NCBI GenBank assembly: GCA_030280995.1
Contig: JASXTE010000015.1
Span: 17,994,001 to 18,058,000 of the forward strand
Source of the DNA: Hemileia vastatrix
Lineage: Eukaryota > Basidiomycota > Pucciniomycetes > Pucciniales > Zaghouaniaceae
DNA length: 64,000 nucleotides
Direction of reading: 5' to 3'
Made by a program: the position numbers and the translations under genes. Under the pieces are notes generated by a model. It saw nothing but the letters and a program-made list of their open reading frames with translations, searched no databases and was not told where the DNA came from. Each line of letters opens with the position of its first letter. The stretch's first letter is position 1. This document shows, piece by piece, positions 1 to 64,000 of this stretch.

Positions 1-640
1 TTTATGTTTTACTTAAACTGATTATCATTTAAATAATTATGAAATCTGTTTTAAAATTAAAATAATTACATTCTTTTGTTTTAAAATAATTTAATGTCTC
101 ACTTAGTTTAAGGTCCTAATGGGTGGAAAAATTGGGCTCTTACTCCTGTTTTAGTCACTTTTTTCATTTCAATTTCATATTCTTGTTACACTTATTTTTA
201 TTTTGTTTTATGTTATTTTCACATTTTAAATACATATTAGTGACACTTTAGAGGGCCTTTTACTTATATAAAGGCATTAGTTACTCCCTTGTAGTCCAAT
301 TACTTACATTACTTTACCTTATTAAACAACTATTATAGTTACAAATATTAATTTTTTTTTCTCAATTTTATTGCAGTGTGACTCCCTTTAGAAACTAAAA
401 AATATATATACAATTAAGGTTGCTTTAAGAGTGGGTTGATATTAATAATTTTTTGTTATTAGCAGAAAGAAATATAACTTGCTTATTATAGTCCAATATA
501 AATCCCCAATAGTTAATTGTTGTTATGCATTTATTTGTCCTTTTCCTCCATTATTTTCTAGTTTCACTTTCTTCTTCTTCTTCTTCTTCTTCTTCTTTTT
601 CTTCTTTTTCTCCTTCCTCTTTTTCTACTTCTTCTAGAAG
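1..640 (+). repeat. Ty3/gypsy LTR remnant (element Z), cut by window start
   Basis: This AT-rich stretch aligns by eye with the second half of the LTR at 61726-62906. Shared blocks in the same order include a box of the form TTTAGAGG(G/A)CC, a run ending in AAAGGC, a CCCYTGTAR box and the CTTCTTC-rich tract ending in TTCTAGA. The Ser-rich reading frame over 525-640 comes from the CTT microsatellite and is not a gene. The left end lies outside the window, so the target duplication cannot be seen. The right limit of about 640 is inferred from the match to the end of the other LTR. Confidence 0.5.
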
Positions 641-905
641 ATGGGCTAAAAGGGTAAGTGGCACTTTCTATTGGCACAACTATGCAAGTGGGTCTGGAAA
701 TCGGAATTGGAATGCCATTGACATCAATGCAGTGAGTGCATGTGGCACTAGTGGAAAAAGAAGGCTATTTGATGAGGAATACCAGAGTTGTATGAACAAG
801 GGGCTGTGCCTCCAATGTGGATGTAGTGGTTATCTTGAAAGGGAGGGTAGGGGGAAAATAAGGGTTAGTGAGGTGGAGGATAGAAAAGGAAAGGCACAGG
901 TATAA
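641..905 (+). pseudogene. gag zinc-knuckle remnant of element Z
   Basis: The reading frame directly after the LTR remnant contains a degenerate nucleocapsid knuckle: NKGLCLQCGCSGYLERE resembles the gag pattern CxxCGxxGHxxxxC, but the histidine position is Tyr and the last Cys is missing. The normal leader and the first part of gag are absent, so an internal deletion joined the LTR directly to the end of gag. The frame ends at a stop at 903-905. It is non-functional; the gag assignment rests on the motif and on the protease and RT remnants that follow. Confidence 0.45.
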
Positions 906-1026
906 GACAGTGCTCAAAAGTGAGGTTTATTCCCTCCTTGTGTATATTAGAGGGAAAGGATAAGGGGTAGATTTAGTAGAGGAGTTATCAGCATGTAATC
1001 CAATTGAAGTAAATGATAATCATGTT

Positions 1027-1350
1027 ATGCTAAATTTGCTTTTAATGACCCTTGACAGAACAACAAATATACAAGCCCTTCTGGATTGTGGGGCCACAGA
1101 ATGTTTAATTTCTGACAAGTTTTTACAAAGGAATAAAATGACAAAAGAAAAATTGGACAACCTGAGGGGCTTAGTTATGTTTGATGCATTTCCTGGTGGG
1201 GTAGGAGAAGTAAAAGAAAATGTTTTTTGTAGGTTCTTGTGTGATAGAAGGGAGCCTCAGTGCAAGGCATACACAAGAAGCCTTCTGGACCAGTACAACA
1301 TGGTACTGGGGTTGATGTGGATTTACCAGTATAACCCCGAAAATGACTCG
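1027..1350 (+). pseudogene. retroviral-type aspartic protease remnant of element Z
   Basis: The frame begins with a stretch ending in ALLDCGATECLIS, a recognisable variant of the D-S/T-G-A-T flap-and-catalytic motif of gypsy proteases. About 80 residues later comes MVLGLMWIYQYNP, matching the 'lilGmpWLrxxnP' close of this domain. The catalytic Asp is kept. After the domain the frame enters low-similarity sequence that includes a tandem duplication (1395-1745), so no continuous gag-pol can be read. It belongs to the same decayed element as the RT fragment at 1867. Confidence 0.6.
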
Positions 1351-1394
1351 AAGGAAAAGAAGGTTCAGATGGGAAGGAAAGGGGATACTGGAGA

Positions 1395-1745
1395 TAAAGT
1401 ATTGGCCCTCTGGCCCCTTCAGTGGTCAGGGGCCCATCCTGGAGAGTCTTCTGATGTTTTGCTATTATCATTTGACTTTCCACAAGAACTTAGGCTTCCT
1501 TTTGACTCTAAGCAGCAGGCTGGGTATGGGTCAACAATGGGAGTTCCAGAGAAAGCCAGAGAGGGGATGAAGCACACCAAGAGGAGGAAAAGGCACAAAA
1601 GAGAAGGGGTGAGGCGGAGGATGGAAAGGTGGATGGTGCAGATAAAGCATTTGCCCCCTGGCCCCTCCTAGAAAGTCTACTGGTGTTTTATTATCATCAT
1701 CAGACTTGCCACAAGAACTGACACTTTCTCTTGATGCTAAGTTTC
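1395..1745 (+). repeat. diverged tandem duplication in the protease-RT linker
   Basis: Two segments, about 1395-1515 and 1639-1745, share an ordered series of words: GATAAAG, a run of CTGGCCCCT, AGTCT.CTG.TGTTTT, TTATCAT, CCACAAGAACT and a final CTAAG. They look like an old direct duplication of about 240 bp inside the linker of element Z. It explains the low-similarity residues between the protease and RT. Confidence 0.45.
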
Positions 1746-1866
1746 AGGACTTGGAGGGGGAACTTGTGGAGGAGGAGAACTGGAATGCAATGCAACAGCA
1801 TGAAATATATCTTCCAAGATTGCAGCCAAGGTCCAATCCTTAAAGCCAACAAAAAGCTTCAAGAAA

Positions 1867-2217
1867 ATGGTCTCTGAAGTCTACTTGAATTTTTTACCAC
1901 TTTTTGAAGTTGGAGGAGTCAAAACCCTGCCACCTCACCAACCATACAACTTTGCCATTGATCTGATGACAGGTGCAACTCCTCAATTTAGCTGCATAAT
2001 CCCATTATCAATTTTGGAGTCAGCAGTGCTAAATGAGATGATTGATGAAAATCTGAAGAATGGTTTTATCAGAGAATTGAAATCTCCCTGCGCAGCCCCT
2101 GTGATCTTTTCAGGTAAAAAGGATGGGTCACCAAGACCATGTATGGATTTTAGAAGATTAAATGTGCTGACAGTTAAGAACAGATACCCCCTTCTGCTAA
2201 GTTTTAACCATCAAAAT
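1867..2217 (+). pseudogene. reverse transcriptase N-terminal fragment (element Z)
   Basis: This frame carries the N-terminal landmarks of Ty3/gypsy RT in order: LPPHQPYNFAIDLMTGATPQ, a PLS..E motif, IDENLKNGFIRE, SPCAAPVIFSGKKDGSPRPC, and DFRRLN followed by KNRYPL. The family continues with the palm domain and the Y-x-D-D active site, but here the similarity stops at about 2200 and the frame terminates. The fragment is therefore truncated before any catalytic Asp pair. This RT is of the 'KKDGS' type and differs clearly from the RT of element E. Confidence 0.8.
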
Positions 2218-2376
2218 TAAGTGGCCTAGAGTGATGAGTGACATAAGGATGGCATCTGCAATTATATGTCATGTGACTTGCTTACAAATCAATCATGGAT
2301 GTGATGAGTTTGGGATTAGGAATTAGGAATGAAAATCAGGGTATAAGAGGTGGGATAATGCATTATCATGCAATCC

Positions 2377-2406
2377 TTATCCACTAGCCCTTGGGCTAGT
2401 GGATAA
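2377..2406. repeat. 30-bp near-perfect palindrome
   Basis: TTATCCACTAGCCC is followed directly by TT and then GGGCTAGTGGATAA, giving 14-bp arms with almost no loop. It lies in a non-coding stretch after the truncated RT. Weak inverted similarity between about 2311 and 2460 (an 'aatTAGGGATcAGG'-like word on both sides) hints at an old hairpin-type MITE around it, but the ends cannot be fixed. Confidence 0.6.
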
Positions 2407-2472
2407 AAATTTTCTGCAATTAATAATGTTTGATCCGGGGGAAAAAATTCCTGATCCCTAATTGCGGATCCC

Positions 2473-2510
2473 TTAACATTGATACCCCCTAATGTTGATA
2501 CCCCCTATTA
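2473..2510. repeat. two copies of the MITE-1 terminal motif
   Basis: TTGATACCCCCTAATGTTGATACCCCCTA contains the MITE-1 right-end word (TTGATACCCCCTA) twice, 16 bp apart. Intact MITE-1 copies at 5852-6049 and 8181-8377 end with CTTTGATACCCCC followed by TA. This is either the remains of two nested or adjacent insertions or a local duplication of one end. Confidence 0.45.
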
Positions 2511-3099
2511 TTTTGATAGGAATGGAAACTTAAGAGGTTCATATCTCAACATGTCCGACTAGCTTTTCCCAAAAATATTTTTGCAAAATTTTTGTTTTTG
2601 TATCAAAAATTACGGATTTGTCTGTAACATCCTCGCTGTATTCAGTTACTGCTCTAAATTTGTTAACCCACATAAGTATACAATATAAAAATCTCATAGC
2701 AATAATAATATGAGTTGCCATTCCGTTGATCTTTCCCGCTGGATATCTTAATGTTTATATTGCGGATAATCTAGTCACTAAGAAACAAAATTGCGTTACT
2801 TGCTAACAGTTCAAAGTGCTTTTGTTGATGAGCTTATTAAGTATCTCATATGTGTTGGGTAGCCTCGGTAGTGACTATGCCCATTTTGATTGCCATTTTA
2901 TCTACCTTTCACTTTTTTTTAATTTCTTTCTAGGGTAAGAGAAAGCTTTGAGAAGATATATTTTGGAGTTTGAAAAAATGACAACCATATTAATATAGGC
3001 GTCCTAATTTTTTAACTTTTAAATTTTTTTATCCTTTTTTTTTTGGCTCTCCAAAGATATTTAGAAGAAAAAAAAATTGTCCAGCTCATTCAGACCAGG
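2511..3099. other. upstream region of the receptor-like gene
   Basis: No reading frame with recognisable similarity was found in this AT-rich stretch. It presumably holds the promoter and 5' UTR of the gene that starts at 3100. A T-rich and pyrimidine-rich tract lies at 2905-3050. No transposon terminus was recognised. Confidence 0.35.
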
Positions 3100-4655
3100 A
3101 TGTCAAGAGCTACGGCGTTGCATTATCAAAGGATTTTTTGGGCATTAGCGGTAAGTGTGTGACTTTTTACCATGCAGGATGATTTCAGGAGACCACTCTG
3201 GCTAATGATTGCCAGTTTTACGTTAAAAATATCATTACTTTACTAGATGGTTTCAATTTTTCTGATAGCCGCATTATTATTGGCCATGTTCCAGGCAAAA
3301 AAACAAAAAAACTCTATCGTTATAGCTTTTTTGGTGACTTCATGGCTAACGGCATGGGTGACGTTGCTGCCGATGTTTGGACGAGTGTCTGATTACTGCG
3401 TAGACTTACCATTTTATAAATCAAACGGTAAAATTTTGTTTCTCGTTGGTTGTGGTAAATACCCTAATTTTTTTTCCCCACACAGTCCCATCTGGTCCTG
3501 TCAGAACCGTTTGTAACATTAATGCAGTTTTAACATCTTATTGTGCGAGTCACCTTCTTGTTCAAGATTTCCAGTTGATTTTAACTTTTAAACATTTCAG
3601 TTTGGACTTCACTTCCTGGATTCGCCTTGGTTTTCTTGTTTGAAGTGATTCGAATCCTTTATTCAGTCTTCTCATATACAGTGGTTAGTTAGTATACATT
3701 AGCTATCTTTTTTTTAATCTAACAAGTTAATCTCCCTTTCAATGCGGTATTTAAAAAAAAACTTTCGATGAAGTCTTCCGGAGACGATGATAATAGTAGC
3801 GAATTGAAATCGAGCGTTTTGAAGAGCTGCGGTACAGTGGTTTGGCTCAAAAAACACCTGGTCCACTGTATATTTATCGTTCCGCTAGTGACGGCGCTTC
3901 CTTCGGTCACTCGAGTAGTCAAGTACCAAAGCAACTACAATTGGAAATATGTTCATGGTGAGAATAATTTTGAATTTATGCGACTTCTTTTTAAACCTAC
4001 AAAACAAATTTAGGTTTTATGACCTTATCTTGAAAAGTGAACTTATTCGTGTTTTTACCATCAGCTGATCATTTCAGCTGCGCTGTTCCAGATAATGACG
4101 TCAGGTATTTCATTGCTCTTAACCAAATAATACACTTTTGTGTTGCTGCATTTCTAGGTGGTAAGAAATATTCTTCCAATATAATGGAATCATGGAAAAT
4201 TCAGGTTCTTAACTCTTTATCAAAAACTCTAGCATTCGCTTTTGGTTTTTATATTGTGCTTAGGTGTAAAATGTCAATTAAAATTCATGAAAAGCTACAT
4301 TATCCCTTAATGTTCCGTCTTGCTGCTTTATCGATTCTATCGGGAGTAGGAGCTGTACTGTTGTGGAATACGAACTTCCAAATCTCCCGGAGAGGTGTTT
4401 ATTCTTATTTTCCACCTCTGGTAAATAAAAGACTAGCTTCTATAAAACCTATAATAAAAAATTTATTGACTGATAAGAAGGAAAATTTGGCACTTTTTTT
4501 AGTACATGAACATTTTTCCTGTTATTAGTGCGTTGCTTTTTGTAGACCGCGAGATTGTTTTCCACTGGCTTAAGTGGATTCCATTCACCTCATCTCTAAG
4601 AAGATCCACGACGGCCTCTGAATGTTCATCAAATTATTATAAACAGAAAACTTAA
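3100..4655 (+). CDS. seven-transmembrane GPCR-like protein (host gene, 8 exons)
   Basis: Spliced model: 3100-3150, 3247-3427, 3486-3542, 3601-3687, 3727-3957, 4065-4099, 4205-4420, 4503-4655; 1011 nt, 336 aa plus stop. Seven hydrophobic segments fall near residues 10-33, 39-62, 88-117, 168-190, 216-233, 251-269 and 288-306. Between TM3 and TM4 is a long cytosolic loop rich in Ser, Asp and Lys. Cysteines near TM2/TM3 (68, 87) and before TM5 (208) could form the usual extracellular disulfide. Introns are short and GT-AG, with branch-like CTAAT/CTGAT words; the last (4421-4502) is the clearest. The 4100-4204 intron has a weak GTCAGG donor and is in frame, so it may be retained (35 extra residues). 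I infer an orphan fungal GPCR at the plasma membrane; the exact subfamily is not recognised. There is no sign of pseudogenisation. Confidence 0.6.
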
Positions 4656-5424
4656 TCTCAATCCAAGCACTTTAGATTTGGAAGTAGCTCAACATGTCAT
4701 GAAATGAAATGACAGTTTCAAGTAAGATATTGGAAAATGTAAGAATACTGGCACCGTGGAAAGAAGCATATTTTTTCTCTTTTCTGTTAACTTAGCAATA
4801 GCGAACTTAGCTTATCTACCCTCAACATCTCACAGCACTTTATAAATCGACACAGGCACTTTAATTACAAAAGAAACAATTAATACATCTAAATGGACAA
4901 AAGTGCAAGAGGAAAAAAGGATAGAGAGGATCGATGGAATAATAAATAGTAAAGTAAGAGTGATAAGGTGGCATGGAATGATAAGGGAGAAACATTACAA
5001 CAAGAGGACAATAGCTAAGAGTAAAAATCTAAGAAGAAAGAGAAGGACGACTACTCATAATTCTCACAAATACAAAGTAGTCATAACGGCTTATAGATTT
5101 ATGGGTAATAGAGAGAATAAACGAAAAGCATTGGAAAGTGGAAAGATTATAGCAAAAAGAGTAAAGGGAGAGACTATGACTTGGGAATGTGAAAAACGAC
5201 AAGTAATATCCAGTTATCTGAAATATTGTAATAGAAAAGCGTGTAAATATCATATGCATTCTAAACTAGTAGAGTATAAATAGGGCATTTCAACTGAAGT
5301 TTAGAGTAGATAGAATTCATTGTATATAATTATTATGAAGCATTTTATATTCATAGTATATATTTTGGAATATATTTGAGTTTAAATACAATTATTTTAA
5401 CGCATTATCAGTACCAATCTAATA
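4656..5424. other. no recognisable gene; possible LTR of element B
   Basis: This AT-rich stretch lies between the receptor-like gene and the first piece of copia gag. A TATA-like word (GTATAAATAGGGC) at about 5275-5287 and an A/T-rich run follow, which would suit the promoter part of an LTR belonging to element B, but no second copy was found to prove an LTR. The long Lys/Arg-rich frame over 4903-5283 has no recognisable domain. Confidence 0.3.
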
Positions 5425-5783
5425 TTGAAATCACAAAACAAATATGTCCGATTCCAACATAATAACAACAACAATAATAATCCTCACTGTCTCTTAAATG
5501 ATAAAAACTACTTTGTGTGGTCTACAATCATGGAGGCTGAACTGGATAACGTCAATCGCCTTGATTATGTTTTAGGAAAACCCACCGATAAAATTGAACA
5601 GAGGAAGTGAAAGGCTTACAACTTAATAATAAGAACCATCAATGATGATCATGTCGCCATGATAGCTAGTAAATTGTTTGGAGAAAACAAGGGAAATGCT
5701 AGAGTCGCCTGGAACTTGCTGAAAGAAAAGTACGCCGGGGGAGATGCACAGGGAAGAAGAATGGCATTTAATGAGCTTCTAAC
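5425..5783 (+). pseudogene. copia gag fragment, part 1 of element B
   Basis: The frame contains LNDKNYFVWSTIMEAELD and LGKPTDK, typical of the N-terminus of copia-type gag (UBN2/retrotran_gag family), followed after a stop at about 5608 by MIASKLFGENKGNARVAWNL and LKEKYAGGDAQGRR. It stops at the CTAAC target duplication (5779-5783) where element A inserted. Similarity resumes at 23721, so this is the left piece of a gag cut by a transposon. Stops make it non-functional. Confidence 0.7.
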
Positions 5784-6472
5784 TATTAGAAATCCTGTCG
5801 ATTTCCTCAAACTTAGTCTGTCCTTTTCTGACAACCTTACATTTCACGTTAGGGGGTATCAAAGTTAGAAATCTTCATTTTCAAAATACCTCTTTTTTCT
5901 ACCAAATCAACCATGATTATTTTTTTAAATATTCCATATTGTGCCCATAAACCACCTTTTTACTGAGAATTAATGTCAAGTATGTGGCTTTATTTTTGTG
6001 TTGTGAAATACCTTTTAAATAATTACAAATTTCTAACTTTGATACCCCCTATTCATTCAACTTCCATTCTAGTCTGTGATGCCTCAGCTTGAGTATGACA
6101 TCCCTGCCTGAGCAAAGTATCGCCACTGAGTAGTAAAAGCGTAGATATCTCATTGATTGATAAAACTTAGAATGCTCGTTGAGAAGATATATATTGTAGT
6201 CAATATTTTCCTGTTTCCTCACTCATCTAAGATTTTATCTTTCATTTTATTTCATTTGCTTTTCTGTTTCCTTTGCATTGCTTTTTCTCAGTGTCGTCTA
6301 TCTCACTCGCTCACTCCACGCTACAGGTATTCCTATTCTTTTTTCCCTAGTAGCTCTATATCTAATTTTGTGTGATCTACGTATTTGGGGTTTACATCTG
6401 TTAGACTTGCGAAGTGTTCTAATAAGACTTCTTGTCTTCTATAAAAGCTGCTACGCTCCTTGACCTTTAATA
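5784..6472 (+). repeat. 5' LTR of element A (contains MITE-1)
   Basis: It starts TATTAGAAATCCTG and ends CCTTTAATA; without the 198-bp MITE and its TA duplication it is 489 bp. It matches the right LTR at 23216-23715 with scattered substitutions. The right copy has an extra partial duplication of the segment containing ATTTGGGG...CTGTTAGAC...TCTTCTATAAAAG. Confidence 0.85.
5852..6049. mobile_element. MITE-1 copy a (TA target duplication)
   Basis: This 198-bp element has inverted ends GGGGGTATCAAAGTTAGAAA and its complement TTTCTAACTTTGATACCCCC, flanked by TA at 5850-5851 and 6050-6051. The matching site in the other LTR of element A (about 23277) lacks it, which proves insertion. There is no coding capacity. 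TA duplication and short length suggest a Tc1/mariner-type non-autonomous element; the family is an inference. Confidence 0.85.
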
Positions 6473-6487
6473 GGTTATGGGCCCAGG
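6473..6487 (+). other. primer binding site, initiator tRNA-Met anticodon arm (element A)
   Basis: GGTTATGGGCCCAGG lies directly after the 5' LTR. Its complement reads CCTGGGCCCATAACC, containing the CAT anticodon and anticodon stem of initiator tRNA-Met. Use of an internal, cleaved half-tRNA primer is established for Drosophila copia, whose primer site has this sequence type. Confidence 0.75.
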
Positions 6488-6544
6488 AGCAAATTTAATT
6501 TGAAGAATTCAACTCACGCAATAATCTTCTTTTCACTTCTCACC

Positions 6545-7318
6545 ATGTCAAGCGATACACTTACTGTCTCCACTGGCTCCGATGTACCAGTGTTGAACAA
6601 ATCCAATTATCCTTCATGGTCAATGAAAATGAAAGGTTACTTATTGCAGAATGGATTGTACCATCTAGTTGCCATTTGCTCTCCTCAATCCTCTTCCTCC
6701 AATTCTAAAGCCCCCGAAAATAACCCCGTTGCATCATCATCATCTCCTTTCTCTGAAGACACCAAATTTCAGCGACAAAAGATTATGGGAATCTTATTTC
6801 TCAAAATGGACTCCTATCACACCAATATTCTCATAGGGACCACTAATGATAAAAACCCTGCACTTGTTTGGAAATTACTCTTCAATCACTATCACTCAAG
6901 AAGCGCTTCCAACAAAGCTGCTGTCTTATACAGACTGTATAAGTTTTCCTTCAATGGTGATTTTACTACCATGTTGGAAGAAATTAAATTGCTTGAAAAA
7001 AAAATCCATCTTGTTCAAGCTGGCATGAATGAAGAAGCCCTGTGCATCATTATTCTTCATTGCCTTCCTGTGTAGTTTAAAATCATGCGTCAAACTCTTT
7101 TCACTGATTCCAATATCACAGCTGTACCTTTGACTGCCCAGTCATTGATATCAGCTCTTATGGACTTTGAGCAAAATTCTATTTCAGCTCCAGATACGTC
7201 CACCACATCTGCTCTTGCCTCTAAAAAGGGTCCAGCCGAAATCTGCACCGGCGGTAAACACAACCCTAAAACGAAACACAGGAAAAACCACTGTTTTCAA
7301 CTCCATCCTCATCTTTGA
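6545..7318 (+). pseudogene. gag region of element A
   Basis: ATG at 6545 sits in a CACCATG context and opens MSSDTLTVSTGSDVPVLNKS, then YPSWSMKMKGYL, the copia gag N-terminal pattern. A stop at 7073-7075 interrupts the frame, which continues in the same frame to GGKHNPKTKHRKNHCFQLHP, the Cys/His tail typical of rust-type copia gag. A second stop closes it at 7316-7318. Single nonsense changes without frameshift suggest moderate age. Confidence 0.75.
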
Positions 7319-7324
7319 AAAGAA

Positions 7325-8541
7325 CGTGAAGGGTCTAGAAAACAAGCTAAGGCCAACTTTGCATCACAATTGGATGTCATTGATTTATCTGCCTCTAGAA
7401 TGTGTCTCTCTACCTTTGCTCTCAATTGTACCCCTCTCTTCAACTCTATTCTTGAAAGTGGAGCAACTCAACACATTTTCTATGACCCATCTTACTTTCT
7501 TGACTTCACTTCTGAAACTTCTTCTGTCATTGTAGGAAATGGAAGATCTGTCAAGTGTCAAGGTACTGGCAGTGTTGTGGGAACAGTAAATGGTGTTGAA
7601 ATTCAGCTCAAAGACTGTCTTTACGTTCCCTCTTTCAAGCAGAATCTTATCTACCTAATTGATATCATAAAAAAGGGTCCCAATCTGCAATGTTCTGAAT
7701 CTCATTATGAAGTCAAACTACATGACAAAGTAATCATCTCAAGACATATCTCAAACAACTTACTGGAATTCAACATTTTTCTTTGTAATCAATCTCCTTA
7801 CAGAATAGCTTCTGCATTGACCATTAAGACTTTGCCTTTTTCGGTTCGTCAATATCTTGGGCATCCTAGCCTTGAATATTTGAACAAACTTAAAAAACTT
7901 CAAATAATCAACTTTACAGCAGTTGCATCTCTTCCTTTCTGTGAATCCTGTGTTAAGGCTAAGCTACACAAGGTTCCCTTTTCCGGAACACTTCCTCCTT
8001 CTTCTTGACCTTTTGAATTCCTTCACAGAAAATTAAGTGGAAAAATTTCTCTGCCTTTTCTAAGTGGAGCTAGATATTATTTCCACATCACAGATGCCTA
8101 CTCTAATTACAGATTAATATTTACCCTTAAAAATAAAAATGAAACTCTTCCTGTACTGAGGCACTTTAAAAGTTTTATTAGGGGGTATCAAAGTTAGAAA
8201 TTTCTAAATATTTAAAAGGTATTTCACAGAAAAAAAAGAAAGCCACAAGCATGACATTAATACTCAGTAAAAAGATGTTTTTGGGGCACGAGATGGCATA
8301 CCTTAAAAAATAATCATGGTTAATTTGGTGGAAGAAAAAGCATTTTGAAATCAAAGATTTATAACTTTGATACCCCCTATTGAAAAGCATCTTAATCACA
8401 AAAAAACTAACATTTTCAATAATAATGGAGTAGAGTACATAAATAATCATTTTAAGTCCTTTCTCAATGAAAAAGGTATCCAAATGATCACTACTTCACC
8501 TCATCATCCTGAGCAAAACCCGATTTCAGAAAGAGGAAATC
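7325..8541 (+). pseudogene. protease and N-terminal integrase of element A
   Basis: It continues in the gag frame. SILESGATQHIFYD is the copia protease motif (normally LDSGAT), here with Glu in place of the catalytic Asp. GHPSLEYLNK followed by FCESCVKAK gives the HHCC zinc region of integrase. After a stop at 8006-8008 the core continues through DAYSNYR, is cut by MITE-1 at 8181, and resumes with FNNNGVEYINNHF and SPHHPEQNPISERGN. It ends at 8541 where gypsy D inserted; the rest of integrase is at 19488. Confidence 0.75.
8181..8377. mobile_element. MITE-1 copy b (TA target duplication)
   Basis: A 197-bp copy of MITE-1 with ends GGGGGTATCAAAGTTAGAAA and ATAACTTTGATACCCCC, flanked by TA at 8179-8180 and 8378-8379. 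It splits the integrase core of element A. Its internal sequence is the reverse complement of copy a in outline (an ACATGACATTAA-like word here against TTAATGTCAAGTATGT there), so it inserted in the other orientation. Confidence 0.85.
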
Positions 8542-8600
8542 TGTCAGACAGGCTACTAGACTTGCCAAGTAAATAATTAATTATTGACTGGAGTAGAACT
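8542..8600 (+). repeat. 5' LTR of D, left piece
   Basis: It matches the start of the D 3' LTR at 18761 and of the E LTRs: TGTCAG.CAGGC.ACTAGACTT, then AATAATT. It is interrupted at the GAACT duplication by copia C and resumes at 13950. Confidence 0.8.
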
Positions 8601-9196
8601 TGATAGACAAGAATAGCAGGTAAGTTATATAATAAAGGACAAGATGGACTAGGGACAGAAGGGACTCGGGACTGGAGCGGACAGAGGAAAGGAAGAATTA
8701 CCTGATAGACAAGAATAGCAGGTAAGTTATATAATAAAGGACAAGATGGACTAGGGACAGAAGGGACTAGGGACTGGAGCGGACAGAGGAAAGGACTTGA
8801 GGAGGAGAGTGGACACGTAAGATAAATAAATAAAGAAATGGACAAAAATAAAATAGAGGGAGAAAATGGATTCATTGCTGTAGCAGAGCATACATACAGA
8901 ATTACCTGATAGACAAGAATAGCAGGTAAGTTATATAATAAAGGACAAGATGGACTAGGGACAGAAGGGACTCGGGACTGGAGCGGACAGAGGAAAGGAC
9001 TTGAGGAGGAGAGTGGACACGTAAGATAAATAAATAAAGAAATGGACAAAAATAAAATAGAGGGAGAAAATGGATGCCGAATCAGAGAGGACTCGCGCAT
9101 CCATACATAATGCTTAGCTATCATACTATTAGGTTAAAGATTAGGTTAAAAGTAAGTAATAATAGCAACTGTAAGTAAAATAGATCTATTTCGACA
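8601..9196 (-). repeat. 3' LTR of element C, built from internal repeats
   Basis: 596 bp. The plus strand begins TGATAGACAAGAATAGCAGG, and this block (about 90 bp) recurs at 8703 and 8909, so three tandem units of unequal length make up most of the LTR. The last two also share the GGAGAGTGGACACGTAAG segment. The other LTR has the same structure, so the repeats predate insertion. Confidence 0.9.
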
Positions 9197-9207
9197 CTCC
9201 CCCGTGC
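9197..9207 (-). other. polypurine tract of element C
   Basis: Minus strand GAGCACGGGGGAG directly precedes TGTCGAAATAG of the 3' LTR. This is the expected position and composition for the plus-strand primer of an LTR retrotransposon. Confidence 0.7.
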
Positions 9208-12200
9208 TCAAGACAGCAATGGTTTTAAGTCTAAGTACTTTAAGAATTGATGATGCTTAGGTCTAGATAAGGATTTAGTAAGAATATCAGCTAACATTTG
9301 ATCAGTAGGAGTATATCTAATTTTAAATTCATTATTGTTTACTTGTTCTCGTAACCAACATACTTTAGTATTTATGTCGAGTTCTATGTTGATAAAGTGG
9401 ATTGAGTGCCAGATTTATCCCACCTTGGTTGTCACCAAATAGAGAGGAAGAAATGAGAGATATGTTGAAATCATTGAATAGTTCTTTTGTCCAAATTAAG
9501 TCTTGTCCACATTCAGTCATTGCGTAGTATTCAGATTCAGAGGTTGAAAGTGCAACAGATTGTTGTTTTGATGATCTCCAGCTAATGAGTCCAAGATGAA
9601 AAACAAGGGTTCCAGAGGTAGATTTGGAGTCTTCAGCTTTATTGTAGTCTGCGTCAGCATAGCCAGTGAGATAACCTAATTTACTTTCACCAACATTGCC
9701 CAAAGTTAAGCAGTAGTGTTTTGTGAGTTGGAGATATCTTAATACGTGAAAGAAGGCATTAATTTGATCATCAGATGGGTCATTGAGATATTGAGCTAAT
9801 GAGCTGGCAGCGAATGATAAGTCAGGACAGGTGCATAATACTAGGTAATTGAGTAACCCTATAGCACGGCGATAGTTCACTAGATGAGTAATTTTATTGG
9901 AAGAACTTTGAGTGAGATGAGTATTAGGAACTAGTGGAGTTGATACTGGACGACAATTCAAGTGATTGAACTCATTAAGAATTTTTTTGACATAAAGAGA
10001 TTGGGATAAAGATACAGTTTTGTCTTTTCGGTTTCGATCGACCTTCATTCCTAGTACCCACTTCAGTTCCCCTTGATCATCCATATCGAAGACTTGAGAA
10101 ATTTTGTCTTTGAAATCTTTAACGGAGGGACCGCCAATGATAAGATCGTCGACATGAATGTAGACGTAGCATGGACTACCAGTATCATTATTAAAGAACA
10201 GGCAATGATCGGCTTTACTTGCCTTGAAACCGATGTCAGCAAAGAAAGTACTCAATTTGTGATACCAGCACCTGGGACTTTGTTTGAGACCGTAGAGTGA
10301 CTTTTTTAAATGTAGGCAACATTTGGTATTATTAGGATAGTAACCACTAGGGTATCGTAAGTAGAGATCTTCTTCAGGTTCTCCATGTAAAAAGGCCGAT
10401 TTGACATCCATTTGATGAAGCTCCCAATCTTTAAAGGCGGCAATGCCAAGGAGAAATCGAAGAGTTGTTAATCGGCCAGTGGGAGCGTAAGTTTCATTGT
10501 ACTCTATTCCTTCGATTTGGGAGAAACCCTGCACACATAGCCTGGCTTTGTATTTAACTATGTTACCTTCGGAATCAGTTTTCTTTTTGAATGTCCAGGT
10601 GGTGCCTAGGAGATGATTGTGGTCCGGGATAGGTACCTCTTCCCAGACTTGATGTTTTGATATACTTGCTAGCTCAGATTGAATAGCTTGTAACCACTCA
10701 TCACTTTCGGGGGAATTGACCGCTTCATAATAGTTTTTCGGAGTGTCCCATGGAGTGACTGCTAAACAAAGGGGATTACCTCGTCGTTTTGTTTGAAGAA
10801 TATTAGCTGGATCGATGTCCGACAAAATTTCTTTTGAAGGTCTGAGATCTTTTTCAACATAAGCATAATTTTTCGGTGCGGGTGGAGAAATTTCTTCAAA
10901 TCTTTCAGAATCAGGAATGTCAGTGTTTAGTTCAACATTGGACTGATCTTCAAGAGAGTGGATTTCGAGGGAGGATGTGTTGTCATGATTGAAGGTGTTA
11001 TTTGGAATTGATTCAAAGAAAGATGAATTAGAGAAATCAGTGTGTGTAAAGTCAAGGTCCGGAAAAACTAAGGTTTCGACAGGACTCCCTTTATTAATTT
11101 TGGGAGCGAGATTGAAAGAGTTGAGAAATTTGACATTATGAGTAATAATAATGGCATCAGATTTTGGAGAGTAAATACGGTAATTTATATGGCCCTCACA
11201 ATATCCCAAAAATATTCCTTCGATTCCACTGCTGTCAAATTTTCCATTTCGATACTGCTTCTGTTGATAGTAGATAACGTCGGAGCCAAAGGGGTGGAGT
11301 TTTCTTGGTATATTATCTGAATCACCATGCCACAGTTCCCATGGTGTTTGATGATTTTTGTGAGCAGATGAGGGTAGAATGTTAAGAAGGAAAGTGGCTG
11401 TATTGATGGCCTCAGCCCACCAGTAAGAATCGAGTCCAGATTCAAGAAGTAGGCATCTGGCTTTTTCGACTAGGGATCGATTGCCTCTTTCCGCTATAGG
11501 ATTTTGTTGTGGCGAATATGGAGCAGTAAGTAGGTGTTTGATACCTTTATTTTTAAGGTGATTTTTGAAATTATTGCTGGTAAACTCCCCTCCATTGTCT
11601 GACACTATGGCTTTGACAGTTTGACCTAATTGATTTTCGACTAGCTTTTCATACTCCTTATATTTTTCAAAAGTTTCTGACTTGAGCTGCAAAAAGTATA
11701 CATGCCGAAAGCGAGAGTGACCATCTGCAATTTGGAAAAAGTATGATTTTCCGCCTTTAGATTCTGGGGTAACCGGACCACATAAATCCATATGAAGAAC
11801 ATCAAGGGGTGATTTAGGCGTAGGAAAAGAACCGGAAAAGGGCAGAATGTGAGCTTTTGAAAGAGCGCAAGTTTTACAACTGAATTGAGAGAAATTCAAA
11901 CCTGGGAAAATCAATTCCATAGTTTGATTACTTGGGTGACCAAAATTATGATGAAGTAATTTGAGGTCCGGTTTGTTAGGTGAGGTTAGATTAATGTATA
12001 AAATAGGATATCTCAACAAGGGGAAACTTATAATTCTACCCTTATTTGAGCATTCAATAAGAGTTGTCCCATTCTCTTTAATTTTGAAAGTCCCATTGTC
12101 ATTTTCTAGGCATAGACCGTTTTTGAGAAGATCAACAATTGCAATAAGGGTTATACTAATTGAAGGTACATAGAGAGCACAATTGATATCAAAATTCTGA

Positions 12201-13240
12201 CCGGATGATGAGGTGAAGGAAACTTTGCCTTGTCCAAGGGCAAGAATTTCATCCCCATTTGCCAGAGTTAATGAAATTTTGGTATCTTCAAACTGAGTAA
12301 ACAAGTTCCGATTATTGAAGATTGAATAAGAAGCGCCACTGTCCAGGATGGCGTGATTAAGTGGAAGATCAGAAAAAACAGATAATACTTTGTATTGTGT
12401 GTCATTTCCCTTCATCTCTCGCTCTTTCCTTCGTTTTAAAAATTCTTCTCGCTTTTCTGGATGAAGTTGAAAGCATGAGGCTTCCGAGTGAGGTGCAAGT
12501 GGGTTGTGCTTCCCTTTTGAGCAGAAGGCTTTTGTTTTGGTGTCCACAGCCAAAACAGTCCCGGCAGAATTACTTGTGAGGTTAAGAGTTTTGCGTCGAG
12601 TAACTTCAGCTTCAACATCAGCGAATATTGACTCAATGGTAGGCCTCTGGTTGGTGATGTCGTACTTGCTCAGAATAATGGTGGCGGCCGTTTGATATGA
12701 TTCAGGGAGCAAGTTGAGTACGTAATTTGCCATGATGTAAGATAGAATATTTTCTTTAAATAAGTCAGGTGCAACATCTAGTAATAATTTGATAGTCCCC
12801 CTGAATTCGTCCATTGCTTCCAGAATATTGCTCTCCGTAAATTTAATCTTGAACAATTTACTGATTACGTAGGAGCAGTTTTGACTGGATTTAGAGGCAT
12901 AATGATTCTTGATTCGAGTCCACAACTCAGCAGGTTCGACGGCGTCATCATCTAAAATGAACTTGTGTTGATTGGCCCGGTCCATAAACATTTTGATGAT
13001 TGTGTTTGCTTGCCTTTGTTTGATTTTGAAAAGAGAGTGAAGTTCAGGATCAGATGGAATAGGGTTGTCCTCAACAAGGAATTGGTCCAGGTTACGAATT
13101 GTGAGGGCATATTTCATGTCAGTTTTCCAGGTACTGTAGTTTTTGTCATTCAACTTTTCGATGCCCTTAATTTCAGAGTAATTCGATCCATCTTGAAGAT
13201 ACGTGAAATCTGGAAGTGGTGAGGATGAGGGTTCAGCCAT
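9208..13240 (-). CDS. copia gag-pol polyprotein of C (late 2-bp frameshift)
   Basis: Starts MAEPSSSPLPDFTYLQDG. Order: gag (UBN2-like, about residues 25-220); Cys/His motif CSKGKHNP...CFQLHPEKR; protease AILDSGASYSIF; integrase HHCC (HHNFGHPSNQTM...CKTCALSKAH) and core with LHMDLCGP, AIVSDNGGEFTS and SPQQNPIAERGN (D, D, E all present); RT with YVYIHVDDLIIGG; RNase H with GYADADYNKAEDSKSTSG and STSESEYYAM. The open frame stops at 9365, but a missing dinucleotide there is the only fault: the next frame continues with TKVCWLREQ and LADILTKSLSRPKHHQFL to a stop at 9208. A complete copia polyprotein is thus almost preserved, possibly recently active. The ATG at 13240 is the first in frame after the primer site. 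Confidence 0.93.
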
Positions 13241-13333
13241 GGCGGTGTAGGTAGAGGAGGAAGAATTTCCTGGAGAACCGGATGAGGTGGTTGTTGATTC
13301 AGGAGTCGCCAGATTTGATTAAATAAATAGCTG

Positions 13334-13353
13334 GGGCGCTGGGCCCATAACCC
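13334..13353 (-). other. primer binding site of element C (half-tRNA type)
   Basis: On the minus strand GGGTTATGGGCCCAGCGCCC follows the 5' LTR directly. As in element A it matches the anticodon arm of initiator tRNA-Met, not the tRNA 3' end. Confidence 0.75.
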
Positions 13354-13949
13354 TGATAGACAAGAATAGCAGGTAAGTTATATAATAAAGGACAAGATGG
13401 ACTAGGGACAGAAGGGACTCGGGACTGGAGCGGACAGAGGAAAGGAAGAATTACCTGATAGACAAGAATAGCAGGTAAGTTATATAATAAAGGACAAGAT
13501 GGACTAGGGACAGAAGGGACTCGGGACTGGAGCGGACAGAGGAAAGGACTTGAGGAGGAGAGTGGACACGTAAGATAAATAAATAAAGAAATGGACAAAA
13601 ATAAAATAGAGGGAGAAAATGGATTCATTGCTGTAGCAGAGCATACGTACAGAATTACCTGATAGACAAGAATAGCAGGTAAGTTATATAATAAAGGACA
13701 AGATGGACTAGGGACAGAAGGGACTCGGGACTGGAGCGGACAGAGGAAAGGACTTGAGGAGGAGAGTGGACACGTAAGATAAATAAATAAAGAAATGGAC
13801 AAAAATAAAATAGAGGGAGAAAATGGATGCCGAATCAGAGAGGACTCGCGCATCCATACATAATGCTTAGCTATCATACTATTAGGTTAAAGATTAGGTT
13901 AAAAGTAAGTAATAATAGCAACTGTAAGTAAAATAGATCTATTTTGACA
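13354..13949 (-). repeat. 5' LTR of element C
   Basis: 596 bp, the same length and tandem-unit structure as the left copy. Noted differences include T/C in the last ten bases and a single change in the CATACGTAC word. Near-identity implies recent insertion. Confidence 0.92.
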
Positions 13950-14236
13950 GAACTACGCCTTTACCTCTCATTGTATTAATTATAACTTACTCCATAATTT
14001 ACTTATATTATTGCAACTAAGTAATAAGTAAAAATAAAGTAAAGATATAATTAAATTTTTCCCTCATTTTTTATCCCTTGACATCATCCTCATGACAGTT
14101 GAAAAGTAAACTAAACAGTTTAAAAATAAAAAATATTAACATCAAACATTACTATTTTACATTTGACATATACATAAACAAAAATAAATCAAATAATTTT
14201 AATTACATTTGATATATACAGTTAAAAACACTCTGG
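13950..14236 (+). repeat. 5' LTR of D, right piece
   Basis: It resumes after copia C with GAACTACGCCTTTACCTCTC and runs parallel to the 3' LTR of D from about 18820 to 19098. Similarity breaks at GTTAAAAAC (14228-14236), after which gag sequence begins abruptly, so about 390 bp of LTR plus leader and the first gag exons are deleted. Confidence 0.75.
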
Positions 14237-16090
14237 AAAATTACTCTGTCTCTGTATTGAGAGATGCTCTTGATGTATCTACAATTAATGACCAATATTT
14301 GAGATATATTATTACCAAACAAAAAAATAATGAAAAAACTAAAATTGACTCAAAAATTTAATAGTTTTTTAACTGAAAGATATTAAAAAGCAGTGAAAAG
14401 TGAATTGCATAGGGTTTCTGATGAGTTGTTTAGGTACAAAGTAAATTATGAAAAGAAATTTGCTTTGTGGCAAAATATCAAGAATGATTTGTCAAACTTA
14501 CAAGAGATTTTTTCTATCTTTTACCAGGAACTTGAAGGAAATAAGTAGAACTTGAAAAAACTGAATGACCATTATTCATCTCTGCAAAATAAGAACCAAT
14601 TATATTTTGCAACTATCAATGATACATTTTCAAGTATTTCAAGGGTGAAAACTAAGATAAAAAGCATTGAAGAACAATTGAACTCATTGTTAATTGACTA
14701 AAGATACTTGGTCAATTCTTTGAGAGAACCTGTTGCACAAGCTACTCCAATTTCACCTGAGCCAGGTTCCTCAAAAGTAAAATTAGTGCAAGAAATTTCT
14801 GTAGATATTCATGAGTTTCCATCAAAAATTCATGATGCACCCTCTTCATCTACAGATGGGTTAAAAAATGAGATTACTGCCCATTTGGAGTAATTGAAAC
14901 TTATTCTTACATAGAAACAAGTTAGTAGCAAGGAAATTACCTAAAATTAAAAGAATTGGCCCAAACTTGACCAATACCCAACATTTGATGGTGATTATTC
15001 TTCTGATTGGCAGCAATTTATTTGCAGAATTGATAAACTTGAAAATTCTTTTAAAATTCCAGATGAAGAAATTGTGATTAATGGATTTCATTGTTATCAA
15101 ATGTTGCCCAGATGTGATATGAATCTGTCCTTCTAGATAATAATGATTTCTCTTGGGAGGATTGGAAGAAATTAATTAAAGAAAAGTTGGGTGGTTCAAA
15201 GTCTAGGTTAGCCCAACAAAGGCAATATGAGGAAGCTAGATATAGCTCAACTTCTACAGAAAAACCTATTGAGTTCCTGATGAAACTAGTAAAGATCCTG
15301 AGAGCAATGAATACAAACATGGACTTTGAATTATGGAAGGACAGGATCCCTTATAAATTGCCTATGTCTTTGAGAGACTTAATTGTTGCTAGGACTGAAT
15401 TATCAAAGGAAACTTATTATTTTATTAATAATTGCAATGAGGTCCTTTTTAATAACAAGTATGATTCTATAAGGTTCACTCCTAGACCTTCATTGGAGAA
15501 AAACCTCCAATTACAAGCAAAAACTTCCTGAAGAATTTGTTAAACCTTCTGCCCCTTTTCCGCCTAAAAAGTATGCAACAAGCACTTGCTTTAAATGCAG
15601 AAAGCCTTGGCAGAAACACCATGTTTGTGACAAGAAAATAACCCTTGTTGAAAAAACAGAGGAACCTTCTGATGACACAGTTGCACTGGATGATACTTCA
15701 ATTAATTGTGCCAGTAACATTTCTTATGAATCTCACCTGGAAATCTTGATGCTGGAATTAGATATTCATTATTTAAATAATATTGACATAGAGAAAAATG
15801 ATTTATCTACAGTTGAAGATGCTAAAATCATAAGAAATCTTGAAGACAGCTCAATAATCATTGCCCCTCTCAAGGCACCAGTCTTGATTAATGGAAAGAA
15901 CATTCAGGTTGTTTTGAATTCTGGAGCTGAAGGAAGTGTTTTTTCTGAAAAAGCACTTGCTTCAGTGGATCAGGATTAGAAATCAAAACTTATGCCTATC
16001 ACTTCTGAGAGTTGGAGAGGTCATGGCTCTTTTTTGTCCCCCATTGCTAAATACAAATCTACAGTATTTTTTAAATATAACCATGGATTT
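14237..16090 (+). pseudogene. gag and protease remnants of element D
   Basis: Begins SLENYSVSVLRDALDV, matching E's SLESYSVSLLRNTPDV, and stays colinear with E gag through several stops and frame breaks. A long clean stretch covers 15187-15531. The nucleocapsid knuckle CFKCRKPWQKHHVC (Gly before His changed) is at about 15588-15629. The protease motif reads VVLNSGAEGS where E has VVLDSGAGGS, so the catalytic Asp is Asn. The coding match stops at the MITE-2 insertion at 16091. Confidence 0.8.
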
Positions 16091-16306
16091 CACCACACAA
16101 TATGGGGGAGGACTTGTTAGCAAGTCTACAACCTTGGACTTAAATTCACCACAGATTGAACACACATTGAGCTATTGAAAAAGGAATCATACAATCAGGG
16201 ATGAACACCACTCAGCAGAACAGTTTTAGATGGGTCTTCAAGTAGAGTTCAGTCTGAGTTCAGGTTGGGGACTTGCTAGAAAGTCCACCCCCTATATTGT
16301 GTAGTG
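16091..16306. mobile_element. MITE-2 copy a (TTT duplication)
   Basis: A 216-bp element with ends CACCACACAATATGGGGGAG and, reversed, CACTACACAATATAGGGGGT. Flanks TTT at 16088-16090 and 16307-16309 form a 3-bp duplication. Comparison with E (ATGGTTTTGTAAGAGC at about 28558) shows uninterrupted sequence there. A 3-bp AT-rich duplication points to the PIF/Harbinger superfamily. Confidence 0.85.
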
Positions 16307-16309
16307 TTT

Positions 16310-18745
16310 TTAAGAGCTATGTGTGGCTTTTTAGTTATGAAAAATGTTAAATTAAGTAATTGGTTCATTGTGGGAAATGATATATTAACCAAATATGGCA
16401 TTAAAATGGATCCCTCAAACCAATGCTTCACAATGGGGTTGAATGGGAGGCAAATTTTAAAATCTCTTCCCCCAAAAAATATTAACACCAAGATCAAACC
16501 CATGTAATTCTATGGTTCAATATAAAGGAAGATCTACAAATAAAATTTCTGCCCAATTTTCCAAAACTGAAACAGCCTCTTTTGGAGAACAACTTTCTGG
16601 TGAGAAAAATTATTCCATGATTCAGTTGATAAAATCTTTTCCTATGGCCTTTGCTCATGGGGCACATGAGCTAGGATTGATCAAAGAAGAGATGAAACTT
16701 TCATTATCTTGCCCATTAACTAAAATACCACCTAGTTTATAGAAAAAGCCTTCTCCTGCTTCTCCCACAAAAGAAAAGATACTGAGGACAATATCTCTAC
16801 CCTTTTTAAAATGAATATTATTGAAAAGGTAGTTGAAACACCTAAATATTGTGTTATCTCACCTTTCTTAATTTCTTATGAGAGAGACAAAGCCAGGTTA
16901 TGGGTTATTATAGAGCATTAAATACTTATACTGTAGATGATATCTATCCTATACCTAGAATTAGCTCTATCCATGCTACCTTAAAGGGTGCTAAACGTAT
17001 CAGCTGTCTAGATGGTAATAAAGGATATCACCAGGTACCTATTGAGAAGAATTCCTAGAATTTTCTGATGATTCCTACTTATATGGGTATTTATAAGTAT
17101 GTTAGGATTCCATTTGGCCCCAAAAATGCCCCTTCAGTTTTTCAAAAAGTTATGGATAAGACATTTCATAAAGAAAAATTGAGGGATGGCTGATGGGTTA
17201 CATTGATTATATCATCATAGTCTCAAAAACATTTGAGGACCACCTCAACTACCTATATAAAGTGTTCCATAAAATGGATGAGATAAATATTACTCTTGCT
17301 TTGAAAAAATGCAAATTTTGTTTTCATTCCTTGAAAGTACTTGGTAATGTTGTCTCAGTTTAACAGATTAGATGAAAGTTGTATAATTTTATTGTTATTC
17401 CTCCTTCTATGAAAGGAAGCATCTTGAAAATTTTTCATGATGACATACTTGAAGGACATTTTAATCTTGAGAAAGCATTGATTAGACTTAAGAACACTGC
17501 TTGGTGGGTTAATATGACTGAAGACACCAAATTATATGTTAGACTCTGTGATTCTTTCCAGAAATCAAAAGGATTAACTGGGAAAAGATCCAGATTAATG
17601 CAGCATATTGAACTCCTGATGCACCACAGAAAATCTTAAACATAGATTTTGTAACAAGATTACCCATTTCTGGAAAAGACAGTTGTAACTCTTGCTGGGT
17701 TATTGTGGATAGATTTACAAAAATGTGTAAATTTATTTCTACTCACAAAGATGTTTTCACTAAGGAATCAGATTTTTTGTGGTGGTCTCATATGTTCAAT
17801 ACTGCTGGTTTCCCAAAGGCCATATTCTCTGATAGAGATCCTAAATGTACTTCTGAATTTTATGTCTCTGATAGATGTTTGTGGTTGTGATCTGAAGCTT
17901 TCAACTGCCCATCACCCTCAAAACAATGGATTAGCTGAAAGAATGATTCAAACTTCATAGAACATGATAAGAAGGTATTTTGCCTTTGGCCTTGAGTATA
18001 AAGACAATGACATGTTCACTAATGATAGGGTCACCTTACTACCTGGTATGGAATTTTCTTATAATAGTACTGTTTACTATGTTACTCAAAGAAAGCCTTT
18101 TGAGCTCAGGCTTAGATTTGTTCCAAATACCCCTGCAAAAAGTTTCAATAATAAAATAACTAAATTGAATTTACATCCTGTTCTGAAATCCTTTCTTTAA
18201 ATGCTACAAATTTGCACAAGTCATGCTCAAAAATGTATTGAAAAATCTTTTAAATATGAGAAGAAGATGTGGGAAAAGCCCCATAAAGAATACATTTTAA
18301 GAAAGTGTAATGAAGTACTGATTTCTACAGTCCACCTCAATTTACAAGGTAATAACCAATTGAAATACCCATTTTTTGGTCCAGTTGTTGTCAGAAGAAT
18401 GGTTAGTAATAATTCAGTTGAAGTTATCCTGTACTCTCCATATGACAGGAAACATCCTGTTTTCCAATATCTCTTCTGAAACATTACACATCCAATAGTT
18501 ATTTATTCCCAAGAAGGAGAGGAAGACCAAAGAAGACCCCTAAGGAAATCACTGAGACAGCAGAAATTTATAGGATTCTAAATGACAGAATTATTGCTGT
18601 TGAGAAGGGTACTGAATACTTATTGATCTTAAAGAATGATTCTTCTGAATATGATTCTTGGATACCTGAGAAAGAGATATCTAACCTTCCTGCTCTACTA
18701 AAGAAATATATAAAGAAAAAAGCATTGCATTTTTTTATTGTTTTT
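16310..18745 (+). pseudogene. RT, integrase and chromodomain remnants of element D
   Basis: It is colinear with E pol. RT keeps DDIYPIPRISSIHATL and a damaged active site (YIDYIII for YIDDIII). At about 17366 the sequence jumps from the RT thumb to the pre-integrase region, deleting RNase H entirely. Integrase shows HHCC (FHDDILEGHF...CDSFQKSK, one Cys lost), the second core Asp (IFSDRDPKCTSEF) and Glu (AHHPQNNGLAERM). The tail matches E's chromodomain (TEYLLILKNDSSEYDSWIPE). Many stops; dead. Confidence 0.85.
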
Positions 18746-18760
18746 TTTAGAGTGAGGGAG

Positions 18761-19487
18761 TGACAGCCAGGCAACTAGACTTACAAAGAAAATAATTGAT
18801 TATTTTATGGAGTAGAGATAGGCCTTTACCTCTCATTGTATTAATTATAACTTACTTCATAAATTACTTATAAGATTGTAACTAAGTAGTAAGTAGAAAT
18901 TAAGTAATGATATAATTAAATTGTTCCCTCATTTTTATCCCTTGAAAGTGTTCTCATGACAGTTTAAAAGTAAACTAAATAAATTAAAAATATTAAAATA
19001 TTAAAATCAAATTGTTCTATTTTACATTTGACATATACAGAAACTAAAATAAGTCAAATCATTTTAATTAAATTTGATATATATAGTTAAAAACTGTATG
19101 TGAGAACATTCTTTATAGACTCAACTTTAATATTGGTAATTCCTATTGTGTGGGATGGTTCTCTCTGATTTCCTCTTGTATTTTGACTTGTGGTTCCATA
19201 GTTTCTCTCTCTTTGCCTGTATAAGGCCTCTCAATCTCTCTGTTTTTGATAATCATATTTTTTACTTAAATGAATTATTATATATACAACAAATATATTA
19301 ATACTGTTACTTCTCTTATTATTTCTAATTTATCAACATATTAATAATAAATCAATTTATCTTTTCATTGAGTAATTAAATATAAAAGAAATAAAATATG
19401 TACCAATATTTAAATTCTTCAGTTTTCCTACCTTCAATGCCGTTGGACTGTTGAAAAATCTTCTAGACCAAAATTAACCCTCTGACA
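18761..19487 (+). repeat. 3' LTR of element D
   Basis: 727 bp from TGACAGCCAGGCAACTAGAC to CCCTCTGACA, preceded by the purine-rich AGAGTGAGGGAG. It resembles the E LTR in outline, including a TATA-type GTATAAGGCCTCTC word near 19220 where E has CTATAAAAGGCCTCTC. Confidence 0.8.
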
Positions 19488-19952
19488 CAGTCAAACAACC
19501 ACTGAAAAGGCCAATTTCCTTCTTTATACTGCCAATATACCTTTGTAGAATTGGGAAGAATCAGTCAAGACCTCATTTTTTCTTGAGAACCAATTCCCTA
19601 CTAAAAGTAACAACATGCTTACACCTTATGAAAAAATTTTTAATCTCAAACCTCAAGTTGAAAACCTGATAACCTTGGGGGGTGCCGCATGGCCCTTGAT
19701 CAACAAACATATCAAAAATGAAAATTTACGCCTAAAAGTTAAAAATGCATTCTTCTTGGGTATGTTGAGAATATGAAAAGTTACAGACTGTTTGACCTTC
19801 AAGAAAAAAATCATATCCTCACATCATGTTCATTTCAATGAATTAAATTTTCCTTACCTCAGCTATGCCCCTGAAATTGGCAAGCTAACTGATGAATTTT
19901 CAGAGTTTGACTTACCCAGGGCTGTTATTGATCAATCATCTTCAGGATCTAG
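19488..19952 (+). pseudogene. integrase C-terminal region of element A
   Basis: This resumes the integrase of A after gypsy D. Fragments match the copia pattern after the catalytic Glu: FFLENQFPTKSNNMLTPYEK, then LINKHIKNE and KVKNAFFLGM, then HVHFNELNFP. Stops and frame changes are frequent. The sequence is cut by MITE-2 at 19953. Confidence 0.7.
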
Positions 19953-20169
19953 CACCACACAATATGGGGGGCGGACTTGTTAGCAAGTCCGCAACCTTGG
20001 ACTCAAATTCACCACAGATTGAACACACATTGAGTTATTGAAAAAGGAACCATACAATCAGTGATGAACGCCACTCAGCAGAACAGTTTTAGGTGGGTCT
20101 TCAAGTAGAGTTCAATATGAGTTCAGGTTAAGGACTTGCTAGCAATTCCACCCCCTATATTGCATAGTG
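19953..20169. mobile_element. MITE-2 copy b (TAG duplication)
   Basis: A 217-bp copy with inverted ends of about 35 bp (CACCACACAATATGGGGGGC at left). TAG flanks it at 19950-19952 and 20170-20172. It is nearly identical to copy a through the interior, including ACCACAGATTGAACACACAT. Confidence 0.85.
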
Positions 20170-20172
20170 TAG

Positions 20173-21430
20173 TTTTAAATCCAACTCAGACAATAACTTC
20201 GAAGATACCAGTGAAAGCTGAAAGCTGCCTGATACTTCTGAAGCCATTTCTCAAGAGCTTAATCCTCATCATTCTGAATCTGAATTTTCAGTCCCCGCAA
20301 ATCAAACCCCAGCTGCTCAATGTTTTACTATGACTAATTTCCCTCCTTCTCAAGAAATTACCTCTGGAATTGATCCTAAAACCATAATGTATTAAAAGAG
20401 ACCCTGAGCTAATGCTGCCTTTAAACAATTGCCTGACTTACTGGAAAAAAGTGTTCCAACACAAAATTCATCTTCTCAAGCCATAAATGGCATGTATGTT
20501 GACAGTTAGAAAGATTCTATCAATGACAAACCAGAAAAATTAAATAAAAATCTTTTTTGATAAATTTTTGAATCTCCTCCTGATTTGCGTCCCATTGGAT
20601 GTAGTTGGGTTTTTAAAGTAAAGAAAAATAAACATGGCCATGTAAATAATTTCAAGGCTCTCTTGTGTTCCCAAGGCTTTTCCCAACAACCTGGAAATAA
20701 TTACAACAAAACCTATGCTCCAACTGGAAATCTGACCACTCTTTGCACCCTTTTTGCTGTTTCTATAAAACAAAAATTCCTCTGTCATTAAATAGACATC
20801 AAGGGTGCTTTCTTGTATGGCATTACTGAACAACCCATTTACATAAAAATTTCTGCTGGTGTCTCTCCGCCACCATCTCTCTCTCATCCTGTATTTGAAC
20901 TTAAGAAAAGTCTATATGGGCTGAAACAGTCACCCCAATTTTGGTACCAACACCTCAAAGAATTTTTCAACTCCCTCCAAATGGAACCAAGTGTCTCAGA
21001 TCCTTGCTTGTTCATCAAAAAAACTCTGAAAACCCAACTTTTGTCTTTGTTCATGTTGATTATCTAGAAATATTTGATCCCAACACTTCCTGGGTTTGAG
21101 AGGCCATTCAAAAAAGGTTTGACATGGACGACTGGAATTGTTAGACATCTTCTCAAGATGCACAGTCTTCATGATGTTGAAAGCTCAACCTACTCTCTTA
21201 ATCAAAAAATCTACATTAAGAATCTTTTATCTACTTATGATATGCTTAATTTTAAGCCCTTTAACACTTTCATGATTTCAAACCAACAATTAATTGAGGA
21301 TTCCCCTGAAAATATTAATCAGTTTAATAAACTCAACATGTATTATAGAAGTGCAATTGGGTCTCTGAACTACTTGTTACAGTGCACTCATCCTGACCTA
21401 TCCTTTGTTGTCTCTCAGTTATCTTAACAC
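20173..21430 (+). pseudogene. reverse transcriptase of element A
   Basis: Matches copia RT in order: RPIGCSWVFKVKKNKHG, NKTYAPTGNLTTL, IDIKGAFLYG, VFELKKSLYGLKQSPQFWYQ, then a broken active-site region (FMLII where YVDDLI is expected) and YRSAIGSLNYLLQCTHPDLS. The catalytic Asp pair is lost near 21060. Stop codons at about 20790 and 21066 and frame changes confirm decay. Confidence 0.8.
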
Positions 21431-21626
21431 TTGGGAAATCCAAGAATTACTCAGTGGATAGCATTCAAACAAGTTCTTTGATAAATAGTGCATAAAATTG
21501 ACAAAACCATTTTCTATGGTGCCACCCAAGATCCACTTCAATAACTATTTATTTTCATGAATTCTGACTATGAAGCTTTCACTGACTCATACTGGTCTTG
21601 ATTCCCTCTCACCAGAAGATCAACAA

Positions 21627-22776
21627 TGTAGACAATCCTATAGTACAAGCTGTAGGCCTTGACCAAGGGAGATGGATAAAAACAAGAGAGAAAATCCCCT
21701 GTACCTTTAGAGAAATAAAGTGAGATTTACCTGTTAAAGTAAATTGAGTCTTGATTTCTGAAACCCCTTTCAAATACACTTGAATTCTTGATCAGTCAAG
21801 GAAGTAGTCCCCAGAAAGACTACCACACCAAAGAACTGGAATGTAGACAAATGTCCACACCAGAGTAAACAAGATACTTGATGTAGGTTGAAAAGCTTCA
21901 CCAGATACAGAAAGATACTTGAAAAAGCTTGCAAGACTATACCAGAGAAACAGTGAAAATATTTGAGTTAAATGAAGATCTAACCTTTCAACAAACACAG
22001 CCAATTGTGGCCAAAAAAGACTGAAAACTGAGTGATAAACAGTGATCTAATTACCAGATGGTTGTATGATAATTAAATCTTCCACAAACTGTCTTATTCA
22101 GTATGTAAACACAAACCACCAACTAAAATCTATGCTAAGTCAACTAATTCAGCCATTCTGACAGCCAAATTGCATGAAACCCCCATTGGAGCACTCCCCA
22201 GTATTCTATGACCAAGCTGGGTGGGCCTCCTTGAAGTTGCCTGGCCTCCTGAAGCCATAAAACCACTAAAAACAATTAACACCACACAATTTGGGGGGTG
22301 GACTTGCTAGAAAATCTGAAACCTTGGACCCAGACTCACCACAGATTGAAAACACATTGAGCTATTGATAAAGGAACCGTACATTCAGGGGTGAAAACCA
22401 CTCAGCAGAACAGTTTTAGGTGGATGTTCAAGTAGAGTTCATTATAGGTTCAGTATGAGTTCATTCTGAGTTCTATCTGAGTTTCATCTGAGTTCAAGTT
22501 GAGGGCTTTCTAGCAAGTCCACCCCCTATATTGTGTAGTGTAAAAACCATAAAAACAACAGAAAACACCTTATACCTTAAAATATGCTAAAAAATCATAA
22601 GGACATGAAATATAGAGAACCACCATGGCTATTCAATGATAATTGCCTCATACCTATAGCTTAAATATTCAGCCTGTGAATCCAGAAAAACATCATAATA
22701 AAAACCAATGCCATTTAAGACATCACATAACAGTACCTAACTACACAAAAAAGGCCCCATCCAATGTTGGATTACC
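21627..22776 (-). repeat. solo LTR of the G/H gypsy family
   Basis: Reads TGTAGACAATCCTATAGTAC at its left, as do the G LTRs, and ends near CCAATGTTGGATTACCAAAA, matching the reverse of the LTR start. Without MITE-2 it is about 890 bp, shorter than the 1.09 kb of G and H. No internal sequence is attached, so it is a solo LTR left by LTR-LTR recombination. The right limit is uncertain by about 5 bp. Confidence 0.8.
22280..22540. mobile_element. MITE-2 copy c (TAA duplication, expanded interior)
   Basis: A 261-bp copy with ends CACCACACAATTTGGGGGGT and, reversed, CACTACACAATATAGGGGGT. TAA flanks it at 22277-22279 and 22541-22543. It is longer than the others because of extra GAGTTCAT/GAGTTTCAT tandem words at about 22435-22500. 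It lies inside the solo LTR. Confidence 0.85.
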
Positions 22777-23203
22777 AAAATAAGTGGCTATCTTTTTATA
22801 TTAAATGGAGCTGCTGTCTCATGGAAACCCAAAAAAAAAACCCACTGTTGCACTTTCCACCTCCGAAGCAGAATACTGAGGCATGTTGGAAGCAAGAAAT
22901 AAAACCTTGTAACTTGTAGCCTTATTGAAAGATCTCAACATTTCATTTCCTAATCCTTCACTTCTTCAAGGTGAGAATCAGGGAGCTATGGATCTTTTCA
23001 ATAATCCTCTTTTCCATGCTTGCTCTAAACACATTGAAATCTATTCTCATTGGATACAAGAGGGAGTCTTAGCCAAACACCTGGCTCTTTGATACATCCC
23101 TACTGAAAACATGGTTTCAGATTTACTCACAAATTCATTAGCTTGATCAAAATTTGAGAATTTGCTCACAAAAATGGGTCTTAAAAATGCTGTCTGAAAT
23201 ATA

Positions 23204-23215
23204 CAGACAGGGGGG
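23204..23215 (+). other. polypurine tract of element A
   Basis: CAGACAGGGGGG immediately precedes TATTAGAAATCC, fixing the start of the 3' LTR and supporting the unusual TATTA terminus. Confidence 0.7.
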
Positions 23216-23715
23216 TATTAGAAATCCTGTTGATTTTCTCAAACTTAGTCTTTCCTTTTCTGAAAACCTTACATTTCCCATTCATTCAACTTCCATTCTA
23301 GTCTGAGATGTCTCAGCTTGAGTATTACATCCCTGCCTGGGAAAAGTATTGCCACTGAGTAGTAAAAGCATAGATATCTCATTGATTGATAAAACTTAGA
23401 ATTCTTGCTGATAATATATATATTGTTGTCAATTTTTCCCTTTTTCCTCACTCATCTAAGATGTTATCTTGTTATTTTATTTCATTTTCTTTTCTTTTTC
23501 CTTTACATTAATTTTGCTTGGTGTTGTCTGTCTCAATTGCTCACTCCACACTACAGGTATTTGGGGTTTACATCTGTTAGACATTCAAAGTTCTCTAATA
23601 AGACTTCTTGTCTTCTATAAAAGATATTTGGGGACTAAATCTGTTAGACATGCAAAGTTTTAGAATAAGAATTATTGTCTTCTATAAAAGCTTCTACACT
23701 CCTTGACCTTTAATA
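23216..23715 (+). repeat. 3' LTR of element A
   Basis: 500 bp from TATTAGAAATCCTG to CCTTTAATA, followed by the CTAAC duplication. It lacks the MITE found in the 5' copy. A segment of about 65 bp ending TCTTCTATAAAAG is present twice in tandem (about 23558-23622 and 23623-23690). Confidence 0.85.
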
Positions 23716-24000
23716 CTAACCATATAATTCAAAAATTCTGCAAAATTTGTCAAACATTTAAGAACTATCAATAGCAAGATAAACCCCACCAGACTTAAGA
23801 TTGAAGATTAAGTATTGACTCTTCAAGTTTTACACAAATTTCCTAAAGAATATGATTTATTTGTTTGAGTTCTGATTCAAGGAAAAAAGTATTATGATTG
23901 GAAGAGGTGTTGAAGCAATTAGAAAAAAATAGAAAGAAATTCATATCCAAAAAGGAAGATAATGTTTCTATGCTTGCTACTAAAAATCAAAGATGGAATA
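23716..24000 (+). pseudogene. copia gag fragment, part 2 of element B
   Basis: The frame continues from 5783 after removing element A: FVKHLRTINSKINPTRLKIED, then VLTLQVLHKFPKEYDLF, typical of the middle of UBN2-type gag. Three or more stops interrupt it. It ends in GAATA (23996-24000), the target duplication of gypsy E. Confidence 0.7.
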
Positions 24001-24822
24001 TGTCAGCCAGGCTACTAGACTTACCCAGTGAAATAATTAATTATTTACTGGATGAAGCTGCACCCTATCATTTTTAATTATCATTTAATTATCATTTAGT
24101 TACATTAAAATTAGTTATAATAAATTAACTAATTACAAAATGTTAAAATTAAATTAATTAATTAAATAAATAATTAAAATTAAAATTATAATTTTGTCCC
24201 TTATATTTTTCTCTAACACTGTGCTCATTTGACAGGTTGGGAAAAAATAAAATTTTATATTAAAAAATAAATACAAAGATAAAATAAGATTTAAATATTC
24301 AAATAATATTAAATATATAAAAAAAATCAAATTTCTTATTTAGGATTGACTTTTACAGTAAATATTAAAAATATTGATGTATTTCTGACATACTCTGTAA
24401 ATACATCTTTTTGACGCCTTCTTTTTAGAATAACTTTATTAATTGAAATACTCTTTCTGGAATGTTCTTTTTCTCTCTCTTTTCCTACTGTTTTTAGAAT
24501 TTGTTTTCCGTGCTTTGTCTCTCCTTTGCCTATAAAAGGCCTCTCTTTTTGTTGTCTTTTGATCATTCTATTTTACCAACTCATTTTATTACAACAATAA
24601 CCAACTAAACACTTATTCTTATATTCTATATTATTAGTATTTACAATAGCGTAATTCTAATTTATAATTTATATTAATATTTTAATCCTACCTCTTTTAT
24701 TGAGTAAAAAATTCATCTTTGAATTAAGAAATACGTACAAATTTGTTGAGAACCCATTTAAGCCTTTTAAATCCTCGTAGAACTACGTACCAAATCTTCT
24801 AGACTAAAAGTATATCTTGACA
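24001..24822 (+). repeat. 5' LTR of element E
   Basis: Begins TGTCAGCCAGGCTACTAGAC and ends GTATATCTTGACA. A TATA-like CTATAAAAGGCCTCTC lies at about 24531-24546, a reasonable core promoter. The sequence after it, ATTGGGAACCTTTCC, occupies the primer-site position; element I has ATTGGGGACCTTTCC at the same place. Confidence 0.92.
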
Positions 24823-24840
24823 ATTGGGAACCTTTCCGAA
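24823..24840 (+). other. putative primer binding site of element E
   Basis: ATTGGGAACCTTTCCG follows the LTR end with no gap and is conserved at the equivalent position in element I (62907). The priming tRNA was not identified from sequence alone. Confidence 0.5.
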
Positions 24841-25279
24841 ATATCGACGGCGCAACGTTACTTGAGGCGTAATCAAGAGGACCATCGGCGTAGAAGCACC
24901 TGTAAAGGACGAGTGGAGGCAAGAAAACGACGAACGTCATACGTCACGTGATAAAAGTTTTTGCTGCAAACGGGAATCGAACCGCGCTCCAAAACTTAAG
25001 TTCATATACTGACTAAAGATCGTATATATCGTGGTAATTATTGTGATTACTATTTGTGGGTTACTCTTCACTCTTCATTTGCGACGTATTTCCTTTTACT
25101 CAGCACTCTGTAAGTGGCATTAATTTGCTCATTTTGCAGGGGGAGGTGTCTGGTAATTGGAATTTAATTTTATTATTATATTTTTTTTTATTTTTCCTGG
25201 TTGACCATAATAGAGCAATAACTGTTCTTAGTCCCAGAGGTAATAAAATAATTATATATTAATATTAATTATTATCATT

Positions 25280-25870
25280 TTTCAGTTGACAATTGTCCTG
25301 ATTAATTTGAATTTTAATTGTTCCAGTTGACAAACTGTCCTGACAATAAAATATTTTATTAAATAAAATAATTATTATAATTTTTCAGTTGACATTTGTC
25401 CTGATTAATTAATTGTTCCAGTTGACAAATTGTCCTGACAATTATATTTTTTTAATAAATAATTAACATTTCATTACTTCAGTTGACTTTGAGTCCTGGT
25501 AATCCAATAAATCTTTTTAAGTAATAAAATTCATATTTAAAGTACTTCAGTTGACATTAAGTCCTGGTAGTTAATTAATCAGTTAAAATAATTTTTATTA
25601 ATAAAGATTCATATTTGATTATTTCAGTTGACAATAAAATCCTGGTAATAAATTAGTTGATTTAAATCCTGAAAATAAAAATTAATAGATATTCTAATTT
25701 ATTTCTACAGTTGATTGCATTATCCTGGTTTTAAATTTTTTTTTATTAATTTTATTTAAGTTGATTTTTATCCTAATAAAATTTTTTTTTATTTTTATTT
25801 TATTTCTGTTAAATAAAAATTAAAAATAAAAGACTAATTAATTTTGTCTCTTTTCCTTCATTTCAGTAGA
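25280..25870 (+). repeat. leader array of micro-exon-like repeats
   Basis: About nine degenerate units each read (T)TTCAG or TTCCAG, then TTGAC plus 3-8 variable bases, then (G/A)TCCTG, often followed by GTAAT or GTAGT, with AT-rich spacers of about 25-80 bp. Examples start at 25285, 25324, 25388, 25420, 25480, 25547 and 25625. The unit boundaries resemble 3' and 5' splice sites around a 15-18-nt core. The array sits directly upstream of the gag ATG. Element I has two related units (TTGACTATAATAG) at about 63198 and 63310. Confidence 0.65.
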
Positions 25871-25878
25871 ATCTTAAA

Positions 25879-28800
25879 ATGACTGATCAAAGTGGTTTTA
25901 CTGCACGTGAAGAAGAACTAGACTTAATTGATTATGATGAGCCTACTTCTGTAAGTTCTCCTTTAACAAGAAGAATTTCTCAAACTAATAAATCCTTGCC
26001 CCAAACAGGATGTGGAAATGGAAGAAGTAGAAATCCTAGTGGACAATACTCAGGATCAGAAACCCAGGACAAACCCACCAGAAGAGCTTCCAAGAGGCTT
26101 CAAGATAAAAAAGATGCCGTTGTCCCAGCAGATAAAGAATCTGTCAACCCACATAAATGAGTTAAAGACAGACAGCTTAAAACTAAAGGTAAGGGTAGAT
26201 GCCTTGGAAGAATGGGAGAAAAGAAAAAATACTTCTCTCCAAGAGAAAAGGAAACCTCTTCCTCCCAGGGATCAACAACAATTGGCTCCCCAATCCCAAG
26301 AGATGGTAGAAGTGTCCAAGTGGCAGTGGGACTGGCTCAACACTCAGTGGGACTACTTGGCTCAAAACCAGCATCAGTTACCTCAGGTAGGTCCATCAAG
26401 GCCCACCCAGACCAATCCCACTCCTCCCCACCCTTATCAAGGAGGCAAAAGAAGAAGGAAGCCCAATATGGTGATACCCAGCAAACCCTGGTACGTCCCT
26501 CTATTGATTCTCAGGTGCCTTTTCTTGTGGCTGACTCTGTTCCTTCAGGTAAATCTGGAAGGCAAGATGAAACCTTGAGACCTATAGAGGCTGGGAATAG
26601 TAGACAGTTATCTCATGTATCCAATCCATTACTTTTAATTGCTACCTCAATGATTAATCCTGATATGGCTGTGATTGATGAAACTCTTGACCCTGAGTTC
26701 TATGAGAGTCTGGAAAGTTACTCAGTTTCCTTATTGAGAAACACTCCAGATGTAGCAAGAATTAATGATGAGCACTTGAGAGATATTATTGCCAAGCAAA
26801 ATCATATAATGAACAATATGCAATTGACTCAGAGATATAATAGTTTGTTAACTGATCAGGGTTATCAAGCATTAAAAAGTGAAGCACAGAGAGTCTCTGA
26901 TGAATTGTCTCATTACAAAGCAACCCATGAAAAGAAAATTGCTTTATGGCAAAATATAAAAAATGATTTGTCTAAACTAAAAGATACTGTATCTGCCTGT
27001 TGCCAGGAGGTAGAGATAGATAAGATAAATCTGAAAAGATTGAGTGACCAGTTGTCATCTTTTCAACATAAAAATCAATTATCTTTTGCAACTGTCAATG
27101 AAAGTTTATCTAGTCTTCCAAGAATGAAAACAAGACTAACACCCATTGAAGAAACATTGAACTCATTGTTAAATGACCAAAAATATTCTGACAATTCTGT
27201 GAAGGAACATATAGTGCAGGATTCTCAACCAGTACCTGTGGCTAGTTCATCTAAAATAAAAATTGATCCAGAAATACCTGTTGATAACACTGAGTTTCCA
27301 TCAAAAACTGATGATGCACCAGGATCTGAAACAGAAGGATTAAACAATGAGATTTCAGCACAATTAGAGAAATTACAGCTGCTTCTTACTCAGAAACAAG
27401 CTAGTACTAAGGAGACTCCTTCAAATCAAAAGAATTGGCCAAAACTTGACCAGTACCCAACATTTGATGGTGATTCTTCCTCTGATTGGCAACAATTTAT
27501 TTGCAGAATTGATAATTTAAAAAATTCTTACAAACTCCCAGATGAGGAAATTGTGTCCAAATTAATTTCTTTGTTCACTAATGTTGCCCTGATGTGGTAT
27601 GAATCTGTTCTCCTGGATGGGAATGACTATTCATGGGAGGATTGGAAGAAATTAATTAAAACACAATTTGGTGGCTCCAAGTTCAGAATGGCTCAACAAA
27701 GGCAGTATGAGGAAACTAGATATAGCTCTTCTACTGATAAACCTATTGAGTTTTTAATGAAACTTGTAAAAATCTTAAGGGCAATGGACCCAAATATGGA
27801 GTTTGATTTATGGAAGGACAGGATCCTCTATAAATTACCAATGTCTCTGAGAGACTTGATTGTGGCTAGGACTGAGTTCTCCAAAGAACCCTCTTCTTTC
27901 ATTAATACTTGCAATGAGATACTTCTAAACAATAAGTATGATGCAAGAAGATTCATTCCTAGGACCCCTTTGGAGAAACCCTCCACTTACCAACAAAAAC
28001 CTCTGGAAAAGGTTGGTAAACCTTCTGCCCCTGTTGCACCAAAGAAGTATGCAACAAACACTTGCTTCAAGTGCAACAAGCCTTGGCAGAAAGGCCATGT
28101 TTGTGACAAGAAGATAAATATTGTGGAACAAACAGAGGAGCATGCTGATGACACAGTGGCACTGGATGATACATCAAGTGATTGTGCCAGCAATATTTCA
28201 TATGAATCTCAACACGAAATCTTGATGCTGGAAGAAGATATTCATTATTTAAATACTATTGACATTGATAATAATGATTTATCTACAGTTGAGGATGCTG
28301 AGATCATAAAGAACATTGAGGATAACTCAATTGTTATTGCCCCTCTTAAGGCACCAGTCTTGATTAATGGAACCAGCATTGAAGTTGTTCTGGATTCTGG
28401 AGCTGGAGGAAGTGTAGTATCTGAAAGAGCACTTGCCTCAGTAGATCAAGACTATAAATCTAAACTGTTGCCTATCATTTCTGAAAATTGGAGAGGGTAT
28501 GGCTCTGTTTTGTCCCCCATTGGTAAATACAAAGCCACAGTGTTTTTTAAATATAACCATGGTTTTGTAAGAGCTATTTGTGATTTTGTTGTCATGAAAA
28601 ATGATAACTTGAGCAATTGGTTTATTGTAGGGAATGATATTTTAACCAAGTATGGCATAAAATTGGATCCTTCAAACCAATGTTTCACAATGGGGTTGAA
28701 TGGGAAGAGAAAATTTAAAATTTCATCCCCTAAAAAATTATTAAAACCAGAATTGAACACATGTAATTCTGTGGTTCAATATAAAGGAAGATCTACAAAG

Positions 28801-28950
28801 GAAATGCATGCCCTTATGTCTGAAATTTACAATGCCTCTTTTGGAGAACAACTTTCTGGTGAGGATAAAGATTCCATCATTAACTTGATAAAATCTTTTC
28901 CTATGGCCTTTGCTCATGGGTCACATGAACTGGGATTAGTTAAAGAGTAA
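25879..28950 (+). CDS. gag-protease of element E, spliced near its start
   Basis: ATG at 25879 opens MTDQSGFTAREEELD. A GTAAGT...CTAAT...CAG intron (25951-26008) joins TS to DVEMEEVEILVDN in the +1 frame, which continues into a coiled-coil-like region (LSTHINELKTDSLKLKVRVD). A second short intron, either 26471-26514 or 26387-26481, is needed to return to the long frame that covers gag (DLWKDRILYKLPMSLRDLIV), the knuckle CFKCNKPWQKGHVC (about 28060) and protease VVLDSGAGGS (about 28384). The frame ends at TAA 28948-28950, immediately followed by the pol ATG. Without the introns, translation stops at 26158-26160 after 93 residues. The first splice is supported by element I; the second is inferred from reading frame alone. 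Confidence 0.8.
25951..26008 (+). other. intron near the start of E gag, conserved in element I
   Basis: 58 nt with donor GTAAGTTC, branch-like AAACTAATAAA and acceptor CCCCAAACAG. Element I has a 64-nt intron at the same codon boundary (63659-63722), and the joined proteins align: TS|DVEMEEVEI and ES|DIEMTGEV. Both lengths are 1 mod 3, so both make the same frame change. Confidence 0.75.
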
Positions 28951-31902
28951 ATGAAACTTTCATTGTCTTGCCCATTAACTGATATACCACCTAGTTTAAA
29001 GAAGAAGCCTTATCCTGCTTCTCCCACAAAGAGAAAAGATATTGAAGATAATATCTCTACCCTTTTAAAAATGAATATTATTGAAAAGGTAGTTGAAACA
29101 CCTAAATATTGTGTTATCTCACCTGTCCTAATTTCTTATGAGAAAGATAAAGCCAGGTTATGTGGTGATTATAGAGCACTAAATACTTATACTGTTGATG
29201 ATATCTATCCTTTACCTAGAATCAGCTCTATACATGCTACTTTACAGGGTGCTAAATATATCAGCTGTTTGGATGGTAATAAGGGATATCACCAGGTACC
29301 TGTTGAGAAAAATTCTCAGAACTTTCTGATGATTGCCACTCATATGGGTATTTATAAGTATATTAGGATGCCTTTTGGCCCTAAAAATGCCCCTTCAGTT
29401 TTCCAAAAAGTAATGGATAACACATTCCATCAAGAGATAATTGAAGGTTGGCTGATGGTTTATATTGATGATATCATTATATTCTCAAAAACATTTGAGG
29501 ACCATCTTAAACACCTGTGTAAAGTATTCCAGAAAATGGACGAAATAAATATGACACTTGCTTTGAAGAAATGTAAATTTGGTTTCCATTCTTTAAAAGT
29601 TCTTGGCCATGTTGTTTCAGGCTTACAGATATGTGTTGACCAGAACAAAGTGGCAGCCATACAACAGGTGAAAGCTCCTACAACAGTAAGAGAGCTCCAA
29701 AGTTTTTTGGGAATGTGTGGATACTATAGACAGTATATTAAAAATTACCAAGTCATAGCTTTACCCCTTACCCAATTAACTAGAAAGGATGTTGCTTTTG
29801 TCTGGAATAGTGAAAGACAAAGAGCCTTTGACACTATGAAACACTGTTTGATGTCAGCACCAATTCTTGCTTTACCTGACTTTGATCAACCATTTGTTTT
29901 GTACACTGATGCCAGTTTCATTGGTCTTGGTGCTGCCCTCCATCAAAAACAAGTGATAAATGATAAAGTTTCAGAAGTAGTAATTTGTTATATTTCAAGA
30001 ACCTTGAGAAATAGTGAATTGAAATATGGTGCTACTCAATTAGAGTGTTTAGCTGTAGTATGGGCTCTAGAAAAGCTTCATTACTACCTAGATGACCAGA
30101 AATTTGAACTTGTCACTGACTGCAGTGCAGTTAAATCCCTTTTAAACTTGAAAACACCTAATAGACATATGTTTAGATGGCAGCTGGCTGTTCAAGAGTA
30201 CAGAGGGAGAATGACAATTATTCACAGAGCTGGTATTGGTCACTCAAATGTGGATATGTTATCAAGGTTACCCTTACCAAATGATGACTCAAATCCTGCA
30301 TATGATCCTGAGGATGAAATTATCCATATCCATGGGATATATGTGGTTGATATGGAGGAAGAGCTATTACAGCTTATTCTGGAATCATATGATAAGGACA
30401 CTGACTTGAAAAAGTTATGCACCATATTAAATGATCCAAAGAATGCTTCAATACAAGCATTAATTAAAACCCTTCCACCAAAGTACCAAAAAGGTTTGGA
30501 AAAAGGAAAATTTTCAATTGATGAAGGATATCTATATTATAGAAGAAAGTTGAGTAATGTTATTGTTATTCCTCCTTCAATGAAAGAAATCATCTTGAAA
30601 ATTTGTCATGATGACATATTAGCTGGACATTTTGATCTTGACAAAACAATGATCAGAATTAAGAACACTGCTTGGTGGGCTAATATGTCTGAAGACACAA
30701 AATTATATGTTGAATCCTGTGATTCATGCCAAAAATCAAAAAGATTAACTGGTAAAAGAGCAGGATTAATGCAACATATTGAACCTCCTGATGCCCCATG
30801 GCAAATAATAAACATGGATTTTGTAACAGGATTACCTACTGCTGGTAAAGACAGTTATAAATCTTGTTGGGTTATTGTGGACAGATTCACAAAAATGTGT
30901 AAATTTATCCCTACCCACAAGGATGTTTCCACTAAAGAATTAGCTTTCTTATGGTGGTCTCATATGTTTAATACTGCTGGTTTTCCTAAAGCCATAATCT
31001 CTGACAGAGACCCTAAATTTACTTCTGAATTTTGGATGTCTCTGTTGGATGTTTGTGGTTGTGATTTGAAACTTTCTACTGCCCATCACCCTCAGACTGA
31101 TGGTTTAGCTGAAAGAATGATTCAGACTTTAGAGGACATGATAAGAAGATATTGTGCCTTTGGCCTTGAGTATAAAGATAATGACAGATTCACTCATGAT
31201 TGGGTTACCTTACTTCCTGGGTTAGAATTTGCTTATAATAGCACTGTTCATTCTGTTACTCAAAGAAAGCCTTTTGAGCTCTGGCTTGGATATGTTCCTA
31301 ATACTCCTGCCCAAATTCTCAATAACAAAATACCTAAATTGGATATACATCCTGGTGTAAAATCTTTTCTTCAAATGCAACAACTATGCAGAAATCATGC
31401 TCAAAAATGTATTGAAAAATCATTTGAATATGAGAAGAAAAGATGGGACAAATCCCATAAAGGATACACTTTTAAAAAGGGTGATGAAGTGTTGATTTCT
31501 ACAGTCCACTTCAACTTACAAGGTAATAACAAATTAAAAGATCCATTTGTTGGTCCTTTTGTTGTCAGAAGAATGATTGGAGATAATGCAGTTGAAGTTA
31601 TTCTGTATTCCCCATATGACAGAAAACATCCTGTTTTTCCAATATATCTTTTGAAACCTTACACATCCAATAGTGATTTATTTCCAAAAAGGAGGGGTAG
31701 ACCAAAGAAAACCCCAAATGAAATCACTGAGACAGCAGAAATTGAAAAAATTTTAAATGACAGAATAGTCACTGCTGAGAAAGGTACAGAATACTTATTG
31801 AGATTCAAGAATAAATCATCTGAATATGATTCTTGGATACCTGGGAAGGAGATATCTAATCTTCCTACTCTACTAAAAAAGTATAAAAAGAAAAAATCAT
31901 AG
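28951..31902 (+). CDS. pol of element E: RT, RNase H, integrase, chromodomain
   Basis: 983 codons in the same frame as gag-protease. RT: DKARLCGDYRALNTYTVDD, then LMVYIDDIIIFSKTFEDH with the Asp pair intact (about 29455). RNase H: FVLYTDASFIGLGAALHQ, ECLAVVWALEKL, LVTDCSAVKSLL. Integrase: zinc region HDDILAGHF...CDSCQKSK, core Asp in IINMDFVTGLP, Asp in AIISDRDPKFTSEF, Glu in PQTDGLAERMIQTLE, then a GPF/Y-type module (GPFVVRRMIG). The last 60 residues (TEYLLRFKNKSSEYDSWIPG) form a chromodomain, which in chromoviruses guides integration to heterochromatin. All catalytic residues seen are intact. Expression depends on how the upstream TAA is bypassed. Confidence 0.95.
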   Translation: MKLSLSCPLTDIPPSLKKKPYPASPTKRKDIEDNISTLLKMNIIEKVVETPKYCVISPVLISYEKDKARLCGDYRALNTYTVDDIYPLPRISSIHATLQGAKYISCLDGNKGYHQVPVEKNSQNFLMIATHMGIYKYIRMPFGPKNAPSVFQKVMDNTFHQEIIEGWLMVYIDDIIIFSKTFEDHLKHLCKVFQKMDEINMTLALKKCKFGFHSLKVLGHVVSGLQICVDQNKVAAIQQVKAPTTVRELQSFLGMCGYYRQYIKNYQVIALPLTQLTRKDVAFVWNSERQRAFDTMKHCLMSAPILALPDFDQPFVLYTDASFIGLGAALHQKQVINDKVSEVVICYISRTLRNSELKYGATQLECLAVVWALEKLHYYLDDQKFELVTDCSAVKSLLNLKTPNRHMFRWQLAVQEYRGRMTIIHRAGIGHSNVDMLSRLPLPNDDSNPAYDPEDEIIHIHGIYVVDMEEELLQLILESYDKDTDLKKLCTILNDPKNASIQALIKTLPPKYQKGLEKGKFSIDEGYLYYRRKLSNVIVIPPSMKEIILKICHDDILAGHFDLDKTMIRIKNTAWWANMSEDTKLYVESCDSCQKSKRLTGKRAGLMQHIEPPDAPWQIINMDFVTGLPTAGKDSYKSCWVIVDRFTKMCKFIPTHKDVSTKELAFLWWSHMFNTAGFPKAIISDRDPKFTSEFWMSLLDVCGCDLKLSTAHHPQTDGLAERMIQTLEDMIRRYCAFGLEYKDNDRFTHDWVTLLPGLEFAYNSTVHSVTQRKPFELWLGYVPNTPAQILNNKIPKLDIHPGVKSFLQMQQLCRNHAQKCIEKSFEYEKKRWDKSHKGYTFKKGDEVLISTVHFNLQGNNKLKDPFVGPFVVRRMIGDNAVEVILYSPYDRKHPVFPIYLLKPYTSNSDLFPKRRGRPKKTPNEITETAEIEKILNDRIVTAEKGTEYLLRFKNKSSEYDSWIPGKEISNLPTLLKKYKKKKS

Positions 31903-31917
31903 CATTTTTTTTATTGT

Positions 31918-31937
31918 TTTTTTTTAGAGTGAGGGAG
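31918..31937 (+). other. polypurine tract of element E
   Basis: A T-rich run followed by AGAGTGAGGGAG lies directly before the 3' LTR TGTCAGCC. The same sequence precedes the 3' LTR of element D. Confidence 0.7.
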
Positions 31938-32760
31938 TGTCAGCCAGGCTACTAGACTTACCCAGTGAAATAATTAATTATTTACTGGATGAAGCCGCAC
32001 CCTATCATTTTTAATTATCATTTAATTATCATTTAGTTACATTAAAATTAGTTATAATAAATTAACTAATTACAAAATGTTAAAATTAAATTAATTAATT
32101 AAATAAATAATTAAAATTAAAATTATAATTTTGTCCCTTATATTTTTCTCTAACACCGTGCTCATTTGACAGGTTGGGAAAAAATAAAATTTTATATTAA
32201 AAAATAAATACAAAGATAAAATAAGATTTAAATATTCAAATAATATTAAATATATAAAAAAAAATCAAATTTCTTATTTAGGGTTGACTTTTACAGTAAA
32301 TATTAAAAATATTGATGTATTTCTGACATACTCTGTAAATACATCTTTTTGACGCCTTCTTTTTAGAATAACTTTATTAATTGAAATACTCTTTCTGGAA
32401 TGTTCTTTTTCTCTCTCTTTTCCTACTGTTTTTAGAATTTGTTTTCCGTGCTTTGTCTCTCCTTTGCCTATAAAAGGCCTCTCTTTTTGTTGTCTTTTGA
32501 TCATTCTATTTTACCAACTCATTTTATTACAACAATAACCAACTAAACACTTATTATTATATTCTATATTATTAGTATTTACAATAGCGTAATTCTAATT
32601 TATAATTTATATTAATATTTTAATCCTACCTCTTTTATTGAGTAAAAAATTCATCTTTGAATTAAGAAATACGTACAAATTTGTTGAGAACCCATTTAAG
32701 CCTTTTAAATCCTCGTAGAACTACGTACCAAATCATCTAGAATAAAAGTATACCTTGACA
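31938..32760 (+). repeat. 3' LTR of element E
   Basis: 823 bp, almost identical to the 5' copy; noted differences are single-base changes such as GCCGC/GCTGC, one extra A in an A run, and AATCATCTAGAATA against AATCTTCTAGACTA near the end. Low divergence implies a recent insertion. Confidence 0.92.
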
Positions 32761-33158
32761 GAATATCAAATACTATAGCGGTAAGAGAGTTAACAATCAT
32801 GAAGAAGAAACCTAACCTATAATTAAAAAAAGGAATTTGATTGGGATTTGGAGATATTCAGAGATAATGAAAAAGAGTTTTTGTATGGAAAGGATGATGA
32901 TAGTGAAGTTGAGATATTTTTTGGTAACCAGAAACTCCATATGTGTAAATTCATGGGAACAAAAGAATCTAACTTGTGTCTTGGTTCTAGTGATGAGAAG
33001 CTGCTTGACTCCAGAGCCTCTGAATACATGTTCAACAAGTCAGAGAATTTTTCAAAGTTAACTTTAAGGTGAAAGTAAATATTAGACAAGAAGGAAGGAC
33101 CATAGAAACTAAAGGAAAGGGAGATGCAGAGTTGTAAAATCCTGTCACCAGAAAAAAA
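32761..33158 (+). pseudogene. copia protease region, part 3 of element B
   Basis: After the GAATA duplication the element B sequence resumes. Fragments include FLYGKDDDSEVEIFFGNQ and then KLLDSRASEYMFNKSENF, the copia protease motif (L-D-S-G-A-S/T-x-H-M) with Gly changed to Arg. A stop closes the frame shortly after. No further part of B was recognised beyond about 33158. Confidence 0.6.
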
Positions 33159-33159
33159 A

Positions 33160-33352
33160 TGTGGGCACCTAATTGCAGGTGCCAATCCTTATCTTTGATT
33201 TGGTTCAGTTCTAGCTCAGCTGTAATTCTTCTGGAAAGACCCTACAATGAATTCTGAGCATGCTAGCTCACTTGGAATCAAATCTGAGTTATTCTTCTGT
33301 CACAAATGGATTGAGGGATTGACACCTGCTAGCAGATTCCAGGTGTTTTTTT
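33160..33352. mobile_element. candidate MITE-3 with interrupted inverted ends
   Basis: Left: CACCT AATT GCAGGTG CCAATCC (33166-33187). Right, reversed: CACCT GGAATCTGCTA GCAGGTG TCAATCC (33316-33345). The ends share CACCT, GCAGGTG and YCAATCC with a spacer of different length. Interior of about 130 bp is non-coding. No target duplication could be confirmed, so the element class is unknown. Confidence 0.45.
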
Positions 33353-34440
33353 GTGGTGTGTTAATAAGAGTAAAGTTTTTTTTCATAATTCATACTGTAT
33401 CCCTAATTTACCTTATTTTCTAGTTTCCCAAGCTCTAGTGTAGAGAAAAAGAGGGCTACAGTACACATCTTTCAGTAACACAGAAAAAGTCTCAAGAGTG
33501 CAGAAAAAGGCTCAATTCTCTAAAGTGCATTAATGGGGTTATAAGGAAGGATGGTTACCAAAGTGCAACTAAGGGGTCTTCAAAGAACAGTAAATGATGG
33601 ACTCTCCACTCACACATTTTAGGGGAAGTATGGATGTGCAATCAGTAGTGAGTAAAGAATAGATGGAAGTGTGTACTGAATTATAGGATAAGAGAATATG
33701 GTATGAACTTGTGAAAGTTATGGTTAGTGCTAGACACATAACACAGAGTTACAAAGCAGCAATAAGACATGGTATAAAAATCAAGCTTAGATAAGAGCAA
33801 TGACTTTTAGAAAAAGGGGTGTCCATCCAAGGAGTTGAAAAACACGTCAAAGAAAGAAGGTAGCACTAGGAAGACAAATAGGTTGCAAATAGCGCTCAAA
33901 GAAAGGATAAAAAATAAGATCCAAAATAGGGAAGTCATTTTCTTAGAGCAGATAGTTTCACTATTAGTAGGGACTCATGTGTTGAGCATGAGTTATACAA
34001 TAGGTATGAAGGTGGTAAAGTACCTATTATTAAGTCAGGAATCTCAAGAAATGTAGGGTATGTACAGGAAAATGGAGAGTTAGGTGCTAATAGTTGTTCT
34101 TTTCTAGATGTTTTGGGCTTTATTAGAACCAATATTTATGCTAAAAAATTTCCATTACATATTGAGATACTTAGTTACATTTTGATATTTTGTATTAGCA
34201 CTAAACTTGTGTAGGAAATCGAGTAGGGGAAGGAAACATAGGAAAGGGGCGCTGAACATACAAATGTATATAAGAGTAATCACTTTAAAAAGTATAGGGT
34301 GGTGAAGAAATAGAGTAGATATTTTTGATATAAATAAAAAGAGAAATAGAAATATTTTATTTTTTGTACATATTGGGTGTGCATACCAGAAGTAGCACTG
34401 CAGAGTTTTTTTATTGCTACATTAAGGATAGTATTAGATA
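33353..34440. other. no recognisable gene; probable upper LTR of an old gypsy element
   Basis: No domain-bearing frame was seen. The last 240 bp before 34441 has words shared with 35690-36104 (GGCGCTGAA/GAGCGCTGAA, AATCACT), so the LTR-like repeat at 34441 may extend upstream. The frames of 70-80 codons here are Lys-rich and lack motifs. Confidence 0.35.
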
Positions 34441-34728
34441 GAGGGCTTCAAGAGGGAGTGACTGAGAATACTAACTCTTACTGAGAATAGATCTAGCCAA
34501 CAGATTGATTACTTATATTAAAATATATTTCCCTTTTTTATATAGATCTCTACAAACTTATCCTACTTTCTTCTCCAATAAACTTAGATAACCAAACTTA
34601 CAATCCATGCTTACATTGTCTTTAAAACTAGAGTGGCAGGCACTTCTTTTATTTATTTTTTAAAAGAGGAGAACCAACCCATCTTGAATTGTGTCTAAAG
34701 CTTAATATTATAGAAGAGTATTCTTTCT
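34441..34728 (+). repeat. diverged LTR-like repeat, left copy (element F)
   Basis: It shares with 36105-36362 the blocks CTTCAAGAGGGAGT, AGAATAGA, GAGTG(G/A)CAGG.ACTTCTTTT and GAACCAACCCATCTTG, in order and with similar spacing. It is followed by TTGGTGTCCCAACAGTGGC, which looks like a gypsy primer site (TGG.G.CCCAAC.GTGG). I read it as an old 5' LTR of element F. Confidence 0.5.
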
Positions 34729-36104
34729 ACAATTGGTGTCCCAACAGTGGCAACCAGATTGTAAGTTTGGTTATTGATTTGTTTTTCAGCGTTTTGTCAA
34801 AGAGGATGTAATCAAGCTGGCTCTTCAAAGGGAGAGTTTTACAGTCTACAACAAGTGGATTGAGCTGTTATCAGAGGATAATGTAAGGCTTTATTAGAGA
34901 ATAAAGTTGGTATAAGATTTAGTGCTTATTTATTATTTTTGTTTTAGTAGTTAAAAGGTATAATGGAGCCTACAGCTACAACCTCTAAAGTTACTCAGGT
35001 GAATGCAAAATTCCCCAATTCTACATCACAGGTAGCTTATCTTTTGGAAAAATCAGCTTGTGTATCCCAGGAAGAACAAAGGGGAATCATAGTGAAGAAG
35101 ATAGCGATATTATAAATATGTAATTATGGTTTTAAAACAAAAAAGGGAAAGAGAAGCACAGAAGAGTATTTAGGGTCTGTGTGCTCAGATTTTGAAGCGA
35201 GATATTGCGCACAAAGGAATTATCAACTTAAGAGTGCAAGCGCTGAACATTATGGATTTGTATTTTCCAATAATTGTGTTATGGGTTAAAGAAGGAATTA
35301 TGGCTCAAGGAAGGCCTCAAGCACATAGTATACTGCACTGCGGCTAGTGTGGTAACTTATTGAATCAGGTGATGTAAGCTGCACAGGCTAACTAGTTAAG
35401 TGAATTTTCAGAACTATGGACTTAGTAATGAAGCCAGAAGGATGGGGAATTGATCACAGAAACCACCCAAGAGTGAAAGAGACAAGGATCAGTGCTGAAT
35501 GGTGTCAACGCAGGAAGTAGTGTTGAAACAATGCAAAGGTACAGTCATAAGCACGCATGTGGAACATGAGTGAAACAAGTTAATACTAGTTTTAGTAAGG
35601 ATAGGGTATGTTTAGGTGCTTTAGTTGTTAAAATAAGTGTATTTAGTCTTTTAATGGATTAGTTATTGTTTTACTAATGTGGTGCTAGAAACAGAACTGG
35701 AGATCCACTAGGGAACTGTGTCTGGAGCGCTGAAAAATATAAGAAGGAAAGTCTATCCAGAGAAAAGGGGAGAGTAGTTTTGAGTAGTTAGATGGAGAAA
35801 ATTGATATTAAAATCACTCATTAGATTAAAAAAATTAGAGACTCATATTAATACTTTCAAAATATATTGCGATATATAGCAATTTGTCTATTTTTGTGAT
35901 TACTCTGATAACAGTAAAAGATTGGATTTTTCTGCAATTAAGTTTTTAAGAATATATTAGAGATATTCTAAGTCTTTTAGAGTTGGTGCCTCTGTGTGTG
36001 TATTTCATATAGTATAGTAAAAAAGCGCAACACAGAGAGAATATTTAGATTCAGTAGGATAAACTATTATTAGAGTTATTTTATTTCTATAATAAGGCAT
36101 ATTC
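34729..36104. other. degenerate stretch between two LTR-like repeats
   Basis: It starts with the primer-like site and a short gag-like opening (about 34963: MEPTATTSKVTQVNAKFPNS). The rest has no recognisable domain and many stops; the second half resembles the upstream part of the first LTR-like repeat. Confidence 0.35.
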
Positions 36105-36362
36105 AAAGAGAGCGCTTCAAGAGGGAGTAGCTGTGGATATTAGCACTTATTAAGAATAGAACTATCCAGATAGTAATATTTTTTTTTCTTATCTTTTAAC
36201 TTATCTCTCAACTCATAAACTATCTAGTCAGATACTAGTATTACACATTATACAACTTTCTTTAAAATAAGAGTGACAGGGACTTCTTTTTAGAAATTGA
36301 AAAGAAGAACCAACCCATCTTGCATTGTGTCTACTGCTTAGTACTTTGAAACTCTCTACAAC
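36105..36362 (+). repeat. diverged LTR-like repeat, right copy
   Basis: It aligns with 34441-34728 (see that entry). It lies directly before gag-like sequence of element F without a clear primer site. It could be a solo LTR or part of a rearranged element. Confidence 0.5.
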
Positions 36363-36815
36363 GGCCTCAATACCACCTAGAGTTTTGAAAATTATTAGGT
36401 GCAAGGATGAAAGATAGCAGCTTAAGAGAATCAAAACTCAAGAGTTTTTGAGGAGGTTTAAGCAAGTGGAAGAAGTACATGGAGCATTAGATTTTGGTAT
36501 GGTGTGTCAAATTTTATTTTTTGTTGAAAATAAATTTGAAGACAATCTAGAGGAAATGGATGGTCACACAAAACACAGTTGTAGGGCGCTGAAAGCGCAG
36601 ATGTTAGAGAGATGGCCTAAAATTACTGAGTATACTAGGTATATGATCAAGGATTTGGATGCCTTGGTAAAAAGGGCAAAAGCTAAATAGGGTGGGGGAG
36701 ATACTAAAGATTTTAAACATTTTTTGACAAGAAGTAGATCAGATAGTAGATCATTTGGTCAGTAATTAAGACTTTAGTGATACTAGTGCATTGCTACCTT
36801 GGTTTTGTGAGGCAT
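36363..36815 (+). pseudogene. gag fragment, part 1 of element F
   Basis: One frame can be followed from about 36370 (PRVLKIIRCKDE, then a short RRFKQVEEVHGALD stretch) to a stop at 36688-36690: MVCQILFFVENKFED and LEEMDGHTKHSCRALKAQML align in pattern with H gag (KWFLEKYETAAGVDGA, MVKQIIFFIGD, WKLLCREMVDRWG). It is cut at 36815 by gypsy G and continues at 49222. Confidence 0.6.
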
Positions 36816-37906
36816 TGTAGACAATCCTATAGTACTAGCTATAGGCCTTGACCAAGGGAGTTGGAGTAAAACCAGAAGAAAAACCCCTGTCCCTTTAGAA
36901 AAATAGAGTGAGATTTACCTGTTACAGTAAATTGGTTCCTGTTACCACAAAAGCCCTTTTCCAAACACACTTGACTGCTTGATCAGTCAAGAAAGTAGTC
37001 TCCAGACAGACTACCACACCAAGAACTGAAATTTAGACTAATGTCCACACCAGAGAAAGCAATGATACTTGATGTAGGTTGAAAATCCACACCAGAGACA
37101 GCAATGATACTTGCTATAGCTTGCAAGACTATAACAGAGAAAAAAGTTTCTAAGTTAAGTTAAATGAAGAACTCACTTGCAACAAAACACAGCAAAGTAG
37201 TGGCCAACAACAGTGATAACTGAGTGAGGAAAAAGGATATCACCGCCAGATAGTTGAATGATAATTAAGGTTGCCCCAAAACTCCCTTAATCACTATATA
37301 CACCCAGACTACAAATCAAGAGCCCATGCACACCTGAAAATCCGGCGTTCCTGACCACCAAATTGCATAAAACCTCCCTAGAAGCGCTTCCAGCCCTTGA
37401 GCATTGAGGCAGGTGGTCTGCCTGGTGCTGGGAAGCCCGCCTGAGGTGGCCTGACCACCCTGAAGCCAGAAAACCACCAAAAACACTCAAACTACTTAGA
37501 AAATATACCTACAACTACTAAAACCCTTAAAACACATAATTACACTACAAAAACATTGTGACATGAAATAAAGAGAAAATTCCGCTCTTTCCAATGGTAC
37601 TAAGCACTTAACCCTAAGACTTAAGGTTAGCCCATAAAACACAAAAAATAAGATTCAACAGCAATCTTTTAAAGATGAATAGTAAGAATTTATCCCCCAA
37701 ATACTTATGCTATGAGAAATGTCCTCAAGACATAAAATAAAGAGAAAAAACAGGGCTATCCAATGGTAGCCTCCAGATCCCCTTAGTACCAATATTTGCT
37801 GCGTAATTCCAGAAAAATAACCAATTATTTGAGCAATGCCATTTAAGGCATACCAAAATACTACCAAATAAACCAACAAAGGGCTCCGCCAATGTTGGAA
37901 GACCAC
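36816..37906 (-). repeat. 3' LTR of element G
   Basis: 1091 bp; plus strand runs TGTAGACAATCC...GGAAGACCACA. An internal GC-rich patch (about 37375-37460) stands out in AT-rich sequence. It matches the G 5' LTR closely and H LTRs more distantly. Confidence 0.9.
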
Positions 37907-37917
37907 ATCCTCCCTCC
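37907..37917 (-). other. polypurine tract of element G
   Basis: Minus strand GGAGGGAGGA directly precedes TGTGGTCTTCC of the 3' LTR. Element H has GGAGAGAGGA at the same place (57567-57576). Confidence 0.7.
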
Positions 37918-37925
37918 AATAGAGA

Positions 37926-38574
37926 ATGTCCACATTCTCCTATACAACAACCACCATGTTCAGCTTTCTTTCTAAATCTGCTACTGACATGGGCCCCTGT
38001 CAATACTGCATTGACAATAACATCATCTGCTCCATCTCACCACCAGCTCATCCCTACAGAACCTCCTGTGATGCCTGCCACTCTAGAAAAAAGACTTGCT
38101 TCAGACCTGGTCCATTGTGTTCTGCAACTTCTTCACCTTCTACCAGTGCTAAAAGATCCAGGCCTACTACTCTGATCCCCAGACTGGTCCACAAATTAAA
38201 CCCTCCAAAAAAGAGTGTTTACACTACTACTACCACTACTTCTACCATCCCTGGTCCATCTGATGGTAAACACAAAATTTCATCATACTGAACTCCAATC
38301 TGACCAAATTCCAGTTCATTTTCCTCTTGACAGCAATGATGACAATGTGGGAACCATTGAAACACCTCTGCCTAACCCATTGCCCACCATTAAGGAAAAC
38401 TTTAAACAACATTCTTCTCAACAGAAGCATCTCCTATCAGACTATTTCCAATCTACTCCTGCTAAGAACCCACAGGATCTTGAGAAAAGGATGAACCTCA
38501 TACACCAATTCAAAGCCAATGCTGAACATTTTGCCACATATCTTGATTCTCTTCTGCCTCCTACTCTTTATTAA
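37926..38574 (+). CDS. antisense gene alpha of G: permuted Zn2Cys6-like protein
   Basis: Exons 37926-38265 and 38315-38574 give 199 aa; the 49-nt GT-AG intron has branch-like ACTGAAC. The ATG lies 19 bp inside from the LTR, antisense to pol. Cysteines 25, 28, 35, 48, 51 and 58 follow CX2CX6CX12CX2CX6C, the Gal4-type binuclear cluster count, but the basic residues (CDACHSRKKTC) are in the second half instead of the first, and a seventh Cys is at 65. A Thr/Ser/Pro-rich linker with a KRSRP basic patch follows. The C-terminal part is helix-prone (QHSSQQKHLLSDYFQ, KRMNLIHQFKANAEHF). Element H has the same intron phase and an exon 2 of identical length (260 nt), so the gene model is well supported. 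I infer a nuclear DNA-binding protein, perhaps acting on the element's own LTR; this is not shown. Confidence 0.78.
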
Positions 38575-38649
38575 TCTCTTGACTTAGAAATGAAACTATT
38601 CTTGACCTCTCCAGACTTCCTGAATGTAGCCAATAATCATAAAAAAAAT

Positions 38650-39085
38650 TCCACAGTTTATAGTATTGGGGGACTAATCCTCAGTTTTAAGTCTTGGGGG
38701 ACTAACAGCCATTTTATAGTCTTGGGGGACTCAAAAACCTCAGTTTATAGTCTTGGGGGACTCAAAACCTAAATCAAAAAGACAGAACCAGAGATCAAAA
38801 CATTTAAGACCCAAAGAAACAACTAACATTCTGGGGTAACTGTTATACAGAGCAGCCAGCTCATCAGTTACCCCCACACTTGCCTTAACAAAATTCAGAG
38901 ACTCCCCCTTGGATGCGCTCTTCCAGAATCACACCAACTTCCTTTTTCAGTTTATATTCCTGAAAGACTCAAACATTAAACCATCCTCAGTTTATAGTCT
39001 TGGGGGACTATACCAGTGTTCAGTTTAAAGTCTTGACAGACTGACTGAATTTTTCAGTATAAAGTCTTGAAGGACTGATGCATAA
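38650..39085 (+). repeat. array of a 22-nt AGTCTTGGGGGACT repeat (G)
   Basis: About eight imperfect copies of CAGTTTATAGTCTTGGGGGACT, at about 38655-38765 and 38985-39075. Each copy contains a short inverted repeat AGTC...GACT. Element H has about nine copies at the equivalent place (56310-56830). It lies between antisense genes alpha and beta. Confidence 0.8.
38833..38874. repeat. GGGGTAACTG / CAGTTACCCC hairpin (G, copy 1)
   Basis: 10-bp perfect inverted repeat with a 22-nt loop containing AGAGCAGCCAGCTCAT. A second G copy is at 42233-42274 and two in H at 54423-54463 and 54684-54725, with the loop also conserved. Confidence 0.75.
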
Positions 39086-39220
39086 CAAGGGTGTCTCCGC
39101 CTCCTTGCACAATGCACTGCTGCCAAACTTCTGAATTTCCACTCTTCTACACCATCTACACATAACTGGTAAATATGTTAATTTATCCCTTTTCTTCCCA
39201 CTATCTCTCCTTCACAAGTC

Positions 39221-40698
39221 ATGGCTGGATCACCTTATTTAAACCCATTGGACCTTCCCTGCTTCACAGCTCCAAAAGACTATGTTTGCAAACAGTGCAT
39301 CCACATATGCAGACCTTGCACTTTCACTCTTCCTACTCTTCAGGCCAAACTCTATAACAGGGCCTTTGATTCTTGCAACTCCAAAAAGAAAAGGTGTGAC
39401 AGAGATAACAACTACCCAATACCTCCACCTTCACCTTCACATAAATATATATCCAGATCACCTACCAGGTCACCAGAGTATCGGCCTGCTTCTTCCTCCT
39501 TGTCTTCTGCTCCTTCCAGAAGTTCACAACGCTCTACTCCCAAACCCTAGCCCAAAAGACCAGCTTTATCATCCCAAGAATATGCTTTCCTTTCTGCAAC
39601 TTCATCAAAAATGGCACCAAAATCAGCTCCTAGGCTACTAGACCGTGTCCAGGTGGCCCGCCCGCCTCATCAGAACACAAAAATCAGGCTCAAAACATCC
39701 AAATTCAGCCAAAAAACAACCAAATTCTTCCATCCAACACCAATAACTTAACACCACAACCTCCTAATGCTCCCAGAGCAATGCGTACCTCCGTCATTTC
39801 TTCTTCTATTAACACCAGAACAGCCAACACTGCTTCTAAACACAAAACTCCTGTTTCTCCAGGAGAAATCAAGTTCACCTCTCCTCTGGCTGCCAATTAT
39901 TCTTATGAATCTACATCCAGCAGATCCCAATCAGCCGCCAGATCATTATCTCCTGGTCCTACCCTCAATCAAACTGGCACTCCTCCACCAGCATCTAGTA
40001 AACCTCCACCAAGCAATAATATAAACACTAACAACAACCACAGCCCTGCTGCTGCAACCAGAGCCCAGGAACCTCTTTCTTCACCTTCATCTTCTCAACA
40101 CCATTCAAAGAATTACCCAGAAAATCCATACCTCCATCTGGTGGACCCTCCTACAATACATATTCAATACTCTTCAGCCATCCATATTCCCGCTGCATAC
40201 AAATTTGAAGATCTCCCAATCTGTAAGTACCAAAATAAAATACCAAAATATAATTTCTTCAACAGATGAAAAATTCCTGAACCAATTCTTCTGATTTTAG
40301 TTGGAACCCCACTGCCTGCAACTGCATTTGGAACTGGCCAACCCCTAGAAACTACCTTGACGCTGGATTACACTGATATGAAGCAACACCTTAGCATGAT
40401 GTGTTCAAACATGCTTAAAGCCTTTTCTCTTCATGGTCTATTGAATAATTTTGAGAAGAATCTAAGAAAACAACTCCTTGATGACCACTGGAAGATGTCA
40501 AAAATTATCAAGCACACTTTCCAGAACTGCATTCCTACTTTTATTTATTCCAACCCAGTTCCAGACCATTATAACCCCTATACTTTCTCCATCCGCCTGC
40601 ACCACAAGGAAAACAGTTCTTCCTCTAATCCAAGCAAGAAACAAAAACGCCACAACCATCTGGACCAACCGCCAGAGGACTCTTCATCCCATCATTAA
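39221..40698 (+). pseudogene. antisense gene beta of G: Cys-rich protein, at least two introns or breaks
   Basis: Begins MAGSPYLNPLDLPCFTAPKD. Cysteines 23, 26, 30, 33 (CKQCIHICRPC) and 52, 59 (CNSKKKRC) form a second possible zinc site next to a basic run. A stop at 39548-39550 and a frame change before about 39640 interrupt a Ser/Pro/Asn-rich middle; this may be an unrecognised intron or real damage. A clear intron (40223-40300, GTAAGT...TTTTAG) joins PAAYKFEDLPI to a conserved C-terminal domain (LTLDYTDMKQHLSMMCSNML, RKQLLDDHWKMSKIIKH) ending at 40698. Element H repeats the N-terminus, this intron and the C-terminal domain, so the gene is real to the family. The function is unknown. Confidence 0.6.
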
Positions 40699-40765
40699 AT
40701 AAAAGAATTTAAACAAAATTACCAACTAGAAAATAATAACAGCTAACAGATATATAAAAAAAAAT

Positions 40766-41540
40766 TATTTTATTTTTATTTTTATTTTTATTTTTATTTT
40801 TATTTTTATTTTTATTTTTATTTTTATTTTTATTTTTATTTTTATTTTTATTTTTATTTTTATTTTTATTTTTATTTTTATTTTTATTTTTATTTTTATT
40901 TTTATTTTTATTTTTATTTTTATTTTTATTTTTATTTTTATTTTTATTTTTATTTTTATTTTTATTTTTATTTTTATTTTTATTTTTATTTTTATTTTTA
41001 TTTTTATTTTTATTTTTATTTTTATTTTTATTTTTATTTTTATTTTTATTTTTATTTTTATTTTTATTTTTATTTTTATTTTTATTTTTATTTTTATTTT
41101 TATTTTTATTTTTATTTTTATTTTTATTTTTATTTTTATTTTTATTTTTATTTTTATTTTTATTTTTATTTTTATTTTTATTTTTATTTTTATTTTTATT
41201 TTTATTTTTATTTTTATTTTTATTTTTATTTTTATTTTTATTTTTATTTTTATTTTTATTTTTATTTTTATTTTTATTTTTATTTTTATTTTTATTTTTA
41301 TTTTTATTTTTATTTTTATTTTTATTTTTATTTTTATTTTTATTTTTATTTTTATTTTTATTTTTATTTTTATTTTTATTTTTATTTTTATTTTTATTTT
41401 TATTTTTATTTTTATTTTTATTTTTATTTTTATTTTTATTTTTATTTTTATTTTTATTTTTATTTTTATTTTTATTTTTATTTTTATTTTTATTTTTATT
41501 TTTATTTTTATTTTTATTTTTATTTTTATTTTTATTTTTA
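40766..41540. repeat. (ATTTTT)n microsatellite, about 775 bp
   Basis: Uninterrupted hexamer TTTTTA repeated about 129 times. It lies between antisense gene beta and the 3' end of pol. The equivalent part of H (55375-55470) has only a short, impure TTTTATTTCATTTATT tract, so the expansion is specific to G or this locus. Confidence 0.97.
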
Positions 41541-42246
41541 ACTACTAACTACTAACATACTTAAAATTTGAAAATGAAATTATGATTAAATATACAAAAT
41601 AATATGACATGAATTATTATTACAAATGGTATCCCCCAGCCCATTGATGAGCTGTTCCACTGATATCTTACCCACATCCAAGTGCACCTTGATGTGGATA
41701 CACAATTAAATATTTTTAAATGATTAATGATAAAAAAAATTAGAAATTAAAAGAAAATAATAAAAAAATGAAATGCAGAAATAAATGAAAAAGAAAATAA
41801 TAAAAAGAAAAATAGCATTGCCCGGCCAATTGATGAGCCTTTTCCCACCAATGCTTGCCCACATCCAGGTTACCCTGATGTGGTAACACCATAATTTTTG
41901 TGATTTTCCTCTTTACATCCTAATAAACCCCATAAAAAATTAAAAGAAAAAATGAGAAAAAAAGAAAATAATCTAAAACTACTATCTAACACAACCATAA
42001 ACACAGCAATCAGATGAAAAGAAAAGTAAAAGTCCAATCCAATGAAATGATCACTGGGTGGGCTCCCTTCAATAAGTAAAAATAATGGGAGACCACCAGT
42101 GATCCACCGCCACTCCAAAGAAACAAAGAAGCCACTCCAAGGCCAGTTTGAAGTCATGGTGGACTAAAACCTGAATAACAAAACCAGAACTAGGATTCAA
42201 CTAGGACAAACAAAATACTTGAAACAGAAATTATGGGGTAACTGTT
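41541..42246. other. non-coding 3' region of G with a duplicated segment
   Basis: Two related segments at about 41630-41702 and 41820-41890 share TTGATGAGC, CCCACATCCA and a CACATCCA...TGATGTGG inverted repeat. The H counterpart is at 55085-55345. No coding frame was recognised. A GGTAACTG...CAGTTACC hairpin lies at its end (42236-42274). Confidence 0.6.
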
Positions 42247-42991
42247 CTACAGAGCAGCCAGCTCATCAGTTACCACCACATTTTCCAAAATAAAATCAAG
42301 AAGCCCCACCCATGGGTACCCTCTAACAAAAATTTTCAACAAACAGATGCACAGCATCACCACAAAAAAATCCAAAATTAAAGTACCTGCCCTCTTTAAT
42401 ATGGACAGCATCCAGACTGACTCTTCCAAACACAGTTGATTCACCAGTAGCACGGCCAACCTCTTTAGGTTTCAAGTGACTTCTTCTTTGACATTCTTCA
42501 CAAGAATGAACCCAACCCTGCACAGCCAACTTCATACCTGGCCACTAAAATCTGTCTTCTACTCTTCTGTAAGTCTCCCCAAAGCCTCTATGACCAAGGT
42601 CTTCATGGAAAGACTTCAGCACCAACTCTTGACCCTTCTTCTGAGTTACCACAACTTGAGGATTTGGATGCCTCCTCCTCATCAACCTTCTTCCTGACAC
42701 ATAGAACCCAGGACTTTTCTTCTTGATTGCCAACAAAGTATTATCATCAAAAATATCTGGCCTCTCTAAGGTCAACAGATATTCAACCATAATAAAATAA
42801 AACCCAGTCTGACCCCAGGTCTCATCTTCAAAATCCAACAAAACAACATCCAAGGGTACAACCCTATCATCAAAATCCCCAGTGTACACATGAGCAACAT
42901 GACTGGCCCATCCGGGAAACCAATCTCTAAACTTTGATAAATCTTTACCCTTCCACTGAATCCTATGAGAATCCAGTTCACTGATAAACAC
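42247..42991 (-). pseudogene. integrase remnant of element G
   Basis: Zinc region: FHEDLGHRGFGETYRR followed, after a frame break, by VHSCEECQRRSH (HHCC). The core starts with LDAVHIKEGRYFNF but is then lost; the following VRGYPWVGLLDFI reads into the hairpin region. The second catalytic Asp and the Glu were not found, so this integrase is inactive. Confidence 0.75.
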
Positions 42992-43626
42992 ACCATTCTC
43001 CAGATTTGAGCCATCACAAACAACAGCCCCATCTTTATCAACAAAAACATCCTGACACCAGAATCAAGATCAGAAATATCCAGTTTAGCCTCATGGGGGA
43101 GGAGAGAAAAATCTTCAGAACCCTTTGTTCTGGCTCTAACAAGTGGAGCATCTTCATCAAACTCTTCAGGATCAGAATCTTCATCTGTGGGCGGTCTTCT
43201 TGACAATACATCTGGCATTGTAAAAGGTTTACCTGGTTTGTGCACCAGGTCAAAAGAAAAATGTTGAATAAACGCCACCCACCTAGTCATTGGAGCATTT
43301 GGATGACTAGGTATGTTGATCATTTAAACCAAAGATTTAGCATCTACCTGCAGCTCAAAATGCTGTCCCCACAAAACAGTTTGTAGCTTTTTTAAGATCT
43401 TTGCTACACTGCACAATTCCAACTTTCTCTGAAAATACCTAGATTCCACCTCATTAAAAACCACAGACTCATACCTTACTGGCCTGACCTTCCCAGTTTT
43501 ATCTTCCTGAGGCAAAACAGCACCAGCAGAAATATAACTTGAGTCCACTGCCAGATAAATTTTTCTAGCCTCTCTACCATAATCCAACTTGTGAAGAATA
43601 TTATCTTCACCCACCACCTTCTTCAA
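42992..43626 (-). pseudogene. RNase H and connection domain of element G
   Basis: IYLAVDSSYISAGAVLPQED is the RNase H N-terminal motif (D-S-S). It continues with YESVVFNEVESRYFQRKLEL and a stop at 43324, then in the same frame WVAFIQHFSFDLVHKPGK and MPDVLSRRPPTDED, the typical end of gypsy RNase H ('rW...f.y.i.hrpG..n.vaDaLSR'). Stops and a later frame break indicate decay. Confidence 0.8.
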
Positions 43627-43919
43627 CTTCTGAAAAGACTCGTCACACTCTTCAGTCCATTCCCACTCTGCATCTTTCCTGGTAAACCTCCTAAAAGGTT
43701 AAGCCAACAAAGAAAAATCTTTAATAAAAATCCTGACATACACACAAACTCCCAAAAATCCTCCAACTTCAGTAGTATTTTTAGCCTTGGCCATGACTCA
43801 ATTTTATTAACCTTCTTCTTTGCAACAATCCTCTCTTCCTTACATACCACATGACCAAGAATTTCCAGAGCTGGAACACAACACCAAAACTTTGACCCTG
43901 AAATGGTCAAAACTGCCTC

Positions 43920-44525
43920 TTAGATTCTAAACAATACTCTCTCTAGAGTAATTGCATATTTCCAAACAAATCTCCTTATACCTGGGTTCTCTTTCAGCAC
44001 TTCATCTCCATAATCAGTGGAGGGTCCTTTAATTCCAACGTCATCAATAAAAATACCATCATGAGTAGGTACCTCATCCTGTAAAATCCAAGCCATTTGT
44101 GCTTGATAAACTGCTACTGAATTAGTTGCTTCTTGAGGCAACCTAGTGAGCTGAAATCTTCCCAGAGGAGTCTCAAATGTTGTGAGTGGCTGGGAATCAG
44201 TGTGAAGTTCCCTTTCATCATAACCAGCCATAATATCACCCAAGCCATAACACACCCTTCCAGCAAAGGCTTCCACACTGTCTTCTGCACTTGGCAGCAT
44301 ACCCGCATTCTTGATAGTAACTCTATTCAGGGCTATAAGATCATGAACCGCCGTGAGTTTTCCATTCTGCTTTTTAACACAGAACACCGGACTTGAGTAA
44401 CTAGAATTTGATTGTTCATACAGTCCAGTCCTGACTCTTTCTCTAATAATCTCAACAAATTCATCAAATATAGCAGCAGGAATTGGAATAGGTTTGATTT
44501 GCCAAGTTTCATGACCAAACCACAA
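43920..44525 (-). pseudogene. reverse transcriptase of element G
   Basis: SSPVFCVKKQNGKLTAVHDL, then LNRVTIKNAGMLPS, GLGDIMAGYDERELHTDSQP, TPLGRFQLTRLPQEATNSVA and a FIDDVGIKGP active site (Y-x-D-D variant). This is the 'K.NGKLR.VHDLQ' lineage of fungal gypsy elements and is quite different from E. The frame breaks at the C-terminal end; thumb remnants continue at 43623-43910. Confidence 0.85.
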
Positions 44526-44724
44526 GAATCAAGTAAGTTTCCCCATAAGAGTGCCTGAACAAACCCCTTTTCTCATCAACAAAAGCCACCGCCTTCTCCC
44601 TTAGCACAATAACCTGAAACAACAACTTCTTTTCCTCTTCAGACAACCATCCATCAGGACCAAGGTTAAAAACCTTCAACCTTTCCACTGTCACCCTAGC
44701 AGTTTCCTCAAAATCAGGAGGATT

Positions 44725-45588
44725 CTACACTAAAGGAGTACAGTAAGGATCTCTTGACAACGGAGGTCTCTTCAGGGGAGGATTCAATCCTACAGGCATA
44801 GGCTCATTGACAGGCCTAATCTTCTGCGCCACCTTCTTATACTTTGCTGCTCTACCGTCAACTTGAGGGATCTTCAGGATGTCTTCTTCACTAGATCTGG
44901 AACAAAAATCAAGGGTTTCCCCATTGCTCACAGGTGTGGCCAAGGTAATGTTTTTGAAAGGCATAGAAGAAACCCTAGCGTTGCACATTTGGGAGGACTT
45001 ACTTTTACTCCCAAATCTCACCACTCCAAAAATTTTCCGTAATCCCACATCTTCATCTTCTCTTCCATCTACCAAGTCTTCAAATCTTGATTCATCTTCA
45101 GAATCACTTATTCTACCGCTGTGCAGTTTATCCTCATGCAGTAGGCCCAAAACAAGATCTTGCTGATCTTCACAAAAATATTTTGAATCTTCTTTCTTCA
45201 TTATCTTCAGATTTTTTTCTTTATTTTCTTTAATTATCTTGAAATTTTAATTTTATTTTCTTGGGTTTTCTTCTTGCCTACAAAAATAAACAGGGGTTTC
45301 CCCAATGCTCACAGACGTGGCCAAGGTAATGTTTTTAAAAGGTGTAGAAGAAACCCTTGTGGTGCACAATTGGGAGGACTTACTTTTAGACCCCAATCTC
45401 ACCACTCCAAAACTTTTCCGTATATCTTTCAATAAAGATACATAACCAGTCTTCCCTTTTGAACTTGAGTTAAAAATAATTGAGAAACTTGAGAGAGAAA
45501 GGAGACTTGATAAAAAACATGAAGAATACTTGCAAATAAGAGAGTCATTAAAAAGAGAAAGTTGAAAATCCACCTGGTATATCTCCAT
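44725..45588 (-). pseudogene. linker region of G with a tandemly duplicated domain
   Basis: Two copies of a domain with the order FGVVR.GSKSKSSQ, ARVSSMPFKNITLATPVS and GET lie at about 45280-45430 and 44890-45060. H has a single copy (about 53935-54085). After the second copy, AAKYKKVAQKIRPVNEPMPV and PLSRDPYCTPLV lead towards RT. The middle has acidic, Asp/Glu-rich sequence. The function of the domain is not recognised. Confidence 0.6.
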
Positions 45589-45699
45589 GGAGCTGACCTA
45601 CTACAACCTGAAATTTCCTCACCTTGGGGAGAGGTTGTAGCACTTGGGTGATCAGCCCTCATCATTCTAAAAAAGACAGACTCTCTCTAGAGCCTGCGC

Positions 45700-46437
45700 C
45701 ACACTCCAAAAACCCTGAGGTGGCACCTACTTCCTTTCTCCTCCTACAACAATCCATGCATTGACACATGGAAGACAAGCCAGGCCTAGTTTCCAACTAT
45801 CATCTCCAAGAGATGATAGTCTCATGTAAAGCCTTCTTTCATCTTCACCAGTTAACTCCAGACTATTCTCCATGTCAAACTGATAGCCAACTCTTTCCTG
45901 GAAATCCATCAAGAATGGCCCTCCTAAAACTGCTTTTACATTACCCTTAGTAATGTAAAAATGAGCCTTTCAGGAGGCTCAACCAACATCCAACTTAGCA
46001 AAATCAGAGGTACCCATCAACTCCGTTACGTGACCACCTACACCTCTTAAATTCCCACCAATTCCACTTTTGATGGGGAGGCCCAAATGAGTGGCCTCAA
46101 ACAAAGAAATCAGGTTAATTTTTGAACCTGAATCCACTAATGCCCTAGCCTCCCTGCCATTCAGGGTGACATTGACATACCCTAGAGGTGCATAAAAATG
46201 TGTTTCCAATTCCTCTCCGAAATTCTCCGCAGAATCACATATGTATTCCACTTCCCCAGAAGAAACCCTTCTCCTGGTCAACAACTTTTTCTGCCTATCA
46301 TCCAACCCAGGACTGATAGCATATAACTCTCCATAAGTGAGAGAAACCTGACCCTGATTCATCCTATCTAGAACAGAGTCCATAACATTTGATTGGCCAG
46401 AGACTAGTGGCCTCTCAAAGTGAGCCCTTGGCTTCAC
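45700..46437 (-). pseudogene. aspartic protease region of element G
   Basis: Contains RRRVSSGEVEYICDSAENFG, VNVTLNGREARALVDSGSKI (D-S-G-S catalytic motif) and GVGGHVTELMGTSDFAKLDV. A stop at 45979 is followed in another frame by a bridge matching H's FLMDFQARIGYQFDLG. It is equivalent to the protease of H and F. Confidence 0.8.
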
Positions 46438-46479
46438 TACCTTGGTCCTAGAATTTTCCTAAAGACCAGCACCACCAAC

Positions 46480-48069
46480 AGATTTCCCATCTACAGGAAT
46501 CAAACCAGATCCCTCACCAGAACCTCTGACCCCAGCGGACCTTGGCAATGAAGCCAATGGGAACTCCCCCTCAGAGTCAGAGTCCACATCCATAGGCATT
46601 GGCTCACCACTAAGGTCCAATGCTCCAAAACTAGGGGGCCCATATTTGCAATACCCTTCTGCATTTTATACAGCTCCTCTTTGCTGTACTTCTTCCTAGC
46701 TGCACCCAGCTTAGGATCTGCCTTTGATGCCTTAGGCTTTTGAGGGGCCTGAGAACTGCTCTTAGGCCTTCCTACCTTTCCTGCCTCTACGTTATATACA
46801 CCAGCCTAGCACTCACCACTGGACTGTCCTCCGCAAGAATACAACTCAAATCCACCAAAGGAAGTAGAAATGAAGCTTTGTTCACTTCCTTCCCTTTTCC
46901 CTTGCACTCTTCATCTTGCTTAGTAGAGGAATTCCCCTGATCAGGAATCTCCCCAAATTATGGTCTCCACTGATTGAGAACAGTCCTCCTCCTGACCATG
47001 TCCACAGGAGCTTGCCCCTCACTGGGCTTGACAAACTGACCATCAGGGAACTTGAATACCCTGCAAACAAATTCTACTTTGCCCTATGACACATCTCTGT
47101 TCAGAGCCCAGCAATAATTGGAATTATGTCCTCTCCTTCCACAATAAGAGCAAAACAAAGGGTCACTCCTACCAGCCCGCCTATCAAATTCCCTGGGCTT
47201 CAGAGGCACCTTATTTTCCTTCTTTTCCTCCTGCACAAAAATATGGAGCTGTTTGGTCAGATCAGCCAACTTCTCCACCACTGGATCCTGCTCCTGTTTG
47301 AAAGCCTTTACCATATTCCTCTCTTCTTTCTCCACCTTACTTTCCTCTTCAGCCAAAGCCTTACTGACTTTGCTGACATACTTGGCGCACCCTTCTTGAT
47401 AGTGTCCACTGCTGATAATTTCAGATGGGCCTCCACCGCCTCCTTCACCTTGTCCAAGGCAGGCAACTTTTGATCCCCATCGGAGAGAGTCTTCATCAAG
47501 TCTTTCCTTGATAACTCTTTTAGCACATCCATCCTGAAATCCCTAGCCAGAGTGGACCAAAAAACATCTTTGGCAGGATTCTCATGTGCCAGCTCCTCCA
47601 CTTCCACAAAGTATTCCACCACAGGATCAAACTGTAGCAGAAACTTCTTGTAACTGTGTAAGTTACCAACACCACCATAAGATTGCCACTCACTGAAAAC
47701 ATTATTCAGATCCACAATAGTGAACCTGATGCCTCATCTATCAATAATTTCCCTACACAATAACCTCCAATCTCTCTTCTTGTAGGTAGGAATGGCCACA
47801 ACCTCCTTCTCCACCGCCCTATCTCAAATGAAAAAGATGACTTGCTTCAACATATCCAGGTGAAAAGCACTGTCAACACCTGCAGGAGTTTCATACTTTT
47901 CTAGAAACCATTTAAAATCATCACCATTAAACTTGGTTCCATCCCAAGATTTAATCCTAACACACTCCCTAGCCATCACCGCAGGCGGACCTTCCCCCCC
48001 ACTGGCAGTCACCATGGGAATAGAAGATCCAGAAGCCATCCTTCCAGACAAAAATACCAAAAGAGCCAA
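46480..48069 (-). pseudogene. gag of element G with zinc knuckle
   Basis: Starts MASGSSIPMVTASGGEGPPA (ATG within the frame beginning 48069), then CVRIKSWDGTKFNGDDFKWF. A stop at 47824 and a frame change near 47360 break it. Further parts are WQSYGGVGNLHSYKKFLLQF, DVLKELSRKDLMKTLSDGDQ and the knuckle FCSYCGRRGHNSNYCWALN (CX2CX4HX4C, about 47110-47155). To about 46480 low-similarity linker matches H. It is non-functional. Confidence 0.85.
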
Positions 48070-48110
48070 TCACAGTCAACAATGAATCCAAAGAACTAAC
48101 AGATCCGTAA

Positions 48111-48127
48111 CCCCACGTTGGGCACCA
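48111..48127 (-). other. primer binding site of element G
   Basis: On the minus strand TGGTGCCCAACGTGGGG follows the 5' LTR after a TTTC spacer. Element H has TGGCGCCCAACGTGGGG in the same position. Confidence 0.8.
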
Positions 48128-48131
48128 GAAA

Positions 48132-49221
48132 TGTAGACAATCCTATAGTACTAGCTATAGGCCTTGAACAAGGGAGTTGGAGTAAAACCAGAAGAAAAAC
48201 CCCTGTCCCTTTAGAAAAACAAGTGAGATTTACCTGCTACAGTAAATTGGTTCTTGTTTACTAAAAAGCCCTTTTCCAAACACACTTGACTGCTTGATCA
48301 GTCAAGAAAGTAGTCTCCAGACAGACTGCCACACCAAGAACTGAAATTCAGACTAATTTCCACACCAGAGAAAGCAATGATACTTGATGTAGGTTGCAAA
48401 TCCACACCAGAGACAGCAATGATACTTGCTATAGCTTGCAAGACAATAACAGAGAAAACAGTTGCTAAGTTTAGTTAAATGAAGAACTCACTTGCAACAA
48501 AACACAGCCAAATAGTGTCCAACAACAGTGAAAACTGAGTGAGGAACAAGGATATCATTGCCAGATGGTTGAATGATAATTAAGGTTGCCCCAAAACTCC
48601 CTTAATCACTATATACACCCAGACTACTAATCAAGAGCCCATGCACACCTGCAAATCCGGCGTTCCTGACCACCAAATTGCATAACACCTCCCTAAAAGC
48701 GCTTCCAGCCCTCTAGCATTGAGGCGGGCGGTCCGCCCGGCACTGGGAAGCCCACCTGAGGTGGCCTGACCACCCTGAAGCCAGAAAACACCAAAAACAC
48801 CCAAACTACTTAGAAAATTCACCTACAACTACTAAAACCCTTAAAACACATAAATACACTACAACAACATTGAGACATGAAATATAGAGAAAATTCCGCT
48901 CTTTCCAATTGTACTAAGCACTTAACCCTAGGACTTAAGGTTAGCCCATAAAACACAAAAAACGAAATTCAACAGCAATCTTTTAAAGATGAAAAGTGAG
49001 AAATTATCCCCCAAATACTTATGCTATGAAAAATGTCCACAAGACATAAGATATAGAGGAAAACCACGGCTATCCAATGGTAGACATCAGATCCCTGTAG
49101 TCCCAATATTTGCTGCATAATTCCAGAAAAATAACCAATTATTTGAACAATGCCATTTAAGGCATACCAAAATACCACCAAATAAACCAATAAAGGGCTC
49201 TGCCAATGTTGGAAGACCACA
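48132..49221 (-). repeat. 5' LTR of element G
   Basis: 1090 bp, close to the left copy. Contains GGGCGGTCCGCCC at 48726-48738, a perfect 6-bp inverted repeat carrying CGG/CCG triplets inside an otherwise AT-rich LTR. Confidence 0.9.
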
Positions 49222-50133
49222 GCGGTAGAGCCTGATGTTGAAGATTAGGAAAAAAATTGTCTTCATAACAACAAAAAATTGGTTAGGAAGAAGAACTGGG
49301 ATTATAGGTATCCAGGGTAAGAGGAAATGAAAATGACTGTGGAAGCAGAAATGAAGTTTCTTTGGGCAGAGTGCTGAGCAGCTAGGGTCTCTTTAGAGGA
49401 TGTAGAGGTAATAGAGGTTTTTCCTAGTACTGGATCACCTTCCTCAGTCTCAACTCCAAAATAAAATAAAACATGAGAGGATTCAAACTCAGTGATGGAA
49501 AGAATTGAAGATTTGGAGAAGAAGTCGAGTGAAGAGGCTAAACCCAAGTCTAGATTTACTCCTCAACCATTGTGATTTTCTTCAATGGTATGTTATTATT
49601 GTAATAAAGAAGTTCATATGCAGATGATTTGTAATGCACTTCAAAAAGATAAAGAAGACAAGGTAGTCTTTGAGGATGAGAAAGCTTTTTTAATGTTAGA
49701 GAACGGAATGAAGCTTGTTTTGGATGAGGATCTAGGGATGTGAGCCAAGGTCATTTATCATATTAATTAGAAATTTATGGAGGTCAAGTCTAGTAAGGGC
49801 AAGGATCCTAAAGATAAGAACTCAAAATCAGTAAAGTTTTCAGTCACTTGTGCAGTAATGGATTTCAAGGTCAAAAAGAGGGTGGTTTCAATGCCACTCA
49901 CTGTAGCACGGTTGGAGATGTTTGCAGCCAAACATAAGAAAATGGCTCCACCAACTATTAGTAGACCTAGAAGGGCTGGCCCCAAGTATGCAAATCCAGA
50001 AGAAATTGAGGAGGTAGGGTACACTATGAGAGAGAATATTCCAGTACCACCTGAGGATGTGGAAATGGAAGATGAATCTGCAAACAAAATGATAATGATA
50101 TGGATCAGCATATTGAAGAACAACTGTTAGCAG
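49222..50133 (+). pseudogene. gag fragment with zinc knuckle, part 2 of element F
   Basis: It resumes F after gypsy G: RIEDLEKKSSEEAKPKSRFT, then the knuckle CYYCNKEVHMQMIC (49591-49632, CX2CX4HX4C without Gly), then an acidic stretch. The clean frame from 49777 includes PPTISRPRRAGPKYANPEE and a short acidic VPPEDVEMEDES, the F counterpart of H's GEPIPMEVDSDSEED. It is cut at 50133 by gypsy H. Confidence 0.7.
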
Positions 50134-51226
50134 TGTGGTCTTCCAACATTGGCAGGGGCCTTTGCTGTGTGATTTGGCGTTGTTTGGGCATGTCTTAATT
50201 GACATCTGTTAAGGAATTGGGTATTTTTCTGGTTTTATTCGGTGGATATTGGGTCTGCGGGTATGTGGGTACTATCATTGGATAGCCCTGGTTTTTCTCT
50301 ATATTTTATGTCATGTAGACATTTTTCATATTCTGAGTTTTAAGGGGTCATTTCCTCATTTTTCATTTATAAAAGATTGCTGTTTAATTTTAGTTTTGGT
50401 GTTTTACGGGCTAACCTTAAGTCTTAGGGTTAAGTGCTTAGTACCATTGGATAGAGCTAATTTTTCTCTATATTTCATTTCTCAATGTTGTTATAGCTAA
50501 ATTCCGTGTTTTAAAGGTTTTAGTAGTTGTAGCTAATTTTTCTAAGTAGATTAGTGGTTTTTGTTGGTTTTCTGGCTTCAGGGAGGCCGGGCCGCTTCAG
50601 GCGGCATCTCCGATGTCAGGCGGCCCTTCCGCCTCTGTTTTAGGAGGTTGGGGAGCGCTTCGGGAGGGTTTTTAATGCAATTTGGCAGGTACAGGCACCA
50701 GATTGGTGGGTGCGCATGGGCTCTTAGTTAGTGGTCTGTGTGTACATAGTGAATAAGACAGTTTGGGGCAACCTTAATCATCATACAACCATCCAGAGGT
50801 GATCTCATTGTTCCTCACTCAGTTTTCACTGTTTTCTGGCCACAATTGGCTGTGTTTGTTGCAAGTCAGTTCTTCATTTAACTTAACTTTGGCAACTGTT
50901 TTCTCTGTTATAGTCTTGAAAGCTATAGCAAGTATTATTTCTGTCTCTGGTGTGGATTTGCAGCCTACATCAAGTATCTTTGCTGTCTCTGGTGTGGACT
51001 TTGTTCTACATTTCAGTTCTTTGGTCTGGTAGTCTATCTGGGGACTACTTTCTTGGCTCATCAAGCAGTCAAGTGTGTTGAAAAGGAGCTTTAGCAAAAC
51101 AGGAACCAACTTACTTTAGCAAGTAAATCTCACTCTATTTTTCTAAAGGGACAGGGGATTTTCTCTCTGGTTTTTCTCCAACTCCCTTGGTCAAGGCCTA
51201 TAGCTAGTACTATAGGATTGTCTACA
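50134..51226 (+). repeat. 5' LTR of element H
   Basis: 1093 bp from TGTGGTCTTCCAACATTGGC to GGATTGTCTACA. A GC-rich patch with several CCG/CGG triplets lies at 50581-50634. It is homologous to the LTRs of G in reverse orientation. Confidence 0.92.
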
Positions 51227-51230
51227 TTTC

Positions 51231-51247
51231 TGGCGCCCAACGTGGGG
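51231..51247 (+). other. primer binding site of element H
   Basis: TGGCGCCCAACGTGGGG, four bases after the LTR end. This is the classical position and form of a retroviral-type primer site complementary to a tRNA 3' end; the tRNA species was not determined. Confidence 0.8.
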
Positions 51248-51319
51248 TTAGAACTTGCTAGTTCTTTGGAATCTCTGTTTTCTTTGGTTGGCTCTTTTTG
51301 GTGTTTTTGGACTGGAGGA

Positions 51320-52495
51320 ATGGCTTCTGGTTCCTCTATTCCTGTGGTGACTGTCAGTGGGGGGGATGGTCCTCCTTCTGTGATGGTTAGGGAGTGTGTG
51401 AGGATTAAAACTTGGGATGGTACCAAGTTTAATGGGGAGGATGTCAAGTGGTTTCTAGAGAAGTATGAAACTGCTGCTGGAGTGGATGGTGCTTCCTACC
51501 TGGACATGGTGAAGCAGATTATCTTCTTCATTGGTGATAGGTCAGTGGAGAAGGAGATTGTGGCCATGTCTGGCTACAAGAAGAGGGATTGGAAATTGTT
51601 GTGTAGAGAAATGGTGGATAGATGGGGTGTCAGGTTCACTATGGTGGATCTGGACAAGGTTGTCAGTGAATGGCAATCTTATGGTGGTGTTGGTAACTTA
51701 CATAGTTACAGGAAGTTTCTGCTGCAGTTTGATCCTGTGGTGGAATATTTGGTGGAAGTGGAGGAGCTGGCACATGAAGATGCTGCCAAAGATGTTTTTT
51801 GGTTTTCCCTGACTAGAGATGTCAGGATGGATGTGTTGAAGGAGTTGTCAAGAAAGGAATTGATGCAGACTCTTTCTAATGGGGACCAGAAGTTGCCTGC
51901 CTTGAAAAAGGTGAAGGAGGCTGTTGAGGCCCATTTGAAGTTATTGGCTGTGGACACCTATCAGGAGGGGTGTGCCAAGTATGTCAGCAAAGTCAGTGAG
52001 GCTTTGGCTGAAGAGGAAGTTAGGGAGAAGAAGGAGGAGAAGAATTTGGTGAAGGTTCCAAAACAGGAGAGGGACCCAATGGTGGAGCAGTTGGCTGATC
52101 TTACAAAGCAGCTGCACATTTTTGTTCAGGAGGCTAAGAAGGTTAACAAGGCACCTTCTAAGCCTAGAGATTTTGAAAGGAGGGCGGGTAGGAGTGATCC
52201 TTGGTTTGCTCTTATTGTATTAGGAGGGGGCACAGGTCCAATGATTGTTGGGCACTGAACAGAGATGTGTCTGAAGGAAAAGTGGAGTTTGATGGCAGGG
52301 TTTTTAAGTTCCCTGACGGTTCTTATGTGAAGCCCAGTGAGGGGCAGGCTCCTGTGGATTTGGTCAGGAGATGGGGTGGTCTCAATCAAAGGAGGCCAAG
52401 GTTTGAGGAGATTCCTGATCAGGGGAAGTCTTCTGTTAAGGTAGATGAGGACGTCAAGGGAAAGGGGAAGGAGGTCCATAAGGTCTCATTTTCTA
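51320..52495 (+). pseudogene. gag of element H (one-base frameshift)
   Basis: ATG at 51320 opens MASGSSIPVVTVSGGDGPPS. The frame is clean for 312 codons (WDGTKFNGEDVKWFLEKYET, DPVVEYLVEVEELAHED) to a stop at 52256-52258. Compared with G, one T is missing near 52200, so the knuckle CSYCIRRGHRSNDC is read in the next frame, which runs on to about 52495. There the sequence must shift again to enter the protease frame. A coiled-coil-like, Lys/Glu-rich stretch (EEEVREKKEEKNLVK) precedes the knuckle. Confidence 0.85.
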
Positions 52496-53699
52496 CTTGC
52501 TTTGTGGTTTGGAGTTGTATTCTTGTGGTGGACAGTCAAGTGGCGAATGCTTGGCTGGTGTTTATGATGTGGAAGCAGGAAAGGTGGGAAGGCCTAAGAG
52601 CAGTTCTCAGGCCCAACCAAAGCCAAATGCTTCAAAGGTGGATCCTAAGCTGAGTGCAGCTAGGAAGAGGTACAGCAAAGAGGAGCTGTACAAGATGCAG
52701 AAGGGTATGGCTGATATGGGCCCCCCTAGTTTTGGTGCATTGGATATGAATGGTGAGCCAATTCCAATGGAGGTTGATTCTGACTCTGAGGAGGATGTCC
52801 CTTTGGCTTCATTGCCAAAGCCTGCTGGAGTCAGAGTTTCTGGTGAGGGATCTGGTTTGGTTCCTGTTAATGGTAAATCTGTTGGTGGTGCTGGTCCTCA
52901 AGAAGCTTCTAGGAACAAAGAGGTGAAGCAAAGAGCTCACTTTGAGAGGCCAGTAGTGTCTGGTCAAGTTAATGTTATGGACTCTGTCCTGGAAAGGATG
53001 AATCAGGGTCAGGTTTCCCTATCTTATGGGGAATTGTATGCTATCAGTCCAGGGTTGTCTGATAGACAAAAAAAGTTGATGACCTGGAGAAGAGTTTCTT
53101 CTGGTGAGGTGGAATACATCTGTGATTCTGCTGAAAAGTTTGGTGAGGGGTTGGAAACTCATTTTTCTGCTCCTCTGGGATATTTCAATGTCACTCTGAA
53201 TGGCAGGGAGGCAAGGGAATTGGTGGATTCAGGTTCTCTGATAAACCTGATTTCTTTGTTTGAGGCAACTCATATGGGCCTCCCCATCAAAACTGGTATT
53301 GGTGGGAATTTGAGAGGGATCAGTGGCCATGTCACTGAATTGGTTGGAACTTCAGAGTTTGTGAAGTTAGATGTTGGAGGAGCCTCAGGGAAGATTCATT
53401 TTTACATTGCTAAAGGTAGTGTAAAAGCAGTTTTTGGTGGGCCTTTCTTGATGGATTTTCAGGCAAGAATTGGTTATCAATTTGATTTGGGAATCAGTTT
53501 GGAGTTGACTGGTGAAGACAAAAGGAGACTTCACATGAGGTTATCATCCCCTGGAGAGGATGGTTGGGAGACCAGGCCTGGTTTATCTTCAATGTGCCAG
53601 TGCATGGACTGCTGCAGGAGAGGGAAGAAAGTGGGTGCTGCCTCTGGTTTTTTGGAGTGTGGCTCAGGCTCTATTGAGAGTCTGTCTTTTTTAGAGTAA
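52496..53699 (+). CDS. aspartic protease domain of element H
   Basis: Clean frame of 400 codons. An acidic spacer (PIPMEVDSDSEEDVPLASLP) is followed by RAHFERPVVSGQVNVMDSVL, YGELYAISPGLSDRQKK and EVEYICDSAEKFGEGLETHF; then the protease core NVTLNGREARELVDSGSLIN (D-S-G-S at about 53226) and GSVKAVFGGPFLMDF. It probably belongs to a gag-pro polyprotein and has no start codon of its own that looks natural. It is intact as a domain but out of frame with gag. Confidence 0.75.
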
Positions 53700-54310
53700 T
53701 AAGGGCTTATCACCCTAGTGCTACAACCTCTCCCCGAGATGAGGAAATCCCAGGTTGTAGTAGGTCAGCTCCCTTGGAGATATACCAAGTGGATTTTCAA
53801 CTTTCTCTTTTTATTGTTTCTCTTCTCTGCAAGTATTCATCAAGTTTTTTATCAAGTCTCTGTTCTCTCTCAAGATTCTTAATTATTTTTTATTCAAGTT
53901 CAAGGAAGAAGATTGGTTATATATCTTTATTGAAAGATATGCGGAAAAGTTTTGGGGCGGTGAGATTGGGGTCTAAAAGTAAGTCCTCCCAATTGTGCAC
54001 CGCTAGGGTCACTTCTACACCTTTCAAAAACATTACCTGGGCCACACCTGTGAGCATTGGGGAACCCCCTGGTTATTTTTGTAGTTCTGAAGAAAACTCA
54101 AGAAAAGAAGATAAAAATATCAAGATAATTCATGAAAATCAAGAAAAAAATCTGAAGGTAATGAAGAAAGAAGATGCAAAATATTGTTGTGAAGATCGTA
54201 AAGATCTATTTTTGGGCCTCCAGCATGAGGTTAAACTGCAGAAAATTTTGAAGAATGAAGATCATCAAGATCGATTTTTGGGACTCTGCAATGAGGATAA
54301 ACTATAGGAC
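53700..54310 (+). pseudogene. linker domain of H, ending at the pol deletion
   Basis: A frame from 53774 to 54307 holds a single copy of the LGSKSKSSQ...FKNITWATPVSIGE domain that is duplicated in G, followed by a Lys/Glu-rich stretch. Similarity to G then jumps from the linker (about 45180 in G) to the region past integrase (about 42350), so about 2.8 kb of pol is missing at about 54307. Confidence 0.6.
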
Positions 54311-54422
54311 ATTCTTTTTTGTTTTGGAATTTTGTGGTGTTGCAGAGCAACTTTTGTGTTGGAAACTTTTTGTTAGAAGGTACCCATGGATGGGGCTTCT
54401 AGATTTGATCTTGACAAGTGTA

Positions 54423-54725
54423 GGGGTAACTGATAAGCTGGCTGCTCTATCAACAGTTACCCCAGATTATCTGTTTTCAACCCTTTCTCTTAATTTGGTT
54501 GAACCCCAGTATTGGTTTCTTTTCACAGGTTTCAGTCCTCTATGACTTTAAACTGGAATTTACTCTGGTTTTCAAGTGCTGGACTCTTCACTGTTTATTG
54601 GTTTTGGTTTTTTTGTGTTGGACGTTGTGTTTTTGTTAGAAGGTACCCAGGGGGGGCTTCTAGAATTTATTTTGGCAAGTGTGGGGGTAACTGATGAGCT
54701 GGCTGCTTTGTAGAACAGTTACCCC
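54423..54725. repeat. two GGGGTAACTG hairpins in a tandem unit (H)
   Basis: Hairpins at 54423-54463 and 54684-54725 have 10-bp arms and a loop with AGCTGGCTGCT. Each is preceded by GTTAGAAGGTACCCA, so a unit of about 260 bp is tandemly repeated. A degenerate third copy is at about 56634-56677. Confidence 0.75.
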
Positions 54726-55079
54726 AGAATGTCTGTTTCAAGTCTTTGTTTTTCCTAGTGGAATTCTAGTTCTGTTGTTTATTATTCAGGTTTCAAGTCA
54801 ACTATGACTTTAAAATGGTTTGGGACTGGCTTCTTTATCTTTGGTTCTTTTAGATTGGTGGTGGATCACTGGTGGTCTCCCATCATTTTTACTTATTGGA
54901 GGGAGCCCACCCAGTGATCATTTCTATGGATCGGACTTTCCCTTATTGGACCATCTATGGAGCTGGACTGTCTTTGATTTTGCAGTTATGTTTTTGCTAG
55001 ATAGAAGTTTTAGATTATTTTATTTTTTCTCTTTTTTTCTTTTAATTTTTATGGGGGTTGTTTAAAATTATAAAATCAA

Positions 55080-55345
55080 ATATATAGGGTGTTACCACAT
55101 CAGGGTCACCTGTATGTGGGCAAGCATTGGTGGTGAAAGGCTCATCAATTGGCCAGGCAATGCTATTATTTTATTTTTATTTATTATTTATTTCATGTGT
55201 TTCTGTGTTTCATTATTTTTATTATCTTCTGAATTTCTAAATTTTTTGAATTTTGTTTTCTGTTAACCATTTAAAAGAATTAATTGTGTATCCACATCAA
55301 GGTGCACTTGGATTTGGGTAAGGTATCAGGGGATCAGCTCATCAA
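55080..55345. repeat. duplicated TTGATGAGC/ATGTGGG segment (H)
   Basis: Two related stretches, each with a CACATCAGGGT or CACATCAAGGT word, a GGGCAAG or GGGTAAG word and CTCATCAATTGGC. They match the G segments at 41630-41890 in reverse. No coding frame. Confidence 0.55.
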
Positions 55346-55547
55346 TTGGCTGGGGGATACCATTTGTATTATTTTTTATATTTTATTTTATTTCATTTAT
55401 TTTATTTTATTTCATTTTATTTATAAATTTTCAATTTTAATATATTAGTCGTTAAAAAAAAAAAAAAAAATTCTGAAATTATTTTTATTAATTGTTTTAT
55501 ATTATTATTATGTTTCTAATATTTTTGCAGGAGCTCATTGTCTGGAT

Positions 55548-56173
55548 GATGAAGCTTCTGGAGGCTGGTCCGGATTGTGATGACATTTTTGTTTTTTGTT
55601 GGGATTGTGGGTAGCACTGTGTTCTTGGAAGTGCATCCTGCTGGAGAGATGATAGGGATTGTAATGATCAGGAATTGGATTAGAGGGTAGTTCAGAGGAG
55701 GAAGAAGAAGAGGCAGGAATGGAGTGCAGGAGGATGTGCTTAATGATCCTAGACATTTTCCAGTGGTCGTCCAGTAGGCGCTTTCTCAGGGATTTTTCAA
55801 AGTCATTCAAAGGCTTTTAGCATGTTGGAACACATGGTGCTTAGGTGTTTCTTCATGTATCCATAATCCAGGGTCAAAGAAGTTTCAAGAGGTTGGCCAA
55901 CTCCAATAATAGATTCAGGAGGAGGGGTGCCAACTAGACAAGAAGAATTGGATCAGTAATTATTTTTGTTGAAGAAATGGGATAATTAATTTGGTACTTA
56001 CAGATTGGAAGCTCATCAAATCTGTAAGCAGCTGGGATTTGGATCTCTGACAATTTTGTAATGGTCATAGTGGGTGGATCAACTAACATGTGGATGCATT
56101 TTTTGCAGGCATAGTCCTTGGGAGCAGTGAAGCAAGGGATAGTAGAAGGGTTAACATCAGGAGATCCAGCCAT
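55548..56173 (-). pseudogene. antisense gene beta of H, internally deleted
   Basis: Starts MAGSPDVNPSTIPCFTAPKD with CKKCIHM, then jumps to VDPPTMTITKLSEI and IPAAYRFDELPI: the Ser/Pro-rich middle seen in G is deleted. The intron 55934-56001 (GTAAGT...CTAG, 68 nt) matches the G intron in position and phase. Exon 2 gives LTLDYGYMKKHLSTMCSNML; a small deletion then shifts the frame, and the conserved tail (RKRLLDDHWKMSRIIKH) continues in another frame. It supports the gene model of beta but is itself broken. Confidence 0.6.
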
Positions 56174-56309
56174 GATCTGTGGTGAGAAAAGATGATGAAA
56201 AGGGATAGGAGGAGATTTTTGTCAGTGATGGGTAGATGATGAAGTGAAGGTGGAAGTTCAGCAGGTTGCCTGTAGAGGTGTTCTGCATGAAATTGGCTGC
56301 GTCAATTTT

Positions 56310-56830
56310 ATGCAAAATTCTGTCAGTCTATTAAGACTCTAAACTGAAAAATCTATGGTATCAAGATCAGTCCATCAAGACTTTAAACTGAAATCTGGTT
56401 TCTGTTAGTCCTCCAACACTTTAAACTGGCTGGTTTCAAGATTTTGTCAAGAAGTAGTCCGTCAAGACTTTAAACTGAACACTGTGTTAGTCCCCCAAGA
56501 CTTTAAACTGAACACTGTGTTAGTCCCCCAAGACTATAAACTGAGGAATGGGTTTTGTTGTTGGAGTTGGTTTTGAATATTGGGGGAGGGTATCCACAGG
56601 GGGAGCCTCTGAATTTAGCAAAGGCAAGTTTGGGGGTAATTTATGGGCTGGAAGCTCTTTTCACAATTACCCCAGAATGTTAGTTTTTTTTCTCTGTGTC
56701 TTAATGTGGTTGATCTCTGGTTCTGGGTTTATGATTTAGGTTTTGATTCCCCCAAGACTTTAAACTGAGAGTTTTTGAGTCCCTCAAGACTATAAAATGA
56801 GGATGGTCCCCCAAGACTTAAAAATGAGGG
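56310..56830 (-). repeat. array of the 22-nt AGTC...GACT repeat (H)
   Basis: About nine imperfect copies of AGTCCCCCAAGACTTTAAACTG (reverse of the G unit). The spacing is irregular, with best copies at 56486-56543. It is located between antisense genes alpha and beta as in G. Confidence 0.8.
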
Positions 56831-56887
56831 TTGTTTGTTGTTACATCCTATAGAGGGTGTGGTCAATTTTTCTTTTCTGAATCAAAC

Positions 56888-57558
56888 TCAAGTACTAGTG
56901 GAATTACAGAGGGAATCAAGAGATAAAATGAAGTGTTCAGAATTAGCCTTGAACTGGTGAATGAGGCGTCTTCTGTTCTCAATGTCCTGTGGATCTCTAG
57001 CAGGAGTGGATTGGAAGTAGTGAAGAAGAAGTTGTTTCTGTTGAGATGTGTGTTGTTGGAACTTGGCCTTGATAGTGGGCAAGTGCATTGGTGTTGGTGG
57101 TGCAATGGATCCTACATTGCTATCATCACTATCAGAAGATGGAGGAACTGAGAAGTTATCAGTTTTATAGTTGAAGGAAGAAATGAATGTTCTTTACCAT
57201 CAGATGGACCAGGGATGGTGGAACTAGTTGTTTTATGGGTTGTGGCACTCTTCTGGGAAGGGTGGAGCTTTTTGATTAATCTGGGTATCAGGATGGATGG
57301 CCTAGATCTTTTGGTGCTGGCAGAAGAAGGACCAGGTTGAGGTGGAGGTGAATCTGTTGTGGAAGAAAGTGGACCAGGTCTGTGGCAGGTCTTCTTTCTA
57401 GATTGGCAGACATCGCAGGACGTTCTGTATGAATGGACAGGTGGTGTCATGGTGCCGATTAAATTATTGTTGATGCAGTATTGGCAGGGACCCATTTCAG
57501 AGGCAGAATTGGGAAGTAGGTTAAACATGGTGGTTGGATGAAGAAATAATGTGGACAT
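56888..57558 (-). CDS. antisense gene alpha of H: zinc-cluster-like protein
   Basis: Exons 57558-57198 and 57147-56888 give 206 aa. The 50-nt intron (GTAAAG...CTCAG) lies at the same codon and phase as in G, and exon 2 is also 260 nt. Cysteines 25, 28, 48, 51 and 58 are kept, but the third one (C35 in G) is Gly35, so a full six-Cys cluster cannot form. The basic half reads CDVCQSRKKTC; a KRSRP patch and the helical tail (QHTSQQKQLLLHYFQ, LIHQFKANSEHF) are conserved. The ATG is 19 bp from the 3' LTR. An open frame in a pol-less element suggests the gene was kept longer than pol. Confidence 0.75.
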
Positions 57559-57576
57559 TCTCAATTGGAGAGAGGA

Positions 57577-58669
57577 TGTGGTCTTCCAACATTGGCAGGG
57601 GCCTTTGTTGTGTGATTTGGCTTTGTTTGTGCATGTCTTAATTGACATCTGTTAAGGAATTGGGTATTTTTCTGGTTTTATTCCATGGATATTGTGTCTG
57701 CGGGTATGTGGGTACTGTCATTGGATAGCCCTGGTTTTTCTTTATATTTTATTTCTTGTAGAAATTTTTCATATTCTGAGTTTTAAGGGGTCATTTCCTC
57801 ATTTTTCATTTATAAAAGATTGCTGTTTAATTTTGTTTTTTGTGTTTTACGGGCTAACCTTAAGTCTTAGGGTTAAGTGCTTAGTACCATTGGATAGAGC
57901 TAATTTTTCTCTATATTTCATGTCCCAATGTTGTTATAGTGAAATTCTGTGTTTTAAAGGTTTTAGTAGTTGTAGCTAATTTTTCTAAGTAGATTAGTGG
58001 TTTTTGTTGGTTTTCTGGCTTCAGGGAGGCCGGGCCGCTTCAGGCGGCATCTCCAATGTCGGGCCGCCCGCCTGCCTCTCTTATAGGAGGTTGGGGAGCA
58101 CTTCAGGAGGGTTTTTTATGCAATTTGGCGGGTACAGGCGCTAGATTGGTGGGTGCGCATGGGCTCTTAGTTAGTGGTCTGTGTGTACATAGTGAATAAG
58201 ACAGTTTGGGGCAACCTTAATCATCATACAACCATCCGGAGGTGATCTCATTGTTCCTCACTCAGTTTTTACTGTTTTCTGGCCACAATTGGCTGTGTTT
58301 GTTGCAAGTGAGTTCTTTATTTAACTTAACTTTGGCAAATGTTTTCTCTGTTATAGTCTTGCAAGCTATAGCAAGTATTATTGCTGTCTCTGGTGTTTAT
58401 TTGCAGCCTACATCAAGTATCTTTGATCTCTCTGGTGTGGACTTTGTTCTAAATTTCAGTTCTTTGGTCTGATAGTCTATCTGGGGACTACTTTCTTGGC
58501 TCATCAAGCAGTCAAGTGTGTTGAAAAGGAGCTTTAGCAAAACAGGAACCAACTTACTTTAGAAAGTAAATCTCACTCTATTTTTCTAAAGGGACAGGGG
58601 ATTTTCTCTCTGGTTTTTCTCCAACTCCCTTGGTCAAGGCCTATAGCTAGTACTATAGGATTGTGTACA
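57577..58669 (+). repeat. 3' LTR of element H
   Basis: 1093 bp, the same length as the 5' LTR with scattered substitutions (for example GATTGTGTACA against GATTGTCTACA at the end). Preceded by the purine tract GGAGAGAGGA. Confidence 0.92.
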
Positions 58670-59448
58670 GCGGAGCCAGAGGTAGTTCAGCAAAGATCAA
58701 TACTGGAAGAAGGGATGCCTGGAGCAAAGAATAATACTCCAAAGAATCCTGGAGCAAAGTCGACTCAACCAAAGTGGAGAACACAGCGCCCAGTTCATGT
58801 GGAATATACTAGGGCAGCTGAATATCTTATTCCAGAATTTTTTAAAACAACAGTGTCATTGACATTGGGGGTGTTAATGGCAATATCGCCAGATGTAGCA
58901 AATGGCATAGTAGATAAATTTAGGAATGAAAGAGTTTCAAATTGTGTGAGTATGATTGAGAAGAACATTCATTTCAGCCAGTTGTGGAACTTTCAAGGGT
59001 ACCACACTATGCAGGGTCATTAGCGTATTTAATGGTAATGATTAATGGGAAGCAGATCAGAGCGATAGCAGATACTGGTTCTCAGATCAATGTAGTTTCT
59101 GTGGAGGACAGTGTGGATTTAGGGTTTCCAGTAAAATATGGTAAAGGAACTGTGGTGGGTATTGGAAGTGGTAGGTTACCAGTTATAGGGGTGGCTGAAT
59201 ATGTGAAGACACAAGTTTTAGGAGCGTCAAGAGATCTAAAATTTTATTTTCCTATGAGTGTAGTGAAAGCAGTTTTGGGAATGCCGTTTTTTATGGATTA
59301 TTCTGTGATAATAGATTATTGTTTGAATAAGACTATAGGAATTACGATCATGGGTAAAAATGGTATTCCAGTGACAGCAGTCTTAGTAGCACCTAAGGAT
59401 TGTGGCTGGGAAACTAAGAAAGTTGGATCTGTGAGTTTAGAGAAATAA
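58670..59448 (+). pseudogene. aspartic protease, part 3 of element F
   Basis: It resumes F after gypsy H: VHVEYTRAAEYLIPEFFKTT, VSLTLGVLMAISPDVANGIV (compare H's VSLSYGELYAISPGLSDRQ), then after a frame change MVMINGKQIRAIADTGSQIN with D-T-G-S at about 59072, GRLPVIGVAEYVKTQVLGAS and VVKAVLGMPFFMDYSVIIDY. The domain ends at a stop at 59446-59448. The protease core is clean although the element is old. No RT of F follows. Confidence 0.75.
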
Positions 59449-59808
59449 AGAGAGTTTTATGAGTATAAAGGGAGTGGGTGACCACCAGGGAGGTGCCAAT
59501 CTTTTCATTAGGGGCTGAAATTCTAGGTATTACTATCTCCCAGAGTAAGAAGAACCTAGATAGTGATCAATAAGTCCAAAAAGGGATGTGTAAAGTGGGG
59601 CCTCACAGTTGTCTTGGTAATAGTACTATAAAGTGTAATATGTCTGGACTTTTTAATTTCTTTGATTATGGGTTTTGTTATGCTTTTATGAAAAAAAAGA
59701 CAAAAATATGATGTAGTTACAACTCAGAGTTATATCAAAAAAGGTCTAATATTATTTAATGAATGAATCACTGGTGCTGTCTAGTTTTAAAGTATAAACC
59801 AGTAGCAG
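59449..59808. other. no recognisable gene; tail of F linker
   Basis: It has a CCTAGGTGGTCACC-like stretch and AT-rich sequence; a GGTGCCAATC word resembles the linker following protease in H only weakly. Nothing coding was recognised. Confidence 0.3.
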
Positions 59809-60026
59809 TGTGGTTTTCCAACATTGGAAGAAGCCTTTGTTAGTCTGTTTGGCACTGTTTTTGTATGTTTCAATTTACATTACTTGAAAAATTAGGTGTA
59901 TTTTGGTTTTTATTCAGTGAATATTGGGAATATGGGTATGCCGGTACTACCATTGGAGAGCCCCGGTTTTCTCTATATTTCATGTCTTGATGATTTTTTT
60001 CATATTCCAAGTTTTAAGGGGTCATT
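59809..60026 (+). repeat. truncated LTR of the G/H family
   Basis: It starts TGTGGTTTTCCAACATTGGA and follows the first 220 bp of the H LTR (CTCTATATTTCATGTC, GTTTTAAGGGGTCATT) with many changes, then stops where MITE-2-like sequence begins. It is older than the G and H LTRs. Confidence 0.75.
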
Positions 60027-60100
60027 CACCATGTAATATTTGGGGGGGACTTGCTAGCAAGTCCTCAACTTGAAGTCAGATAGTACTCAGATGGAAGGCA
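60027..60100. mobile_element. MITE-2-like end, copy d (one end only)
   Basis: CACCATGTAATATTTGGGGG followed by GGACTTGCTAGCAAGTCC matches the MITE-2 terminus. The opposite end was not found downstream within several hundred bases, so the copy is truncated or belongs to a longer relative. Confidence 0.55.
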
Positions 60101-61725
60101 GATGTAACTCATGCTGAACTCTTCTTTAACAACAGCTTTAGCTTTTGATTAATGATAACTGAATCTTCACTAAAATAATTGTGAAACTTCAATGAACTCT
60201 GATTAGAAATTAAAGTAAGGAAAGTTTAAGAATCTTCTCAACACAAATTTCTTTTTCATTAAATATATTTTTATTTTATTTTTCAATTCTATTTTATCAA
60301 TAAAATTAAAGAAAAATTGATTATTAATTCTACAGTTATCATTTTTAAATTAATTTATTATTTTAAGAAAATATTTTTCAAAACATATGAAAGCTAATAT
60401 GTACCTTTTAAAGATCAAAAAAATTTTCATTGGGAATTAAAAATAGTATTATTTTAATAGAAACCATATAAACTGAAGTTGGATTATATTTCATATAAAA
60501 ATTTTTAGATTGAAAAATATTATTTGTTGAACTAAAATTAATTATATGAGAAGCACATTGAACCATCAGGATTTTTAAATTTTTAGGTCTAGCACTAAGT
60601 AAAAAACAAACAAAACCAAAAAGGAAAATGGAAAAGAAAAACCTGAGTCATGTTTTATTGGTTAATTTTTAACTCAATAAAGGACTTTCATAGTTTATTT
60701 GTACTAATCAATAATCAATAATAAATAATTGGTTTTGTATCTTCAAATAATTTTAATTCTTTATGTGGTATACTTGAATCATGTTTTTGAACCTTTTTCA
60801 TGTAGCAAAATTATTGAAATTTTAAGGGAAATAATTTCTATCTTCTTATAGCTATAGTGATTCCAAAAATACTTAATGAATATATAATATATCTTAACTA
60901 AATTAATTGAATGTCTGAATTTCTGAATCTTGTTTTTATTTTTTTCCATTTATTTTTTGTCAGTTTACTTTGGGTAGTAAATTGATCTTATTTTTAAAAA
61001 AAATAAATTAATAGTCAGTTAATTTTTATTTTGAAAAAAATTATACATAAAAATAATCTCAAATTTTCAAATGGAAATTATAATAAACCAATAACTATTT
61101 ATTAAAATTCAATTTGAAATTGGATTTTTGCAGGAATACCATTTTTTTCAATAACATTTTTCTTCTGTAGCTCATACAAAAAATTGTACATTTTATTTTT
61201 ATGTGAATATATGGAATTCAAGTTAGTATTTTATGCCATATTATTGTTCAGTGACTCTTCTGAATATTGAGTAGAAGATTTTTTTAATCATTATACCAGT
61301 TTTAATATAGAAAAATTTAATTTAAAACTTTGTTTATAATACAAATGATCAAAAATTTTAGCTCTTCCCTTAGAAAATTTATATATTAGAAAAATTATTT
61401 TGTAATTAATATAAATTCAAGAAAATATTTTAATTTTTATTTGTCTTATTTTAAGATGTTTCTTTTCAAGGTTAAATAGAGTACAAAGTTGAAAATGCAC
61501 ATGCTTGATTTCAGGGACAAAATACTTTACAAGGTTAAATCACATCTTAAAATTTCCACATAATTTTCAGATAAAACAATACAGTTTAAAGATTTTGTAA
61601 TGCTTAATAGTAATAAAATACTAAAATTATTAATTAAAAAAAAGTAAATTTTTATTTTAACAACAAGTAAATCTATACAATACACTATATTTGATATTCT
61701 TTTGATAAAAAAAGACTACATATAT
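60101..61725. other. AT-rich stretch without recognisable genes
   Basis: Very AT-rich, with long A and T runs and no reading frame of note. No transposon domain, RNA gene or clear repeat was recognised. It may be old, eroded transposon sequence. Confidence 0.4.
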
Positions 61726-62906
61726 TGTCAGCCAAGCTGTCCCAGGAGCCCAGTAAATAAGCATACAATTTTATTAGAACTAAAAAACAACATAATAATT
61801 TGCAGATTATGTATTTAAATTAATATTTCTTTTCATAATAATTTATATAAGTATTTTATTTATATGTAAGTAAAATAAATTTTATATAATTTTTATTATC
61901 AGATAAATTAATTATACATCATTTAATTATTATATTCCATAAAAGAGGGCTCATTTTTTATGTATTTAATGATTATAAATTAAGAATTAATTAATTATAA
62001 ACTTATAATATAATTAATTATATTATATTGTAATTAAATTAAATTAAATTAATTATTAAAATATTCTTTTCATAAATTATCATCCATGATTATTTACGCT
62101 TCTTTTTTGACCCTTAATTGTGTCAGAAAATTATTAAATAAATTAAACTATTTATTTAAGATAATAATATTAAAATCCTCACTTTGAATTAACAATAAAA
62201 TTAAATTAATTATTAAGTTACCAAAATAGTAAAAACAAATGATTACTTTTCCTTTACAATTGAATTAAATTAATTACAAAAATTGTTGCGTCAAAATATT
62301 CTATTTGTTTCAATTAAAACCCTTAAAACATTGTAATACCTTTTTTTAATTATTTTACTCACAGTTATTATGTTTCAGAATTATTTAATTACTCATTATT
62401 TTAATAAACTGGTTTGGGAAACTTATTCTCTTACTCATGGGTTTAATTAGTTGTTTCATGTTTTCCTCTCAATATCTATGTTATAGTTATATTCTTTTAT
62501 ATTCTTTTTTTACCTTATTACTATTTCGTAAAAACTCATTTGTGGAGCTTTAGAGGACCCCTTGCCTTTAAAAAGGCCTTGGATAATCCCCTGTAACCTC
62601 ATCACTTAATTACTCATCATATTTTATTATTTCTTGTGGCACTTCAGTCCCCTTAAATATTAAATAAAATTATAAGGTTGTTTTAAGATTTTTAATAGTT
62701 TTTTTTTTGATATTTGAGCAGAGAGAAAAAATAAAATACTTACTAGTATAACCAGCTCACCCTGAATCATTTTTTGTCTACCAAAAAAGTTACTTCATCA
62801 TCCAATCATCCTTTACTTCCCTCTTCTTTTACTTTATTTCACTTTTATCCTCTTCTTCTTTCCATTTAACCCTCTTTTTTACTTCCTTCTAGATGAGCAT
62901 CCAACA
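61726..62906 (+). repeat. 5' LTR of gypsy element I
   Basis: Begins TGTCAGCCAAGCTGTCCCAG and ends GCATCCAACA (1181 bp), followed by ATTGGGGACCTTTCC, the same primer-site type as element E. Contains TTTAAAAAGGCCTTGG (about 62566) as a possible TATA box. The second half matches the LTR remnant at 1-640. The 3' copy is outside the window. Confidence 0.8.
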
Positions 62907-63583
62907 ATTGGGGACCTTTCCAAACAGCAACAATTGACTTGACAAATTTTGGACAAATGACAAACACACGGACCACCTCATGCAAAAAGTGAACTTTTTC
63001 CACGACCATTAATCAAACCAGGGAACTTAAATTAAGGTTTATATATTTTGTAGTTGATTTAAAAATCAGTACTTTAAGGCAACCATTGCTCCTATAAACT
63101 CTTATATTAAATTTTTTATTGCAATAACAGTGATTGTGGCTTAGTGCTGATTCACTTAGTGTAAGTTTTCAATTAAATTTTATTTTTTTCTCCTAGTTGA
63201 CTATAATAGAGTTTTAATACCTCTTAGTCCTAGAAGAGATCACAAATTTTAATCTTAATATTTAAATTATTAATTTAATTCTTATTATTATTAAATTTGT
63301 TGATTTTGGTTGACTATAATAGTACTCTGTACTTAGTCTTAGTAACTGCCATATAAATTCTGGTATTAATATTGTTGATTGAAATTAAATCTCTATTTTT
63401 TAAGTCCCAATAATTTATTTAGATCAAATATAACTTTCTTTAATTATATTAAATACTACTTTAAATTTGAATAATTGTACTTATTTTTAAAATAATATTT
63501 TAATATAAAAATATATTTTTGTCATCTAAGCTGACATATTTATTTGTTTAAAGGAATTATATATTATTTATTCTCCCACTTAC
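62907..63583 (+). other. leader of element I
   Basis: 677 bp, non-coding. It contains two units TTGACTATAATAG...CTTAGTC(C/T)TAG at about 63198 and 63310, related to TTGACCATAATAGAGC at 25201 in E, but the long TTCAG-TTGAC array of E is not present. Confidence 0.6.
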
Positions 63584-64000
63584 ATGTCTATTAAATTGAC
63601 TGAGAGCATAGATAACCTGCATGTGGATAAAATTGAAGTGGATGTTGATAATGAATCTGTAGGTTCTTCAAAATTAACTTGCAGGAATTCTTCAGCTGAA
63701 AAAAAACCTTCATACCCTTCAGGACATAGAAATGACAGGAGAAGTGGCAAACACCCCTCACAAAAATATTCAGAAAGAAGTCAAACCTCTGGTAAATCAG
63801 GAAAATCCTCTAACAGGTATAAAAATAAAAAAGGTTCCTCTTAACCAGCAAGTCAACAATTTGTCCAGCCACATAAAGGAGAGGAGAGCAGAAAGTATGA
63901 AATACAAGGCAAGAGTGGAAACCCTTTTTTCCCAGATGCAGGAGCTTCTATCTCAAAAGCAGGTTCAACTTTCTCCCATGTTATCAACTCAGTCTCAGCC
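63584..64000 (+). CDS. gag of element I, spliced, cut by window end
   Basis: Exon 1 63584-63658 encodes MSIKLTESIDNLHVDKIEVD and five more residues (DNES last). A 64-nt intron (63659-63722, GTAGGT...TTCAG) joins to DIEMTGEVANTPHKNIQK, and the frame continues through IKIKKVPLNQQVNNLSSHIK (E: FKIKKMPLSQQIKNLSTHIN) to the window end. Unspliced, translation stops at 63842-63844 after 86 codons. The agreement with E across the splice junction is the main evidence for the intron in both. Other acceptors are possible but would not keep the alignment. Confidence 0.75.

What the first reader, a model, noticed from the sequence alone, without database searches (positions are those of the whole stretch)
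37926..38574. Spliced antisense zinc-cluster gene (alpha) carried by a gypsy retrotransposon, conserved in a second copy
Seen: in both G (37926-38574) and H (57558-56888) an antisense gene lies between pol and the 3' LTR, its ATG 19 bp from the LTR, with one GT-AG intron at the same codon and phase and a second exon of exactly 260 nt. Six cysteines in G follow CX2CX6CX12CX2CX6C. Known: Gal4-type Zn2Cys6 clusters bind CGG triplets and have the basic residues in the first half; here they are in the second half. Inferred: the element carries its own DNA-binding regulator, expressed from the LTR in reverse. H has lost pol but still has an open alpha frame.
Basis: partly seen in the sequence, partly recalled or inferred. 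Interest (0 to 1): 0.82.

Follow-up and report, generated by a model that had tools for sequence, protein, structure and literature searches.

The report
Jumping gene's backward zinc-protein gene
A family of virus-like jumping genes in a large, probably fungal genome carries, on its reverse strand, two genes kept by selection that look like DNA-binding zinc proteins with their two halves in swapped order, which suggests that the jumping gene brings its own control proteins.

Summary
In elements G and H an antisense gene (alpha) lies between pol and the 3' LTR, with one GT-AG intron. A frame-blind pattern search found 320 places in the genome; 93 of the 100 listed have an intron of exactly 49 nt, so exon 2 is in frame only after splicing. 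Between two sub-families the splice sites diverge 2.4%, the intron middle 58%. Both exons are under purifying selection in the predicted frame (dN/dS 0.23 and 0.24; cysteine region 0.14). Each of six cysteines (CX2CX6CX12CX2CX6C) is kept in 43-50 of 52 copies.

New here: (1) the cluster looks like a Zn2Cys6 domain with its halves in swapped order (scores weak, below Pfam's cut-off); (2) a second antisense gene, beta, has a related cluster and its N-terminal part is also under selection; (3) a 23-bp motif, 3-15 hits in 21 of 22 copies, nearly always in one orientation, most of it between the two genes, with a hairpin at a fixed distance.

Best reading: element-encoded DNA-binding regulators. 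Transcription, splicing and DNA binding are inferred, not shown. Plant Retand elements are the closest known architecture.

The parts
36816..49221 (-). Element G, Ty3/gypsy type, about 12.4 kb, sense strand minus; gag-pol in many broken open pieces
   Evidence: LTR pair and internal match to H; open pieces; protease and RNase H above Pfam's cut-off, integrase zinc-binding piece below it, RT piece below it
36816..37907 (-). G 3' LTR (alpha side)
   Evidence: 93.4% identical to 48132-49221 over 1092 aligned nt
48132..49221 (-). G 5' LTR
   Evidence: start-codon counts; dN/dS 0.23 from codon 11 on
37998..38099 (+). alpha zinc cluster in G (Cys25 to Cys58), CX2CX6CX12CX2CX6C, halves swapped relative to Pfam Zn_clus
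   Evidence: resembles the beta cluster
38266..38314 (+). alpha intron in G, 49 nt, GTAAAC...CCAG, branch-like CTGAC 11-15 nt before its end
38315..38574 (+). alpha exon 2 in G, 260 nt with stop
   Evidence: dN/dS 0.24
38653..39076 (+). Array of the 23-bp motif in G (7 hits of up to 4 mismatches), all in one orientation
38833..38874 (.). Hairpin, 10-bp stem GGGGTAACTG/CAGTTACCCC
39221..40698 (+). beta in G, second antisense gene with a related cluster; in several open pieces
   Evidence: dN/dS of its N-terminal part 0.18 between sub-families
42143..42165 (+). Far variant of the motif in G
50134..51226 (+). H 5' LTR
   Evidence: 95.6% identical to 57577-58669
57577..58669 (+). H 3' LTR (alpha side)
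57198..57558 (-). alpha exon 1 in H; third cysteine is Gly; likelier start at 57528
57148..57197 (-). alpha intron in H, 50 nt
56888..57147 (-). alpha exon 2 in H, 260 nt with stop
56325..56827 (-). Motif array in H (9 hits of up to 4 mismatches)
56633..56673 (.). Hairpin in the H array, stem GGGGTAATTG
55538..56173 (-). beta in H, with an internal deletion that removes the second half of the cluster
54534..54818 (-). Two far motif copies of H; their hairpins lie at 54684-54725 and 54423-54463

Best explanation
Alpha is a real protein-coding gene with one intron that these Ty3/gypsy elements carry antisense to gag-pol next to the 3' LTR. It encodes a small protein: an N-terminal binuclear zinc cluster of the Zn2Cys6 type with its two half-motifs in swapped order, a basic Pro/Ser-rich middle, and a C-terminal part rich in Gln, Leu and charged residues. 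With beta, a second antisense gene with a related cluster, it most likely acts in the nucleus as a sequence-specific DNA-binding protein on the element's own DNA. The candidate targets are the 23-bp motif array between alpha and beta and, less surely, the GC-rich block of the LTR. Its job would be to set the level of element transcription or to keep copies from being silenced. Shown by sequence here: the frame, the conserved intron, selection, the cysteine pattern, the swapped halves (weak scores), beta, and the array. Inferred: transcription from the LTR in reverse, splicing of the RNA, zinc and DNA binding, the target, and the effect.
For: Coding: between two sub-families (43 and 9 of the 52 copies) dN/dS is 0.23 for exon 1 from codon 11 (codon bootstrap 0.15-0.35), 0.14 for codons 22-64 (0.07-0.27) and 0.24 for exon 2 (0.12-0.41); the other two forward frames give 1.01-1.76. 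Within the sub-families it is 0.36-0.52. It falls from 0.71 at dS below 0.15 to 0.24 at dS 0.7-1.2, as expected if live elements are selected and dead copies drift. In a second, frame-blind sample of 20 copies it is 0.41 (exon 1) and 0.42 (exon 2) in frame, 0.76-1.14 out of frame.
Intron: of 100 listed places 93 have 49 nt, 5 have 48, 2 have 50. Donor GTAA and acceptor CAG diverge 0.024 between sub-families, the intron middle 0.583, third codon positions 0.359. Exon 2 of the 21 copies with 49 nt alone gives dN/dS 0.36 within and 0.22 against the H class. In the frame-blind sample the whole frame is open in 3 of 20 copies if spliced and in 0 of 20 if not.
Domain: of five cluster pieces scanned apart, the first half of alpha (copy L043) matches Zn_clus positions 17-35 (17.7 bits), the second half of G matches 1-21 (15.0 bits) and the second half of beta (copy L037) matches 1-16 (19.4 bits).
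Beta: its cluster finds alpha in G and H (38% identity, E 0.015 and 0.005 in a search of the window); dN/dS of its N-terminal part between sub-families is 0.18.
Target candidate: 188 motif hits on the alpha strand against 1 on the other in 22 copies; motif columns diverge 0.121 between sub-families, spacer columns 0.281.
Against: No Pfam cut-off is reached (14.6-19.4 bits against 21). H alpha and G beta gave no Zn_clus match, and of the five pieces the second half of L043 alpha and the first half of L037 beta gave none. The reverse search, alpha against beta in the window, is weak (E 0.83). No relative was found in the protein database for alpha, beta or an alpha alignment; the PDB gave nothing for G and two chance-level matches for the alignment (E 0.48 and 0.72). 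The AlphaFold model is poor (mean pLDDT 53). In the first, biased sample 23 of 52 copies are open if spliced and 21 of 52 if read through; among its 21 copies with 49 nt, one (G) is open if spliced and 5 only if read through. In the frame-blind sample the cysteines are only slightly better kept than other residues (0.904 against 0.855). The motif does not occur in the LTR above shuffles (six copies tested). The CGG/CCG-rich LTR block is mostly explained by composition (148 observed, 128 +- 8.1 in dinucleotide shuffles). There is no RNA evidence. One orientation of the motif also fits an RNA signal.
Confidence: 0.55

Rival explanations
1. Alpha and beta are element proteins, but they bind RNA: the motif and hairpin are signals in the sense genomic RNA, and the proteins serve its export, packaging or stability (Rev-like or nucleocapsid-like).
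For: Motif hits are in one orientation (188 to 1). A hairpin with a 10-bp stem lies 88-91 nt after the start of a motif hit in 78 of 89 instances (31 of 39 far, 47 of 50 near) and shows two-sided changes at pair 8.
Against: The cysteine pattern resembles a fungal DNA-binding cluster rather than a CCHC knuckle, and a gag piece has its own knuckle-like stretch (PF14392, 17.6 bits, below cut-off). Tandem growth alone also gives one orientation. Of 890 pair cells of the hairpin 84 are broken and only 15 changed on both sides.
Confidence: 0.2
2. The antisense transcript matters as RNA (double-stranded RNA with the sense transcript, feeding or blocking silencing) and the protein is secondary.
For: Such an effect of antisense transcripts of retrotransposons is discussed in PMC7264820 (passages).
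Against: Selection acts on the amino-acid sequence: dN/dS 0.14-0.24 between sub-families in the one frame.
Confidence: 0.07
3. The intron is an artefact: alpha is one continuous frame, and copies such as G and H are frameshifted.
For: In the first sample 21 of 52 copies had 48 nt and 8 had 51 or 54 nt, lengths that can be read through; 7 of the 9 H-class copies had 51 nt; 21 of 52 copies are open if read through, 5 of them with 49 nt.
Against: That sample was chosen by whole-protein matches without splicing and so favours copies whose frame runs through. The frame-blind search gives 49 nt in 93 of 100, and 0 of 20 copies from it are open if read through. The 48-nt copies lost single bases at several different places. 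The intron middle changes faster than third codon positions while its ends hardly change.
Confidence: 0.05
4. A captured host gene that is now dead cargo.
For: In the frame-blind sample 17 of 20 copies are broken.
Against: dN/dS well below 1 in both exons and in the N-terminal part of beta, lower with distance.
Confidence: 0.04

Closest known systems
Plant Retand lineage of Ty3/gypsy (PMC11963269, passages)
   Same: Long region between pol and 3' LTR with antisense ORFs, predicted to bind DNA (TRP28 domain, 97% of clusters), and tandem repeat arrays in about half of the elements.
   Different: TRP28 there, a swapped zinc cluster here (Pfam listed no TRP28); host here probably fungal (not tested); here a conserved intron, two related genes and a 23-bp motif.
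Plant antisense extra ORFs in general: maize Grande gene23, RIRE2, PvRetro13 (PMC7264820, passages)
   Same: Position and orientation; nuclear location reported for the Grande product.
   Different: No clear similarity to other proteins described for those ORFs, per that review; no zinc cluster mentioned in it (word search).
HTLV antisense gene HBZ (recalled; the antisense promoter in the HTLV 3' LTR is mentioned in PMC7264820)
   Same: Spliced antisense gene at the 3' LTR that makes a nuclear regulator (recalled).
   Different: HBZ is a bZIP protein (recalled); no sequence relation tested or claimed.
VANC proteins of Arabidopsis VANDAL transposons (PMC5735166, passages)
   Same: Element-encoded protein plus short motifs, often in tandem repeats, in the element's non-coding DNA.
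   Different: Arabidopsis VANDAL elements of another kind, another protein; binding and loss of methylation are shown there and only conjectured here.
Fungal Zn2Cys6 transcription factors, Pfam PF00172
   Same: Six cysteines as two CX2CX6C halves; pieces match complementary parts of the profile.
   Different: Order of the halves swapped; scores below the cut-off; here carried by a retrotransposon.
TET/JBP dioxygenase genes in fungal DNA transposons (PMC12730594, search listing only)
   Same: Fungal mobile elements with an accessory gene linked to DNA methylation.
   Different: An enzyme, in DNA transposons.

Membership tests
Zn2Cys6 binuclear cluster (PF00172) | Six cysteines in two CX2CX6C halves with a loop between | tested here: met
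   CX2CX6CX12CX2CX6C; each cysteine kept in 43-50 of 52 copies and in 16-19 of 19 readable copies of the frame-blind sample
Zn2Cys6 binuclear cluster (PF00172) | Basic half first, then the second half | tested here: not met
   First half of alpha matches profile 17-35, second half of G matches 1-21: swapped order
Zn2Cys6 binuclear cluster (PF00172) | Score above Pfam's curated cut-off of 21 bits | tested here: not met
   Alpha: 16.9, 18.3 and 15.3 bits for three copies, nothing for H. Beta: 14.6 bits for two copies, nothing for G
Zn2Cys6 binuclear cluster (PF00172) | Zinc and DNA binding, typically to CGG triplets | not testable with these tools
   An LTR block is rich in CGG/CCG, but mostly by composition
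Antisense additional ORF between pol and 3' LTR | Position and antisense orientation | tested here: met
Antisense additional ORF between pol and 3' LTR | Present in most copies of the family | tested here: inconclusive
   Hundreds of places carry it, but copies were found by alpha itself, so the share of elements without it is unknown
Retand-type elements | TRP28 domain (PF04195) in the antisense ORF | tested here: not met
   Not among the Pfam matches of alpha or beta
Ty3/gypsy LTR retrotransposon | LTR pair, and protease, RT, RNase H, integrase in this order | tested here: met
   LTRs; in G protease PF13650 and RNase H PF17919 above cut-off, integrase zinc-binding PF17921 and RT PF00078 below it, in this order on the minus strand
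Ty3/gypsy LTR retrotransposon | Target-site duplication | tested here: inconclusive
   Read by eye at the ends of G and H: no clear duplication
VANC-like anti-silencing system | Element protein binds repeated motifs of its own element and lifts silencing | not testable with these tools
   Motif array found; binding and effect cannot be tested here

The most novel reading that the evidence does not exclude
A probably fungal LTR retrotransposon family has evolved, in parallel with plant Retand elements and VANDAL transposons, a self-regulation or anti-silencing module: two related antisense genes encode zinc-cluster proteins of a half-swapped Zn2Cys6 architecture that recognise a 23-bp motif multiplied between the two genes, and this module helped the family to spread through a 748-Mb genome.
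Probability: 0.3. Interest if true: 0.85.

Novelty: new variant of a known kind. Interest (0 to 1): 0.62.

Why it matters
Antisense genes next to the 3' LTR are known in plants, with unknown function. Here is one, probably in a fungus, whose product has a recognisable though rearranged DNA-binding architecture, clear purifying selection, a partner gene and a candidate target array in the same element. That makes the old question of what such antisense genes do testable with one protein and one 23-bp motif. The swapped order of the Zn2Cys6 halves would also be a new architecture for a very common fungal transcription-factor domain: I saw none described among the rows listed by my searches of the held papers, which cover open-licence papers only.

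Tried and rejected
Intron as artefact: the first copy sample suggested a continuous frame (48, 51 and 54 nt); a frame-blind pattern search reversed that.

Spliced retrocopies: one copy (L050) lacks 99 nt bounded by GT...AG that end exactly at the alpha acceptor, with another donor upstream. A search for the normal exon junction, up to 1 mismatch, found 0 places; the L050 junction, up to 2 mismatches, occurs once, in L050 itself. Kept as a curiosity, not as evidence.

Motif in the LTR: a short core similar to the motif, found after the fact in a well-kept LTR block (34 of 52 copies), did not survive a weight-matrix test against shuffles in six copies.

CGG sites: an LTR block 415-545 bp from the alpha side is the top CGG/CCG spot of the window (three of the four LTRs of G and H are the top three 120-bp bins; the fourth is decayed), but dinucleotide shuffles of the 52 blocks give nearly as many.

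Sense-strand coding: two of three reverse frames give dN/dS of 1.0 or more, the third 0.40 in both exons, as expected for the frame that shares wobble positions; the alpha frame is lower.

RIP-like decay: at columns where 85% or more of the G class agree, minority letters show C>A nearly as often as C>T in alpha (304 and 332; 384 and 562 in the LTR), so I saw no clear RIP signature.

Rfam: nothing at gathering threshold in 36500-58900. Structure prediction was poor, so no fold search was run. Alpha, beta and an alpha alignment found no relatives in the protein database, which may hold few fungal proteins.

Full report
What is there. The window (64 kb) lies in a 748-Mb genome of 791 contigs. 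Two related Ty3/gypsy elements matter: G (36816-49221, sense strand minus, LTRs 93.4% identical) and H (50134-58669, sense strand plus, LTRs 95.6% identical). Neither has an intact gag-pol: that of G is in many broken pieces; H lacks the counterpart of G 42383-44880, which holds the RT, RNase H and integrase pieces, but keeps gag and protease pieces.

Observation. The gene is not a peculiarity of two copies: the spliced protein gave 183 matches in the genome, from 16,016 first-look candidates of which 150 were scored.

Copies used. First sample: 50 loci (L001-L050) plus G and H, 52 in all. It was picked by whole-protein score without splicing and so favours copies whose frame runs through the intron. 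I sorted it by identity and intron likeness into a G class (43) and an H class (9). Second sample: 20 loci (L051-L070) taken at about every fifth place of the 100 listed by a DNA pattern search, blind to frame; one place already held was swapped for its neighbour, and the list covers only the first contigs in order.

Intron. In the first sample lengths were 49 (21 copies), 48 (21), 51 (7), 50 (1), 54 (1), and one copy without it. Because 48, 51 and 54 can be read through, I first doubted the intron. In that sample 23 of 52 copies are open over the whole frame if spliced and 21 of 52 if read through; of its 21 copies with 49 nt only G is open if spliced, and 5 are open only if read through. A pattern anchored in both exons with a free gap then found 320 places in the genome, 0 for the reversed control; of the 100 listed, 93 have 49 nt, 5 have 48, 2 have 50. 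The pattern requires GTAA and CCAG, so it does not test the splice sites. Between the G and H class the donor GTAA and the acceptor CAG diverge by 0.024, the intron middle by 0.583, codon positions 1, 2 and 3 by 0.214, 0.134 and 0.359. In the frame-blind sample 19 of 20 introns have 49 nt; the frame from codon 11 is open over its whole length in 3 of 20 copies if spliced and in 0 of 20 if not. The length in the H class could not be measured without bias.

Selection. Nei-Gojobori dN/dS between classes is 0.23 for exon 1 from codon 11 (bootstrap over codons 0.15-0.35), 0.14 for codons 22-64 (0.07-0.27) and 0.24 for exon 2 (0.12-0.41). Within classes it is 0.36-0.52. The other forward frames give 1.01-1.76, the reverse frames 1.00-2.19 except the wobble-sharing one at 0.40. 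It falls with distance from 0.71 to 0.24. Within the frame-blind sample it is 0.41 and 0.42 in frame. Exon 2 of the 21 copies with 49 nt alone gives 0.36 within and 0.22 against the H class, so exon 2 was selected in a lineage where splicing is the only way to read it in frame. The pairs share branches, so these are not independent tests.

Start codon. Codon 1 is ATG in 27 of 52 (23 ATT, 2 AAG) and in 8 of 19; codon 11 in 40 of 52 and 18 of 19; codon 22 in 49 of 52 and 16 of 19. I take codon 11 as the likely start, about 49 bp from the LTR edge. A promoter in or at the LTR is then the natural reading, by inference; none was tested.

Domain. Cysteines 25, 28, 35, 48, 51 and 58 are kept in 48, 49, 50, 50, 43 and 49 of 52 copies. 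In the frame-blind sample the six cysteine codons are only slightly better kept than the other exon-1 codons (0.904 against 0.855 majority residue), since drift after insertion weighs heavily there. Pfam's Zn_clus is the best match of three alpha copies but below its cut-off of 21 bits (16.9 for G, 18.3 and 15.3 for two others; nothing for H). Of five pieces scanned apart, the first half of one H-class copy matches profile positions 17-35 (17.7 bits), the second half of G matches 1-21 (15.0 bits), the second half of beta matches 1-16 (19.4 bits), and two (second half of the H-class copy, first half of beta) match nothing. So the halves appear to stand in swapped order. Since the Zn2Cys6 fold is nearly symmetric in its two halves (recalled), such an order could fold alike; the structure model is too poor to say.

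Beta. A second antisense frame starts at 39221 in G (MAGSP...). Its cluster (CX2CX3CX2C, then CX2CX6C with a KKKR stretch in most copies shown) finds alpha in both G and H at 38% identity (E 0.015 and 0.005 in the window); the reverse search gives E 0.83. Its N-terminal part (about 97 codons) in 20 of 22 copies gives dN/dS 0.18 between classes (91 pairs), 0.38 and 0.41 within, and 0.89-1.55 in shifted frames. It continues over about 1.5 kb in several open pieces; introns in it are possible but were not worked out.

Motif and hairpin. Between alpha and beta lies an array of a 23-bp motif. In 22 copies with long flanks (G, H, L031-L050) there are 188 hits (up to 4 mismatches in the 19-letter core) on the alpha strand and 1 on the other; none in about 1.5 kb upstream (which holds the LTR) or in alpha. 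One copy (L044) has none, because other DNA follows alpha there; the rest have 3-15, the far ones included. Variant copies lie about 2-4 kb after alpha (30 hits). Motif columns diverge 0.121 between classes, spacer columns 0.281 (20 copies aligned, 19 used); tandem growth may add to this, and columns were called motif by likeness. A hairpin with a 10-bp stem follows the start of a motif hit at 88-91 nt in 78 of 89 instances; of 890 pair cells 772 are the commonest pair, 19 a one-sided and 15 a two-sided standard change, 84 are broken.

How it most likely works. An antisense transcript starts in or near the 3' LTR, is spliced, and gives alpha; beta is made from the region between (inferred). 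Both proteins bind DNA of their own element (inferred). The array is the best target candidate because it lies between the two genes, is multiplied, and is better kept than its surroundings. The effect could be feedback on element transcription or protection from silencing. The low CpG content of the window (observed/expected 0.22) would fit DNA methylation in this genome, which is inference.

What is known. Plant Retand elements have antisense ORFs with predicted DNA binding and tandem repeats in the same place (PMC11963269, passages). Antisense ORFs of plants are reviewed in PMC7264820 (passages). VANC proteins bind short motifs, often tandem, in their own transposons and cause loss of methylation (PMC5735166, passages). 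A survey of LTR retrotransposons in fungi does not contain 'antisense' or 'zinc' (PMC3248453, word search of the main text), nor does a 2025 paper on rust-fungus transposons (PMC12210899, same). Searches for zinc-cluster or antisense genes of fungal retrotransposons showed none by title or abstract start among the rows listed; the library holds open-licence papers only, and the lists were capped.

Verdict. I rate it a new variant of a known kind.

Noticed in passing
39221-40698 (G); 55538-56173 (H): Second antisense gene, beta, with a cluster related to alpha and a C-terminal part shared by G and H that ends in a basic stretch; possibly several exons.
   Followed up: partly
38653-39076 (G), 56325-56827 (H): Array of a 23-bp motif with a hairpin at a fixed distance; variant copies further on towards the end of pol.
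   Followed up: partly
48641-48760, 50581-50700, 58021-58140: GC- and CpG-rich block inside three of the four LTRs, the top CGG/CCG spots of the window.
   Followed up: yes
L001-L050 with G and H, alpha gene and LTR: Minority letters show C>A nearly as often as C>T in alpha, a high share of transversions for decaying copies; codon 1 is ATT in 23 of 52 copies.
   Followed up: partly
L050 (C67:27652100-27658560): A single copy lacks 99 nt bounded by GT...AG that end exactly at the alpha acceptor.
   Followed up: yes
40768-41540: A (TTTTAT)n array of about 129 units inside G; similar tracts in some other copies.
   Followed up: no
49771-50130 and 58670-59448: Open frames on both sides of H, the right one retroelement-like, suggest that H sits inside another retroelement.
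   Followed up: no
whole genome: 18 contigs reach beyond 24 Mb by the lengths and places; with 748 Mb this would fit a rust fungus (recalled), not tested.
   Followed up: no
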